Assembly: GCF_047663525.1 (NCBI RefSeq)
Contig: NC_092612.1
Span: forward strand, 5,985,501 to 6,049,500
DNA from: Anas platyrhynchos
Lineage: Eukaryota; Chordata; Aves; Anseriformes; Anatidae
Direction: 5' to 3'
Length of the DNA: 64,000 bases
The notes beneath the pieces are model-generated. The model was given only the letters and a program-made list of their open reading frames with translations, was not told the DNA's origin and searched no databases. Shown piece after piece: positions 1 through 64,000 of this stretch; position 1 is the stretch's first letter, and each line of letters opens with the position of its first letter. Position numbers and translations under genes: made by a program.

Positions 1-170
1 TGTATGTCCAGCGTTACGAACAGAACTAATGATCAGCACTGAGCATATCACTCTGATGCAGGTTGGTGCCTCAAGGAGAACTCGTGTTCCTTCATAGAAT
101 GTTTTTCCATTTTTCTCCACTGTCTAGAGAAACATTGGCTGTTCCCCGCTTGCCCCTATGCCTTTTTTCT

Positions 171-668
171 CAGAGCAGCAGGTATAAGGAGACGGATGTG
201 TTTGCTTTTTTAGTGCAATGGCTTCAGAAGCAAGAGGGGAAAAAGCACTTTCTCTGGGAGCTGGAGAAGGTGTCCTAATCGCAGGAGAGGTTTCTAAATG
301 GCATATCTTTGCGAGGGCTTAAGACTCTGAAGAAAGAGGCTGCTTTTTTTCATTTCCAACACTGGCTGTTCTTCCTGAGCCCCGCCTTCTATTTTTGCAG
401 TCATAGGATATGTGAATGTAAATTTGTGGGAGAGAGGTAGAAAACTCTGTTTCAACTGGTGGTTTTTTCGGCTATGTGGGGAGACCAAATCGAGTGGTTT
501 TGAACCTTCTGGCTCTTATTCAGAGCAGCAGCATGTGGAGGGAGACAGATGTATTTGCTTTTTTAGTGCAATGGCTTCAGAAGCACGAGGGGAAAAAACA
601 CTTTCTCTGGGAGCTGGAGAAGGTGTCCTAATCACAGGAGAGGTTTCTAAATGGCATATCTTTGCAAG
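171..668 (+). repeat. Partial internal duplication upstream of the USP42-like exon
   Basis: About 145 bp at 171-314 is repeated at 521-668 with a few substitutions. Both copies begin with cagagcagca and run through a GCAATGGCTTCAGAAGCA-type stretch to a GGCATATCTTTGC end. The 206 bp between them recurs at about 3430-3640 and 5144-5354. This is intron or 5' flank of the USP42-like fragments. I see no convincing coding signal in 1-777, and the short frames there overlap one another on both strands. Confidence 0.75.
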
Positions 669-777
669 TGTTCCTGTAGTCCGGAGGTTTTTGTTTGTTT
701 GTTTGCCTTTGGAAGGTTTTACTGTTAATCTTCACATCCTTCAGCAGAAGTGAGAAATGTGATTTTATTTTGTGCAG

Positions 778-1870
778 TGTCGCGGACCCTCCGAAATCTA
801 CTGGGAATGATGAATACCTCGCAGAGTACCGATTTGATGACGGTGGAGACAAGGAGAAACCAAGAAGATCAAAAGAAAGTGACCTCATTTCAAAAGAAAA
901 CGTTTTGTACGCCAAAGAGCGTGGTGAGAAATTGCGGCAAACTTCCTCTCTCAAGTGTGACACTGAATGTAGCTCTAAAAAGCTTTCCTCCTCATCTATT
1001 GCAGAGAGATGCCAAGGTAGAAAGGACAAGACTAAAAACACTGAGAAAGAGCATTACCAAAGCAAGAGGGAACATGCTCCTAGTGAAGAGAAGGAGAGTC
1101 AAAAAGCAGGTCCTTCCAGCAAGAGGAGGTGTTCTCAGAGCGTGGAAGTTGTTGAGCAAAAGCGTCACAAGCAGGAGCACTGGGAGGGAAGCAGGTGCAG
1201 ATCTTTCCCTGGTGAAAGAAACAGCCCTGAGAATGGCAGAAGAGCAGTCAAATATTCAAAGTCCAGATCTGGCAGCGGAGGAAGATCAGAACAAGGTAGC
1301 AATAGATATTACCGATCCAAAGGGGAAAGAAGTTGGAGCAGAGAAAGATACTATCGAGATGAAGCACGGAGATGGGAAAGATGTAGCTATTCCAATGATT
1401 ACTATTCACCTCATGCGACAGGAGACAGTAGAGAGAGAAAGTTCTCTCACGGCGATGCAGCCTTTGACAAATGGACTGCAACTTACTACGGCAGGTCACA
1501 TAAGCATTATCATTACAAAAGTGGATGGCCTCACGGTTCCCTCTTGAGAGATGAAGATGTACGTCGCTTTAGCACACCCCGAGCAGACTTGCATCGTTGC
1601 TCGGTATCTCAGCAACATTCTGGAAGACATTCTCGTGAAAGACATGCGCTTCCACCTGTGTCAGCTCATTTGGAGAACTGTCGCCAGAAAAATGAAACAG
1701 AAGGAAACAGAAAAAGAAAATGTACCCGTGCAGAAGGTAGTGAAAGTGAAATAGAAAGGAAAGACAGAAAGATAGAAAAGGAGCTTTTAGGTGGTGAAAA
1801 AAATGCAAAAATATCACAGGTTCTAGAAGAAAAAGAAGTCTAAGGATAAACATGGAGAGAAGGATTCCAA
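778..1870 (+). pseudogene. USP42-like: USP42-like C-terminal exon, frameshifted
   Basis: A strong acceptor (TTTTGTGCAG) opens a 1.1-kb exon that ends at a consensus donor (CCAA/GTAAGC). Its frame, from VADPPKSTGND onward, is Lys/Arg/Ser/Glu-rich. The middle is rich in Tyr, Arg and His (for example SWSRERYYRDEARRWER), as in the disordered SR-like C-terminal region of the deubiquitinase USP42. The reading frame stops at 1841-1843 (EKEV then TAA), while a neighbouring frame carries SKDKHGEKDSK up to the donor. That phrase resembles the KSKDKH segment near the human USP42 C-terminus, so a frameshift near 1815-1830 is likely. No catalytic USP domain lies in the window, so this is at best a 3' gene fragment. 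The family call rests on composition and a few short motifs; another SR-rich protein remains possible. Confidence 0.55.
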
Positions 1871-1929
1871 GTAAGCAAGGATTCCAGCATACTCCGCATT
1901 TTTTATCCTAATTCTTTTCTGGGTGCTTC

Positions 1930-2020
1930 TCATGTATTCCTTTTTTTTTTTCTCCTTTTTTTTTTCTCCTTTTTTTTTCTTCTCTATTTTCTTCTTCTTT
2001 TTTTTTTTTTTTTTTTTTTG
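1930..2020. repeat. Poly-T/CT-rich tract in the USP42-like intron
   Basis: Runs of T interrupted by CTCC and CTTC, followed by an uninterrupted T run of about 20. The surrounding intron (1871-2430) shows nothing else recognisable. Confidence 0.9.
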
Positions 2021-2430
2021 TTCTGGTAGTTTCTAAGTTACTTAGATAGCATCAGCTGGCTGGGGATCATGTTGTTAGGTTGATCGGTGAAGATAGGAAA
2101 GCTATTGCTGAATTGTGTCAGAGCACTAGCTTTGGACCACATAGTTGGAAACACATCCGTACACCATTCTGGATTAGGTTAAAAGTTTTTTTCTGCTTGC
2201 ACGTATTCCAGAGCTAGCCATTGTTAATGATCTGTGTACAAACCAGGACCTATGGTCCTTCAATCTGAGGGCTTAAGTTTGCTACATCTAAAGTAAGTTG
2301 CGTGTGCACAAAGCACCACAAAATAGCTGACATGCTGCAAATCATCACCTGTGGTAAAATAAATAAAGTTTCATATAGGCAACAAGTGCCACATCTTTTT
2401 TTCTCTTTTAAACTTGCATGTTTCTTTCAG

Positions 2431-2741
2431 ACTTCACGATTTGTGTTTCTGTGCGCTCCACTTTGACAGTGCCAAACGCAAGCGTAAAAAAAGAAGAAAA
2501 AGGAGAAGAAAAAGAAGAAAAAAGAGAAACACCAGGAAAGTGAAGGGCTCCTTGGAACACTTAGATCCTCGTTTCCAGAAGATAACGCGGGAGAAGAAGG
2601 AAGAATCCCATCCTCCAGATGGCTCTTCATGTGAGCAATGCACAAGTGAGAGCAGTAAACAACCTTACAAGGAAGGGAAGCCTTCCAGTGCAGGCGAAAG
2701 CAAAAAATACAGCTCCGTCTCATCCAACGAGTGTATTAAAG
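2431..2741 (+). pseudogene. USP42-like: USP42-like Lys/Arg-rich exon
   Basis: The acceptor TTTCTTTCAG (an alternative AG lies at 2468-2469) and the donor AAAG/GTAAGC bound an exon whose frame has a run of about 20 Lys/Arg residues (AKRKRKKRRKRRRKR). It is followed by TRKVKGSLEHLDPRF and a polar tail. Human USP42 has a comparable poly-Lys block followed by an RHSRKSEDF-like phrase close to its C-terminus, and the exon order matches. The exon is open throughout but depends on the frameshifted exon at 778-1870. It is present once; the tandem copies to the right have lost it. Confidence 0.5.
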
Positions 2742-3895
2742 GTAAGCGGCCGCAGTGTGTCTGAGGAATTCCTTTTCTATTAATGTAGAGATTATTTCAA
2801 ACAGTCTTGAAGTGCTTGATGACTTAAGAGTCTGCTGAATATTAAAAAAAAAAAAAAGTTGATGGACTTTTTCTTTCCGTTTTTAAATGACCACTAGGAA
2901 AGAAGGCCTGAAATAAAGAGGTGAAAGGCAAATAGTTTTCATTTGGTGTGATGATTAAGTGGCAAACAAGAGGAAGAGTTGCAGGATCCCTTCTTAAATT
3001 CAGTCCAGCCAAGTAGGAAAAGTAAACGTGGACAGCTGTATCTTGGCAAAGAACATAGTAGGGAGCAAGGAGGTTTAGCAGTCAAGATGGAAGGTGATGC
3101 CATGAGGCTTACAGGCTAGTAATGTTCTAGTGAAACCCAGCCTTCCTAAAGAAGCCTGCCTGAATAATTCCTGTGAATAACAGACTGTGTTCAGCTATTT
3201 CCTAACATAGAAACGGTGCTGACTGCTTCTTCAGAGTAACATAAGTTAGTGATGCTACTGAAATAGTTGTGGTTCAGACGTAGATCTGATTTCTCCTAAG
3301 CACGCTGAATTCACAGCTGTTGATCCTCCAGAGGAGGCTTTGCAATTGAACACCTGGAGAATAGGTAAATTTCCCGCTGTTGTTCTCCTCTCCTCTTGTT
3401 TTGTTTTGTTCTGTTTTCCTAGTAGCATAGGCTTAAGACTCTGAAGAAAGAGGCTGCTTTTTTTCATTTCCAACACTGGCTGTTCTTCCTGAGCCCCGCC
3501 TTCTATTTTTGCAGTCACAGGATATGTGAATGTAAATTCTTGGGAGAGAGGTAGAAAACTCTGTTTCAACTGGTGTCTTTTTCGGCTATGTTGGGAGACC
3601 AAATAGGGTGGTTTTGAATCTTCTGGCTCTTATTCAGAGCAGCAGCATGTGGAGGGAGACAGATGCGTTTGCTTTTTTAGTGCAATGGCTTCAGAAGCAA
3701 GAGGGGAAAAAACACTTTCTCTGGGAGCTGGAGAAGGTGTCCTAATCGCAGGAGAGGTTTCTACATGGCATATCTTTCTTTGCGAGTGTTCCTGTAGTCC
3801 GGAGGTTTTTGTTTGTTTGTTTGCCTTTGGAAGGTTTTACTGTTAATCTTCACGTCCTTCAGCAGAAGTGAGAAATGTGATTTTATTTTGTGCAG

Positions 3896-4295
3896 TGTCA
3901 CGGACCCTCTGAAATCTACTGGGAATGATGAATACCTCGCAGAGTACCGATTTGATGACGGTGGAGACAAGGAGAAACCAAGAAGATCAAAAGAAGGTGA
4001 CCTCATTTCAAAAGAAAACGTTTTGTACGGCAAAGAGTCTTCTGAGCCTGGTGAGAAATTGCGGCAAACTTCCTCTCTCAAGTGTGACACTGAATGTAGC
4101 TCTAAAAAGCTTTCCTCCTCATCTATTGCAGAGAGATGCCAAGGTAGAAAGGACAAGACTAAAAACACTGAGAAAGAGCATTACCAAAGCAAGAGGGAAC
4201 ATGCTCCTAGTGAAGAGAAGGAGAGTCAAAAAGCAGGTCCTTCCAGCAAGAGAAGGATCAACTTGAATACAAAGAATACAAACTTGAGCTCCTGA
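3896..4295 (+). pseudogene. USP42-like: Truncated USP42-like exon, copy A
   Basis: Same acceptor and opening frame as the exon at 778, but with an in-frame four-residue insertion (SSEP) near position 4040. Homology to the parent exon ends at about 4250. The frame then runs into unrelated sequence and stops at 4293-4295, with no donor at the parental position. It is a non-functional fragment. Confidence 0.7.
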
Positions 4296-5609
4296 TGGGC
4301 TTCATGCTGAACTCTGTGCTGTTCTTGTCCTACTCTTGGTCTGTCCATAGATACTATGGTTTAAATCCAAATAGAATCATGCGATGAGGAAGATGTATCT
4401 GCAACAAATTCAACATCTAAAATCAAAGTTTACATTTTCCGTGATTTTCTTCCTGAGCAGAAGTTTGGAGTACTCCTTTTCTATTAATGTAGAGATTATT
4501 TCAAACAGTCTTGAAGTGCTTGATGACTTAACAGTCTGCAGGTTTATTATCAAATCCAAAAAAAACCCGACTTGGTAGACTATTTTTTTCCCAGTTTTGC
4601 ATGACCACTAGGAAAGAAGGCCTGAAATAAAGAGGTGAAAGGCAAATAGTTTTCATTTGGTGTGATGATTAAGTGTCCAACAAGAGGAAGAGTTGCAAGA
4701 TCGCTTCTTATATTCAGTCCAGCCAAGTAGGAAAAGTAAACGTGGACAGCTGTATCTTGGCAAAGAACATAGTAGGGAGCAAGGAGGTTTAGCAGTCAAG
4801 ATGGAAGGTGATGCCATGAGGCTTACAGGCTAGTAATGTTCTAGTGAAACCCAGCCTTCCTAAAGAAGCCTGCCTGAATAATTCCTGTGAATAACAGACT
4901 GTGTTCAGCTATTTCCTAACATAGAAACGGTGCTGACTGCTTCTTCAGAGTAACATAAGTTAGTGATGCTACTGAAATAGTTGTGGTTCAGACGTAGATC
5001 TGATTTCTCCTAAGCACGCTGAATTCACAGCTGTTGATCCTCCAGAGGAGGCTTTGCAATTGAACACCTGGAGAATAGGTAAATTTCCCGCTGTTGTTCT
5101 CCTCTCCTCTTGTTTTGTTTTGTTCTGTTTTCCTAGTAGCATAGGCTTAAGACTCTGAAGAAAGAGGCTGCTTTTTTTCATTTCCAACACTGGCTGTTCT
5201 TCCTGAGCCCCGCCTTCTATTTTTGCAGTCACAGGATATGTGAATGTAAATTCTTGGGAGAGAGGTAGAAAACTCTGTTTCAACTGGTGTCTTTTTCGGC
5301 TATGTTGGGAGACCAAATAGGGTGGTTTTGAATCTTCTGGCTCTTATTCAGAGCAGCAGCATGTGGAGGGAGACAGATGCGTTTGCTTTTTTAGTGCAAT
5401 GGCTTCAGAAGCAAGAGGGGAAAAAACACTTTCTCTGGGAGCTGGAGAAGGTGTCCTAATCGCAGGAGAGGTTTCTACATGGCATATCTTTCTTTGCGAG
5501 TGTTCCTGTAGTCCGGAGGTTTTTGTTTGTTTGTTTGCCTTTGGAAGGTTTTACTGTTAATCTTCACGTCCTTCAGCAGAAGTGAGAAATGTGATTTTAT
5601 TTTGTGCAG

Positions 5610-6009
5610 TGTCACGGACCCTCTGAAATCTACTGGGAATGATGAATACCTCGCAGAGTACCGATTTGATGACGGTGGAGACAAGGAGAAACCAAGAAGA
5701 TCAAAAGAAGGTGACCTCATTTCAAAAGAAAACGTTTTGTACGGCAAAGAGTCTTCTGAGCCTGGTGAGAAATTGCGGCAAACTTCCTCTCTCAAGTGTG
5801 ACACTGAATGTAGCTCTAAAAAGCTTTCCTCCTCATCTATTGCAGAGAGATGCCAAGGTAGAAAGGACAAGACTAAAAACACTGAGAAAGAGCATTACCA
5901 AAGCAAGAGGGAACATGCTCCTAGTGAAGAGAAGGAGAGTCAAAAAGCAGGTCCTTCCAGCAAGAGAAGGATCAACTTGAATACAAAGAATACAAACTTG
6001 AGCTCCTGA
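5610..6009 (+). pseudogene. USP42-like: Truncated USP42-like exon, copy B
   Basis: Tandem duplicate of copy A, 1714 bp downstream. I found no difference in the encoded frame, including the SSEP insertion and the terminal stop. Confidence 0.7.
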
Positions 6010-6579
6010 TGGGCTTCATGCTGAACTCTGTGCTGTTCTTGTCCTACTCTTGGTCTGTCCATAGATACTATGGTTTAAATCCAAATAGAATCATGCGATG
6101 AGGAAGATGTATCTGCAACAAATTCAACATCTAAAATCAAAGTTTACATTTTCCGTGATTTTCTTCCTGAGCAGAAGTTTGGAGTACTCCTTTTCTATTA
6201 ATGTAGAGATTATTTCAAACAGTCTTGAAGTGCTTGATGACTTAACAGTCTGCAGGTTTATTATCAAATCCAAAAAAAACCCGACTTGGTAGACTATTTT
6301 TTTCCCAGTTTTGCATGACCACTAGGAAAGAAGGCCTGAAATAAAGAGGTGAAAGGCAAATAGTTTTCATTTGGTGTGATGATTAAGTGTCCAACAAGAG
6401 GAAGAGTTGCAAGATCGCTTCTTATATTCAGTCCAGCCAAGTAGGAAAAGTAAACGTGGACAGCTGTATCTTGGCAAAGAACATAGTAGGGAGCAAGGAG
6501 GTTTAGCAGTCAAGATGGAAGGTGATGCCATGAGGCTTACAGGCTAGTAATGTTCTAGTGAAACCCAGCCTTCCTAAAG

Positions 6580-7496
6580 AAAAAAGAGCTTTTCTCCCAG
6601 AGAAAGAGAGACAGACAGACAGACAGACAGAACAAAAGGGCGCCGGGGCCCTTTTGGAGCTATCTGGAGCTGGCTGTTGTCTGGACTGTTCTCACAGACG
6701 CCATCCCTGCAGGCCCCTGCTACCAAACCCTTGCCACGTAAATCCGATCGAAGTGTATGCAGCAATTACAAAGCCGCTGTGCTTTGGGCTGTCATGATCC
6801 TCCTGCAAGTGCAGGGGAGGTGCAGGGTTGCTTTGCATTTCCAAAAGGAGGAAGAAAGCCTCCAACCCCACTGGACCTCAGCCACTTGCAGGATCCAAGC
6901 AACGCTCCCCACCTTCAGTTATCTCCCTCCCATGCACACAGTGGGAGCAAGGTTGAACAAGCACATTTTTGAAAATGTTTATCTTAATGAAGAATAAAAG
7001 AAGTCTACAACACCCAATCCCTCTGTGCACCCAAGGCAAAAATCGTGGACTATTCTGCCTCAACACTATTTTCAGACCCAATTTGTAAAGTCATCTAGCA
7101 GAGGATTTCTCTCTTGTTCACTCACTAGCTTAGTAGAGCACCAGTTTACATAGGTGCTGGAGCAGATTCCTCAACCATCTGAAGGGACTTGATCCCAGAA
7201 AAGTTCAAAACTGCAGATGACTCATGATTTTGTGGTGAAGCATCTATTAAATGAGAGCTGTTCCGCTTAGGGCACAGTGAGACAATGTGAGAAGAACCCT
7301 GTATCTCACTGATTGAGGCTTTATAACTCTACAGAATTGTCAGTCAACAATAAATGGAAAGTGCAGGAGATATGTTCTTTCTTCCTCCTTTCCCTGCCAT
7401 AAATTAGCAGAGACATAGGTTCAGAGCCTCACAGAAGAAGGATTTGAAGCCAGGCTCTCCACAGTCTGCACCACTGCCTTCCTGACGGCTTTTGAC
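6580..7496. other. Unassigned stretch
   Basis: Homology to the tandem unit breaks off at about 6580 within aaagaa. A short (ACAG)n tract follows at about 6609-6630, then a GC-richer patch. Frames of 60-106 codons on both strands overlap each other and lack codon or splice support, so I call no gene. Confidence 0.6.
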
Positions 7497-7630
7497 TATT
7501 TTAATTAATTTTATTATTTTATTTTATTTTATTTTATTTTATTTTATTTTATTTTATTTTATTTTATTTTATTTTATTTTATTTTATTTTATTTTATTTT
7601 ATTTTATTTTATTTTATTATTTTATTTACT
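7497..7630. repeat. (ATTTT)n microsatellite
   Basis: More than 20 near-perfect pentanucleotide repeats, degenerating at both ends into AT-rich sequence. This may be the expanded A-tail remnant of an old retroelement, but no body is visible beside it. Confidence 0.97.
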
Positions 7631-7817
7631 TTATTACTATTATTCTTCTTATTTTTCTGGATGGTGTCTAAGTCTTGGGGGGGAAGAACCAACTGTGGGA
7701 GGAGGGAATGCTACTACTGTCTGTGACAGTGGTGATTTCTGGACAGTGTTAGCAACAGAGCTTCTGCAGAGAAGAGAAAATGACAGGCAGTCTGTCTTGT
7801 TATTCCATGTACTGAGT

Positions 7818-7865
7818 ACTGAGTGCAGTTTTGGGCTCCACAGTATAAGAAAAAGTATAAGAACA
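7818..7865 (+). mobile_element. Short CR1 LINE relic
   Basis: The phrase gagtgcagttttgggctcc followed by acagtataagaa resembles the internal CR1 segment that reads roughly GTCCAGTTCTGGGCCCCTCA-TACAAGAA. It is only about 45 bp, and no other CR1 segment continues on either side. Confidence 0.45.
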
Positions 7866-7869
7866 AACC

Positions 7870-8555
7870 AGTGCACTGTGATAAAGAGAGTTTAATAGGG
7901 TACAAAAGGAATAAAAACAAACAAAATAAGAAATGAGAATATTGATAATTTATAATGTATCATAGAATCATAGAAGCATAGAATATCCTGAGTTGGAAGG
8001 GACCCTTAAGGATCATCAAGTCCAACTCTTGACACCGCACAGGTCTACCCAAAAGTTCAGCCCATGTGACTAAGTGCACAGTCCAATCTCTTCTTAAATT
8101 CAGACAGGCTCGGTGCAGTGACCACTTCCCTGGGGAGCCCGTTCCAGTGTGCAACCACCCTCTCTGTGAAGAACCCCCTCCTGATGTCAAGCCTAAATTT
8201 CCCCTGCCTCAGCTTAACCCCGTTCCCGTGGGTCCTGTCGCTGGTGTTAATGGAGAAAAGGTCTCCTGCCTCTCGACACCCCCTTACGAGTATAAAATAT
8301 ATAAATATTGTTTAATTAATAATATTAAATACTTATCATTTTATAATAATGAAACAATGCCATACTGTACAACACAGTCAATAAAGTGGATTTAATTAAA
8401 TAAATAATAAAACCCAGGAAATTAAATAAAATTTAAAAATGTAAATTTAATACAAATAAAACCCATTTTTCCCATCCCAATGAGTTCCTATCCCCATCAT
8501 CACTTCCCATCCCACTGATCATTTCCTATCCCAATAACCTCCCAGTTCTGATCCC
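7870..8555. repeat. Segmental duplication, copy 1 (interrupted by CR1)
   Basis: The block begins gcactgtgataaagagag, continues through an AT-rich section and ends at cagttctgatccc. It matches 8897-9395 closely. A CR1 insertion at 7961-8289 splits this copy only. It holds one unit of the 49-bp AT-rich repeat that is expanded in copy 2. Confidence 0.9.
7961..8289 (-). mobile_element. CR1 LINE, 5'-truncated 3' end
   Basis: The left end (catagaatcatagaagcata) is the reverse complement of the CR1 3' terminus, which carries ATTCTATGATTCTATG repeats. It is followed by the reverse complement of the GGGTCCCTTCCAACT-type sequence and the rest of the conserved 3' region. The element is on the minus strand, about 330 bp long and without ORF2. 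Comparison with the uninterrupted duplicate gives a precise insertion point, with GTAT at both ends as a possible 4-bp target duplication. Confidence 0.95.
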
Positions 8556-8896
8556 AAGGCTGAATTCCCAACTCCCACCCAGCCATCCATCCAGCCATGC
8601 ACCCATTTTCTGCCGTCCGTGCTGGCCATGCCCACATCCATGCCCGGCCTGAGCATGGGCAGCGGAAGCGGGCTGCATGAAATAACTGAACATGAAATTA
8701 TGAAATAACATGAAATAATAAATAAGGTAACTTAATTGTTGCTGTTGTTAACATTGCTTCATGACAACAGATGCAAACATGGATCTTGAGTTGAGGGCAA
8801 AGGTGACCTTGGATCTGAAGCACACAGGCATTCACTAATGTCCCCCCATCCGGAGTGAATCCACAACGACTCGGAAGGAAAACTAAAGTCCAAAGC
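8556..8896. other. Unassigned spacer between duplicate copies
   Basis: A low-complexity ccatccatcc stretch and AT-rich DNA. I see no supported gene. Confidence 0.5.
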
Positions 8897-9395
8897 AGTG
8901 CACTGGGATAAAGAGAGTTTAATAGGGTAGAAAAGGAATAAAAACAAACAAAATTAGAAATGAGAATATTGATAATTTATAATGTATAAAATATGTAAAT
9001 ATTGTTTAATTAATAATAGTAAATACTTATCATTTTCTAATAATGAAACAATGCCATACTGTACAACACAGTCAATAAAGTGGATTTAATGAAATAAATA
9101 ATACAACCAGTAAATTAAATAAAATTTTAAAATGTAAATTTAATAAAAATAAAACTCAGTAAATTAAATAAAATTTAAAAATGTAAATTTAATAAAAATA
9201 AAACTCAGTAATTTAAATAAAATTTAAAAATGTAAATTTAATACAAATAAAACCCAGTAAATTAAATAAAATTTAAAAATGTAAATTTAATACAAATAAA
9301 ACCCATTTTTCCCGTGCCAATGAGTTCCTATCCCCATCATCACTTCCCATCCCACTGATCATTTCCTATCCCAACAACGTCCCAGTTCTGATCCC
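8897..9395. repeat. Segmental duplication, copy 2 (no CR1)
   Basis: Duplicate of 7870-8555. At the site where copy 1 has CR1, this copy reads straight through (ataatgtataaaatatgtaa). It therefore shows the pre-insertion state. Confidence 0.9.
9111..9304. repeat. 49-bp AT-rich minisatellite, four units
   Basis: Four head-to-tail units begin TAAATTAAATAAAATTT, at 9111, 9160, 9209 and 9258, with few substitutions between them. The duplicate at 8417-8464 has a single unit, so the expansion happened in this copy only. Confidence 0.93.
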
Positions 9396-9829
9396 CTCGG
9401 TGTCCCAGTGCAAGAAGAGCTGCAGGCAGAGGCCTTGCTGAGTGAGCACCTAAGGAGAGGAATGTAATCCAGAAGGCAGCAAAGAAGAGCAATGCCCCGA
9501 AAAAAGAGCTAAGTCTTGTCTCTCAGCCCTTTGGTGTCCCAAGCAGCAGTTGCCATGGGCAAGCTTTCCCAGCCCAGCTGCTGCCAGCATCCCCCCAGCT
9601 TGCCATTGCCACCTTCCTGGGTGAGGCGCGCGCGCATTTGCCATTGGCATTTGCCGTTGCCCATCCCTGAGAGTGGCAAGCAGTGCGTAGGTCCAGCACG
9701 AGAGAGGGGAGAGGGCAAGCGAGAGGGGCAAGGGCTGAGGAGCGTGGCTGAAGCTGGAGCAGGCGCCTGCAGAGGTCTCTGTGCCTGCCTGGGTGCTGCG
9801 GGGGCCGTCGAGGAGAAGCCCGAGGTCGG

Positions 9830-10998
9830 TCACGGGTAGCCGTAAGAGTAGGCTCTGGCGTGGTCCTTCTGCCGCTGCTCGAAGAATTGCCCGGGGCCGA
9901 TCCTCATGTGGTGGGTCGCCCGCTGCCGCTCCTCCTGGGCCAGCTTCTTGAGGCGCTCCCGCTCGGGACGCTGCTGCGGCGTGATGGGCACCGACGACTC
10001 CTGCTCCTCCAGCGGTGTGGGCGCTGCGTCGCCGCCCGCCCAGGGCCCCACGCAGGGCACGTAGTCCCCGCGGGGCTGCGCCGGACGCTGCAGCGTGCGC
10101 GGCTGCGTGGGCAGAGCCGTGGGCAGTCCCCTCCAGAGCGGGGGGCTCTGGAGGGGACTGCGAGGGGGACTGGGCAGGGCTCTCCTGAGGGCTGGGAGAA
10201 GTTGAGGCCTCTTGAGGGGAGCCAAGGGAGGCTGGGGCAGGGTTCTCTTGTGGGCAGGGATGAATTCCTGCTGGGGGGGCCTTTTGGGGAGAGGCTTGGG
10301 CATGGGTCTCCTGCGGGCAGGGTCGGGGGGGCTCTGGAGGGGACTCAGGCGAGGCTTGGGCAGGGCTCTCCTGAGGGCAGTGAGGAAATCAGGGTCGGGG
10401 GGGCTCTGGACGGGAGCCTGGGGAGGCTGGGGCAGGGGTCTCTTGCGGGCAGGGAGGCAGTCAGGGTCGGGGCGCCTCTTGAGGGGAGCCAAGGGAGGCT
10501 GGGGCAGGGTTCTCCTGCGGGCAGGGATGAATTCCTGCTGGGGGGGCCTTTTGGGCAGGGCTCTCCTGAGCTGGGGCCGGGCTGCAGGCTTGAGGGGGGA
10601 GCTGAGTGGCGGCACAGCAGCTGCAGGGGGCTGCAGCGCCCGCCCAGCCTGCACCTTGTCGGGGTGCAGCCCAGGGCTTGAGGGGACCTCACCCAGCGCT
10701 CTGGTGGCTGCCAGTCCCTGTGTGCTGGGCTCCTCGATGTCCTCGCAGAGGTCGGGCAGCTGTGAGAGGAAGTGCTTGAGGACAGGACTGCTGGGGACAG
10801 CGGCGAAGGCATCCACGGCATCGAGGCAGCTGAGCAGCTCCTCCAAGCCGGAGCTGTCCAGGTCGGCCGGGAGCTGGTCCTGCAGGTGCTGCAGCTGCTG
10901 GCTGTCCCCTGCCAGCTGGGGAAAGGCCTCGGCGAAGGCATCGGGGCCCAGCTCCAGCAGCTCCAGGGGCTCCTCAGGCACCTCTGCAAGTGTCGCCG
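9830..10998 (-). CDS. Last coding exon of an unrecognised proline-rich protein
   Basis: I do not recognise this gene. On the minus strand a good acceptor (GCTTTTTCCTCAG, AG at 11000-10999) opens a 1.17-kb exon ending in TGA at 9832-9830. The first part is acidic and Leu-rich, with LELLELGPDAF and LEELLSCLDAVDAF, which look like amphipathic activation or docking helices. The centre is an imperfect proline-rich repeat block. The C-terminus is a charged helix (ERERLKKLAQEERQRATHH) followed by an aromatic tail ending YSYGYP. The unspliced frame is also open through the short upstream intron, which is 111 nt, a multiple of three. The layout suggests a nuclear transcriptional cofactor, but that is inference only. 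No polyadenylation signal was obvious downstream. Confidence 0.7.
10110..10560 (-). repeat. In-frame proline-rich coding minisatellite
   Basis: Imperfect units of about 60-80 bp encode variants of PARRRTLPQPPLAPLKRPDP and ALRRALPKPPQSPPDP. PQQEFIPA appears twice, at about 10260 and 10530 (plus-strand ggatgaattcctgctggggg). Unit lengths keep the frame, so copy number can vary without breaking the protein. Confidence 0.85.
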
Positions 10999-11109
10999 CT
11001 GAGGAAAAAGCAAGCCAATGCAATCCCCCAAGCATCCCCCGCTGCCAGCTTTGCCATGGCTCCTGGGTGTGGGGCGCCCAGCGGCCGGCTGGGCCAGCCC
11101 CAAACTCAC

Positions 11110-11829
11110 CGTCGGGCGTCGCCGTCTGGGTGCTGGCAGTCGCTGGAGCCTGGGCAGGCTCGGGGGGAGTGGGGCCGGGCAGCGGGGGCCCCTGGTCCTC
11201 GCTGAGCCCCACGGCATGCAAGCAGGGCTCCGGCAGCTGCCCCCGGCTGCTGCTGAGGGTGCGGGGCGCGGGGAGCGCCTGCCCCCGCAGCGGAGGCCCT
11301 GTCATGAGGAGTGGTGGGGGGCCGGAGTAGGCAGGGGCCTGCAGCAGGCAGGTGCCTGCGGGGTGCAGGAGCTCCCCATGGAGCACGGCCCTGGGCCCCA
11401 AGCAGAGGGGAGCACCATCCTGGGGCACCAGCGTCCCCGTCCACATCAGCAGGGGCTGGGAGACACTGGGGGCACCCACAGGAGCGCTGTGGGGGAGCTG
11501 CCCCACAGCAGGGAGCTGCCCCACGGCGGCGGCGGGGAGCTGCCTAAGCTGCAGGTGGTGCCCCTGGGCTGGGAGGTGCCCCCCAGGTGGCAGCTGCACC
11601 CTGGCGGGGAGCTGCAGCACCTGCCCCTGGACCCCCGGCACCACGTGCCAGACGGTGGCCTGGGGCAGTGCGGAGGGGAGGGTGGGTACCTGGGGGGGCT
11701 GCAAGGGCAGCGCCATCGCTCCGGGGAGGGAGGGAAGCAGCCAGGCAGCCACCGTTGGCGGCACGGCTGGGACGACGAAGGGGGAGTTTTGCGTCTGCGC
11801 AACCCGCAGAAGCCGTCTGGGGAAACCCT
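11110..11829 (-). CDS. Internal exon of the same unrecognised proline-rich protein
   Basis: Bounded by the acceptor CTTTTTCCCACAG (AG at 11831-11830) and the donor GACG/GTGAGT (GT at 11109-11108). The exon is 720 nt, phase 1 at both ends, and joins the 9830-10998 exon in frame (codons ...ACP region PD then AATLAEV). It encodes a Pro/Leu/Gln-rich hydrophobic stretch starting EGFPRRLL, with runs such as LPLQPPQVPTLPSALPQ. The minus frame remains open upstream as far as 12133, but the acceptor argues that this upstream part is intron or a different first exon. A possible start is the ATG at 11928-11926 in a near-perfect Kozak context (CCACCATGG). It would reach phase 1 after MA plus one base, but the donor there (CAG/GTCCAG) is weak. 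Confidence 0.65.
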
Positions 11830-12520
11830 CTGTGGGAAAAAGGGCGCTGGGCTGAGCTCTGGGGCGCTGGGCTCGCCAGCAGGGCCGCAGCCCCGGGAGG
11901 AGCGGGAGCCGGCTGCTGGACCTGCCATGGTGGCTGGAGAGTGGGGCGGTTGCTTGGGGAACGCGGGCAACGGGGGTTCCGTCCCAACGGCTGACCAGCC
12001 CCTCGCCGACATCTTGGGGAGGACTGCAGGCTTTGGAGCCAAGCAGGCTGCCCAGCGCAAGACTTGGCCATCCCCAGCAGGCTTTCCCTCCCACGCAGCA
12101 CTTGCCATGCCCAGGACGCTTCCACACCACCACTTGCCCGGCCCAAGGCTTGCCCAGCCCAGGACCAGCTTCTCGGCCTCAGCGGCAGTGCCCATCCTTG
12201 CCATTTCACCGCATGGCACATTCCCAGCAACCCAGACGAAATCTGCCCCATCAACACGAAGCGTTTCTTCAGCCAAAGAGACCTCGTCCCAAAGAGAGTC
12301 CTCTCTCTTGGAGGACTTCTCCAAGCACTTCCTTCCCCAGGGAATGGTACCCACCCCATTCAAGACTTCCCATCCCAAGGCTTTTGCTTCCCAGGGATTT
12401 CCTTCCTAGGGAACATTGCCCATTTCCTAGCCCAATGGCTTCCCACCCCAAGGAAGTCTTCCCATGCTGTAGCCCCGAAATGCCCCCAGAGGGCACCTGT
12501 CAGCTACTGGGAAGGAAATG
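11830..12520 (-). repeat. G-rich degenerate minisatellite-like region upstream of the proline-rich gene
   Basis: Plus-strand words such as cccatcccaagg, ttcccagg and cttcccatcc recur every 15-25 bp with much variation. They give several long overlapping frames on both strands with no consistent protein character. The area may hold the promoter and first exon of the proline-rich gene. Confidence 0.5.
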
Positions 12521-13394
12521 AGCTCTGTCATGGTGAGCTAGCCGCTCAAGGCCCTGCTCTTTGGCCCAGGTGTCTGTGAGGCGGTGTTGGCAAGGAGTCC
12601 TGTTGTGAACATAAGAACATAACATAACAGAAGAACATAAAATCACATAGGAGAGAAAAAAATATAGAATAACAGAACGCGACATAAGAACATCAAACAA
12701 AGACAACTCTCATGATGTGGTCTGATAGGATGGAGGAGAAAGCAGAAATCCAGCAATGCTGTCTTTCCTACTCCTCAAAACCAATTCCGTTGACAACTGG
12801 GAATGCTTCCAGCTGGAAAAAAATGCCAGAATGAAGTGGAGGACTCCTTGCCATCACTGTGTTTCTGGAGCACACCTCTACCTTTCTGTCCAACAGGGGG
12901 TTCTTCTTGGGAGATAATTGCCCAACATGAAAAAACACAACCAAAGCCAGAGGACCCATCTCCGCAACAACACGATAAATAGAAAAGACATCTCTAGATG
13001 CAGACCCCAGAGCTCCAATTCACTATGTCCCACTAGTGGAAGTTATTTTTTAGGCTTTGTTTTTAAGGCCACTGGCTGCCTCCTCCCTTATGCTGCCCAT
13101 TCTCCCTGTTGTCCTGTCTTCTTTCTCCTGCATTGCTTCCTCTTCTTGGTGGACCTTGCTGAGCTCTTTGATGTTTTGTTGTATATTTATGTATGAAGAC
13201 ATAAAACTGTTAGAGAGTGTCGAAAGAAGGGCAACAAACAAGAGGGTCTCTTTTAACAGGGGGATTGAGGTTTGTGGCAAGGTTTTGGTAGCAATTTAGG
13301 GGCTGCACTGTGCTGGACACAGCAACAGACGCACCATAAGCCAAAGTCAGACAATAAGCCAAGGTGTGTTCACGTGTGGTTTACTGTGGTTTAC
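12521..13394. other. Spacer with (AACAT)-like repeats and a small CR1 relic
   Basis: 12605-12700 contains irregular aacataacataac repeats. At about 13205-13245 the sequence gagagtgtcgaaagaagggc followed by aacaaac resembles the plus-strand CR1 segment GAGCGTGTCCAGAGAAGGGCAAC. Short frames of 60-100 codons here have no support. Just before the first ATG4A exon, TGTGGTTTAC is repeated three times (13375-13405) and blurs that exon's acceptor. Confidence 0.5.
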
Positions 13395-13431
13395 GTGTGG
13401 TTTACGTATAGAAGAAAGTTTTCGCCTATTG
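13395..13431 (+). CDS. ATG4A: ATG4A exon (VWFTYRRKFSPIG)
   Basis: The frame VWFTYRRKFSPIG ends at a consensus donor (ATTG/GTGAGT) in phase 1 and joins the next exon as [13 protein letters not shown]. The upstream acceptor is not identifiable, because a triplicated TGTGGTTTAC lies where it should be. Confidence 0.8.
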
Positions 13432-13894
13432 GTGAGTATACTGCAGATTTGCTGCATTGTTCTAAATTAAATAGCAAGATAAGTGATGGCATCGTAGGCT
13501 GGGAAAATATTTCTAGAGTATTAGCGCATTTTGAGCATCATTTTAACTGTTTATGCAAACATGAAGATTATTAAAATCAGTGTTTATTTAGGTCTGTATG
13601 TAAACAGGTGATCATGTTGTATAGCATGCAGTAAATGGTTTGTGAATGCTGCTTGAAGAATGAAAAGAGTAAGTCAGCTCCACAAGGAATAAATGAATTT
13701 TGTTCATTTGTGCAATGCAGAGATTAGAATTAGACCAACAGCATGGAACCAAAGTCTTGCTGTGTGCCTTTTATCTGTAGGACAGTTCATGGAGGCTTCA
13801 GCAGCCCTATCTGTTTTCTAGCACTCTGAAATGTCCTCTGTGGTGCTGCACCCAGTTGAAAGCCTGCACTGATTGTGCTGAACTTTCCTAACAG

Positions 13895-13993
13895 GAGGCA
13901 CGGGTCCTTCGTCGGACGCTGGCTGGGGATGTATGCTGCGATGCGGGCAGATGATGCTGGCCCAAGCACTGATCTGCAGACACTTAGGGAGAG
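13895..13993 (+). CDS. ATG4A: ATG4A exon with the catalytic cysteine
   Basis: Acceptor CTTTCCTAACAG, donor GAGAG/GTGAGT, 99 nt. It encodes [20 protein letters not shown] and ends HLGR. The Cys of GWGC is the family nucleophile. Confidence 0.93.
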
Positions 13994-14786
13994 GTGAGTG
14001 CTGGTCCTGAGGGAACTTCGGTATTGTCTGCAGACGCTTCTTCGTAAGTACTCCATTAAAAGCACAAACCCTGAATTTATTAGTGAGACTTTCTTTGATG
14101 CCCTGGTAACAGTTCCTAATGAATCGATTCATATTCAGCTGGGTGTAATCATCCCAGCCTGAAGCAGAGAAATAGGCATAGAAGGAGAACAAATGGGGAA
14201 TCCTGTCGCCATTATTTTATAAACCTTTTAGTGTAACACCCAAGTTGAGGCCAAGGGAAAACCTGCCACCGTGGGACAGTGCTCTTACCCTTCTCTTCAC
14301 TACTCACTTGTCAGCAGCACGAGGTCCAAACCCCCCTGGTGCAAGCTCTTAAGCATGCATGTCACATCCCAGGATGCTGCCAGTGGAGTGTTTGGACTTT
14401 CTGTATGGATCTTATGTTGTTATTTAATGGGTGCTTAGAAATCCAACAAGGTCTAAACACAGCCTGTAGTTTTAAATAATCTTGGAAGCTCAGAGATACT
14501 GGAATGGCTATCAACACGCAGCATGATCCGTCAGAATATGTTTGCAGTTGATGTTTTTGTTTTGTTTTATTTTCCCTGTTTTTACAATCTAGCCTATGAT
14601 GATAAAGTGCAGCTTGATGATAAATAACAAGCTTGGAATTCTAGGAGCTCTACACAAAATGTAAATATTCGAGATGAATTGAAATGTCTTTTAACATCTC
14701 ATTATAAAGCTTTCTGCTGTCTAGACATTTGATCAGTGTAATGAAAACGTCACCATTTTTTATTCTATATCAATTTTTCCTTTCAG

Positions 14787-14888
14787 ATTGGCAATGGGAA
14801 AAACACAAAAAACAACCAGAAGAATATCACAGAATCCTACGATGCTTTCTCGACAGGAAGGCTTGCTGTTATTCAATCCACCAGATGG
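14787..14888 (+). CDS. ATG4A: ATG4A exon (DWQWEKHKKQPEEYHRIL)
   Basis: Acceptor TTTTTCCTTTCAG, donor GATGG/GTAAGA, 102 nt, phase 1 to phase 1. Ends CCYSIHQM, a conserved segment of ATG4A/B. Confidence 0.94.
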
Positions 14889-15443
14889 GTAAGAACAAAC
14901 ATAAACTTTCAGGTTTTTTCCACTGAAATTTCTACTGTGTTGAATCACTAATTTGCAGTATGTTAATTCATAATTTTAAGAAGTGGATGTGAAGACAATG
15001 TGTATGCTTATACAAAAATAAAAAGGTATGCAGATGGGCGCAAAGACTAGTAGTACAGAAACATTCCCTGAGACCTAAATAAAGCCATGTACTAGAATCT
15101 AGCTCTTGATAAACTCTGTAAGCCTTGGGTACCAGAGTCAGTAATGCTAGAATAGACAGTCTTGTAGCTTATTGCTGTAATTTGTAATAAGGGGCACTAA
15201 CATTTGTTAACTTGTAATTCTCATTATAGTTTAGAAGCCTTTTGTTTATTAAAGAAACTGGCACTCCCTAAGTTTTGAAAAGAGCATAGATTGAGAAAAT
15301 AATTGTTATTGCTAAATACAGATTGCAGTTACTCTAGAATGTTTGACAGTCACGGTATTTACTGTATATTGTTCCCACATTCTTTATGGTCTCATTTTTC
15401 TTTGATTTTGTGTACGTGTGTCTTTTTTTCATTGTGAAAACAG

Positions 15444-15516
15444 CACAGGTGTGTGTTGGAGAGGGGAAGTCAATTGGAGAATGGTTTGGACCAAATACAG
15501 TTGCTCAAGTACTAAA
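15444..15516 (+). CDS. ATG4A: ATG4A exon (GEGKSIGEWFGPNTVAQVL)
   Basis: Acceptor GTGAAAACAG, donor CTAAA/GTAAGT, 73 nt. It encodes the conserved GKSIGEWFGPNT loop. Confidence 0.94.
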
Positions 15517-16852
15517 GTAAGTGAGATCATACCAGTCTCATTCAGAACGTACTCCCCTGGGGCAGCCAAGAGAAGGCCCAGGCAGAGTTTTGAAGGCTGC
15601 ATCTCCCCCTGTCCCACAGTCAGGAATGTACTTGCCATCTATTTACAAGTGCAGCATGGAATGTCATGCCACAGCTCGGTGTGCAGGTACTGAGTTGGGA
15701 ATGGGTGACCTCTAAATTTTAATAAAGGAAGAGCCTGAGGAGAAGAAACTGCAGGAAAGTCTCCTGCTATGCCGTCTGCATGCCCTCACCAGTCACACCA
15801 CAGATGTATATTCCTTTCTGCACAGTGGCACAGCTCTGGCAGGTCGAGAGTGCCACCGTGTAGGTCGGAGTGGTGGTGTGAAACATCAGAGAGAAGCCAT
15901 CTCGGCTGAGGAGGGAACTGAGCTGCAATTCCTCCCTTTCTGAGCAGCAGTTCTGCCAGCAAGGCTACTGGATAAAGATGGGCAGCTCCTCATAGTCTGG
16001 GAGCCACACTTAAAGGAACTGAGGCTGCTCAGTTCTCCAGGGGTACGTGGAGGTGTCTTACCTCAGGCAGGGGCTAGGCTACAGGTCCTGCGAGCTCAGC
16101 AGCAAGTCTTTGACACCCTGGAACAGGCACATGATCTGAAGAGGGAGGGGAGCTGAAGCATGCCCTGGACTCCAGATCTTTCATGGCCAAGTTTTTCATG
16201 GTGAAACGCTCACCCCCATTTCTTTCTGGCTTATTTGAAACAGCTAATTCTGCCAGTGCAGCTTAAGAGTGTAGCTCCCTTCCCCAAAGGTTTGGATTTT
16301 GCAGAAGTGGACATAAAACTGTGTGCTGCTGTCTCCCACTGAAGTTTTGGTGCCCCAAACCCTTAGCTGATTTAGCTTTTAATGCCCCATTTCTGCTGTG
16401 CACGCAGGCTCAGGCAGAAGTAATTCCACTGAATTCAGTGGAATTTCTTAAGCAAAAAGTAATCTGCAAAACTGGCATAGGAATTTTTTTCTTTTCCAGA
16501 TGAGAAAAGACACAACTGGGCAAGAACCCATTGCAGAGACTGTCGAGTGCAATAAAAAGTAATAAACTTGATGTGGTTGGACTGTTACTGTCACTGCACT
16601 TAGCAGTAAGACAAAACAGTTTGCACATGGTGCAGCGCATATGTTTTTCCTGGTACCACTCAGTACCTATTTTTCTAAAGATATTAAACATTTAATGTTT
16701 AAAGTTTTCTTTTTCTTACATGGAGACTTTAAAAAATGCAGAAAGAAATTTTTTTTTAAGAAAAAAAAATAAATAAATCAAATGGTTCTGAGTGTAAAGC
16801 TACCCTTTTGATCCAACTAGTTTATATTAATTAGTACCTTAATGTTTTCTAG
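15517..16852 (+). other. ATG4A intron
   Basis: The 1.3-kb intron has no recognisable repeat or embedded gene. Short antisense frames are not supported. Confidence 0.6.
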
Positions 16853-16936
16853 GAAGCTTGCTTTATTTGATGAATGGAATTCATTAGCAGTTTATGTATC
16901 TATGGGCAATACGGTGGTCATTGAAGACATCAGGAA
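16853..16936 (+). CDS. ATG4A: ATG4A exon (KLALFDEWNSLAVYVSMGN)
   Basis: Acceptor GTTTTCTAG, 84 nt, ending GACATCAGGAA/GTGACA in phase 2. The next exon begins with six A residues before TGTG, which does not restore the frame (see the next exon). Read through without splicing, the frame meets TGA immediately. Confidence 0.9.
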
Positions 16937-17470
16937 GTGACACCTCATCAGTTTTCTGGTAACAGTTTCTGATTTGACTCCATTTGCCAGCATGTATCTA
17001 AACATGAACAAATACTTGGGGGGCCATGGCTCTGTCTTGCAAGGGTAAGAAGAGGGAAGAAGGACATACAAACTCAGTTGTGTTTTTTTGATCCCTGATG
17101 CCAACTTCGTGCTCACATCACTGGATGTGAAGAGCTCCTTGAAGAATTTCTACTGTCATCATTGCTGCCATTTCATTTCTCTGCCGTTTTATAGGCAAAG
17201 CTTGACACTATTAATAACATTAATAGTACATGTCACTGCAGTCTTAAATTGTCATCCCCCAATCATTTATCTAACGTCTCACTTGGACGTGCCAGCACAT
17301 ACTGTCTGCTAGAATCACTTCTACTAAATAGCTGTAATTGCCATGCCCGGCTCGTTTTGTCTTGGGTGCCCTATAAAGATCCCAGGCAAACTAGCTTAAT
17401 TCACTACTGAGAGGAAGATCTGCTTTGTGTTCCTCTGTGCGTTGACTGATTTCTAGTTTTATTCCCGCAG

Positions 17471-17658
17471 AAAAAATGTGCTGGTGCCCTCCTCAGAGCA
17501 GCAGCGCGTCCCACAGCAGTGCACATTTGCACGGAAGTGCTCTTGGCCGAAGCAAGAACGCAGGAGGACTCTGCACAGGCTGGAAACCCCTCTTGCTTAT
17601 TATACCTCTACGACTAGGGATAAATCACATAAATCCCGTATATATTGATGCATTTAAA
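17471..17658 (+). CDS. ATG4A: ATG4A exon (WKPLLLIIPLRLGINHINPV)
   Basis: Acceptor TTTTATTCCCGCAG, donor TTTAAA/GTAAGG, 188 nt. The conserved part reads in the frame that starts MCWCPPQ at 17476. That frame needs one base, not two, from the previous exon. The AAAAAA run at 17471-17476 is therefore one A too long (or two too short) for the expected junction, which makes a frameshift. Confidence 0.9.
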
Positions 17659-17767
17659 GTAAGGTTTTCTTTCGATTCATTGCTCGTTACTGTCAAATAA
17701 GTTTGGGTATCTGTGATGTCAGTAAAGAAATGAATTACAATTTCCTTTATTCCTTTTGAACTCCTAG

Positions 17768-17846
17768 GAATGCTTTAAGATGCCACAGTCTTTGGGAGCA
17801 TTAGGAGGGAAACCAAAGAATGCCTATTATTCCATAGGATTTTTAG
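17768..17846 (+). CDS. ATG4A: ATG4A exon (ECFKMPQSLGALGGKPKNAY)
   Basis: Acceptor GAACTCCTAG, donor TTTTAG/GTAAGG, 79 nt. Ends YYSIGFL, where the family usually has a Phe in place of the Ser. Confidence 0.94.
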
Positions 17847-18430
17847 GTAAGGAAAAAAGAAACTTATTCCAAATGTGCAGATGATCAAAAGAGAACATTT
17901 TTTGAAGGGGAAATAGTAAGGAGTCTAAGCGTGAACCTCTAGAAGTAAAGAAAGATGAGAATAGAATAAAATAAATGAAGAAGCATATCTAAAAGAGTTT
18001 AGAAACAGTATGAGATGATCCTTAACAGGAGCAGAAAGTTAACAGCAAAGCTAGGTGTAAAAATAAGTGATGACATCAACAAGAGCAGCATACTAAGAAT
18101 AGCTGATAGCATTTGACAAGTGTATTGGTCAAATGTCACTTTTATTTTCTTGTATTTCAAAACTGTTTCTGATAGCAGTATCTTTTTCACCTTTTGCATA
18201 CCTTCTGTTATTAAGTATTGCTCTAATTAATTTAAAATGCATTCCTTCAGATTTCACCCCACTTTGGGCCAAAATTTTGCAACCCTATTTTGTCCTTTTG
18301 TAAAACCTAACCTGTTTTAGTTAGGCTTTTTTGTTCCAATTTCTGAATGAATGCCTAATGGGATTACAGATTGCATCTGTGAACATCCTGTACCTTTTAA
18401 TCTGTCAAATGTTAGTGTTTACAACACTTG

Positions 18431-18436
<6 letters not shown>

Positions 18437-18459
<23 letters not shown>
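18437..18459 (+). repeat. Poly-A tract
   Basis: About 23 A residues in an ATG4A intron, with no retroposed body recognised upstream. Confidence 0.9.
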
Positions 18460-18463
<4 letters not shown>

Positions 18464-18731
18464 GGATCTCACATGGAAAAATAAAAGTATGTGACAAAGA
18501 TAGAACATAACCAACCAAAAAATTACAGTAATAGGTCACAATAGGAAGTTATACTAAATACCCTGTGGGAAACGTTGTGTCTAAACCTTCCGATTCTCTT
18601 AAAGAATCCCTAGCTGGAAAGTCTAGATTATACTGACTGCGATGGCAATCTAATTTCTATTTTACAGTTCTGGACCAAGTGCTTATTAATGTCACTTGCT
18701 TATTTTTAACATATGGCTTTTACCCATCCAG

Positions 18732-18877
18732 GCAATGAGCTGATCTATCTGGACCCTCACACCACTCAAAGCTTTGTAGATTCAGAAGAAAATGGCACGG
18801 TTGACGATGAGAGTTTCCACTGCCAGGAAGCCCCACATAGAATGAAGATCATGAATTTGGACCCTTCAGTAGCTTTA
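18732..18877 (+). CDS. ATG4A: ATG4A exon with the catalytic Asp-His
   Basis: Acceptor TACCCATCCAG, donor GCTTTA/GTAAGT, 146 nt. NELIYLDPHTTQSFVDSEEN contains the Asp and His that complete the protease triad. Ends MNLDPSVAL. Confidence 0.95.
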
Positions 18878-19953
18878 GTAAGTGTCAGGAAATCTGGAAT
18901 GCATGTACTTTATCTCAAAGTAATGTCTCTCTACATTGGTAAGGGCAGCAATGCATCTCCTTGAACAGAACCAAGATCACAAAGCTGTCTTCTGTGATCA
19001 ACACATAGTAGTTTGTACATAACTACATGGAGAATCTTAGGGCAAGTGCGGAGCTGTCTGTACTGTAGGGAGCTCGCTTTGTTTTCTTTACTGAGCAGCT
19101 TTTACTTCTTTCAAGAGGCATTATAATGGTCAGAGCAAGGAACTGAAACAGGTTTACGTGTTTTATTCTATCACTACTTTAGGTTTGGTCACAAACATAA
19201 AGTTACTTAAAGACAAGTTACTTAAACTTACGTTATATCATAAGTTAAAAATGTTTAAGTGGAATTATTGTATTTCACCCCAAATTACAAATACAAATGT
19301 ATTATTTGTAATTCACCCAAAATGTCATGGGGGTAGTGTGGTATTTGAAAAAATTGGATCTGATCCCATGCCAGTATCCTGTGATTGGGTGATTGGCAGT
19401 TGTCACCAGTGGGATGTGTTTCTAAAGCTTTAATCTGTAAAGATACCGGTATCTGTCATTCATTCACATACCTGTTTTTTAATACTGCTGCTTTTTAGAA
19501 AGTTTTTTTTGTTTTGTTTTGTTTTGTTTTGTTTTGTTTTAATACTTAACTACGTAACTGTGCAAAATGTGGCATGATGCAACGAGACAGACAAAATCAT
19601 AAGGAAGAGCAAATATTTTCAGTATAGATACCAGAATGGAAATGTTCCTTAGGTGGTCCATCATCTACAAGTTTTCAGCTTCTGCTGATACCTGGACTGT
19701 AGGAACTGGGTGGCGCTCCATGGAGGAGCACACAGGAGCTGCTGCTATTTTTTGCTTGACTATTTCGTTAGGGGTTTGCAGGGCCTTGTTCTCCCCGTGG
19801 GTTCTCTCCCTAGAGCTGCCACATATTTGGAGTCTTATATCTACTGATCGTACAGGGCATTACTGTATCAGAGGTCAAACCGCCTTACCTGCTGGTACCA
19901 CATACCTACCATCAGCAAAGGTAAAACTCTGTGTGTTTGTTTTTTCCCCTAAG
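18878..19953 (+). other. ATG4A intron with a (GTTTT)n tract
   Basis: A (GTTTT)7-8 microsatellite occupies about 19503-19540. Nothing else was recognised. Confidence 0.7.
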
Positions 19954-20010
19954 GGCTTCTTTTGCAAAGAAGAATGTGATTTTGATAACCGGTGTAGTCT
20001 TGTACAAAAG
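19954..20010 (+). CDS. ATG4A: ATG4A exon (GFFCKEECDFDNRCSLVQK)
   Basis: Acceptor TTTTTTCCCCTAAG, donor AAAAG/GTAAGA, 57 nt. The family consensus here is DNWCS; this copy has Arg instead of Trp (CGG). This is the last ATG4A exon found. Confidence 0.93.
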
Positions 20011-20842
20011 GTAAGAGTGGGAACTTAGCATCTCGATTTGTTCTTTATAAAGTCTGGTTTTTATTGTTTGTTTTTTGTAAAATTTTCCTTTGCATTTTCC
20101 CTTGTATACAAATTGTATGAGCCATGGAGAAGAATGCATTAAAGCATCAGGGTAAGGCAATACTACTGAATTGCTAATTGGAAATTGTTCAGCACTTTAC
20201 CAGCCACAAACCCTGCCAGTTGGAAAATGGGTGTAAACATCCACACTTGAAGGTGTTACTGGGTGACACTTGCTTTTAACTTCTAATTCTCACTAAATGA
20301 CTAAGGTTTAACTGCCATATTGTAGTGATGTATCAATGATTTGCTTCCTGATCCTTTTTTATTGTTTGACATAATAGATTGCGTGTTCTAATTATGACTG
20401 TTAGTCCCTGCTATCTTAAAGATCTGATTCTGTAAGTGCTGCAGGCCTCTAGCTCCTGCTGATCTAGGGAGAACAGAAGGTGCTGGCTGCCACAGGAAAC
20501 AGACTTGAGGATGTTTCTGCATGCAGCTGTTAAGCTAAGCACCAGACGTCTGAATGTAAAGTACCATCAACCTCTAAAGGCATTTATTTAAAAAAAAAAA
20601 AAATCAGTTTGTAAATAACTGAAATACAGGACAGAAGGTAACTTCTCTTTGAAGAGGAATAGCGTTTGGCTTCAGGAACACCTTTTTTCCTGACCAAAAC
20701 CTGTCCTTCAAAATCTGATGCGTTTTTTTTTTTTTTTTTCCCCTTTGGAGGAGCTGATAGATCTGTCTTTTGTGCTATTGATCAACAGAAAACTTGAGGA
20801 GAGTTCTATGCAAGCAACTTTCTTTTAAAAAGCAGAAAATAT
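20011..20842 (+). other. Post-ATG4A stretch without the expected last exon
   Basis: The intron donor at 20011 is intact, but no frame resembling the C-terminal exon of ATG4A follows before ERV1 starts. Short poly-A (20589-20601) and poly-T (20728-20740) runs are present. Confidence 0.6.
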
Positions 20843-21722
20843 TGTTATAAATGGCTCAGGATTCAAATTAGGATTAAATAAAAAAATAGGATTTATTAAA
20901 AGAATATAAAGGAATAGAGGTAAGCAAACAGCGCTGGGTGCACCGGGAGTCTCTGCTCCACCAGGACGCACACCAGTTACATCAAGCAGCTGATTTTTAT
21001 GCACCTAGACTAATACATATTCATTACTACTTCTAAAAAAAATAGATTATTATAATTAGCTTCCGGGGTCCAGTTCCTCCTACTGGAGCATGCGCACCAG
21101 TCTCCTCTGGGGGTCTCTAGGGGTCTTTCATGCTGAAGGCTCGTAGTCTTCCTCTCACCCTTTGTACTTACTCGGCACTATTCCAAGTTTATGGAACACT
21201 CTCTGTACACTCTCCACAGGTCTTGTCTCCCAACCGTCCTTCAGCTTCTTTTTTCTTCCTCTTAATCTCTTGGACCCCCTGGCCAGATACCAAGGATCTC
21301 ATAACAGTCACTAGTTGTTATCAGTTGTTCTGAAACTCCCAGACATCAAACACAAACAGCTTTCTTATTTGACGCTTCACGAGTAATTAAAACATTCTTC
21401 CCCAGCCATTCACAGACACATCTATAGCAGTGTTAAGTTAATCTCGAAGAAGACAGGAAAAAAGGCTGTAACTGTTAGAAATAGAAGTCCGGAATAACAA
21501 AAGCAAACAGGTTCACAAATTTAAGGAGTGTTTTCTGAAGACGTGATAAATTGACTGGAATGAGGGGGAGACTGGGACACACTGCATCTGTGGTTCAAGA
21601 ATTAAACTGCCAGTGCAGGGCCCAGAGGCAGACAGGATTCAAACAGAATTGTTCTTTCTGGACACAAATTTATGGACACGAATTTATGGACACGAATTGG
21701 AATTGTTAAAACATTCCTCACA
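20843..21722 (-). repeat. ERV1 3' LTR
   Basis: On the minus strand it contains a TATA-like GCATAAAAATC (about 21004-20993) and an AATAAA signal near 20897. In U3 it also has short repeats of AATTTATGGACACG (21667-21697). It is preceded by a purine-rich tract (AAAAAGAAGATAAGGGA). Confidence 0.92.
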
Positions 21723-22046
21723 ATCCCTTATCTTCTTTTTACTATCCCCAATTCGTGTCTCTTCTGTTATTAATAATTGGATTTCATCAGTTTGTTCTTG
21801 GAGGGTCCAATCCTTAAGCATCATAATTGACATATTCCCTTCCTTTTTTAATGAAGTTATTACCAATGTACTATTTATCACCCGGCGTATTGATAATGTA
21901 AAACAAGGTATCATACAAGGTACAAATAATAACGTCATTACACCACATAACAATAAAAATAACACTCTTTTAACCCATGGTCCACCAGGCAGCCATGAAA
22001 ATAAATCCCATTCCATATCCTTCCAGGTTTGTGTTTGCTCGTTCAC
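21684..22046 (-). pseudogene. env: ERV1 env remnant, transmembrane subunit C-terminal end
   Basis: The minus-strand frame has DLFSWLPGGPWVKRVLFLLL followed by a second hydrophobic run and a Cys-rich juxtamembrane segment. This is the usual membrane-proximal and anchor region of a gamma-type Env. It runs past the expected end into polypurine tract and LTR sequence. An (AAT)n tract at about 22112-22165 separates it from the upstream env piece. Confidence 0.75.
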
Positions 22047-22461
22047 CTCCCCCCTCTCCTTCTCTGGGATGGGAGAGAGAAATGGGAAAGTGAAGCCTAT
22101 GAGTTAACAAGAAAATAATAATAATAATAATAACAATAATAATGATGATAATATTACTACTAGTAATAATGTATACGAAACAAGTGATGCACAATGCAAC
22201 TGCTCACCACCTGCTGTCCGATGCCCAACCCAACCCCGAGCAGTCCGGCCCTCCTCCCAGCCTGCCTGCTGGCAGGACAGTGAGAAGCTGAATTTGGCTT
22301 GGTCCTTGGCTTGGTGTAAGCACTGCTCTGTAACAATTAAAAACAATTAAAACATCAGCATATTATTAACATTCTTCTCATCCTAAACCAGAACATAACA
22401 TTCTATCAGCTACTAGGAAGAAACACCCTTTTTATCAATCTTTAAACAGCAATTACTAAAG

Positions 22462-22662
22462 CTAAATTTTCCACAGACTTCTCCTTCTTGTGCTAGTAAA
22501 TAATCCAAAGCTAGGCAATTTTGATACAAAGCAGTTCTCATCATTTATAACTATTTCTATTACAGCTAATAACCTAATTATTCTATTAAGTATATATACT
22601 GGGGTCCTATAGTCCCACGATCTGTCTTCTGCCCACGTATCTGGATCATAATAGGCAAACAC
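22462..22662 (-). pseudogene. env: ERV1 env remnant, ectodomain piece
   Basis: The frame includes [16 protein letters not shown], which resembles the N-terminal helical segment of Env transmembrane subunits. The immunosuppressive-like and CX6CC regions that should follow are missing, so this is a deletion remnant. 22663-23060 shows no clear frame. Confidence 0.6.
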
Positions 22663-23064
22663 CTTCAGGGTTGATTCAGGCTTGTGTTACCGTTCGGCCT
22701 GTCAGGGTGATCCAGCTCCTGGAAAATTAATCACAATTTTATATAGGTTAAAAAAAAGGTTCTTATGTTATTTTCTCAGGACAACCTGACCTTAGTGTGG
22801 GAGAAGTCCAGTCGAGGCCCTCTCACTCGGCAGTCAATACCCATAGGGGTTGCCTCCCTCGGTAGACCATACACACCACAGTGGAGGGTCCTGCCCTGGT
22901 CTTGCCTTCTCCCTTTCCTCCCTTCAGGCTTGTCCCCTTTATTTGGCATCCTTAATTCATGCAGAGCCTGCAGAGCCTCGTTGCCAGAATATTAGTTCTT
23001 CCTTAGCTTGAGTTTCAGTTTCCCAGGAGCAGACTCAACCCTCCAAGTTTCAGTAGTTACTGGT

Positions 23065-23160
23065 CCTTTTATTCTGGATGCATGGGTCCCTTTCTGCGGT
23101 TCTCACAGCTGTTTCAGTAGTCAGTAAAACAAGGTACAGTCCCTCACACCGAGGGTTCAG
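23065..23160 (-). pseudogene. pol: ERV1 pol 3' end (integrase C-terminal tail)
   Basis: Minus-strand translation gives GLYLVLLTTETAVRT, followed by a degraded WIH...R-like end. This matches the C-terminal phrase of gammaretroviral integrase, and ERV2 in this window has the equivalent GPYQVLLTTRTAIKI. It lies immediately 3' (in viral sense) of the VLDLR fragment, so host sequence directly abuts pol. Confidence 0.75.
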
Positions 23161-23235
23161 TGATTCTTCCCTCCCGTGGCTGCTTGTTGAAACACTTTCT
23201 TTTTTATCTTCTGACAAGTTAAATAACAGTTATCT

Positions 23236-23615
23236 AATTTGCTTTGCCGTATGGCCCTTTCCAGGTTCCTGTAGCAGGATTCATCTGATAGCCTTTCAGG
23301 TTGATACAGATTTGACTACAGATACCAGGGTTTTGGCATTCATCACTATCTCCACAGTTTCCCAGCTGGACAGTCACATTCATTTTTGTTGCATTCCTTC
23401 AGGGGCTCATCACCCCAGTCCTTGCAGTCTCTCTGTTGGTTACACACTTTATTGATATCTATGCACACAAAGTCAGATTCAGTACACATCTTCTTCACAC
23501 AAGCACTCTCATCACTGCCATCTGAGCAGTCTTCACATTTTACTCTAGCACCGTCGGCAGCAGTGCACAGTCAGGCGAAGGCGAGCAGCAGGCAGAGCAC
23601 CCAGCACCCCGCACC
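23236..23615 (-). pseudogene. VLDLR: Host VLDLR fragment inside ERV1 (LDL-A and EGF modules)
   Basis: On the minus strand, a hydrophobic leader-like phrase (CWVLCLLLAFA, then TGA) precedes [10 protein letters not shown]. Next come [42 protein letters not shown] and CPAG. A frame change follows, then [20 protein letters not shown]. These are, in order, parts of the signal peptide, LDL-receptor class A repeats and two EGF modules of the very-low-density lipoprotein receptor. Several blocks are missing inside it, mostly between Cys or Gly codons: most class A repeats and parts of both EGF modules. There are no introns, and it lies in the same orientation as the provirus. A retroviral capture of spliced host mRNA explains this best; a processed pseudogene inserted in ERV1 is the alternative. 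Confidence 0.8.
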
Positions 23616-24722
23616 GTCACCTGTGTCACTTATACTACTCCTATTACCCATGCTGTTAGTGTCAGTGGCATCCTCCTTTTCTTTTTGCCACTGACCATTC
23701 ACCACAAATGGATGAGACACATGATTACTAGTTAGGAAAGAGAGTGGAACGTCTGCTATACGGCTGCAGGCAGTGCCAGCTGCAACCTTAGGTTTGTGAA
23801 AGAGCCTGCCGGTGGTCATTTGGCAGTGTAATCTGCGTCTCTGCACTCCTGCCCTGCAATAGAGCTAAGTCGTCATTAGCAATAGTTATAACACCGATCT
23901 GGGGACGAATAGTCTTTTTTGCATTGCAAGATAAACCTTATATAAAAAGAATGCTAGAGTGAAGCAGCACAGCCGCTGCTGCCGCTGCCTCCATGGTTAT
24001 GTCAGACAGGCTGCAGGGTCCTGATGTCCGCCCCTCTGCTCTGTGCCGACTCGCCACACGGTGAGGGTCAGCTACCGGTGTCCACTGACGCCTCTGGTCT
24101 CCCATAGCAACTCGATCTCGGATGTTCCGCAATTACTTCAATTTCCCCGCGTTTTGCAGCTTCTGTCAGGTCTATTCTGTGTCTCTCAGAGCCATCTGTG
24201 GCTCCGCAGCGTCTCTCAGGGCTCTCTCCGTCCAGCGGTAGTCCCTCCGTAGTGTCTCGGGTCTCCCAGCACTGCTCTGGTCTCGGCCTGTTCAGGTCTC
24301 AGCGAGTCCAGGTCTCGCCCTGTGCGGGCCTCATATGTTGCAGGAAGCATGTCATGTCATGCTCCTGCCTTTTTCTTGTCACAGTCAAAACATTTAAGAG
24401 CAAAAATAGGATACACAAGATACACCGGGCCCATATATTAGGCACCACCACTCAAAACTTGGATAAAACAGCACTTCTTTTCAGTCTGTCAAGCACTTCG
24501 TTCGTCTCTGCCCACTCCCCTTGCGGAGAGTACGGAACAACAGATCGGAACTCTGCACTCGCTTTGCAGCAACGCTGCGTCTCACTCACACAGCACAATC
24601 GCACATGGAGGCCTCCAGCACATCTCATTCATACCACAGGAATATAATTTAGAATGATAACCAACCAAACAAGTATTGTCTCTGACTGTGTTCTTCGTGA
24701 AGTGACTTGTAACACTTTGTTT
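23616..24722 (-). other. ERV1 internal region of unknown origin
   Basis: Part of this stretch (about 24090-24330) is built from repeated plus-strand ggtctc and gtctctcag words. No gag or pol motif could be read on either strand. Confidence 0.5.
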
Positions 24723-25295
24723 TGATTAAGGAGGTATTGGGGAGGCATTGGGGAGGCAAGGACAATCCCCAGACATGGACTGTATATCTCAAAACAAGAC
24801 ACTGGAACTCATGATAAGGAAGCGGCAGACGGACAGAGAAACAAATGTAAGGACTATAAATCTCAAAATTGGACATTGGAATTCATTATAAAGATACAAC
24901 AAACGGAAGAATTGGCAACAACCAGCTCTCGCAATTAAGAAACGTGCCAATTCAGCAGATTCCTGACCAAAGGTGAAAAGTACACTGTGAGGAAGACTCG
25001 GGGTCTTCCTCCCAAAGACCCCTGCCCACGTCCCAAAGACCCCTGCCCACAATTCTTGGGAGGCTCTACGCAGGTGCAAGGTGCCAAAAGGCTAATTAGC
25101 ATGAGAAGCGAGGGAAGGCGGGGATAGGTAATGCATATGTATAGGCGCTTGTAGAATATTGATAGATTGATTGTATAAATTCAAGACTGCTTTCCGCTTT
25201 GGGTATGCACGATAGGTGGAGAGATCCCCCGTGCATCCAGCGCTGCAATAAAGAATATACCACTTAAAGGAATTTCGGCTTCGATCTTTGAATCA
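24723..25295 (+). mobile_element. Solo LTR of the ERV2 family inserted in ERV1
   Basis: A 573-bp copy nearly identical to the ERV2 LTRs, from TGATTAAGGAGG to CTTTGAATCA. It is flanked by a perfect 4-bp target duplication GTTT (24719-24722 and 25296-25299). It includes the TTGTATAAATTC TATA box and the GCAATAAAG polyadenylation signal. It has the same internal 21-bp duplication as the ERV2 3' LTR. It is antisense to ERV1 and therefore inserted later. Confidence 0.95.
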
Positions 25296-25299
25296 GTTT

Positions 25300-26403
25300 C
25301 AAACCCTTACATTTACACAAATACTTTCAACACAAAATACATACATAAAAACACATACAATTATTAACACTCCAGTTAGTATCCCTCCAGCAGCCGAAAA
25401 CATACCGTTTGTCTGCAGTTTCAGGAGATCTCTGCTCCTGCGGTGAGCAGCTGAGAGTGGAGTCCCCTCCGAGCAAAAACACTCAGGGTGCACCTAGGGG
25501 CGTCCATGCTGCAGCCGATCCCGCAGCCGAGCAGAGTGTCTCCTGCCTGGCTCACCAAAATGACTCTCAGAAAGCTGACTCCACAATCAGTAGGATTGTA
25601 AAGTAGGTATGTTTACTCAGTGCTGTGCAGCACGGGGCGGGTAGTCCCCCCCAAAGTCGTGCAGGCCTAACGTTGCTTTAGTAAAAAGTTACATATACAT
25701 AAACATTCCTATACACACACATAACCTGTCCCTTTGTGAACACTCCTCCTTATCTTAGGCCCCTTGGTTAAAGTCTGAACCATGAGGTTGTTTTTGATCT
25801 GGTTCTCGGGGTCCGAGAGGCTCCTGTTATCTGGTGGTATAAGCGCAGCACAGGCACAAATGGAGCACATATTCATTCTTAATCAATTGCTCTCTAATTT
25901 CTAATTCCAATGTTTCAGCTTGCTCTTTTCTGGATCCACGGGTATTCTACTATTAATGTTCAAAGCCTGACAGACCCCGTCCTCCATGGATCAAAATACA
26001 GGGGGTCTTAAGGGTTCTTTTGGTCATTCTGTCATAAAATACTGGATCATTTTTAATTTACTCTTTAATTTTCTGGGGCCCCTATTGTTCCAATTTCTAA
26101 TCATTATTCATATTGGACTTTTTGGTCATATATCTGGTAATTTGCTCCCTTTCTGGTCCTTGGTCTTCGATTTTATCTGACCCATCCGGGAATTTTACTA
26201 GTGGCACAGCCCTTGGTTGCCCAGTGAGAGTGTCTTGCAGGGGGTTTAGGACCTATCACCCACCCACGTATCCCTCTTCTCACCAGTCCAGCCCCCCCGA
26301 CAGGAGATTAGAACCAGTGAGAAAACAAAAAGACCTCCACGCTGACTTTAGAAGTCTCAGTTACACTCTCACACACAAAAACTGGCAACCGTACCCTTAC
26401 CCA
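25300..26403 (-). other. ERV1 internal region, probably decayed leader and gag
   Basis: By position this should be leader and gag on the minus strand. Stops are frequent in all frames, and neither a major homology region nor a CCHC zinc knuckle could be found. Confidence 0.5.
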
Positions 26404-26605
26404 ACCGGACGGTATCTTACGAATCAGTCGTCTTCGTCCAGACTCCAATCGGACGGTATCCACCAGCGTCTCTGCTGTCTTCGTCTGGGATCGAACCAGA
26501 CGGTATCCAAACGACTGTCGTCTTCATCCGGTTCGATTCCGGGCACCGGAATCCAACCGAACGGTATCCAAACGACTCTGTCGTCTTCGTCCGAATCTTC
26601 GCGCG
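26404..26605 (-). repeat. Tandem repeats in the ERV1 leader
   Basis: Four imperfect units of 44-61 bp share acggtatc at 26409, 26453, 26500 and 26561, and gtcttcgtc/gtcttcatc downstream of each. They lie about 170-370 nt past the primer site, in the region where packaging signals lie in related viruses. Confidence 0.88.
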
Positions 26606-26776
26606 CAGAATTACGGGCAAAAAATAGCCGGCAACAAGGGAGCTCAAAAAAAATCAAATTCTTTGCTTACCTTTATTCAGGTTCAGGATGGCATTAGTCC
26701 CGATCTGACTCAAACAGGAGCCACCAAATGGTGGGGCACCTCTCCTAGATTAAATCAGAATTCAGGAACTATAACC

Positions 26777-26794
26777 ATCCCGGACGAGCCCCCA
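26777..26794 (-). promoter_or_regulatory. ERV1 primer binding site, tRNA-Pro type
   Basis: The minus strand reads TGGGGGCTCGTCCGGGAT, an exact 18-nt match to the complement of the tRNA-Pro 3' end used by murine leukaemia viruses. It starts three bases after the LTR. It fixes the provirus orientation. Confidence 0.95.
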
Positions 26795-26797
26795 AAT

Positions 26798-27661
26798 TGT
26801 TATAAATGGCTCAGGATTCAAATTAGGATTAAATAAAAAAATAGGATTTATTAAAAGAATATAAAGGAATAGAGGTAAGCAAACAGCGCTGGGTGCACCG
26901 GGAGTCTCTGCTCCACCAGGACGCACACCAGTTACATCAAGCAGCTGATTTTCATGCGCCTAGACTAATACATATTCATTACTACTTCTAAAAAAAAATA
27001 GATTATTATAATTAGCTTCCGGGGTCCAGTTCCTCCTACTGGAGCATGCGCATCAGTCTCCTCTGGGGGTCTCTAGGGGTCTTTCATGCTGAAGGCTTGT
27101 AGTCTTCCTCTCACCCTTTGTACTTACTCGGCACTATTCCAAGTTTATGGAACACTCTCTGTACACTCTCCACAGGTCTTGTCTCCCAACCGTCCTTCAG
27201 CTTCTTTTCTCTTCCTCTTAATCTCTTGGCCCCCCTGGCCAGATACCAAGGATCTCATAACAGTCACCAGCAGTCACCAGTTATTATCAGTTGTTCTGAA
27301 ACTCCCAAACAGGTTGACGACTCACGAGCAATTAAAACATTCTTTCCCAGCTATTTACAGTCATCTACATAACATCTATAGCAGTGTTAAATCAATCTCG
27401 AAGAAGACAGAAAAAAAACCCGTAACTGTTAGAACTAGAAGTCAGGAATAACAAAAGCAAACAGGTTCACAAATTTAAGGAGTGTTTTCTGAAGACGTGA
27501 TAAATTGACTAGAATGAGGGGGAGACTGGGACACACTCATCTGTGGTTCAAGAACTAAATTGCCAGTGCAGGGCCCAGAGGCAGACAGGATTCAAACAGA
27601 ATTATTCTTTATGGACACGAATTTATGGACACGAATTGGAGTTCTTAAAACATTCCTCACA
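26798..27661 (-). repeat. ERV1 5' LTR
   Basis: Homologous to the 3' LTR but visibly diverged, with several substitutions, a duplicated cagtcaccag and a short deletion. The TATA-like element is altered to GCATGAAAATC (around 26951-26957). Confidence 0.92.
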
Positions 27662-28734
27662 TCAAGAACTATGCTTTCTCTTGACTAAATGGTATTTACA
27701 TGTAGTACAGTGGAAGATCAAGGAAAACCTGTAAAAGGATTTCCCCAGTGAGAAGCAAGATTTCAGAAACAGGATGTGTACAGAAAATCCACAATAACAT
27801 CGAGGCAAATACAGTAATGAACTACTACAAAACCAAGGATAAAAAAATTAAAGAATATTTCAAGGTTCATTTCTTAAGATTTATGGCACCACCTGTGAGG
27901 TTGTCTTTTAATTAAACAAATTAAAAAATCTGGATTTCTGAGTACACTTTTAGTTTATTTCCGATGAAAAATATGATTTAAATTAGAGTATTTTACAGGA
28001 AGTTTTTTTTTTTTTTCCCCCAGAGTTCAATTTTGTTCCTAAGAAAAATCAAACAAAACCCTCAGTTTTGTAAATAACTAACTCTAATGTAAGCAACAGT
28101 TTAGTGTAAATACCTGCTTTTATAAATGAAACAATCCCATTAAATAATGCACATCAACGGAACTCAGCAGCATTCTACCACTGACATGCTGAAGGTCTTT
28201 GTTATAATAAATTAGTAACCAGTAAGCAACAGAAACCTATTCTGTAAAGGTTAACATTCCCCCAAAGTCTTAAATGGCTCAAGACTTTAAACCGTGTGTT
28301 GTTTTTTTGTTTGTTTTGTTTGTTTGTTTTGATAGAGATGAAAATTGACAAAACTGAAATTTAAGTCACATACAAAACAATTTTCAGAGGACATTTTTAC
28401 CAAGTAACTCAGTAAAACCGAAGGTCGGGGGAAGAAAAGAAGGGTTTTCTTCTAAGCATTCTCGTCATCTAAATAAATGAGGAATATATGTTCTTTAGGC
28501 TAGTTATTTTTTAGTTCATATTCTGAACTACACAGATATATAGGCAAATTGAGAGATTCATCTTACATATCTGTGACAAACATTTTAAACATAATTGCTA
28601 ACAATGAAAGTCCAGCATTATTTGTATTGGAGCAAATGAACGTCAAAACAGAGATGCGCTTTTAAAAAAAGAGAAAGGTCCCCAAGTTCAGTGATCTAAT
28701 GGCAATTAACAGAAAAACGGTAGTAAAGGATTAC
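27662..28734 (-). other. CCDC138 3' intron or flank, expected last exon absent
   Basis: The next CCDC138 exon (C-terminal NKK...PEHAF...LNSTLFNLG-type region of the family) should lie here or further left, but none is visible before ERV1. AT-rich DNA, a T run (28005-28018) and a GTTT-rich stretch (28300-28332). Confidence 0.55.
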
Positions 28735-28873
28735 TTTATTTCAGAGACTTTCTGTAATATAAAACAAATCCTTTCCAAAATCGAAATGTCTAGCTCGCGA
28801 TTCTGAAGCAATGCAGCCAAAGTATGGAAAAAGCGTTCATTACTGCAGTCTTCCAGGAAAATCTTTAAGTAAA
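28735..28873 (-). CDS. CCDC138: CCDC138 exon (IFLEDCSNERFFHTLAALLQ)
   Basis: Acceptor CTTTTACAG, donor AAATAAA/GTAATC, 139 nt, phase 1 in and phase 2 out. It encodes YLKIFLEDCSNERFF, then NRELDISILERICFILQKV. It is the 3'-most CCDC138 exon found. Unspliced, the frame meets TAA right after the donor. Confidence 0.9.
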
Positions 28874-31800
28874 CTGTAAAAGAAAATAGTTAAAAAGTTT
28901 AATCACAGCACTTGGCTCATGGAAAACTAAATCATTGATTTATAGCTTTTGAGGGTTTTATATGCGCCTCATGCTGTGCAACCATGAGAACAATGTACTA
29001 ACTGGGTATATTCTAGGCATGTGATGCAAAAATCAGGTAAAACCGCGAACAAAACTCACCCAAGTTCCTAAGAATTCTGATATTACCAGCACTTGTGGTA
29101 TTAAAACAAGGCCTATTCCCTTGAGAACAAAGGAAAACAGGACACTGAGCAATTTTAAACTCAGATAAAAAAATCTCATCTTCAACATGTTTATTCAATG
29201 CTCCTTTTCTTATGATGACATGAGGAGAACACTAAGCTATGCTAAAAAAACTGACAAGGAAATATTTTAAGCTGCTGCAAAATGACGTACGGAAATAGTA
29301 CATGTAGACACTGATGACTAGACAGCTTTTCATTATCAAAACTGTCACCGTACCGTTTCAAGACAGGCAGAATCGTAATTGAGAGGTCAGAGTTGGATAA
29401 GAACACCTGAATATCAAAACAATTCCTGTAAAATGCTGGATAATTTTTAAACATGGCCATATAGTATAATCTTTTCTATTTATCCTGCTCCCCAAAACTT
29501 AGTCAATTCAGAATAAAGTAAAATCTGTTCCCTTGTGTTATTTCACTCTTGATTCTAATAGTACAGACTGATTTAGAGCAACACCATAAAGAACATAAGT
29601 ACCGATTTAATAGGTCACAGAACTGAACACATTTGTTAGGAATCCAACAAAACAAGTCACTATTCACTGCACTCTGCCCTTAGCGTATAAACACACTTGG
29701 TATGCCCCAGGATATAGTTACTTCGAATATGCCATTAAATTAATAGTTATTGTAATATTATTCTACTTTTACTGTAGAAGAAGGAGGTCCTACAATTTAT
29801 TCCTATAAATATCCTTAAATATCTAAAAATGCCTTAAATTCCTTTTTGTAGGTGTAAACAAATACCATATTCTGCTTACTTGGGCATTTCTTTGCTGGCT
29901 TGTTCTTACTGGTCTCAATAATACTGTATTATTTTATTATTAAAAATACCGGTCTTAAGGTATCTTAAAAAAACTTTATTAATATATATACACACACATA
30001 TACATACAGATACACTGTAAAATGTTTTAACTGTGAGGTTTATAAAACAATATAAAAAATACGCTGAGGGAATTTTACCATAAAGCAGAAGAGCCAAAGT
30101 GGAAATAATACCTCAAGTTTCACAAAGTTCAATCACATGAAAGCAAACTGATAAAGACATGCATTTAAAGAGATTTTTCCTACATTGTTTATCTATTCAT
30201 TTTATATATTCATTTCAAATAAGCTTTTGCAGAATAGATTTTAAATCATCACAAATGTACAAAATAAGCATATAATTTAAATGCCTGTCTATCTGATGAA
30301 CTAGAAGAATAAAAACTGTGTATTTTTACATATTTTTCTGCATCATCTCTGCACAGATTTTGTTTTTATTAACTACTGTAGAAAAACTAACTTGGAATCT
30401 ATCCGGTCAGGATTTGACACAATTTTAAATAATCTGCAAAAGCCTCCCATAGGAGCCATAAAAAATTGCAGCATTTGGTAGTTACATTAACTTAACTTCA
30501 TTGGTAGACTGTAATGAACAATGAGCAATTTATCACTGTTGACAGAACTCATCTGAAATTTACCCTCAAAGTGATCAGTCACTCACAGCATCAAGTCTCA
30601 CCAGCTATTGTCATTCAGAAATTTCTGTTTTATAGCTAAAGCTCTGTCACCTCAGAAAATGAAGACTGTCAGGAACACCAGCTTGAAGTTCATGTTTTAA
30701 CAAATTAACCATTACGGTTTTGCCTCGTTTCTAATTGCATGTGGATCTGCCAGGAGAGCGGACCAACCCAACAGAGTGATGGAGAGTTAGCTCGTGGAAA
30801 AGTTACATAAGGACCACAGAAAAAGAACCAGTAACTACACTGAACAGCTTGCTGATGAGCTGCTGTCTCTTACACAGTCACTGGCAAGATTGGAACCATT
30901 TGCTGAGTTTAACTGATTCTCGTCGTCAACAGCTGGGCCTGGTAAGAGCCAGTGGTTATAGCACAACGGAGGGCAGGCGAGGTAACAGTCAGTGCAAGGC
31001 CCCTCGAGTGTGGATGCCTTCGTGGGTGACCCCGAGTTAAGAGAGCCCAAGGACAGGTCCAGCCCATCACCCAGTACATGTTGACCTCAGGATGGTATCA
31101 ATTGTTCTTCAGCTTCCTAGATGTGCAAGACCTTCACGCAGCTATGACACAGGATGTACGGGAGGCCACCATCATTCTTAAATGACCATCACAAACATAC
31201 ACACACAAAAAAAAGCAATAAAAAAGGTTAAAAACAGAACAGGATTCCTTATGTCACAGAAGTAAGTTGGACTGAACAGAAGTTTACAAAGATCAGAAAA
31301 GACCAGAACAAAAACCTACACCTTGGAAGCCAGGAACTACCTTTATAACAAGACAGATTGACAGGATTCTGGATGTGAAACACCTGAACCAAACAGGGAT
31401 GTGGTACATGAAAAGCTGCGTGCCAGTAAAGATGAACAGCAATAAGACTATTAATTCTAATTTGTCATTAAGATACTACGTATAGATAGGAAACAGATGG
31501 TACCAATACCTGAACGGTTACATTTGACATGCAACAAGGTTACAAGCAACATGGCAAAATGTGAACTTGTCACAATTTATCTCCATTATTCTTCCAAATC
31601 TAGGCATCCAGCAGATCGAAATGACTACTACTAGATAACAGAACATGTACTGTTAGTGGAATTTTTCTTCAAAGTAATGTCAGATACCATCAACCCTGCT
31701 TAGGTTTTTCTTTCCCAGTTACTATACCGATCAAAATTATGATGATTAGAAATACTTTAGTGTAAAAAAAATAAATAGATAAACTAACCACACGGTCTTA

Positions 31801-32689
31801 AAAAGGATGAAAACAACATCAGGTAAATCTTTCTGCCACTTATCTCACTACAAAATGCCTTCTAACTCAACGTTGTTCCATCCCAAGTCAAACACGCTTT
31901 CTGTTTTTGCCCCTATAGTACATGGTAACAAAATACCCCAAGCCAACAATATACATTTCACAAATAGCAGCAGTCCCTTCTCCTTCCCTTTTCTGTTCCA
32001 AAAAACAATGAATACTTTTTATTTTAAGAAAATTAACAAGGATTGTTCCACATGACACTGGAATGGCTCACTACTTGTGTGTTCATCCAGATTGTTATCA
32101 ACTGATTCTTTGCCTGTGTCACCTGGAAAACCACTGTGAAGGAGACTATTAACCCTTTTATAGGACCACACCACAGTACAACTCATTGAAACATAACCAT
32201 CCCTTACAGATGTGCCATTTCCAATTACTTTAAAGTGAAAAATGGCTAGGGGTGAGCTGTTCACATTAGGGGGGTAAAAAAAGATAAAAGTTTATTTATT
32301 TATTTATTTATTTTATCTCCACCTGCTAACAGGATTTCATGAAATGGCTGCCCTGGCACAGCCTTACTTCAAAAGAAAATTACTCATTGGCAAAACATCA
32401 GCAAGGTAAACCAGTGGAATAAACAGAAAAGCTAAACTAAACATCAAAAAAAATCACACCACTAAGAAAGCAACCAGGACAAGATGTAAAGCTTGGATGC
32501 TGACAGTGAGAAGAGACGGACAATTCAGAAACATACTTTATATCTCTAATGAATTTAAATGACACAAATGAATGCTAATGCTAGATCAGGTTATTTATAG
32601 AGAAGCAGCACGTTATTTTTGATTTGCTATTTATGCTTACCTCACCTACTTTCATCATAACTTTGTATGTATTTTTTTCAATTACTCAC
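28874..32689 (-). other. CCDC138 intron (3.8 kb)
   Basis: AT-rich. Contains a TATATACACACACATATACA microsatellite near 29981-30010 and a (TTTA)n tract at about 32288-32315. I found no interspersed repeat body and no supported gene; frames of 60-80 codons occur on both strands by chance. Confidence 0.6.
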
Positions 32690-32872
32690 TTTTATCGTTG
32701 TTCATGGCCATCTCAACTAATGCATTAAGTGCAATAAAAAGGAGACATTTTTTGGATATAGTTAAGTGGCTTAGTATGATAGGCACACATCGGTATTGCA
32801 AAAATAAGATCTTTCCTTCATCTGTCTTCAAGTCCACGCAAAGGGAATGAAATGCCTGAGTCAGGTAATCCA
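32690..32872 (-). CDS. CCDC138: CCDC138 exon (DYLTQAFHSLCVDLKTDEGK)
   Basis: Acceptor GTTATCTTTCAG, donor GATAAAA/GTGAGT, 183 nt. With one base from the previous exon it starts MDYLTQAF. It continues ILFLQYRCVPIILSHLTISK, one of the best-conserved parts of the family. Confidence 0.95.
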
Positions 32873-34875
32873 CTGAAAGATAACAGAAAACAGGGAATAA
32901 AAATTATGTAATCACAGTTCCATTAGATGATCACAAATACATGAATATTTATCCTAAGAGTTACTGTTGCAGATATATACTAATTAAAAAAAAAAATTAA
33001 ATGGCTGAAAATATTAATTGACTTATTTGTTTAAATGCATCTTCTGCCTATTTTTATTCCTTACAAAAATTGTTGTGAGTGGAAAAAAAGACAAGTTACA
33101 ACTCACAAATTGAGCAAAATATATTTGCCAATATAACACCTTTCTAATCTCTTCCTTAAGAGAGAAAAGAAATCACAAGCTGCATAGTTTGGGACTATAT
33201 TGGTTTCAACATCTGGGAAGCCTCTAATAAAGGAGTAAAAGGCTCATTCATCTGAATAACTGCAATTACTGCCATGACAGCAACTATTCACATTCCTTTC
33301 CATAAAAAGCTGTAGTTTAAGTTATATATGCATCCACGTTATATATGCATCCACGTTATATATGCATCCATTTTGGAGAACACTAAATTATTCAGAGAAT
33401 TTAGATTAAGTGAATCAATTCAGTTTTCTTAATTTCATGATGTCAAATCTTCCTCAATATCTTGGAATAGCATTGATCATCTGGAGCACAGAAAATTAAG
33501 AGTAAGGGAAAAATTTATCACATAGCAAAAGTTTAATTACAGTGCCATCTGCTGGATATTAGCATCTTGAAGGGAACAGGATATATATGTTTAAACTGAA
33601 TGTGCTGCTTTGTCATCGCTAGATCATTAGACATGTGGTCAGTGATGAAAATTCATACACGGTAAGTTTCAACATAAATTTAACAGGTAATTTTTTTCCA
33701 TGTTCTATAGGCTCGCAGTAAAAACCGACCATGAGAAGCTAAACTGATTCATTCTGATCAACAGCTTTCATCTGCTTATAGTTAATCTCTGCAATAAGTA
33801 CTTTTTTTGTATTGTAATTCATTTGCATCATTTTCATCAAACATTTCTAGAAATGTGAGTTTCAATTTCAGGGTAATCATGCTTCACCAAAATATTCTGA
33901 CTGAAACTATATGATACTGAAATTGAAAATACACTGATTCTTCCCTCCAACAGCTGAAATACTGTATTTGTTTATTAATGGTGACAGGGTGGTCTTCCAG
34001 AATGTTTAAATCCTACTTATTCTAAGTACTACCAGTATAAATACTGCACAGGTCAGTATTTTTGTCATCACTTCAAAGAAAACGTTTTTTGTCTTTTCAG
34101 GCCCTGTTTGTTTTTAAAGAAACTGCTGCTGAGAAGAGATACTACGGCATCCTGGAAATTGCACAAGCGGAGTAACTCTCATGAACTGAAGCAAAAGTCA
34201 CTAAGAACTGCGATATCTCCAGACAAGTACGACCTCATTTGCTTTTGCCTGTTAACAAAATACATTACTATACTGCATCAGCATATGGTAGCATTCTTCA
34301 ATGCTGATAATGTTTATGGGTAGCCACTTGCAGTGACAGACTTGGTAGGAGAAAAGGGGAGATAGCAGAGAGGTAAGAGCTAGATAGAGTATGAGCTTTA
34401 CATTAAACTTTGACAAAGCAATGAAATTCTAGAACTGTTCTGAATTTGCTACTGATTTCAGTTTACTGAGGAGCAATTAGCTGTACCATTATATGCAGTG
34501 CAGATCTTGACAAACAAATCACTGCTACGGTGATTGCTTGAGAGAATTACCAACATCTCTTTTCCCCTTTGTCACAAAATACGTTGATCTCACTGACATA
34601 AATAAAGCATATTAAAATGACCACACAAATTATGACATGAATAATAGCAAGGTTCATACTTGCTTCCCTATATTATGCTTCATCAGGTGGTAAAATTCAA
34701 ATAAAACATCCTTTACTACTAAAGCATTACAGATGCTACAGTATCATTGAACTGCTGCATTTTGTACATTTGTTTTTTTGTCTGGGCACATACCTGAAAA
34801 TAAGATTTAAAAAAAAAAAAAAAAAGAAAAAGAAAAAGATAATTTAAAAAAGACATAATAAAAACCAGAACTTAC
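32873..34875 (-). other. CCDC138 intron with a 17-bp triplication
   Basis: TTATATATGCATCCACG is repeated three times at about 33320-33371. A poly-A/AAAAG tract sits at 34808-34840. A 71-codon plus-strand frame at 34108 has no support. Confidence 0.65.
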
Positions 34876-35068
34876 TTCGTTTTGCTGTTCTAAGCACAAC
34901 TAAAGTTGACAGAAACCTCAAAGGCATAGAGGAGCTTTTAAAGAAATGTGCAGCTTTTGGTTTACTCCGTGTAGACTTTTTAGTCCATTTTTGCATGCTT
35001 CCCTTTTGTACTGCGCCTTTGAGAATAACTTCTGCAAGTCTCTCCATTGTTGCTGTCATGCTTGCATC
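34876..35068 (-). CDS. CCDC138: CCDC138 exon (AAHFFKSSSMPLRFLSTLVV)
   Basis: Acceptor TTTGAAACAG, donor AACGAA/GTAAGT, 193 nt, phase 0 in and phase 1 out. It starts DASMTATMERLAEVILKG and contains the conserved FFKSS-PLRFLSTL block. Confidence 0.94.
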
Positions 35069-36002
35069 CTGTTTCAAACAACGTGCACATTTAGCGTAAA
35101 CATTAAAATACATGAAAATCCTGTCTGCTAAGTACGTATGTTCCCCTAAGGATTAAATATTAAATAGCAGATGTCGTGACCGTGTATTGCAATATAGTCT
35201 GTACATGGGATACTACTTTGCGTTCCACAAGCAGTTGAACAACATTAGCACAGGGCCTAGTCAACACACACTTCACAAAGAAACAAGGTAGTCAGGGCCC
35301 CTGATATGCTGACATTATTTAATTTGCCTCTGGTTCCAGAATAAAGTCAGTTCAAACTCAGCTTTAATCAGTGCTGCCTACTACACTACCCTCTTTTGTG
35401 AAGATGCCTGAAGCTAGGTCCTACAAAAGCGTTTACAGAACTAAGGTCTAAACATGACCCTTAAGAATACTGTACAGGTAAGATGTATTGGACTTTTCAA
35501 AAACCGGTGCAGAAATATTACTTCAGAATCAAACTTAATAACAAGCTCATTTAAAATACCTTCTCATTAGCACTGGAACCACCAGCTTAGTTCTATTCAG
35601 TTAGACACTGAGTAGAGAACAAAGAAATCAAAATACCTTTGCTACTTTGCCACACGTTGCCATCAATTTCAACAAATCTCATGCATAAAGCGAACAAAAA
35701 TATATTTCTTTTCCTAGTTCACACGTTTTGTAAGCACATATGGAAAATACCATTTCTGAGATGCTACACACTACTGCAACAAAGATCACATATGTGTGCA
35801 AAAATATGTTTACAGACACGGTGCAAAATATTACAACGAATGTGAGAAAGTTAATTTGGTGAGAATTAGTTTTTCATTTGCTATGTATCTGTGGTAGGCA
35901 TTTATGCTTTGCAAAGACAGCAAAGTTTCTTTTATATATACTCCCTGAAAATATCTACTTTTCATACTCATTTATAATGCAAAATATCTCTTGGGAATTT
36001 AC
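35069..36002 (-). other. CCDC138 intron
   Basis: No repeat or gene recognised. Confidence 0.6.
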
Positions 36003-36119
36003 CTGACTACCAGTGTCTATCTGCCTTAGAGACCAGTAGATAAATTGAATCACAGACATATGTAGTTTAGGATCCACAAATGGCATCCACTGGAGCTGTC
36101 CAGTGACCATAGGCAAAAG
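36003..36119 (-). CDS. CCDC138: CCDC138 exon (LLPMVTGQLQWMPFVDPKLH)
   Basis: Acceptor TGTATTTTTACAG, donor AGTCAG/GTAAAT, 117 nt, phase 0 to 0, encoding 39 residues and ending IYWSLRQIDTGSQ. It is too short for an ordinary ORF scan. Confidence 0.94.
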
Positions 36120-36915
36120 CTGTAAAAATACAGAATGGCAAAGTTACGTGCAGTATACGAACTTACAGTACAAGCTAACCACAAGTAAAAAGCAAACTAA
36201 GCAAAACTAAACCAAACTAAAATCAACGTATTCCCGGAGTTTAACAGACTACATGTACAAATACTCACTGGGCAGATCTGGTACAGGTAACAGAATTATA
36301 TACTGAATTTACATTTTACACAGGTTTACACAAAAAGTGGAAAGACATTGTGTGAGCTCAAGCTCTGAAGTCTAATACCAAGGGCTACAAATTTTAGATA
36401 GAATAATAATTAAACAAACAAACAAACAAACAGAAAAAGCAGATTTCCTGAACGCTTCACTGATTTCCAAGCCTCGGTATCCCAAAAAAGCGTTACAAGT
36501 ATAGCACGGTATCATCTTTTATAAGACATAACTTGAACTTTTAATACCTAGTATCAGCACTAAAATACTTTAAATTAGACGTGTGTATCTCCTTAGGAAA
36601 AAGGAATTACATACAGTATTACAGATAAAACACGAGATAAATTATCAGCTGAGAAAAGTGACTTAAAATAGAAAGACAGGTGGAATCTCAAGGTCAGACT
36701 GCACACTACACATTTCCTTAAAAATGATCTGTATAAATATCTGTATGAAAAATTATCTATTACATCTCACTGTTGGAATTAATACTGAAGGATTAACTGC
36801 TGTTTTCTTTTAATTCATGTATTCAAAGCGTGTGTAAAACAGGCAGACCTGTTACACTCAGAAATAATACAAAGAATCTTAACATTTCAACCTAAACAAA
36901 TTCAAATGCCTTTAC
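36120..36915 (-). other. CCDC138 intron
   Basis: Contains an (AAAC)n tract at about 36412-36432 and otherwise nothing recognised. Confidence 0.6.
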
Positions 36916-37122
36916 CTTCATACAATTTTCTAGAGTGTAGTTTTCTTTAGCACACTGAGCTTTCTCACTGCCCTCTCTCTCTTCTTGTATTTCTATTTTG
37001 CTAAGGTGTTGGTCTGAGATCCAGTCCATAAGAATAGTTAAGGGGTCGTAAACTTTTGAAATCCGTAGTAACTGTAACACATCCACAACATCAGTTATTT
37101 CAGTTTTCAAGTCTATGATTTT
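36916..37122 (-). CDS. CCDC138: CCDC138 exon (VYDPLTILMDWISDQHLSK)
   Basis: Donor ATGAAG/GTAAAG. The acceptor is ambiguous: TTGTGGTTTAG gives a start at 37122 (207 nt), while GATGTGTTACAG gives 37071 (156 nt). Both keep phase 0. The conserved block is VYDPLTILMDWISDQHLSK, and the exon ends ENCMK. Confidence 0.9.
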
Positions 37123-38241
37123 CTAAACCACAATACCAATAGACTAAAATATACGAGTACATTAGTAATACGCACATGCTTTATTTTGTGCTTAAACAAA
37201 TGTTTATGAAAGCCTTGGGAAGAGATTTTCACATACAAAATCACTCTATTTTATAATTCTAACTAAATGGATCATAGGAGAAAGAAAATATTTAATGATC
37301 TGTGCATGATCCTCATTTTAATACATTTAATACACTCCTTTGCTTTATTTCATACAATCTACTTAGGCTAAATTTTAACTGTGTAACTAGCATTGTTGGA
37401 AGAATAAAGATTTCGTGAAATTGTCATTCTGTCCCTCTGCTACAACTGTACAGAAAAGCTCTGTGAAAGGTATCCAGACGTTCCTGAAGACAAACTACAC
37501 GAACATCTCTCTAAAACCTTCACAAGTTTTCTTGTATCTACCTTCAGACAACTGTTCTTCTCTTCACTCAGAATTCTAACTACTGATACTGCTCATATAT
37601 CACTTGCGACTGTGAGAAAAGAATATGGGGCAAACTATAACCACCATTTAAATATAAGTAGCATACTCTATGGATACAACAAGCATCCTGATCATCATGT
37701 AAGTCCTCTATGAATACTTCAGTTTGCACAAAAGAGAAAGAGAAAGAAAGATTTTACTGAGACTAGGAAGCAGATGATTTTAATCATACTCAAGAGCATC
37801 AGAACTGCAATTCACCGAAGGAGCAACGGTCAAAAGAGTTTAGGCAGCAATTTGCTTGTCAGCACTTAGGTCAGATTTAAGTCAAGTGAGAAGAAAACTT
37901 TAACGTTGTATTCTTGTGAACCACTGTCTCAGCGTGCCTTTAAGAACAGAGAAAATACTCCTTTAATTAACACTTTCAAAAATAACTAACTCTAAAGTCT
38001 TTAATACTGCAAAAGCTCTGAGAGACTAAATTTCATGTACTAGAAAACGAAGCAGAAAGTATTTACAACCATTCACACAATTCTTGTCTTAAAGAAACAA
38101 AATCAGCAATTTTGCAAACAACTTGTTCAAACATTTAAAATTGTTGACTGTAACTTGCAAAGCTACTTATAAACTTGACTGTACTGCTTGACTACTTGAC
38201 TGTAACTCGTAAAGCTAGTAACAGGAAATAATTAATCTTGC

Positions 38242-38424
38242 CTGGGTTTTTAGCAATTCGTTATTTTCCCTCAGAGAGTTAAGCGATGACCTCAGTTCGT
38301 TATTTTCATCAGTCATTTTTCTCAAGGTTTCTCTCAGTTGGCTCATTTTTGTCTCATGCTGCTTATTTTCATCAGTCATTTTTCTCAAGGTTTCTCTCAG
38401 TTGGCTCATTTTTGTCTCATGCTG
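38242..38424 (-). CDS. CCDC138: CCDC138 coiled-coil exon, array copy 1 (two repeats)
   Basis: 183 nt, phase 0/0, acceptor ATTTCTCTAG and GC donor CCCAG/GCAAGA. It encodes two QHETKMSQLRETLRKMTDEN units, then NELRSSLNSLRENNELLKTQ. Confidence 0.9.
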
Positions 38425-39941
38425 CTAGAGAAATATCAAATTTTAAAACGTGATTAACAAGAGAGTCTTTTTAGAAATAATTCTCAACTAAGTTCCATTT
38501 CAGTGTTAAAAAACAGGACAAACTTTCAAAGATCAAATTTGTAATTCTTCATGGTCCAATCTGCACATACCACCAGTAGTGAAGAAAGCAACATCCACAC
38601 CACATATTAAGAAGAAATATAAAGAAAATGGGAGCCATGGTGTACAGCCTATGGATCTTTTTTTTTTTTTCCAGAAAATACCTAGATCTTCTCATTGATC
38701 CTCTTGTACATTCCTCAGTTAAGTCAGGTGTGGGAAAGAATTGTGAATGAAAACAAATGTCAAAGCTTTTGTTTACACTTAGCTCTTTTTTTTTTTTTAG
38801 CATCCATTTTAACCACAAATATGCCCAATTCTCCCTTTTTTGAATCTTTCAAATATTCTAACTATTCACTGCTGATAGTTAAGACGCTTTAGTTCACCTG
38901 TACTTAAACACCTGTCCTGCAATGTCCAGCAATGTATCCAATACGTGCTACATTTCATTGAATTGGAAAAAAATAATTGTGAAACTCAAGATAGTAATCT
39001 TTTAATATTTGTTATTATTATTAGTCCACAATATAATTTAATACCAGTACATACCATTGAAATATAAGCAAAAACGGACAAAAGAAACTGCAACAAAGGA
39101 AAATTGAAGCGACAATTACTTGTAACAGTCAAAAACCTGCGTGCCTTGAAAAAGAACCAAAGGAACGTGTCTTTTTTCCCCTTCACTGGAAATTTGTAAT
39201 ATAATTAAATATTTTCCAGCAGATTCTGAAAAAAAAAGCCAACACTGAGGCTTTGAAGCTGAGCATAAAACAAATGTTTTCAGAAAATAACACTGTTACT
39301 GAGCATGATCTGTGAGAAAACAATATGGGGCAAACTATAACCGCCATTTAAATATAAGTAGCATACTCTATGGATACAACAAGCATCCTGATCATCATGT
39401 AAGTCCTCTATGAATACTTCAGTTTGCACAAAAGAGAAAGAGAAAGAAGGATTTTACTGAGACTAGGAAGCAGATGATTTTAATCATACTCAAGAGCATC
39501 AGAACTGCAATTCACTGAAGGAGCAATGGTCAAAAGAGTTTAGGCAGCAATTTGCTTGTCAGCATTTAGGTCAGATTTAAGTCAAGTGAGAAGAAAACTT
39601 TAACTTTGTATTCTTGTGAACCACTGTCTCAGCGTGCCTTTAAGAACAGAGAAAATACTCCTTTAATTAACACTTTCAAAAATAACTAACTCTAAAGTCT
39701 TTAATACTGCAAAAGCTCTGAGAGACTAAATTTCATGTACTAGAAAACGAAGCAGAAAGTATTTACAACCATTCACACAATTCTTGTCTTAAGGAAACAA
39801 AATCAGCAATTTTGCAAACAACTTGTTCAAACATTTAAAATTGTTGACTGTAACTTGCAAAGCTACTTATAAACTTGACTGTACTGCTTGACTACTTGAC
39901 TGTAACTCGTAAAGCTAGTAACAGGAAATAATTAATCTTGC

Positions 39942-40061
39942 CTGGGTTTTTAGCAATTCGATATTTTCCCTCAGAGAGTTAAGCGATGACCTCAGTTCGT
40001 TAGTTTCATCAGTCATTTTTCTCAAGGTTTCTCTCAGTTGGCTCATTTTTGTCTTATGCTG
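39942..40061 (-). CDS. CCDC138: CCDC138 coiled-coil exon, array copy 2 (one repeat)
   Basis: 120 nt, same splice signals. Variants: QHKTKMSQL, DETNELRSS and NIELLKTQ. Confidence 0.88.
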
Positions 40062-41576
40062 CTAGAGAAATATCAAATTTTAAAACGTGATTAACAAGAG
40101 AGTCTTTTTAGAAATAATTCTCAACTAAGTTCCATTTCAGTGTTAAAAAATAGGACAAACTTTCAAAGATCAAATTTGTAATTCTTTATGGTCCAATCTG
40201 CACATACCACCAGTAGTGAAGAAAGCAACATCCACACCACATATTAAGAAGAAATATAAAGAAAATGGGAGCCATGGTGTACAGCCTATCGATCTTTTTT
40301 TTTTTTCCAGAAAATACCTAGATCTTCTCATTGATCCTCTTGTACATTCCTCAGTTAAGTCAGGTGTGGGAAAGAATTGTGAATGAAAACAAATGTCAAA
40401 GCTTTTGTTTACACTTAGCTCTTTTTTTTTTTTTAGCATCCATTTTAACCACAAATATGCCCAATTCTCCCTTTTTTGAATCTTTCAAATATTCTAACTA
40501 TTCACTGCTGATAGTTAAGACGCTTTAGTTCACCTGTACTTAAACACCTGTCCTGCAATGTCCAGCAATGTATCCAATACGTGCTACATTTCATTGAATT
40601 GGAAAAAAATAATTGTGAAACTCAAGATAGTAATCTTTTAATATTTGTTGTTATTATTAGTCCATAATATAATTTAATACCAGTACATACCATTAAAATA
40701 TAAGCAAAAACAGACAAAAGAAACTGCAACAAAGGAAAATTGAAGCGACAATTACTTGTAACAGTCAAAAACCTGCGTGCCTTGAAAAAGAACCAAAGGA
40801 ATGTGTCTTTTTTCCCCTTCACTGGAAATTTGTAATATAATTAAATATTTTCCAGCAGATTCTGAAAAAAAAAACAACACTGAGGCTTTGAAGCTGAGCA
40901 TAAAACAAATGTTTTCAGAAAATAACACTGTTACTGAGCATGACCTGTGAGAAAACAATATGGGGCAAACTATAACCGCCATTTAAATATAAGTAGCATA
41001 CTCTATGGATACAACAAGCATCCTGATCATCATGTAAGTCCTCTATGAATACTTCAGTTTGCACAAAAGAGAAAGAGAAAGAAGGATTTTACTGAGACTA
41101 GGAAGCAGATGATTTTAATCATACTCAAGAGCATCAGAACTGCAATTCACTGAAGGAGCAACGGTCAAAAGAGTTTAGGCAGCAATTTGCTTGTCAGCAT
41201 TTAGGTCAGATTTAAGTCAAGTGAGAAGAAAACTTTAACTTTGTATTCTTGTGAACCACTGTCTCAGCGTGCCTTTAAGAACAGAGAAAATACTCCTTTA
41301 ATTAACACTTTCAAAAATAACTAACTCTAAAGTCTTTAATACTGCAAAAGCTCTGAGAGACTAAATTTCATGTACTAGAAAACGAAGCAGAAAGTATTTA
41401 CAACCATTCACACAATTCTTGTCTTAAGGAAACAAAATCAGCAATTTTGCAAACAACTTGTTCAAACATTTAAAATTGTTGACTGTAACTTGCAAAGCTA
41501 CTTATAAACTTGACTGTACTGCTTGACTACTTGACTGTAACTCGTAAAGCTAGTAACAGGAAATAATTAATCTTGC

Positions 41577-41759
41577 CTGGGTTTTTAGCAATTCGATATT
41601 TTCCCTCAGAGAGTTAAGCGATGACCTCAGTTCGTTATTTTCATCAGTCATTTTTCTCAAGGTTTCTCTCAGTTGGCTCATTTTTGTCTCATGCTGCTTA
41701 TTTTCATCAGTCATTTTTCTCAAGGTTTCTCTCAGTTGGCTCATTTTTGTCTCATGCTG
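41577..41759 (-). CDS. CCDC138: CCDC138 coiled-coil exon, array copy 3 (two repeats)
   Basis: 183 nt, open, with the same acceptor and GC donor. It shares the NIELLKTQ variant with copy 2. Confidence 0.9.
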
Positions 41760-43190
41760 CTAGAGAAATATCAAATTTTAAAACGTGATTAACAAGAGAG
41801 TCTTTTTAGAAATAATTCTCAACTAAGTTCCATTTCAGTGTTAAAAAATAGGACAAACTTTCAAAGATCAAATTTGTAATTCTTCATGGTCCAATCTGCA
41901 CATACCACCAGTAGTGAAGAAAGCAACATCCACACCACATATTAAGAAGAAATATAAAGAAAATGGGAGCCATGGTGTACAGCCTATCGATCTTTTTTTT
42001 TTTTCCAGAAAATACCTAGATCTTCTCATTGATCCTCTTGTACATTCCTCAGTTAAGTCAGTTGTGGGAAAGAATTGTGAATGAAAACAAATGTCAAAGC
42101 TTTTGTTTACACTTAGCTCTTTTTTTTTTTTTTAGCATCCATTTTAACCACAAATATGCCCAATTCTCCCTTTTTTGAATCTTTCAAATATTCTAACTAT
42201 TCACTGCTGATAGTTAAGACGCTTTAGTTCACCTGTACTTAAACACCTGTCCTGCAATGTCCAGGAATGTATCCAATACGTGCTACATTTCATTGAATTG
42301 GAAAAAAATAATTGTGAAACTCAAGATAGTAATCTTTTAATATTTGTTGTTATTATTAGTCCATAATATAATTTAATACCAGTACATACCATTAAAATAT
42401 AAGCAAAAACAGACAAAAGAAACTGCAACAAAGGAAAATTGAAGCGACAATTACTTGTAACAGTCAAAAACCTGCGTGCCTTGAAAAAGAACCAAAGGAA
42501 TGTGTCTTTTTTCCCCTTCACTGGAAATTTGTAATATAATTAAATATTTTCCAGCAGATTCTGAAAAAAAAACCAACACTGAGGCTTTGAAGCTGAGCAT
42601 AAAACAAATGTTTTCAGAAAATAACACTGTTACTGAGCATGACCTGTGAGAAAACAATATGGGGCAAACTATAACCGCCATTTAAATATAAGTAGCATAC
42701 TCTATGGATACAACAAGCATCCTGATCATCATGTAAGTCCTCTATGAATACTTCAGTTTGCACAAAAGAGAAAGAGAAAGAAGGATTTTACTGAGACTAG
42801 GAAGCAGATGATTTTAATCATACTCAAGAGCATCAGAACTGCAATTCACTGAAGGAGCAACGGTCAAAAGAGTTTAGGCAGCAATTTGCTTGTCAGCATT
42901 TAGGTCAGATTTAAGTCAAGTGAGAAGAAAACTTTAACTTTGTATTCTTGTGAACCACTGTCTCAGCGTGCCTTTAAGAACAGAGAAAATACTCCTTTAA
43001 TTAACACTTTCAAAAATAACTAACTCTAAAGTCTTTAATACTGCAAAAGCTCTGAGAGACTAAATTTCATGTACTAGAAAACGAAGCAGAAAGTATTTAC
43101 AACCATTCACACAATTCTTGTCTTAAAGAAACAAAATCAGCAATTTTGCAAACAATTTGTTCAAACATTTAAAATTGTTGACTGTAACTT

Positions 43191-43742
43191 TGATTAAGGA
43201 GGTATTGGGGAGGTATTGGGGAGGCAAGGACAATCCCCAGACATGGACAGTATATCTCAAAACAAGACACTGGAACTCATGATAAGGAAGCGGCAGATGG
43301 ACAGAGAAACAAATGTAAGGACTATAAATCTCAAAATTGGACATTGGAATTCATTATAAAGATACAACAAACGGAAGAATTGGCAACAACCAGCTCTCGC
43401 AATTAAGAAACGTGCCAATTCAGCAGATTCCTGACCAAAGGTGAAAAGTACACTGTGAGGAAGACTCGGGGTCTTCCTCCCAAAGACCCCTGCCCACAAT
43501 TCTTGGGAGGCTCTACGCAGGCGCAAGGTGCCAAAAGGCTAATTAGCATGAGAAGCGAGGGAAGGCGGGGATAGGTAATGCATATGTATAGGCGCTTGTA
43601 GAATATTGATAGATTGATTGTATAAATTCAAGACTGCTTTCCGCTTTGGGTATGCACGATAGGTGGAGAGATCCCCCGTGCATCCAGCGCTGCAATAAAG
43701 AATATACCACTTAAAGGAATTTCAGCTTCGATCTTTGAATCA
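43191..43742 (+). repeat. ERV2 5' LTR (552 bp)
   Basis: TG...CA ends, TATA box TTGTATAAATTC near 43618-43629, AATAAA at 43694-43699. It is 21 bp shorter than the 3' LTR because it lacks a duplicated CCCAAAGACCCCTGCCCA-type segment. Confidence 0.95.
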
Positions 43743-43745
43743 ATC

Positions 43746-43763
43746 TGGCACCCCAGATGGGAC
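43746..43763 (+). promoter_or_regulatory. ERV2 primer binding site, tRNA-Arg(CCU) type
   Basis: TGGCACCCCAGATGGGAC begins three bases after the LTR. Its complement, ending GGGGTG plus CCA, matches the 3' end of vertebrate tRNA-Arg(CCU) as I know it. Use of tRNA-Arg is a trait of the HERV-R/ERV3 group. Confidence 0.8.
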
Positions 43764-44507
43764 TACCTCTCTGCCGGTCCGCAGGACCCGCTGGGGACAG
43801 GACTCCCTAGGGTACCCCCGGGATTTCCTGGAGGGACTCCTCGACTCACCGGATCACTGCGGAGGCAGACAAGGACCCCATCATTGTAAGTGAGTATATT
43901 CTTTATTCTGGTTTGGTTTTCTGGTAGACCGGTCATCTGGGACTGTCCAGTAAGTCGGAAGGTGACTTCTGCAGGACAGTATTTGGTATATACTTTGTGG
44001 TTAGTACCACAAGTATATCTGGGGACCTGAGGTCCATCTGTATCTGGAACTGTCTGTAAGTCAGAAGGTGATCTTCTGCGAGGCAGTGTTTGGTATATAC
44101 TTTGTGGTAAGCACCATAAGTATATTTGGGGACCTTAAGGAAAGAGCTCGCTTTAAGGTCCATCTGGAATTGTGTTGTTTATTTCGGTTTTCTGACTCAT
44201 GGAGTACGGTATTTAACTCTGGTTATTGTTACTGTGATTTTGGCTATTTTTCTGGTGGTAATAGTAGGTTCGTGGCATTGTTATAAGAAAGATATCGTTA
44301 TGGTGTTACACAGTTCGGTTTTCTGACTTATCGCATGTGGAATTTGACTCTGACTATTGTTATTGTGATTTTAGCAATATTGCTGGTAATAGTAGCTTTG
44401 TGACATCGCTACTGAAAGATATTGCATGCCTGTAATTTTGTGAGTGATACGTTTTTGTGATACACTTTTGTAAGTAACACGTGTATTCTGAAAGTGTAAA
44501 CTGGAAA

Positions 44508-44750
44508 ATGGGGGGGCGAGTAAGCAGTGAAATTCCTAAGAAAAGTGCGTTAGGATGTGTTTTGAGTCACTGGAAGGATATTGGAGGATCTGCCGGTGGA
44601 AGTGTGAACAGGAAAACATTGATAAAATATTGTAATCAATGGTGGCCGCTTTATAAGCTGGAATGTGGAGAAAAGTGGCCCCTAAATGGAACTTTAAACT
44701 CTAATGTTTTGCTACAGTTAATGTTGGTTTTGAGAAGGAGAATAGGATGA
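44508..44750 (+). pseudogene. gag: ERV2 gag, matrix part
   Basis: The frame starts with MG (myristoylation-type) and contains KYCNQWWPLYKLECGEKWPL followed by NGTLNSNVLLQLM, a typical gammaretroviral matrix pattern. It ends at a stop after about 80 residues. The proline-rich and early capsid regions that should follow (44751-45190) are decayed. Confidence 0.85.
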
Positions 44751-45189
44751 AATGTTGTATACTGATGTTGTTTCAGCATCTTGGTGGGAAAAGGTACGGA
44801 ATTAAGTTGGCCCCTGACTGAGCCTTTGATGTTGGCATTAGAGAAGTACAGGCTGGAGAAAGATAAAGGAAGTGTTAAAAGGGTTGTTGAAAGTGTTAAA
44901 GGTGTTTGAAGTTGAATGAGCAGGGAAAGAGGATGTAGGAATGTTAATAGTTCTGTCTCTGCTCTAGGCAGAGATCTTAAAATCATGGGTGTTAGCCCTT
45001 TGGGGCAAATGGATCATGATGGGTCCGAGAGAGAGTTGTTATGGAAACAGAAAAACAGTTAACTCTTAAAACAACCTGAGTTCATGTGCGAGCTCAGATT
45101 ACCGATGGGACCGCTCAGGGAACTGTGGACAACTGCATTCCCCTGACCGACCCCACTGAGACCCTAATCATCCCTAAAATTATGAACGG

Positions 45190-45696
45190 CTAAGTAAATA
45201 CTAAAATCTGGATGAATTGGGAATTGAGAATATGCTTCCAACAAGGTCTAAAAGAAACCCCATCCGAATTTCTTGAAAGGGTGAGGGCAGCAATGCAGAA
45301 GTTTACCACTATAGACCCTTCCTCTGAGGGGGGGTAGACTTCAATTAGTATCTCTATTTTTGGGTCAATCGGCGGAAGATATTAGACGAAAACTTCAGAA
45401 AATGAAAGAACCAGACGTAAGGGATTTGGAAAGATTAGTAGAAGAAGCCTGGAGAGTGTTTAGAAATCGTGAGGGGAATGAAAGGCAAAAGTTAGGTGAG
45501 ACGATTGCAGCAGCCACTGTGGCAGCCCTGCGAAAGCAGGAAGAATCTTTTCGAGGCAGGAGAAGGGGGGGGGAAGGTAATTCGACTCCCCTTGCGGGCT
45601 GAACAGTGTGCCTACTGTAAAGAGATAGGACACTGGAAAAGGGAATGCCCGAAGCGGCAAGAGGAAAATAAGCTATTAATGGCTACAAAACAATGA
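45190..45696 (+). pseudogene. gag: ERV2 gag, capsid C-terminal part and nucleocapsid
   Basis: Three frames cover it. 45230-45335 has GLKETPSEFLERVRAAMQKF, the capsid major homology region. 45360-45602 has SAEDIRRKLQKMKEP. 45496-45696 has the zinc knuckle [14 protein letters not shown] (C-X2-C-X4-H-X4-C at 45607-45648). The breaks coincide with G runs (about 45329-45335 and 45567-45575). The last frame ends at TGA 45694-45696, in frame with pol. Confidence 0.85.
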
Positions 45697-48555
45697 AGGA
45701 GACCGGGGGACTCTACCCTAGCAGATCCACTGGTTAAAATTAAGCTAGGGAAATTGGGTCGGGAAGTAGAATTTTTAGTAGATACAGGAGCTACATATTC
45801 AGTGTTAAATCAGAAGTTGATGCCAGAAGATAAAGATTTTGTGACAGTGGTGGGGGCAATGGGTAGACACGAAAAAGCTTTCTTTTTAAAGCCATTAGAA
45901 TATGAATTGGGGAAGCAAATGGGAATACATAGGTTTTTGTATTTGCCGGGATCTCCTAGATCTTTATTGGGACGGGATTTATTAGAGCAATTAGAAGCTG
46001 AAATTGTTTTTGAAAAGGGAAGGGTAGAGTTAAGAGTAAAAGAAGACCGACTTATAAGTGCACTAAGTTTGGTATTGATCCAAACTGATTCTTTTAATGA
46101 AACCCTTCCGGAAATCCAGGATCAGGTTTATCCAGGGGTGTGGGAATCTGATGTCCCTGGGAAAGCAAAGAATGCTGCACCAATAATGGTAAAATTAAAA
46201 CCAGGAGAGAAGCCAGTAAAGGTTAAGCAGTACCCCCTTAGAATAGAAGATAGAAGAGGAATAAAAGATACAATAGATAAGTTTTTGAAATATGGGTTAC
46301 TGGTCGAGTGTGAATCAGAATATAATACTCCCATCTTACCAATTAAGAAACCGGATGGGAAGAGTTATAGGTTAGTACAGGACTTGAGAGCAATAAACAG
46401 GATCACTGAAGACATACACCCTGTGGTAGCAAACCCTTATACGCTATTGACCAAGTTAAGGGACAAGTTGGTCTGGTTTACCGTACTGGATTTAAAGGAT
46501 GCCTTCTTTTGTTTAACCTTGGCCCCAGAAAGCCGAAACCTCTTTGCCTTTGAATGGGAAAATCCTGACTCAGGACGAAAAGTCCAGTTGACATGGACAG
46601 TGCTTCCTCAGGGGTTTAAAAATAGCCCTACGATTTTTGGTAATCAACTTGCAAAGGAACTTGAATCCTGGGAAGCCCCCAATTCTGCAGGGGTCCTGCT
46701 GCAATATGTTGATGATCTCTTGATTGCTACCGAAGACAGGGGAAGCTGCATACAGTGGACGGTGAGCCTCCTTAATTTCCTAGGAATGAATGGATACCGG
46801 GTTTCACAACAGAAGGCACAATTGGTTCAAACCCACGTGACATACCTAGGATTTGAGATCTCAGGAGGACAACGTGAATTGGGGACGGAACGCAAGGAAG
46901 CAATCTGTCGTACCCCAGAACCACAGACTGTTAAAGAATTACGAACTTTCCTAGGAATGACAGGTTGGTGCAGATTATGGATCAACAATTATGGATTAAT
47001 TGTAAGGCCTTTGTATGATTTAATTAAAGATAACTGCATAAGACTAATATGGACAGGAGAAGCCCGAGCAGCCTTTAAGAAGTTTAAGATGGAGTTGATG
47101 CGAGCCCCAGCTCTTGGTTTACCAGATTTGTCTAAACCCTTTTGGTTATACTCCTATGAAAGACAGGGTATGGCCTTAGGGGTACTAGCACAAAAGTTGG
47201 GACCTTACAAAAGGGCAGTGGCTTATTTCTCTAAACAATTGGATGAAGTAAGTAAAGGATGGCCAGGCTGCCTGCGAGCAGTGGCAGCCGTAATTATGAA
47301 TATACAAGAAGCCCGGAAATTTACAATGGGGCAGAAGATAACAGTGTTTGTCTCACACACTGTGTCAGCAGTTTTAGAACAAAAGGGGGCTCATTGGTTA
47401 TCTCCTCAGAGATTTTTGAAATATCAAGCAATATTGGTAGAACAGGACGATGTGGAAATTGTGATAACTAATATTGTGAATCCAGCCTCTTTTCTTAGTG
47501 ATGCTCCGGCGGAACCTGTGATTCACGATTGTTTAGAAACTATGGAGACTGTGTATTCCAGCCAACCAGACCTTAAGGAGGAGCCCATGGAAGATGCAGA
47601 AGAAACTTGGTTCACGGATGGGAGCAGTTTTGTTACACAAGGACAACGTAAAGCTGGATATGCTATAACAACTACTCAGCAGGTAATTGAGTCTAAGCCT
47701 TTACCCCCTGGAACATCAGCTCAAAAGGCGGAGATAGTTGCTCTCACGAGAGCATTGGAACTGGCAGCTGGAAAAAGAAGGGTAAATATTTGGACAGATT
47801 CTAAATATGCATTCGGCATGGTACATGCTCATGGAGCGATTTGGAAAGAACGTGGATTACTGACTGCTCAGGGAAAACAGATAAAACATGCTGAAGAAAT
47901 TTTAAAATTGTTAGAGGCTGTAAAACAACCAGAAAAAGTGGCTATTATGCATTGCCGAGGGCATCAAAGAGGATCCACTGACTTCGAGATTGGGAACAGA
48001 TTGGCTGATAAAGAGGCAAGAAGGGAGCCGGAAAGAGGTCAAGTGGAAGTGCTTGCTTTAATACCAGACAGTAAAATTCAGACATTAGAGAAAGGACAGG
48101 CTCCTAAATATTCAAAAGAAGATTTAAAGTTGATCGAGGATCTAAAAGGGAAGCTGAATGTTGATGGGTGGGCTCATTTGAAGGACAACAGGGTTGTTAT
48201 GCCCTCTAATTTGGTGTGGCCTATGGTTTTGGGGGAACACAACAAAACCCACTGGGGAGCCGATGCCCTGTATAAACTATTAAATCGAGTATTGGTAGCA
48301 AGAAATCTGTATACCACAATAAGGCAGGTAACCCAACAATGTGACACCTGTATGCGTCATAATCCCAATACAGGAAATAGGGTGACATTTGGTGTCATTG
48401 ATAAAGGGAATTATTCGGGGCAACTGTGGCAAATTGATTTTTCAGAACTCCCTAGAAAAGGGGCGTATTGTTATTTACTGGTTCTGACTGACATGATTTC
48501 AGGAAGGCCTGAAGCCTTTCCCTGTCAAACAAACAAAGCAAGAAGAAGTGGTTAA
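45697..48555 (+). pseudogene. pol: ERV2 pol: protease, reverse transcriptase, RNase H, partial integrase
   Basis: The frame continues directly from the gag stop codon, with its first Met at 45754. Counted from that Met, protease has LVDTGATYSVLN (Asp at residue 10). RT has the YVDD box (residues 318-321). RNase H begins WFTDGSS (Asp 622) and continues QKAEIVALTRAL and WTDSKYAF. Integrase has the HHCC zinc region ending CDTCMRHNP and the first catalytic Asp in WQIDFSE (residue 895). The frame then shifts near 48,530 and stops at 48555. The remaining two catalytic residues lie beyond the shift in sequence with several stops. All motifs before the break look undamaged. Confidence 0.95.
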
Positions 48556-49258
48556 AGTCTTGTTAAATGAAATAATACCATGCTTTGGGATTCTAGTAGC
48601 AATGTCTTCTGATAGAGTTTCACATTTTTGTGTGCAAGTGGTACAACAGATAAATAAGATTCTAAAGATATTCTAAAGACAACTGCATACTCTTTATAGA
48701 CCGCAGGCAAGTGGACAGGTAGAAAAAATGAAACATTTAATTAAACAACAAATAGCTAAAATCGGACAAGAATCTAATTTGTCATGACCTCAATCCCTCC
48801 CTTTAGCATTACTTAGAATTTGAGTTAAACCTAGAATATAAGGGAATTTGAGTCCCTTTGAAATTTTATATGGAAGGCCATATCATTTTATATTTAGTGG
48901 AGAGGATCTAATGCAGCTAGGATTAGAATATTTATATGCATATATAACTGAACTTCAGAAATAATTAAATAAAGTACATAAATTTGTTCTCAGGACCTGG
49001 GCTAGATGGTTGGATCAACCAATCCACCCTTTTAAGCTCAGGGATTATATATATAAAGACTTTTTCAGGACAACCCCTAGAGGAAAAACGGAAGGAAAGT
49101 GGACGGGACCATACCAGGTATTACTGACAACACGCACCGCCATTAAGATTAAGGAGCAAGCAGCTTGGATCCACGATTCAAGGGTGAAGAAGGCCCTGGC
49201 AAGGATATGGACCACCACTCCAATTGGACCAACAAAATTATGGTTTTCCAGATCCTAA
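48556..49258 (+). pseudogene. pol: ERV2 integrase C-terminal part, broken
   Basis: Fragments of the integrase core lie in other frames with stops. An open piece at 49010-49258 carries the C-terminal phrase GPYQVLLTTRTAIKI and ends at 49256-49258 inside the env signal-peptide region, the usual pol/env overlap. Confidence 0.8.
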
Positions 49259-50394
49259 TGATTGCAGGGGTGTGGTTCTCAGATTCGGGGTGGGCAGTTT
49301 GGGATGAGAACTTACACCTGTCCCTGATACAAACAATTTCTCAAGTAATTAATAAGACGAACTGTTGGGTATGCACCCATCTGCCACAGCATGGGAATAA
49401 GGGTGTATCGTTAATCAGGATTCCCTTGCCTGCAAACTTACCTTGGACTAATTTGTGGGAAAACACATCTTGGGGTCAAAAATATGAAGAAGTTTTGGAA
49501 CTAGAAGTTAGTAGCTTCGTGCCATTGGAATCTTACTATGTATGTGTACAAAGGTGTAACCCGCCTAAGGGTATGGGAAAACAGGATTGTATAAATACGG
49601 GTACTACTTATGTGGGAAATCAGACATCTTGTAATCAAACAATTGATATTAGTACAACTAGCAGTTGGGCAAATTCAACCAGCTGGCCAGTTCCAGAAGG
49701 AAAAGGGTGGTATTGGCTATGCAATGATACAGCTCGTAAGGTCTTGCCCGAGAACTGGAAGGGAACTTGCACTCTTGGAGCAGTAGTCCCCAGTATGACA
49801 GTACATGATGTAGTGCCTCGAGGTTACTTGAGAAATCATATCTGGAGAATTAGACGAAAAATTAACAATCCATTGATAGAGAGACACACCGCTTTTCATA
49901 GTTTTGTTCGATGGTTTATCCCATGGTTAGGAGTGAATGAATTGGAAAAGGCAATAGTTAATATTTCTGCAATTATAGAGAAGTTAGAAAACAAAACTCT
50001 GGATGCTATAAAGGCTCAACAAGAAGAGATATCTAGTTTATCACAGGTAGTATTACAAAATCGGATGGCCCTAGACTTGTTACTGGCCGCTCAAGGGGGA
50101 GTCTGTACAGTAATAAATACAAGTTGTTGTATGTATGTAGATCAGAGTGGAAGGATCTCTACCGACCTGGAAGAAATATGGAAGCAGACAAGGGTCCTAC
50201 ATGAGATCAGTAAAGATGATCTTTCATGGAGTTTTAGTGAAATATGGAATAAGTTAACCTCCTGGTTGCCCAACTTCCAATGGTTGGAACAAGTGTTCAT
50301 TGCTCTTATCACATTAGTAGTGTTAGGAATATTTGTGTGCATGTTGTTTAGATGCCTGCTTTATTGTGTTACTGTAAATAATGAAAGTATCTGA
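49240..50394 (+). CDS. env: ERV2 env: open but short envelope glycoprotein frame
   Basis: The likely start is the Met at 49240, because a hydrophobic signal peptide follows ([17 protein letters not shown]); the frame is open from 49165. Counted from 49240 the product is 384 residues. CWVC at 42-45 is the surface-subunit CXXC motif. [15 protein letters not shown] lies mid-protein. [15 protein letters not shown] is followed by a CX6CC motif (Cys 289, 296, 297), typical of gamma-type transmembrane subunits. A membrane anchor lies at about 347-375, followed by a short tail. There is no receptor-binding-domain-sized region before CWVC, and no clear polybasic cleavage site followed by a hydrophobic fusion peptide, only RIRRK followed by polar sequence. 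The frame has no stop or frameshift. Confidence 0.9.
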
Positions 50395-50431
50395 TGCAAA
50401 AGAATTTGCATGGGAAAAGAAAAGGGGGGAT

Positions 50432-51004
50432 TGATTAAGGAGGTATTGGGGAGGCATTGGGGAGGCAAGGACAATCCCCAGACATGGACAGTATATCTCA
50501 AAACAAGACACTGGAACTCATGATAAGGAAGCGGCAGACGGACAGAGAAACAAATGTAAGGACTATAAATCTCAAAATTGGACATTGGAATTCATTATAA
50601 AGATACAACAAACGGAAGAATTGGCAACAACCAGCTCTCGCAATTAAGAAACGTGCCAATTCAGCAGATTCCTGACCAAAGGTGAAAAGTACACTGTGAG
50701 GAAGACTCGGGGTCTTCCTCCCAAAGAGCCCTGCCCACGTCCCAAAGACCCCTGCCCACAATTCTTGGGAGGCTCTACGCAGGCGCAAGGTGCCAAAAGG
50801 CTAATTAGCATGAGAAGCGAGGGAAGGCGGGGATAGGTAATGCATATGTATAGGCGCTTGTAGAATATTGATAGATTGATTGTATAAATTCAAGACTGCT
50901 TTCCGCTTTGGGTATGCACGATAGGTGGAGAGATCCCCCGTGCATCCAGCGCTGCAATAAAGAATATACCACTTAAAGGAATTTCAGCTTCGATCTTTGA
51001 ATCA
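50432..51004 (+). repeat. ERV2 3' LTR (573 bp)
   Basis: Matches the 5' LTR except for scattered substitutions and a 21-bp duplication near 50736. It has the same length as the solo LTR at 24723. Confidence 0.95.
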
Positions 51005-51093
51005 ACTTGCAAAGCTACTTATAAACTTGACTGTACTGCTTGACTACTTGACTGTAACTCGTAAAGCTAGTAACAGGAAATAATTAATCTTGC

Positions 51094-51276
51094 CTGGGTT
51101 TTTAGCAATTCGTTATTTTCCCTCAGAGAGTTAAGCGATGACCTCAGTTCGTTATTTTCATCAGTCATTTTTCTCAAGGTTTCTCTCAGTTGGCTCATTT
51201 TTGTCTCATGCTGCTTATTTTCATCAGTCATTTTTCTCAAGGTTTCTCTCAGTTGGCTCATTTTTGTCTCATGCTG
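51094..51276 (-). CDS. CCDC138: CCDC138 coiled-coil exon, array copy 4 (two repeats)
   Basis: 183 nt, open. It lies just right of ERV2, which split this unit's intron and left the exon intact. Confidence 0.9.
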
Positions 51277-52788
51277 CTAGAGAAATATCAAATTTTAAAA
51301 CGTGATTAACAAGAGAGGCTTTTTAGAAATAATTCTCAACTAAGTTCCATTTCAGTGTTAAAAAACAGGACAAACTTTCAAAGATCAAATTTGTAATTCT
51401 TCATGGTCCAATCTGCACATACCACCAGTAGTGAAGAAAGCAACATCCACACCACATATTAAGAAGAAATATAAAGAAAATGGGAGCCATGGTGTACAGC
51501 CTATGGATCTTTTTTTTTTTTTTCCAGAAAATACCTAGATCTTCTCATTGATCCTCTTGTACATTCCTCAGTTAAGTCAGGTGTGGGAAAGAATTGTGAA
51601 TGAAAACAAATGTCAAAGCTTTTGTTTACACTTAGCTCTTTTTTCTTTTAGCATCCATTTTAACCACAAATATGCCCAATTCTCCCTTTTTTGAATCTTT
51701 CAAATATTCTAACTATTCACTGCTGATAGTTAAGACGCTTTAGTTCACCTGTACTTAAACACCTGTCCTGCAATGTCCAGCAATGTATCCAATACGTGCT
51801 ATATTTCATCGAATTGGAAAAAAATTGTGAAACTCAAGATAGTAATCTTTTAATATTTGTTGTTATTATTAGTCCACAATATAATTTAATACCAGTACAT
51901 ACCATTAAAATATAAGCAAAAACAGACAAAAGAAACTGCAACAAAGGAAAATTGAAGCGACAATTACTTGTAACAGTCAAAAACCTGCGTGCCTTGAAAA
52001 AGAAACCAAGGAATGTGTCTTTTTTCCCCTTCACTGGAAATTTGAAATATAATTAAATATTTTCCAGCAGATTCTGAAAAAAAAAACAACACTGAGGCTT
52101 TGAAGCTGAGTATAAAAAAAATGTTTTCAGAAAATAACACTGTTACTGAGCATAACCTGTGAGAAAACAATATGGGGCAAACTATAACCGCCATTTAGAT
52201 ATAAGTAGCATACTCTATGGATACAACAAGCATCCTGATCATCATGTAAGTCCTCTATGAATACTTCAGTTTGCACAAAAGAGAAAGAGAAAGAAAGATT
52301 TTACTGAGACTAGGAAGCAGATGATTTTAATCATACTCAAGAGCATCAGAACTGCAATTCACTGAAGGAGCAACGGTCAAAAGAGTTTAGGCAGCAATTT
52401 GCTTGTCAGCATTTAGGTCAGATTTAAGTCAAGTGAGAAGAAAACTTTAACTTTGTATTCTTGTGAACCACTGTCTCAGCGTGCCTTTAAGAACAGAGAA
52501 AATACTCCTTTAATTAACACTTTCAAAAATAACTAACTCTAAAGTCTTTAATACTGCAAAAGCTCTGAGAGACTAAATTTCATGTACTAGAAAACGAAGC
52601 AGAAAGTATTTACAACCATTCACACAATTCTTGTCTTAAAGAAACAAAATCAGCAATTTTGCAAACAACTTGTTCAAACATTTAAAATTGTTGACTGTAA
52701 CTTGCAAAGCTACTTATAAACTTGACTGTACTGCTTGACTACTTGACTGTAACTCGTAAAGCTAGTAACAGGAAATAATTAATCTTGC

Positions 52789-52908
52789 CTGGGTTTTTAG
52801 CAATTCGTTATTTTCCCTCAGAGAGTTAAGCGATGACCTCAGTTCATTATTTTCATCAGTCATTTTTCTAAAGGGTTGTCTCAGTTGGCTCCTTTTTGTC
52901 CCATGCTG
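52789..52908 (-). CDS. CCDC138: CCDC138 coiled-coil exon, array copy 5 (one repeat, most diverged)
   Basis: 120 nt, open and phase 0/0, but with several replacements (QHGTKRSQLRQPFRKM). A Pro now interrupts the helix. It is the most diverged of the nine. Confidence 0.85.
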
Positions 52909-54422
52909 CTAGAGAAATATCAAATTTTAAAACGTGATTAACAAGAGAGTCTTTTTAGAAATAATTCCCAACTAAGTTCCATTTCAGTGTTAAAAAACAG
53001 GACAAACTTTCAAAGATCAAATTTGTAATTCTTCATGGTCCAATCTGCACATACCACCAGTAGTGAAGAAAGCAACATCCACACCACATATTAAGAAGAA
53101 ATAAAGAAAATGGGAGCCATGGTGTACAGCCTATGGATCTTTTTTTTTTTTTTCCAGAAAATACCTAGATCTTCTCATTGATCCTCTTGTACATTCCTCA
53201 GTTAAGTCAGGTGTGGGAAAGAATTGTGAATGAAAACAAATGTCAAAGCTTTTGTTTACACTTAGCTCTTTTTTTTTTTTAGCATCCATTTTAACCACAA
53301 ATATGCCCAATTCTCCCTTTTTTGAATCTTTCAAATATTCTAACTATTCACTGCTGATAGTTAAGATGCTTTAGTTCACCTGTACTTAAACACCTGTCCT
53401 GCAGTGTCCAGCAATGTATCCAATACGTGCTACATTTCATTGAATTGGAAAAAAATAATTGTGAAACTCAAGATAGTAATCTTTTAATATTTGTTGTTAT
53501 TATTAGTCCACAATATAATTTAATACCAGTACATACCATTAAAATATAAGCAAAAACAGACAAAAGAAACTGCAACAAAGGAAAATTGAAGCGACAATTA
53601 CTTGTAACAGTCAAAAACCTGCGTGCCTTGAAAAAGAAACCAAGGAATATGTCTTTTTTCCCCTTCACTGGAAATTTGAAATATAATTAAATATTTTCCA
53701 GCAGATTCTGAAAAAAAAAACAACACTGAGGCTTTGAAGCTGAGTATAAAAAAAATGTTTTCAGAAAATAACACTGTTACTGAGCATAACCTGTGAGAAA
53801 ACAATATGGGGCAAACTATAACCGCCATTTAGATATAAGTAGCATACTCTATGGATACAACAAGCATCCTGATCATCATGTAAGTCCTCTATGAATACTT
53901 CAGTTTGCACAAAAGAGAAAGAGAAAGAAAGATTTTACTGAGACTAGGAAGCAGATGATTTTAATCATACTCAAGAGCATCAGAACTGCAATTCACTGAA
54001 GGAGCAACGGTCAAAAGAGTTTAGGCAGCAATTTGCTTGTCAGCACTTAGGTCAGATTTAAGTCAAGTGAGAAGAAAACTTTAACTTTGTATTCTTGTGA
54101 ACCACTGTCTCAGCGTGCCTTTAAGAACAGAGAAAATACTCCTTTAATTAACACTTTCAAAAATAACTAACTCGAAAGTCTTTAATACTGCAAAAGCTCT
54201 GAGAGACTAAATTTCATGTACTAGAAAACGAAGCAGAAAGTATTTACAACCATTCACACAATTCTTGTCTTAAAGAAACAAAATCAGCAATTTTGCAAAC
54301 AACTTGTTCAAACATTTAAAATTGTTGACTGTAACTTGCAAAGCTACTTATAAACTTGACTGTACTGCTTGACTACTTGACTGTAACTCGTAAAGCTAGT
54401 AACAGGAAATAATTAATCTTGC

Positions 54423-54605
54423 CTGGGTTTTTAGCAATTCGTTATTTTCCCTCAGAGAGTTAAGCGATGACCTCAGTTCGTTATTTTCATCAGTCATTTT
54501 TCTCAAGGTTTCTCTCAGTTGGCTCATTTTTGTCTCATGCTGCTTATTTTCATCAGTCATTTTTCTCAAGGTTTCTCTCAGTTGGCTCATTTTTGTCTCA
54601 TGCTG
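54423..54605 (-). CDS. CCDC138: CCDC138 coiled-coil exon, array copy 6 (two repeats)
   Basis: 183 nt, encoded residues as in copy 1. GC donor and CTCTAG acceptor retained. Confidence 0.9.
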
Positions 54606-56124
54606 CTAGAGAAATATCAAATTTTAAAACGTGATTAACAAGAGAGTCTTTTTAGAAATAATTCTCAACTAAGTTCCATTTCAGTGTTAAAAAACAGGAC
54701 AAACTTTCAAAGATCAAATTTGTAATTCTTCATGGTCCAATCTGCACATACCACCAGTAGTGAAGAAAGCAACATCCACACCACATATTAAGAAGAAATA
54801 TAAAGAAAATGGGAGCCATGGTGTACAGCCTATGGATCTTTTTTTTTTTTTTTTTCCAGAAAATACCTAGATCTTCTCATTGATCCTCTTGTACATTCCT
54901 CAGTTAAGTCAGGTGTGGGAAAGAATTGTGAATGAAAACAAATGTCAAAGCTTTTGTTTACACTTAGCTCTTTTTTTTTTTTAGCATCCATTTTAACCAC
55001 AAATATGCCCAATTCTCCCTTTTTTGAATCTTTCAAATATTCTAACTATTCACTGCTGATAGTTAAGACGCTTTAGTTCACCTGTACTTAAACACCTGTC
55101 CTGCAATGTCCAGCAATGTATCCAATACGTGCTACATTTCATCGAATTGGAAAAAATTAATTGTGAAACTCAAGATAGTAATCTTTTAATATTTGTTGTT
55201 ATTATTAGTCCATAATATAATTTAATACCAGTACATACCATTAAAATATAAGCAAAAACAGACAAAAGAAACTGCAACAAAGGAAAATTGAAGCGACAAT
55301 TACTTGTAACAGTCAAAAACCTGCGTGCCTTGAAAAAGAAACCAAGGAATGTGTCTTTTTTCCCCTTCACTGGAAATTTGAAATATAATTAAATATTTTC
55401 CAGCAGATTCTGAAAAAAAAAACAACACTGAGGCTTTGAAGCTGAGTGTAAAACAAATGTTTTCAGAAAATAACACTGTTACTGAGCATGACCTGTGAGA
55501 AAACAATATGGGGCAAACTATAACCGCCATTTAGATATAAGTAGCATACTCTATGGATACAACAAGCATCCTGATCATCATGTAAGTCCTCTATGAATAC
55601 TTCAGTTTGCACAAAAGAGAAAGAGAAAGAAAGATTTTACTGAGACTAGGAAGCAGATGATTTTAATCATACTCAAGAGCATCAGAACTGCAATTCACTG
55701 AAGGAGCAACGGTCAAAAGAGTTTAGGCAGCAATTTGCTTGTCAGCATTTAGGTCAGATTTAAGTCAAGTGAGAAGAAAACTTTAACTTTGTATTCTTGT
55801 GAACCACTGTCTCAGCGTGCCTTTAAGAACAGAGAAAATACTCCTTTAATTAACACTTTCAAAAATAACTAACTCTGAAGTCTTTAATACTGCAAAAGCT
55901 CTGAGAGACTAAATTTCATGTACTAGAAAACGAAGCAGAAAGTATTTACAACCATTCACACAATTCTTGTCTTAAAGAAACAAAATCAGCAATTTTGCAA
56001 ACAACTTGTTCAAACATTTAAAATTGTTGACTGTAACTTGCAAAGCTACTTATAAACTTGACTGTACTGCTTGACTACTTGACTGTAACTCGTAAAGCTA
56101 GTAACAGGAAATAATTAATCTTGC

Positions 56125-56307
56125 CTGGGTTTTTAGCAATTCGTTATTTTCCCTCAGAGAGTTAAGCGATGACCTCAGTTCGTTATTTTCATCAGTCATT
56201 TTTCTCAAGGTTTCTCTCAGTTGGCTCATTTTTGTCTCATGCTGCTTATTTTCATCAGTCATTTTTCTCAAGGTTTCTCTCAGTTGGCTCATTTTTGTCT
56301 CATGCTG
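56125..56307 (-). CDS. CCDC138: CCDC138 coiled-coil exon, array copy 7 (two repeats)
   Basis: 183 nt, encoded residues as in copy 1. Units 6, 7 and 8 follow at exactly 1702-bp spacing. Confidence 0.9.
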
Positions 56308-57826
56308 CTAGAGAAATATCAAATTTTAAAACGTGATTAACAAGAGAGTCTTTTTAGAAATAATTCTCAACTAAGTTCCATTTCAGTGTTAAAAAACAGG
56401 ACAAACTTTCAAAGATCAAATTTGTAATTCTTCATGGTCCAATCTGCACATACCACCAGTAGTGAAGAAAGCAACATCCACACCACATATTAAGAAGAAA
56501 TATAAAGAAAATGGGAGCCATGGTGTACAGCCTATGGATCTTTTTTTTTTTTTTTTCCAGAAAATACCTAGATCTTCTCATTGATCCTCTTGTACATTCC
56601 TCAGTTAAGTCAGGTGTGGGAAAGAATTGTGAATGAAAACAAATGTCAAAGCTTTTGTTTACACTTAGCTCTTTTTTTTTTTTTAGCATCCATTTTAACC
56701 ACAAATATGCCCAATTCTCCCTTTTTTGAATCTTTCAAATATTCTAACTATTCACTGCTGATAGTTAAGACGCTTTAGTTCACCTGTACTTAAACACCTG
56801 TCCTGCAATGTCCAGCAATGTATCCAATACGTGCTACATTTCATCGAATTGGAAAAAATTAATTGTGAAACTCAAGATAGTAATCTTTTAATATTTGTTG
56901 TTATTATTAGTCCATAATATAATTTAATACCAGTACATACCATTAAAATATAAGCAAAAACAGACAAAAGAAACTGCAACAAAGGAAAATTGAAGCGACA
57001 ATTACTTGTAACAGTCAAAAACCTGCGTGCCTTGAAAAAGAAACCAAGGAATGTGTCTTTTTTCCCCTTCACTGGAAATTTGAAATATAATTAAATATTT
57101 TCCAGCAGATTCTGAAAAAAAAAACAACACTGAGGCTTTGAAGCTGAGTGTAAAACAAATGTTTTCAGAAAATAACACTGTTACTGAGCATGACCTGTGA
57201 GAAAACAATATGGGGCAAACTATAACCGCCATTTAAATATAAGTAGCATACTCTATGGATACAACAAGCATCCTGATCATCATGTAAGTCCTCTATGAAT
57301 ACTTCAGTTTGCACAAAAGAGAAAGAGAAAGAAAGATTTTACTGAGACTAGGAAGCAGATGATTTTAATCATACTCAAGAGCATCAGAACTGCAATTCAC
57401 TGAAGGAGCAACGGTCAAAAGAGTTTAGGCAGCAATTTGCTTGTCAGCATTTAGGTCAGATTTAAGTCAAGTGAGAAGAAAACTTTAACTTTGTATTCTT
57501 GTGAACCACTGTCTCAGCGTGCCTTTAAGAACAGAGAAAATACTCCTTTAATTAACACTTTCAAAAATAACTAACTCTGAAGTCTTTAATACTGCAAAAG
57601 CTCTGAGAGACTAAATTTCATGTACTAGAAAACGAAGCAGAAAGTATTTACAACCATTCACACAATTCTTGTCTTAAAGAAACAAAATCAGCAATTTTGC
57701 AAACAACTTGTTCAAACATTTAAAATTGTTGACTGTAACTTGCAAAGCTACTTATAAACTTGACTGTACTGCTTGACTACTTGACTGTAACTCGTAAAGC
57801 TAGTAACAGGAAATAATTAATCTTGC

Positions 57827-58009
57827 CTGGGTTTTTAGCAATTCGTTATTTTCCCTCAGAGAGTTAAGCGATGACCTCAGTTCGTTATTTTCATCAGTCA
57901 TTTTTCTCAAGGTTTCTCTCAGTTGGCTCATTTTTGTCTCATGCTGCTTATTTTCATCAGTCATTTTTCTCAAGGTTTCTCTCAGTTGGCTCATTTTTGT
58001 CTCATGCTG
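57827..58009 (-). CDS. CCDC138: CCDC138 coiled-coil exon, array copy 8 (two repeats)
   Basis: 183 nt, encoded residues as in copy 1. Confidence 0.9.
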
Positions 58010-59530
58010 CTAGAGAAATATCAAATTTTAAAACGTGATTAACAAGAGAGGCTTTTTAGAAATAATTCTCAACTAAGTTCCATTTCAGTGTTAAAAAACA
58101 GGACAAACTTTCAAAGATCAAATTTGTAATTCTTCATGGTCCAATCTGCACATACCACCAGTAGTGAAGAAAGCAACATCCACACCACATATTAAGAAGA
58201 AATATAAAGAAAATGGGAGCCATGGTGTACAGTCTATGGATCTTTTTTTTTTTTTTTTTTTTCCAGAAAATACCTAGATCTTCTCATTGATCCTCTTGTA
58301 CATTCCTCAGTTAAGTCAGGTGTGGGAAAGAATTGTGAATGAAAACAAATGTCAAAGCTTTTGTTTACACTTAGCTCTTTTTTTTTTTTAGCATCCATTT
58401 TAACCACAAATATGCCCAATTCTCCCTTTTTTGAATCTTTCAAATATTCTAACTATTCACTGCTGATAGTTAAGACGCTTTAGTTCACCTGTACTTAAGC
58501 ACCTGTCCTGCAATGTCCAGCAATGTATCCAATACGTGCTACATTTCATCGAATTGGAAAAAAGTAATTGTGAAACTCAAGATAGTAATCTTTTAATATT
58601 TGTTGTTATTATTAGTCCACAATATAATTTAATACCAGTACATACCATTAAAATATAAGCAAAAACAGACAAAAGAAACTGCAACAAAGGAAAATTGAAG
58701 CGACAATTACTTGTAACAGTCAAAAACCTGCGTGCCTTGAAAAAGAAACCAAGGAATGTGTCTTTTTTCCCCTTCACTGGAAATTTGAAATATAATTAAA
58801 TATTTTCCAGCAGATTCTGAAAAAAAAAACAACACTGAGGCTTTGAAGCTGAGTATAAAACAATGTTTTCAGAAAATAACACTGTTACTGAGCATGACCT
58901 GTGAGAAAACAATATGGGGCAAACTATAACCGCCATTTAAATATAAGTAGCATACTCTATGGATACAACAAGCATCCTGATCATCATGTAAGTCCTCTAT
59001 GAATACTTCAGTTTGCACAAAAGAGAAAGAGAAAGAAAGATTTTACTGAGACTAGGAAGCAGATGATTTTAATCATACTCAAGAGCATCAGAACTGCAAT
59101 TCACTGAAGGAGCAACGGTCAAAAGAGTTTAGGCAGCAATTTGCTTGTCAGCATTTAGGTCAGATTTAAGTCAAGTGAGAAGAAAACTTTAACGTTGTAT
59201 TCTTGTGAACCACTGTCTCAGCGTGCCTTTAAGAACAGAGAAAATACTCCTTTAATTAACACTTTCAAAAATAACTAACTCTAAAGTCTTTAATACTGCA
59301 AAAGCTCTGAGAGACTAAATTTCATGTACTAGAAAACGAAGCAGAAAGTATTTACAACCATTCACACAATTCTTGTCTTAAAGAAACAAAATCAGCAATT
59401 TTGCAAACAACTTGTTCAAACATTTAAAATTGTTGACTGTAACTTGCAAAGCTACTTATAAACTTGACTGTACTGCTTGACTACTTGACTGTAACTCGTA
59501 AAGCTAGTAACAGGAAATAATTAATCTTGC

Positions 59531-59650
59531 CTGGGTTTTTAGCAATTCGTTATTTTCCCTCAGAGAGTTAAGCGATGACCTCAGTTCGTTATTTTCATCA
59601 GTCATTTTTCTCAAGGTTTCTCTCAGTTGGCTCATTTTTGTCTCATGCTG
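59531..59650 (-). CDS. CCDC138: CCDC138 coiled-coil exon, array copy 9 (one repeat)
   Basis: 120 nt, open. It is the first array exon in transcription order. With a single 21-residue unit it resembles the human exon length and may be closest to the ancestral form. Confidence 0.9.
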
Positions 59651-60520
59651 CTAGAGAAATATCAAATTTTAAAACGTGATTAACAAGAGAGTCTTTTTAG
59701 AAATAATTCTCAACTAAGTTCCATTTCAGTGTTAAAAAACAGGACAAACTTTCAAAGATCAAATTTGTAATTCTTCATGGTCCAATCTGCACATACCACC
59801 AGTAGTGAAGAAAGCAACATCCACACCACATATTAAGAAGAAATATAAAGAAAATGGGAGCCATGGTGTACAGCCTATGGATCTTTTTTTTTTTTTCCAG
59901 AAAATACCTAGATCTTCTCATTGATCCTCTTGTACATTCCTCAGTTAAGTCAGGTGTGGGAAAGAATTGTGAATGAAAACAAATGTCAAAGCTTTTGTTT
60001 ACACTTAGCTCTTTTTTTTTTTTTTAGCATCCATTTTAACCACAAATATGCCCAATTCTCCCTTTTTTGAATCTTTCAAATATTCTAACTATTCACTGCT
60101 GATAGTTAAGACGCTTTAGTTCACCTGTACTTAAACACCTGTCCTGCAATGTCCAGGAATGTATCCAATACGTGCTACATTTCATCGAATTGGAAAAAAA
60201 TAATTGTGAAACTCAAGATAGTAATCTTTTAATATTTGTTGTTATTATTAGTCCACAATATAATTTAATACCAGTACATACCATTAAAATATAAGCAAAA
60301 ACAGACAAAAGAAACTGCAACAAAGGAAAATTGAAGCGACAATTACTTGTAACAGTCAAAAACCTGCGTGCCTTGAAAAAGAAACCAAGGAATGTGTCTT
60401 TTTTCCCCTTCACTGGAAATTTGAAATATAATTAAATATTTTCCAGCAGATTCTGAAAAAAAAACCAACACTGAGGCTTTGAAGCCGAGTATAAAACAAA
60501 TGTTTTCAGAAAGTAACATT

Positions 60521-61499
60521 CCATTTCTCAGAAACCGTGAGAATCTTCTATGTGAAAATAGCTTTTTGTTCAGAAGTGTTGTCTTCTGCACTAGGAATTG
60601 AACCATCCACTACATTTTCTTAAGCCTCACTCTCAGACTGTTATCATGCTGCAAAAAGGACTTAAGCGGTAAATATAGAAATGATCTCATCAACAAAGAA
60701 AATGCTACAGATAGGCTCCAAACGGAGTGCTCAATTACTTCCATTGAAAAGGCCAAACCTTTAGAGTTAACCAAGCCTAGGAAAAGCTTGCCCAGCTTGG
60801 GATGGAACAGGAGCAAGGTGGCTTGAAATTGACCATAAAGTTTCAAAACAGTCAGGGACAGCAGAATTATAAGTGAAAGGTTTTGAGAGGAAATAAAAAA
60901 GAATTAATATTCTCAATTTCTCCAAACCACATTACACAATGCTTTATAAGGCTTGCATATTTGGGGTTTTGACAATAATTTCACAGTTCTTCAGGGATTT
61001 GGCAATAATTTCACAGACCACAGGGCTGTTGTAGGTGGTGCCAGGATGTCTAAACCATCCAATTCCATTATCAAATCGGGTACCATCTGTATCATAATAA
61101 AGTGCATCACTTCATTCCTGCCAAATGTTTGTCTAGTCTGTTCCGAAGACCTGCAAATACTGGAAGCACCAGTCTTACTGACCTCTCTAACCCAGTGGTT
61201 AACTGCTTCATTTTAATCTAGTTTTCCCAAATTTCAACAGTAATCTGTACCTACACATCCCACAATTCATTGCACCATTCTGAACTGGAAACCACACCAA
61301 ACTCACTAACAACAGTTTGGCACTTTTTATGCTAAATCTTTCATTTGGGGGTTTCAAACACTTTAAAGAAATAAGCATTATATCCAGCAAACATATGATG
61401 GCTTAAGAAAACTACAAGCAAGTTAAAATGTATGGGGAGCAATAAGAATCACTAAGTAAGTTATTGTACTTTTTTCATAGTTCCAAGTACTGCCTAAAC
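60521..61499 (-). other. CCDC138 intron right of the array
   Basis: Unique sequence. A short exon for the family segment that follows the DADED codons in human CCDC138 (about 10 residues) should lie here or in the array, but I could not identify it. A 17-base duplication (gacaataatttcacag / ggcaataatttcacag) occurs at about 60971-61018. Confidence 0.5.
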
Positions 61500-61628
61500 G
61501 TCTTCATCAGCATCTTTTATTGCAGCGAAAGCTGCTTCACATCTGTGAAGCAATTCTTCTCGCTCAACTAGAGCACGTTCTCGTCTCTCAAGTTCCAGTG
61601 CATATTTCTCCTGTGCTGAACGCTCCCT
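61500..61628 (-). CDS. CCDC138: CCDC138 exon (EKYALELERRERALVEREEL)
   Basis: Acceptor TTTCCTTGGTATAG, 129 nt, phase 0. It encodes RERSAQEKYALELERRERAL and continues to AAIKDADED. The donor GAC/GTTTAG is weak and therefore uncertain. This is a heptad-bearing part of the family coiled coil. Confidence 0.88.
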
Positions 61629-62562
61629 CTATACCAAGGAAAAAAAATGTTGAAACGCCTTCGAAACACATGAAATTACCGATTTATAGTGAACTAGAAT
61701 TCTTTCCTCTGCAGATATGCTTAGGTTTTGTTTTTAATTATAGTGTTACACAATAGCTGACTAATTAGAAGTATCCTAATGGCCATCTACATTCAATTGG
61801 ATTTGCGGCAGGACTGCTTGGCCTTCCAAAATGCAGAATTCAACTCTGCATGGCTGTTCAAGTAACAGCATAGACAATTAAAAGTAGGATTTTGTTTCCA
61901 GAAGTTTTGGATAATGCTATTATCTGTAAGACAAAAGAGTCCAGTGCCCTAAACACTAGATTGCTGTATTGTTTCTTCAGTTAGTGGAAAGCACCTCTAG
62001 GAAAGTGGTGAGAAAAAAGATACGCACAATTCTTTTGATCTTGGATGGTGCAAAAGACAGTCCCAGCAGGAAATCTAGCAGAAGCACAGAAGCTGTTACA
62101 GAATAAAACCAATGCAGGTTTGGGAGCTCTTTAGTTAGTGGCCCAAGCCTGCTGGTGGATAAACTATTGGGAGTCACCAGCAGCAGAAAAGTAAAGGCAG
62201 AAGGGATGGTCTTCACAGAAGATCAAGTCAAGAGGGCAAGTGCTCTTGAATGCCCAGAGTGAAGAGCATAGTTTCAGGTGCTGTCAGGAAAAGCAGTGCT
62301 TGCAGGTGTTTCTCTCCATGCCAACACCGCATCACAAGACACAACTCTTGGAATAATAGCACTGTGTTCAAACTCCCTTCAGCAGAGCAAATATCTGATC
62401 TAACCACTACCCATGTCATTACCAAGTCAGTGAACTAATTTAGGGGAAGAGGTGGATGATGACAGTGATATAGTTAGTAATTTCTGAATTCTCTGTCAAA
62501 AGTGAGAATCTTTGTAACATTACTGATCATTACAAAATGTCTGAGGCCATTACAGTTCCTAC
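61629..62562 (-). other. CCDC138 intron
   Basis: No repeat or gene recognised. The 60-80-codon frames here lack support. Confidence 0.6.
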
Positions 62563-62636
62563 CTGGAGATTCTGACGGGCGACTTGCAGTTCGCTATTAC
62601 TCTGACTTTTACCTAAATGGGATGGTAAGGTGTTAT
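62563..62636 (-). CDS. CCDC138: CCDC138 exon (NTLPSHLGKSQSNSELQVAR)
   Basis: Acceptor CTTTTTCTCCACAG, donor CTCCAG/GTAGGA, 74 nt. With one base from the preceding exon it starts DNTLPSHL and ends VARQNLQ. The phase fits both neighbours. It is too short for an ORF scan. Confidence 0.85.
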
Positions 62637-63792
62637 CTGTGGAGAAAAAGAACACACTTTACATTAAAAATATAGTCTTAAATAAATAAAGACTGCTTAT
62701 CCAAACCAGCGAAAGTGTATTTTAAGCGTTTACAGCGACCAGCATAAAGCAAGACATATTGAAATGAAAAAGTAATCTCCTAAAGAATTACGGAGAAATG
62801 CTCAAAGTTTTGTTCCATGACTTGTTTGAATCAATCTATGCACGGACTGAAACATGAGGTAGCCAAAGTTTCCTTTTTGTTATGGCTTCAGGAAAGTGAT
62901 TAACTGCTGAATAGACCCGGACCTCTCCTATTTCCCGTTGAGTGAAACACTTCAGAACTGCAATTTAACAAATTGCTACTGAGTAAATTAAGAGGAATTT
63001 AGTTGTATACAATGAGAGTTGATGTACAATAGTCACAGTTTCTCTGTTAAGAATTTAGTTTAGAATAAAGAGAAGCCAGTCCACCATTTAGGGAACCTGA
63101 GCACTTTCATTTCTGATAAAGGCTGCCTCACACTCGACTCTAAAAATACTAATAGATACGCCTCTTGCTCGAATATTTAGTCCTACCTAACCGACTACAT
63201 TAGCAATGAGCATGAGCACCCATATAGCCCCAATGCAAATTCCTTTTTGTCATTCCTGGTCCTCCCTTGTTCTGTCTTGAAGACCCAAGTGTACATCTTT
63301 GGCACAAATGACGATAACACAAACATTACTGCCCATTGTTCCAAACCAGTATTAGTCCGACACTGCCATTATTACAGAGCTGAATTCATTCTTAGATGGT
63401 TAGAAACATATTCGGAGCCTGTATTCATAGGTCACATAGGAAGACAGACCTGCCTTCCCATTGACGCTTACCGATGTCCAAACACAAAGAGCTAAACAGG
63501 CAGCAGCAAATGAAAACGGATCAGAACAGACTAGAGAACACAGAAAGGATAGAAGTAGGGAAGTATGTGACAGATTCTTAAGAACCAAGCATAACAATAC
63601 TGCTTCTCAGCAACATGTTACAGCATAAATTGAAACTCCTTACATATTCACTCCTCTTTTGGAGTGATTAGGGCCATACTAGCTGTTCAGTGTTGCTATC
63701 TGTCTTCTTACTGCAATACGAAGTATTTCTAGAAGAACCTCTGGTACAGACAGTCATGTTTATGCTGAGTTTCAGAGAGTAACGCCTCTTAC
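62637..63792 (-). other. CCDC138 intron
   Basis: No repeat or gene recognised. Confidence 0.6.
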
Positions 63793-63850
63793 CAACATCA
63801 TATTTATGAAGTTCCGCTAGCGATGGTGCTTTACAATCCAGCAACTGCTC
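63793..63850 (-). CDS. CCDC138: CCDC138 exon (EQLLDCKAPSLAELHKYDV)
   Basis: Acceptor CATGTTCAATAG, donor GATGTTG/GTAAGA, 58 nt, phase 0 in and phase 1 out, joining the 62636 exon as V-D-N-T. Sequence similarity to human CCDC138 is weak here; the assignment rests on phase, splice sites and position. Confidence 0.75.
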
Positions 63851-63960
63851 CTATTGAACATGAAGGCAACGCATTAATATTTCATCTTGCATGTGGGCCT
63901 TTTCAACAACTACATTAACAGACAACTCTTGCCTCCACCACACAAACTACATTACTTACA

Positions 63961-64000
63961 CTATTAAAGCTGAAAAGCTTCCAGTTATTACGAAGCTTAA
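63961..64000 (-). CDS. CCDC138: CCDC138 exon, partial at the window edge
   Basis: A consensus donor (AATAGT/GTAAGT, GT at 63960-63959) ends an exon that runs past the right edge. The frame that fits the phase-0 start of the next exon ends NWKLFSFNS. The 5' end is outside the window. Confidence 0.6.

Follow-up and report, generated by a model that had tools for sequence, protein, structure and literature searches.

The minus strand of a 64,000-nucleotide stretch of Anas platyrhynchos DNA (contig NC_092612.1 of assembly GCF_047663525.1; hereafter the window) carries exons of CCDC138 on both sides of a tandem array. CCDC138 is described as a basal body and centriolar satellite protein, found at the basal bodies of multi-ciliated cells in embryos of a model vertebrate (PMC5488662). 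By self-BLAST, the array spans positions 37610-60518 and comprises approximately 8.9 units of 1.7 kb, or 15,091 bases with an inserted provirus left out. In these units a single coiled-coil exon of CCDC138 recurs nine times, at distances of 1632-1702 bases from acceptor to acceptor once the provirus is left out. A sequence-only reading had proposed such a ninefold array of ~1.7-kb units, and all nine copies were located; the edges it gave, 37612..60520, are each two bases off. Both edges lie within the window with unique sequence beyond each, and the count of nine is therefore complete for this assembly.

Six exon copies are 183 nucleotides long and three are 120 nucleotides long, which together amount to 486 codons. 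None of the nine contains a stop, and all run from phase 0 to phase 0, so that the array consists of tandem, intron-containing units with frame-preserving exons. The acceptor CTCTAG/CAG and the donor CAG/GCAAGA are common to 9/9 copies; TAGCAG at the acceptor makes a NAGNAG pair, and the donor is of the GC rather than the GT type. These lengths, phases and shared splice sites agree with what had been read from the letters. The 183-nucleotide form consists of the 120-nucleotide exon with a perfect internal 63-nucleotide (21-codon) duplication. The human protein presumably contains the matching stretch once and at 40 residues, which makes the 120-nucleotide form the likely ancestral one. The two exon forms both have a hydrophobic periodicity close to 3.4-3.5 (shuffle P 0.002 and 0.006).

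Table 1. Features of the CCDC138 locus, in window positions; exon copies are numbered in gene order.
Feature	Position	Strand	Description	Basis
Array, left part	37610..43190	-	~3.3 units; lower edge at the G of an acceptor-like CACAG	self-BLAST, junctions
Array, right part	51005..60518	-	~5.6 units	self-BLAST
Exon a	62563..62636	-	likely CCDC138, upstream of array	position and by-eye comparison with human protein, no tool match
Exon b	61470..61628	-	upstream of array; phase 0 to 0; length 159 nt	
Exon copy 1	59531..59650	-	40 codons	
Exon copy 2	57827..58009	-	61 codons	
Exon copy 3	56125..56307	-	61 codons	
Exon copy 4	54423..54605	-	61 codons	
Exon copy 5	52789..52908	-	40 codons, most diverged	
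Exon copy 6	51094..51276	-	61 codons; provirus within the intron after this copy	
Provirus	43191..51004	+	antisense to CCDC138, in one unit	RVT_1, RNase_H, RVP, TLV_coat matches
Exon copy 7	41577..41759	-	61 codons	
Exon copy 8	39942..40061	-	40 codons	
Exon copy 9	38242..38424	-	61 codons	
Exon e	36916..37122	-	first intact exon found past array	
Exon C	36003..36119	-	C-terminal domain, intact	
Exon D	34876..35068	-	C-terminal domain, intact	
Exon E	32690..32872	-	C-terminal domain, intact	
Exon F	28735..28873	-	C-terminal domain, intact	

The gene was recognized from eight joined stretches (two upstream, one array exon, and five C-terminal), which match the Pfam family CCDC138_C (PF21035) with an E value of 9.9e-83. 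The match covers profile positions 1-251 of 291, scores 278.1 bits against a gathering cut-off of 26.6, and falls within the five C-terminal stretches. The exons follow the order that we take the human CCDC138 protein to have. Each of exons a, e, C, D, E, and F has an open frame and an AG acceptor. Positions 252-291 of PF21035 have no Pfam match in the three minus-strand frames of 25301-28786, and the sequence downstream of this interval was scanned with the human CCDC138 protein only; the last CCDC138 exon was not found where searched. An Rfam scan of the window gave 0 matches, and Pfam and PDB scans of the neighbouring open reading frames gave only sub-threshold ones.

Donors were scored with a frequency table in which GC in place of GT is not penalised; on this scale, the donor of exon b scores -3.6, six others in the gene range from 3.6 to 7.0, and one more stands at -0.5. 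Exon a closes in phase 0 at a good donor, CAG/GTAGGA (4.4), and exon F has either the weak donor (-0.5) or an in-frame stop immediately beyond it. Exon b combines its weak donor, GTACAA, with an in-frame TAG at 61494-61496. From this codon, itself counted, nine codons lead up to the boundary at which the array exon can follow in phase 0. The placing of that boundary depends on the human protein rather than on a bird ortholog, and the TAG itself may be a sequencing error. Exon b matches the human sequence at 53% over 43 residues, and in the joined exons a path through it meets a stop at codon 69. With this TAG, the window does not hold a complete intact CCDC138 coding sequence, and the 5' exons fall outside it.

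One more exon should lie between exon e and the array, and none was found in 37640-37100. Among the open phase-0-to-0 AG..GT candidates in this interval, 0/23 have a donor score of at least 0 (best -1.9); such scores are reached by 2/27 candidates when GC is allowed and by 7/106 when any end phase is allowed, all of them at or below 0.9. Six GT or GC donor-like sites in 37700-37050 score above 0 (best 2.3), and none of them closes an open phase-0-to-0 GT exon. A likeness seen by eye at 37.4-37.6 kb had suggested a remnant of the next coil exon carrying a frameshift; this was rejected, as 29 of 486 background tiles, which span the whole window with the target region included, score as well.

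The provirus is 7.8 kb long, with LTRs at 43191-43742 and 50432-51004 and a 4-bp target duplication, ACTT, at 43187-43190 and 51005-51008. The matching sites of the eight other units are unbroken, and the element is thus present in one unit only. Gammaretroviruses are defined by paired LTRs, a 4-bp target duplication, pol, and a TLV_coat-type env. All of these are present here, and the element is gammaretrovirus-like on domains and features rather than on a tree. The LTRs differ at 2/552 bases and by one 21-bp indel, which points to an insertion that is likely younger than the units. An origin of the provirus before the array was rejected; the LTR BLAST identity of 95.7% that suggests it mostly reflects the single indel.

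Each array unit contains 868 nucleotides of upstream intron, the phase-0 coiled-coil exon, 632 nucleotides of downstream intron ending at a CACAG acceptor-like site, and 19 nucleotides of filler. The filler, GTCATGCTCAGTAACAGTG, is present at 8/8 inter-unit junctions with at most one mismatch, and it was not found at either array edge or elsewhere in the window with up to three substitutions. This anatomy is read directly from the units, and it suggests a recent tandem duplication of a 1.7-kb stretch of CCDC138 that grew to nine copies, most likely through unequal exchange. Such a junction filler is what a single end-joining event would leave behind if unequal exchange came after it. Thereafter, the 63-nucleotide repeat within the exon would also have varied in number, and the provirus would have landed in one unit after the array had formed.

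Intron sequences of the units differ by 0.20-1.41% (mean 0.94%), and the array is therefore young, as the sequence-only reading had allowed and as the near-identical LTRs also support. Low values are seen between neighbouring units, namely those with exons at 56125 and 54423 (0.20%) and at 41577 and 39942 (0.33%), which implies that exchange or duplication between neighbours continued recently. The second of these pairs differs in exon length, so the 63-nucleotide repeat has been gained or lost since their split. At an avian substitution rate that we take to be ~2e-9 per site per year, the rough ages are ~2 million years for the units and <1 million years for the provirus.

The exons show no sign of having changed more slowly than the introns around them. 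Exons diverging as fast as introns had been named in advance as evidence against a functional array, and the mean pairwise difference is 1.74% for exons and 0.94% for introns. In the nine-unit alignment, 9/183 exon columns and 42/1513 intron columns are variable (Fisher P 0.11), and without the copy at 52789 the counts are 3/183 and 38/1513 (P 0.61). The nine exon changes comprise eight replacements and one silent change. At kappa 2, random changes in a 120-nucleotide exon have expected shares of 0.71 for replacement, 0.24 for silent, and 0.046 for stop; at least eight replacements among nine changes thus have a probability of 0.29, which is unremarkable and fits an absence of constraint.

It had been argued that amplified exons should have accumulated stops and that open copies therefore point to function. 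This argument fails, as nine random changes at these shares leave no stop with a probability of 0.65. Even the most diverged copy, at 52789-52908, is indeed open, and 6/10 of its private changes lie within the 120-nucleotide exon (P 2.7e-5). These are five replacements, one of them to proline, and one silent change, spread over 56 nucleotides; a cluster of mutations or a conversion tract would explain the excess. Among the six long copies, five share the same 183 nucleotides, which fits youth and selection alike. With the limited power that so few changes provide, the exon copies appear to drift without detectable selection, and weak purifying selection may be present, given how few the changes are.

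The favoured and fairly probable reading is a recent intragenic tandem duplication that drifts neutrally in a CCDC138 copy with a truncated ordinary transcript. Given the stop and weak donor of exon b and the failure to find the exon that should follow the array, ordinary transcripts are probably truncated upstream of the array, and the locus is thus more likely than not a gene damaged not long ago or a damaged duplicate. However, in a gene that died long ago, loss of some of the six flanking exons, all open here with AG acceptors, would be expected, and skipping exon b preserves an open frame through all nine copies. The possible sequencing error at the TAG and the dependence of the exon b end on the human protein also weigh against a damaged copy.

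The giant or length-variable coiled-coil protein that the sequence-only reading had raised is unsupported, although not disproved. In its functional form, exon b would be skipped, the downstream coil exon dropped, and the coil replaced by one to nine array exons, and this is unlikely. Exon b and the array exon both run from phase 0 to phase 0, so skipping exon b keeps the frame; exon a, the nine copies, and exons e-C-D-E-F then join in phase 0 throughout and are open over 789 codons with 0 stops, in line with the earlier statement that any number of copies can be spliced in frame. Splicing from exon a to the array past exon b is itself an assumption, and against the periodicity kept by both exon forms must be set the copy with five private replacements including a proline. 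Identical splice sites in 9/9 copies speak for use of the exons, as does an array donor of 7.0, the top of those scored on a scale that leaves GC unpenalised. The exons are nonetheless no less variable than the introns and show no constraint, on few changes, and the exon that precedes them carries the stop. A C-terminal domain intact over 251/291 profile positions would suit a working protein, and the human LPA kringle IV type 2 array is described as a working, intron-containing coding array (PMC11462820).

A live gene in which the true end of exon b differs from that predicted with the human protein is similarly not a likely explanation. One or a few array exons would be spliced, and the remainder would be a long intron. 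In tblastn, similarity to the human protein breaks off exactly at the TAG, as such a gene would allow. However, the only GT sites scoring above 0 in 61625-61208, at 61306 (1.6) and 61297 (1.0), both lie past the stop, and the candidate donor immediately ahead of it scores -8.5. Exon turnover in a living centrosome or cilium protein, by which two adjacent coil exons were lost and the gap was filled by multiplying a third, symmetrical exon, is very unlikely; if true, each unit would add 40 or 61 residues to the CCDC138 coil, and its length would differ among transcripts and among individuals. An assembly artefact, whether a repeat collapsed or expanded in assembly or a false join of haplotypes, is likewise very unlikely: units that are ~99% identical are hard to assemble and their number might be wrong, yet each combines private changes, shared changes, and length variants in its own way, the provirus and its target duplication mark one unit only, and unique sequence flanks the array on either side.

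Neutral drift of a young array in a damaged copy thus remains the favoured account, and in an array so young, open and in-phase copies alone are no evidence of a giant protein. The array is instead a clean, datable snapshot of a symmetrical exon multiplying before selection keeps or discards it. An exon array at CCDC138 was not found in the consulted parts of the literature that names the gene, including those that also name chicken, and the literature on tandem exon arrays in birds held nothing on the locus among the matches listed. We know of no other coding exon array in a ciliary gene, and CCDC138 would contain one if the path that skips exon b is used.

Compared with the human CCDC138 protein, the duck locus has nine copies of the array-exon stretch where the human protein has one, and its exon b is broken. 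Nebulin and titin contain repeated in-frame exons within one gene, and their repeats are old and selected. The CCDC138 array likewise repeats in-frame exons, but it is young and without sign of selection. The nearest known kind is the kringle IV type 2 array of human LPA, whose coding 5.6-kb units contain two exons each and are reported in 1-40 copies per allele (PMC11462820). Unlike that array, the one in CCDC138 has a single exon per 1.7-kb unit, follows an exon with a stop, and is known from sequence alone; like it, the CCDC138 array consists of kilobase-size, intron-containing, highly alike tandem units inside a gene.

The provirus lodged in the CCDC138 exon array, a series of nine exon copies in units of ~1.7 kb, appears to have inserted very recently, because its LTRs are near-identical and its reading frames are kept. 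The longer of these frames, which lie within 45697-50394 (+), has 952 codons and encodes domains of a protease, a reverse transcriptase, and RNase H; the other has 413 codons and encodes an envelope domain. This provirus and a lone LTR belong to one family; the lone LTR differs from the 3′ LTR of the provirus at 4 of 573 bases and has GTTT as its target duplication. It is flanked by a pair of direct repeats of ~0.85 kb, one on each side (20841-21684 and 26796-27637; 92% identity by self-BLAST).

The most diverged exon copy of the array, at 52789-52908 (-), contains six substitutions clustered within 56 bases. Five of these six are replacements, whereas the remainder of the unit that holds the copy has four substitutions.

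Other features in the window
Feature	Position	Strand
782-codon open frame	9830-12178	-
Peptide frame	8057-8311	-
ORFs of the second duplication	680-1843, 3798-4295, 5512-6009	+
Lone LTR, same family as the array provirus	24723-25295	+

The 782-codon frame has no Pfam match. The stretch it occupies is GC-rich and includes a 72-bp tandem repeat at 10318-10531. The shorter peptide frame on the same strand resembles a CR1 LINE tail, a hint that this is avian DNA.

The window contains another tandem duplication at 316-1129 and 2770-6581 (+), with a period of ~1.7 kb and 98.6% identity across 2108 bases. This duplication also bears an open, coding-like stretch in which Arg, Ser, and Lys are abundant, and which we take to be reminiscent of the C-terminal part of USP42; Pfam and PDB searches with its ORFs returned nothing useful. 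Self-BLAST found no match between this duplication and the CCDC138 exon array; the two have almost equal periods.
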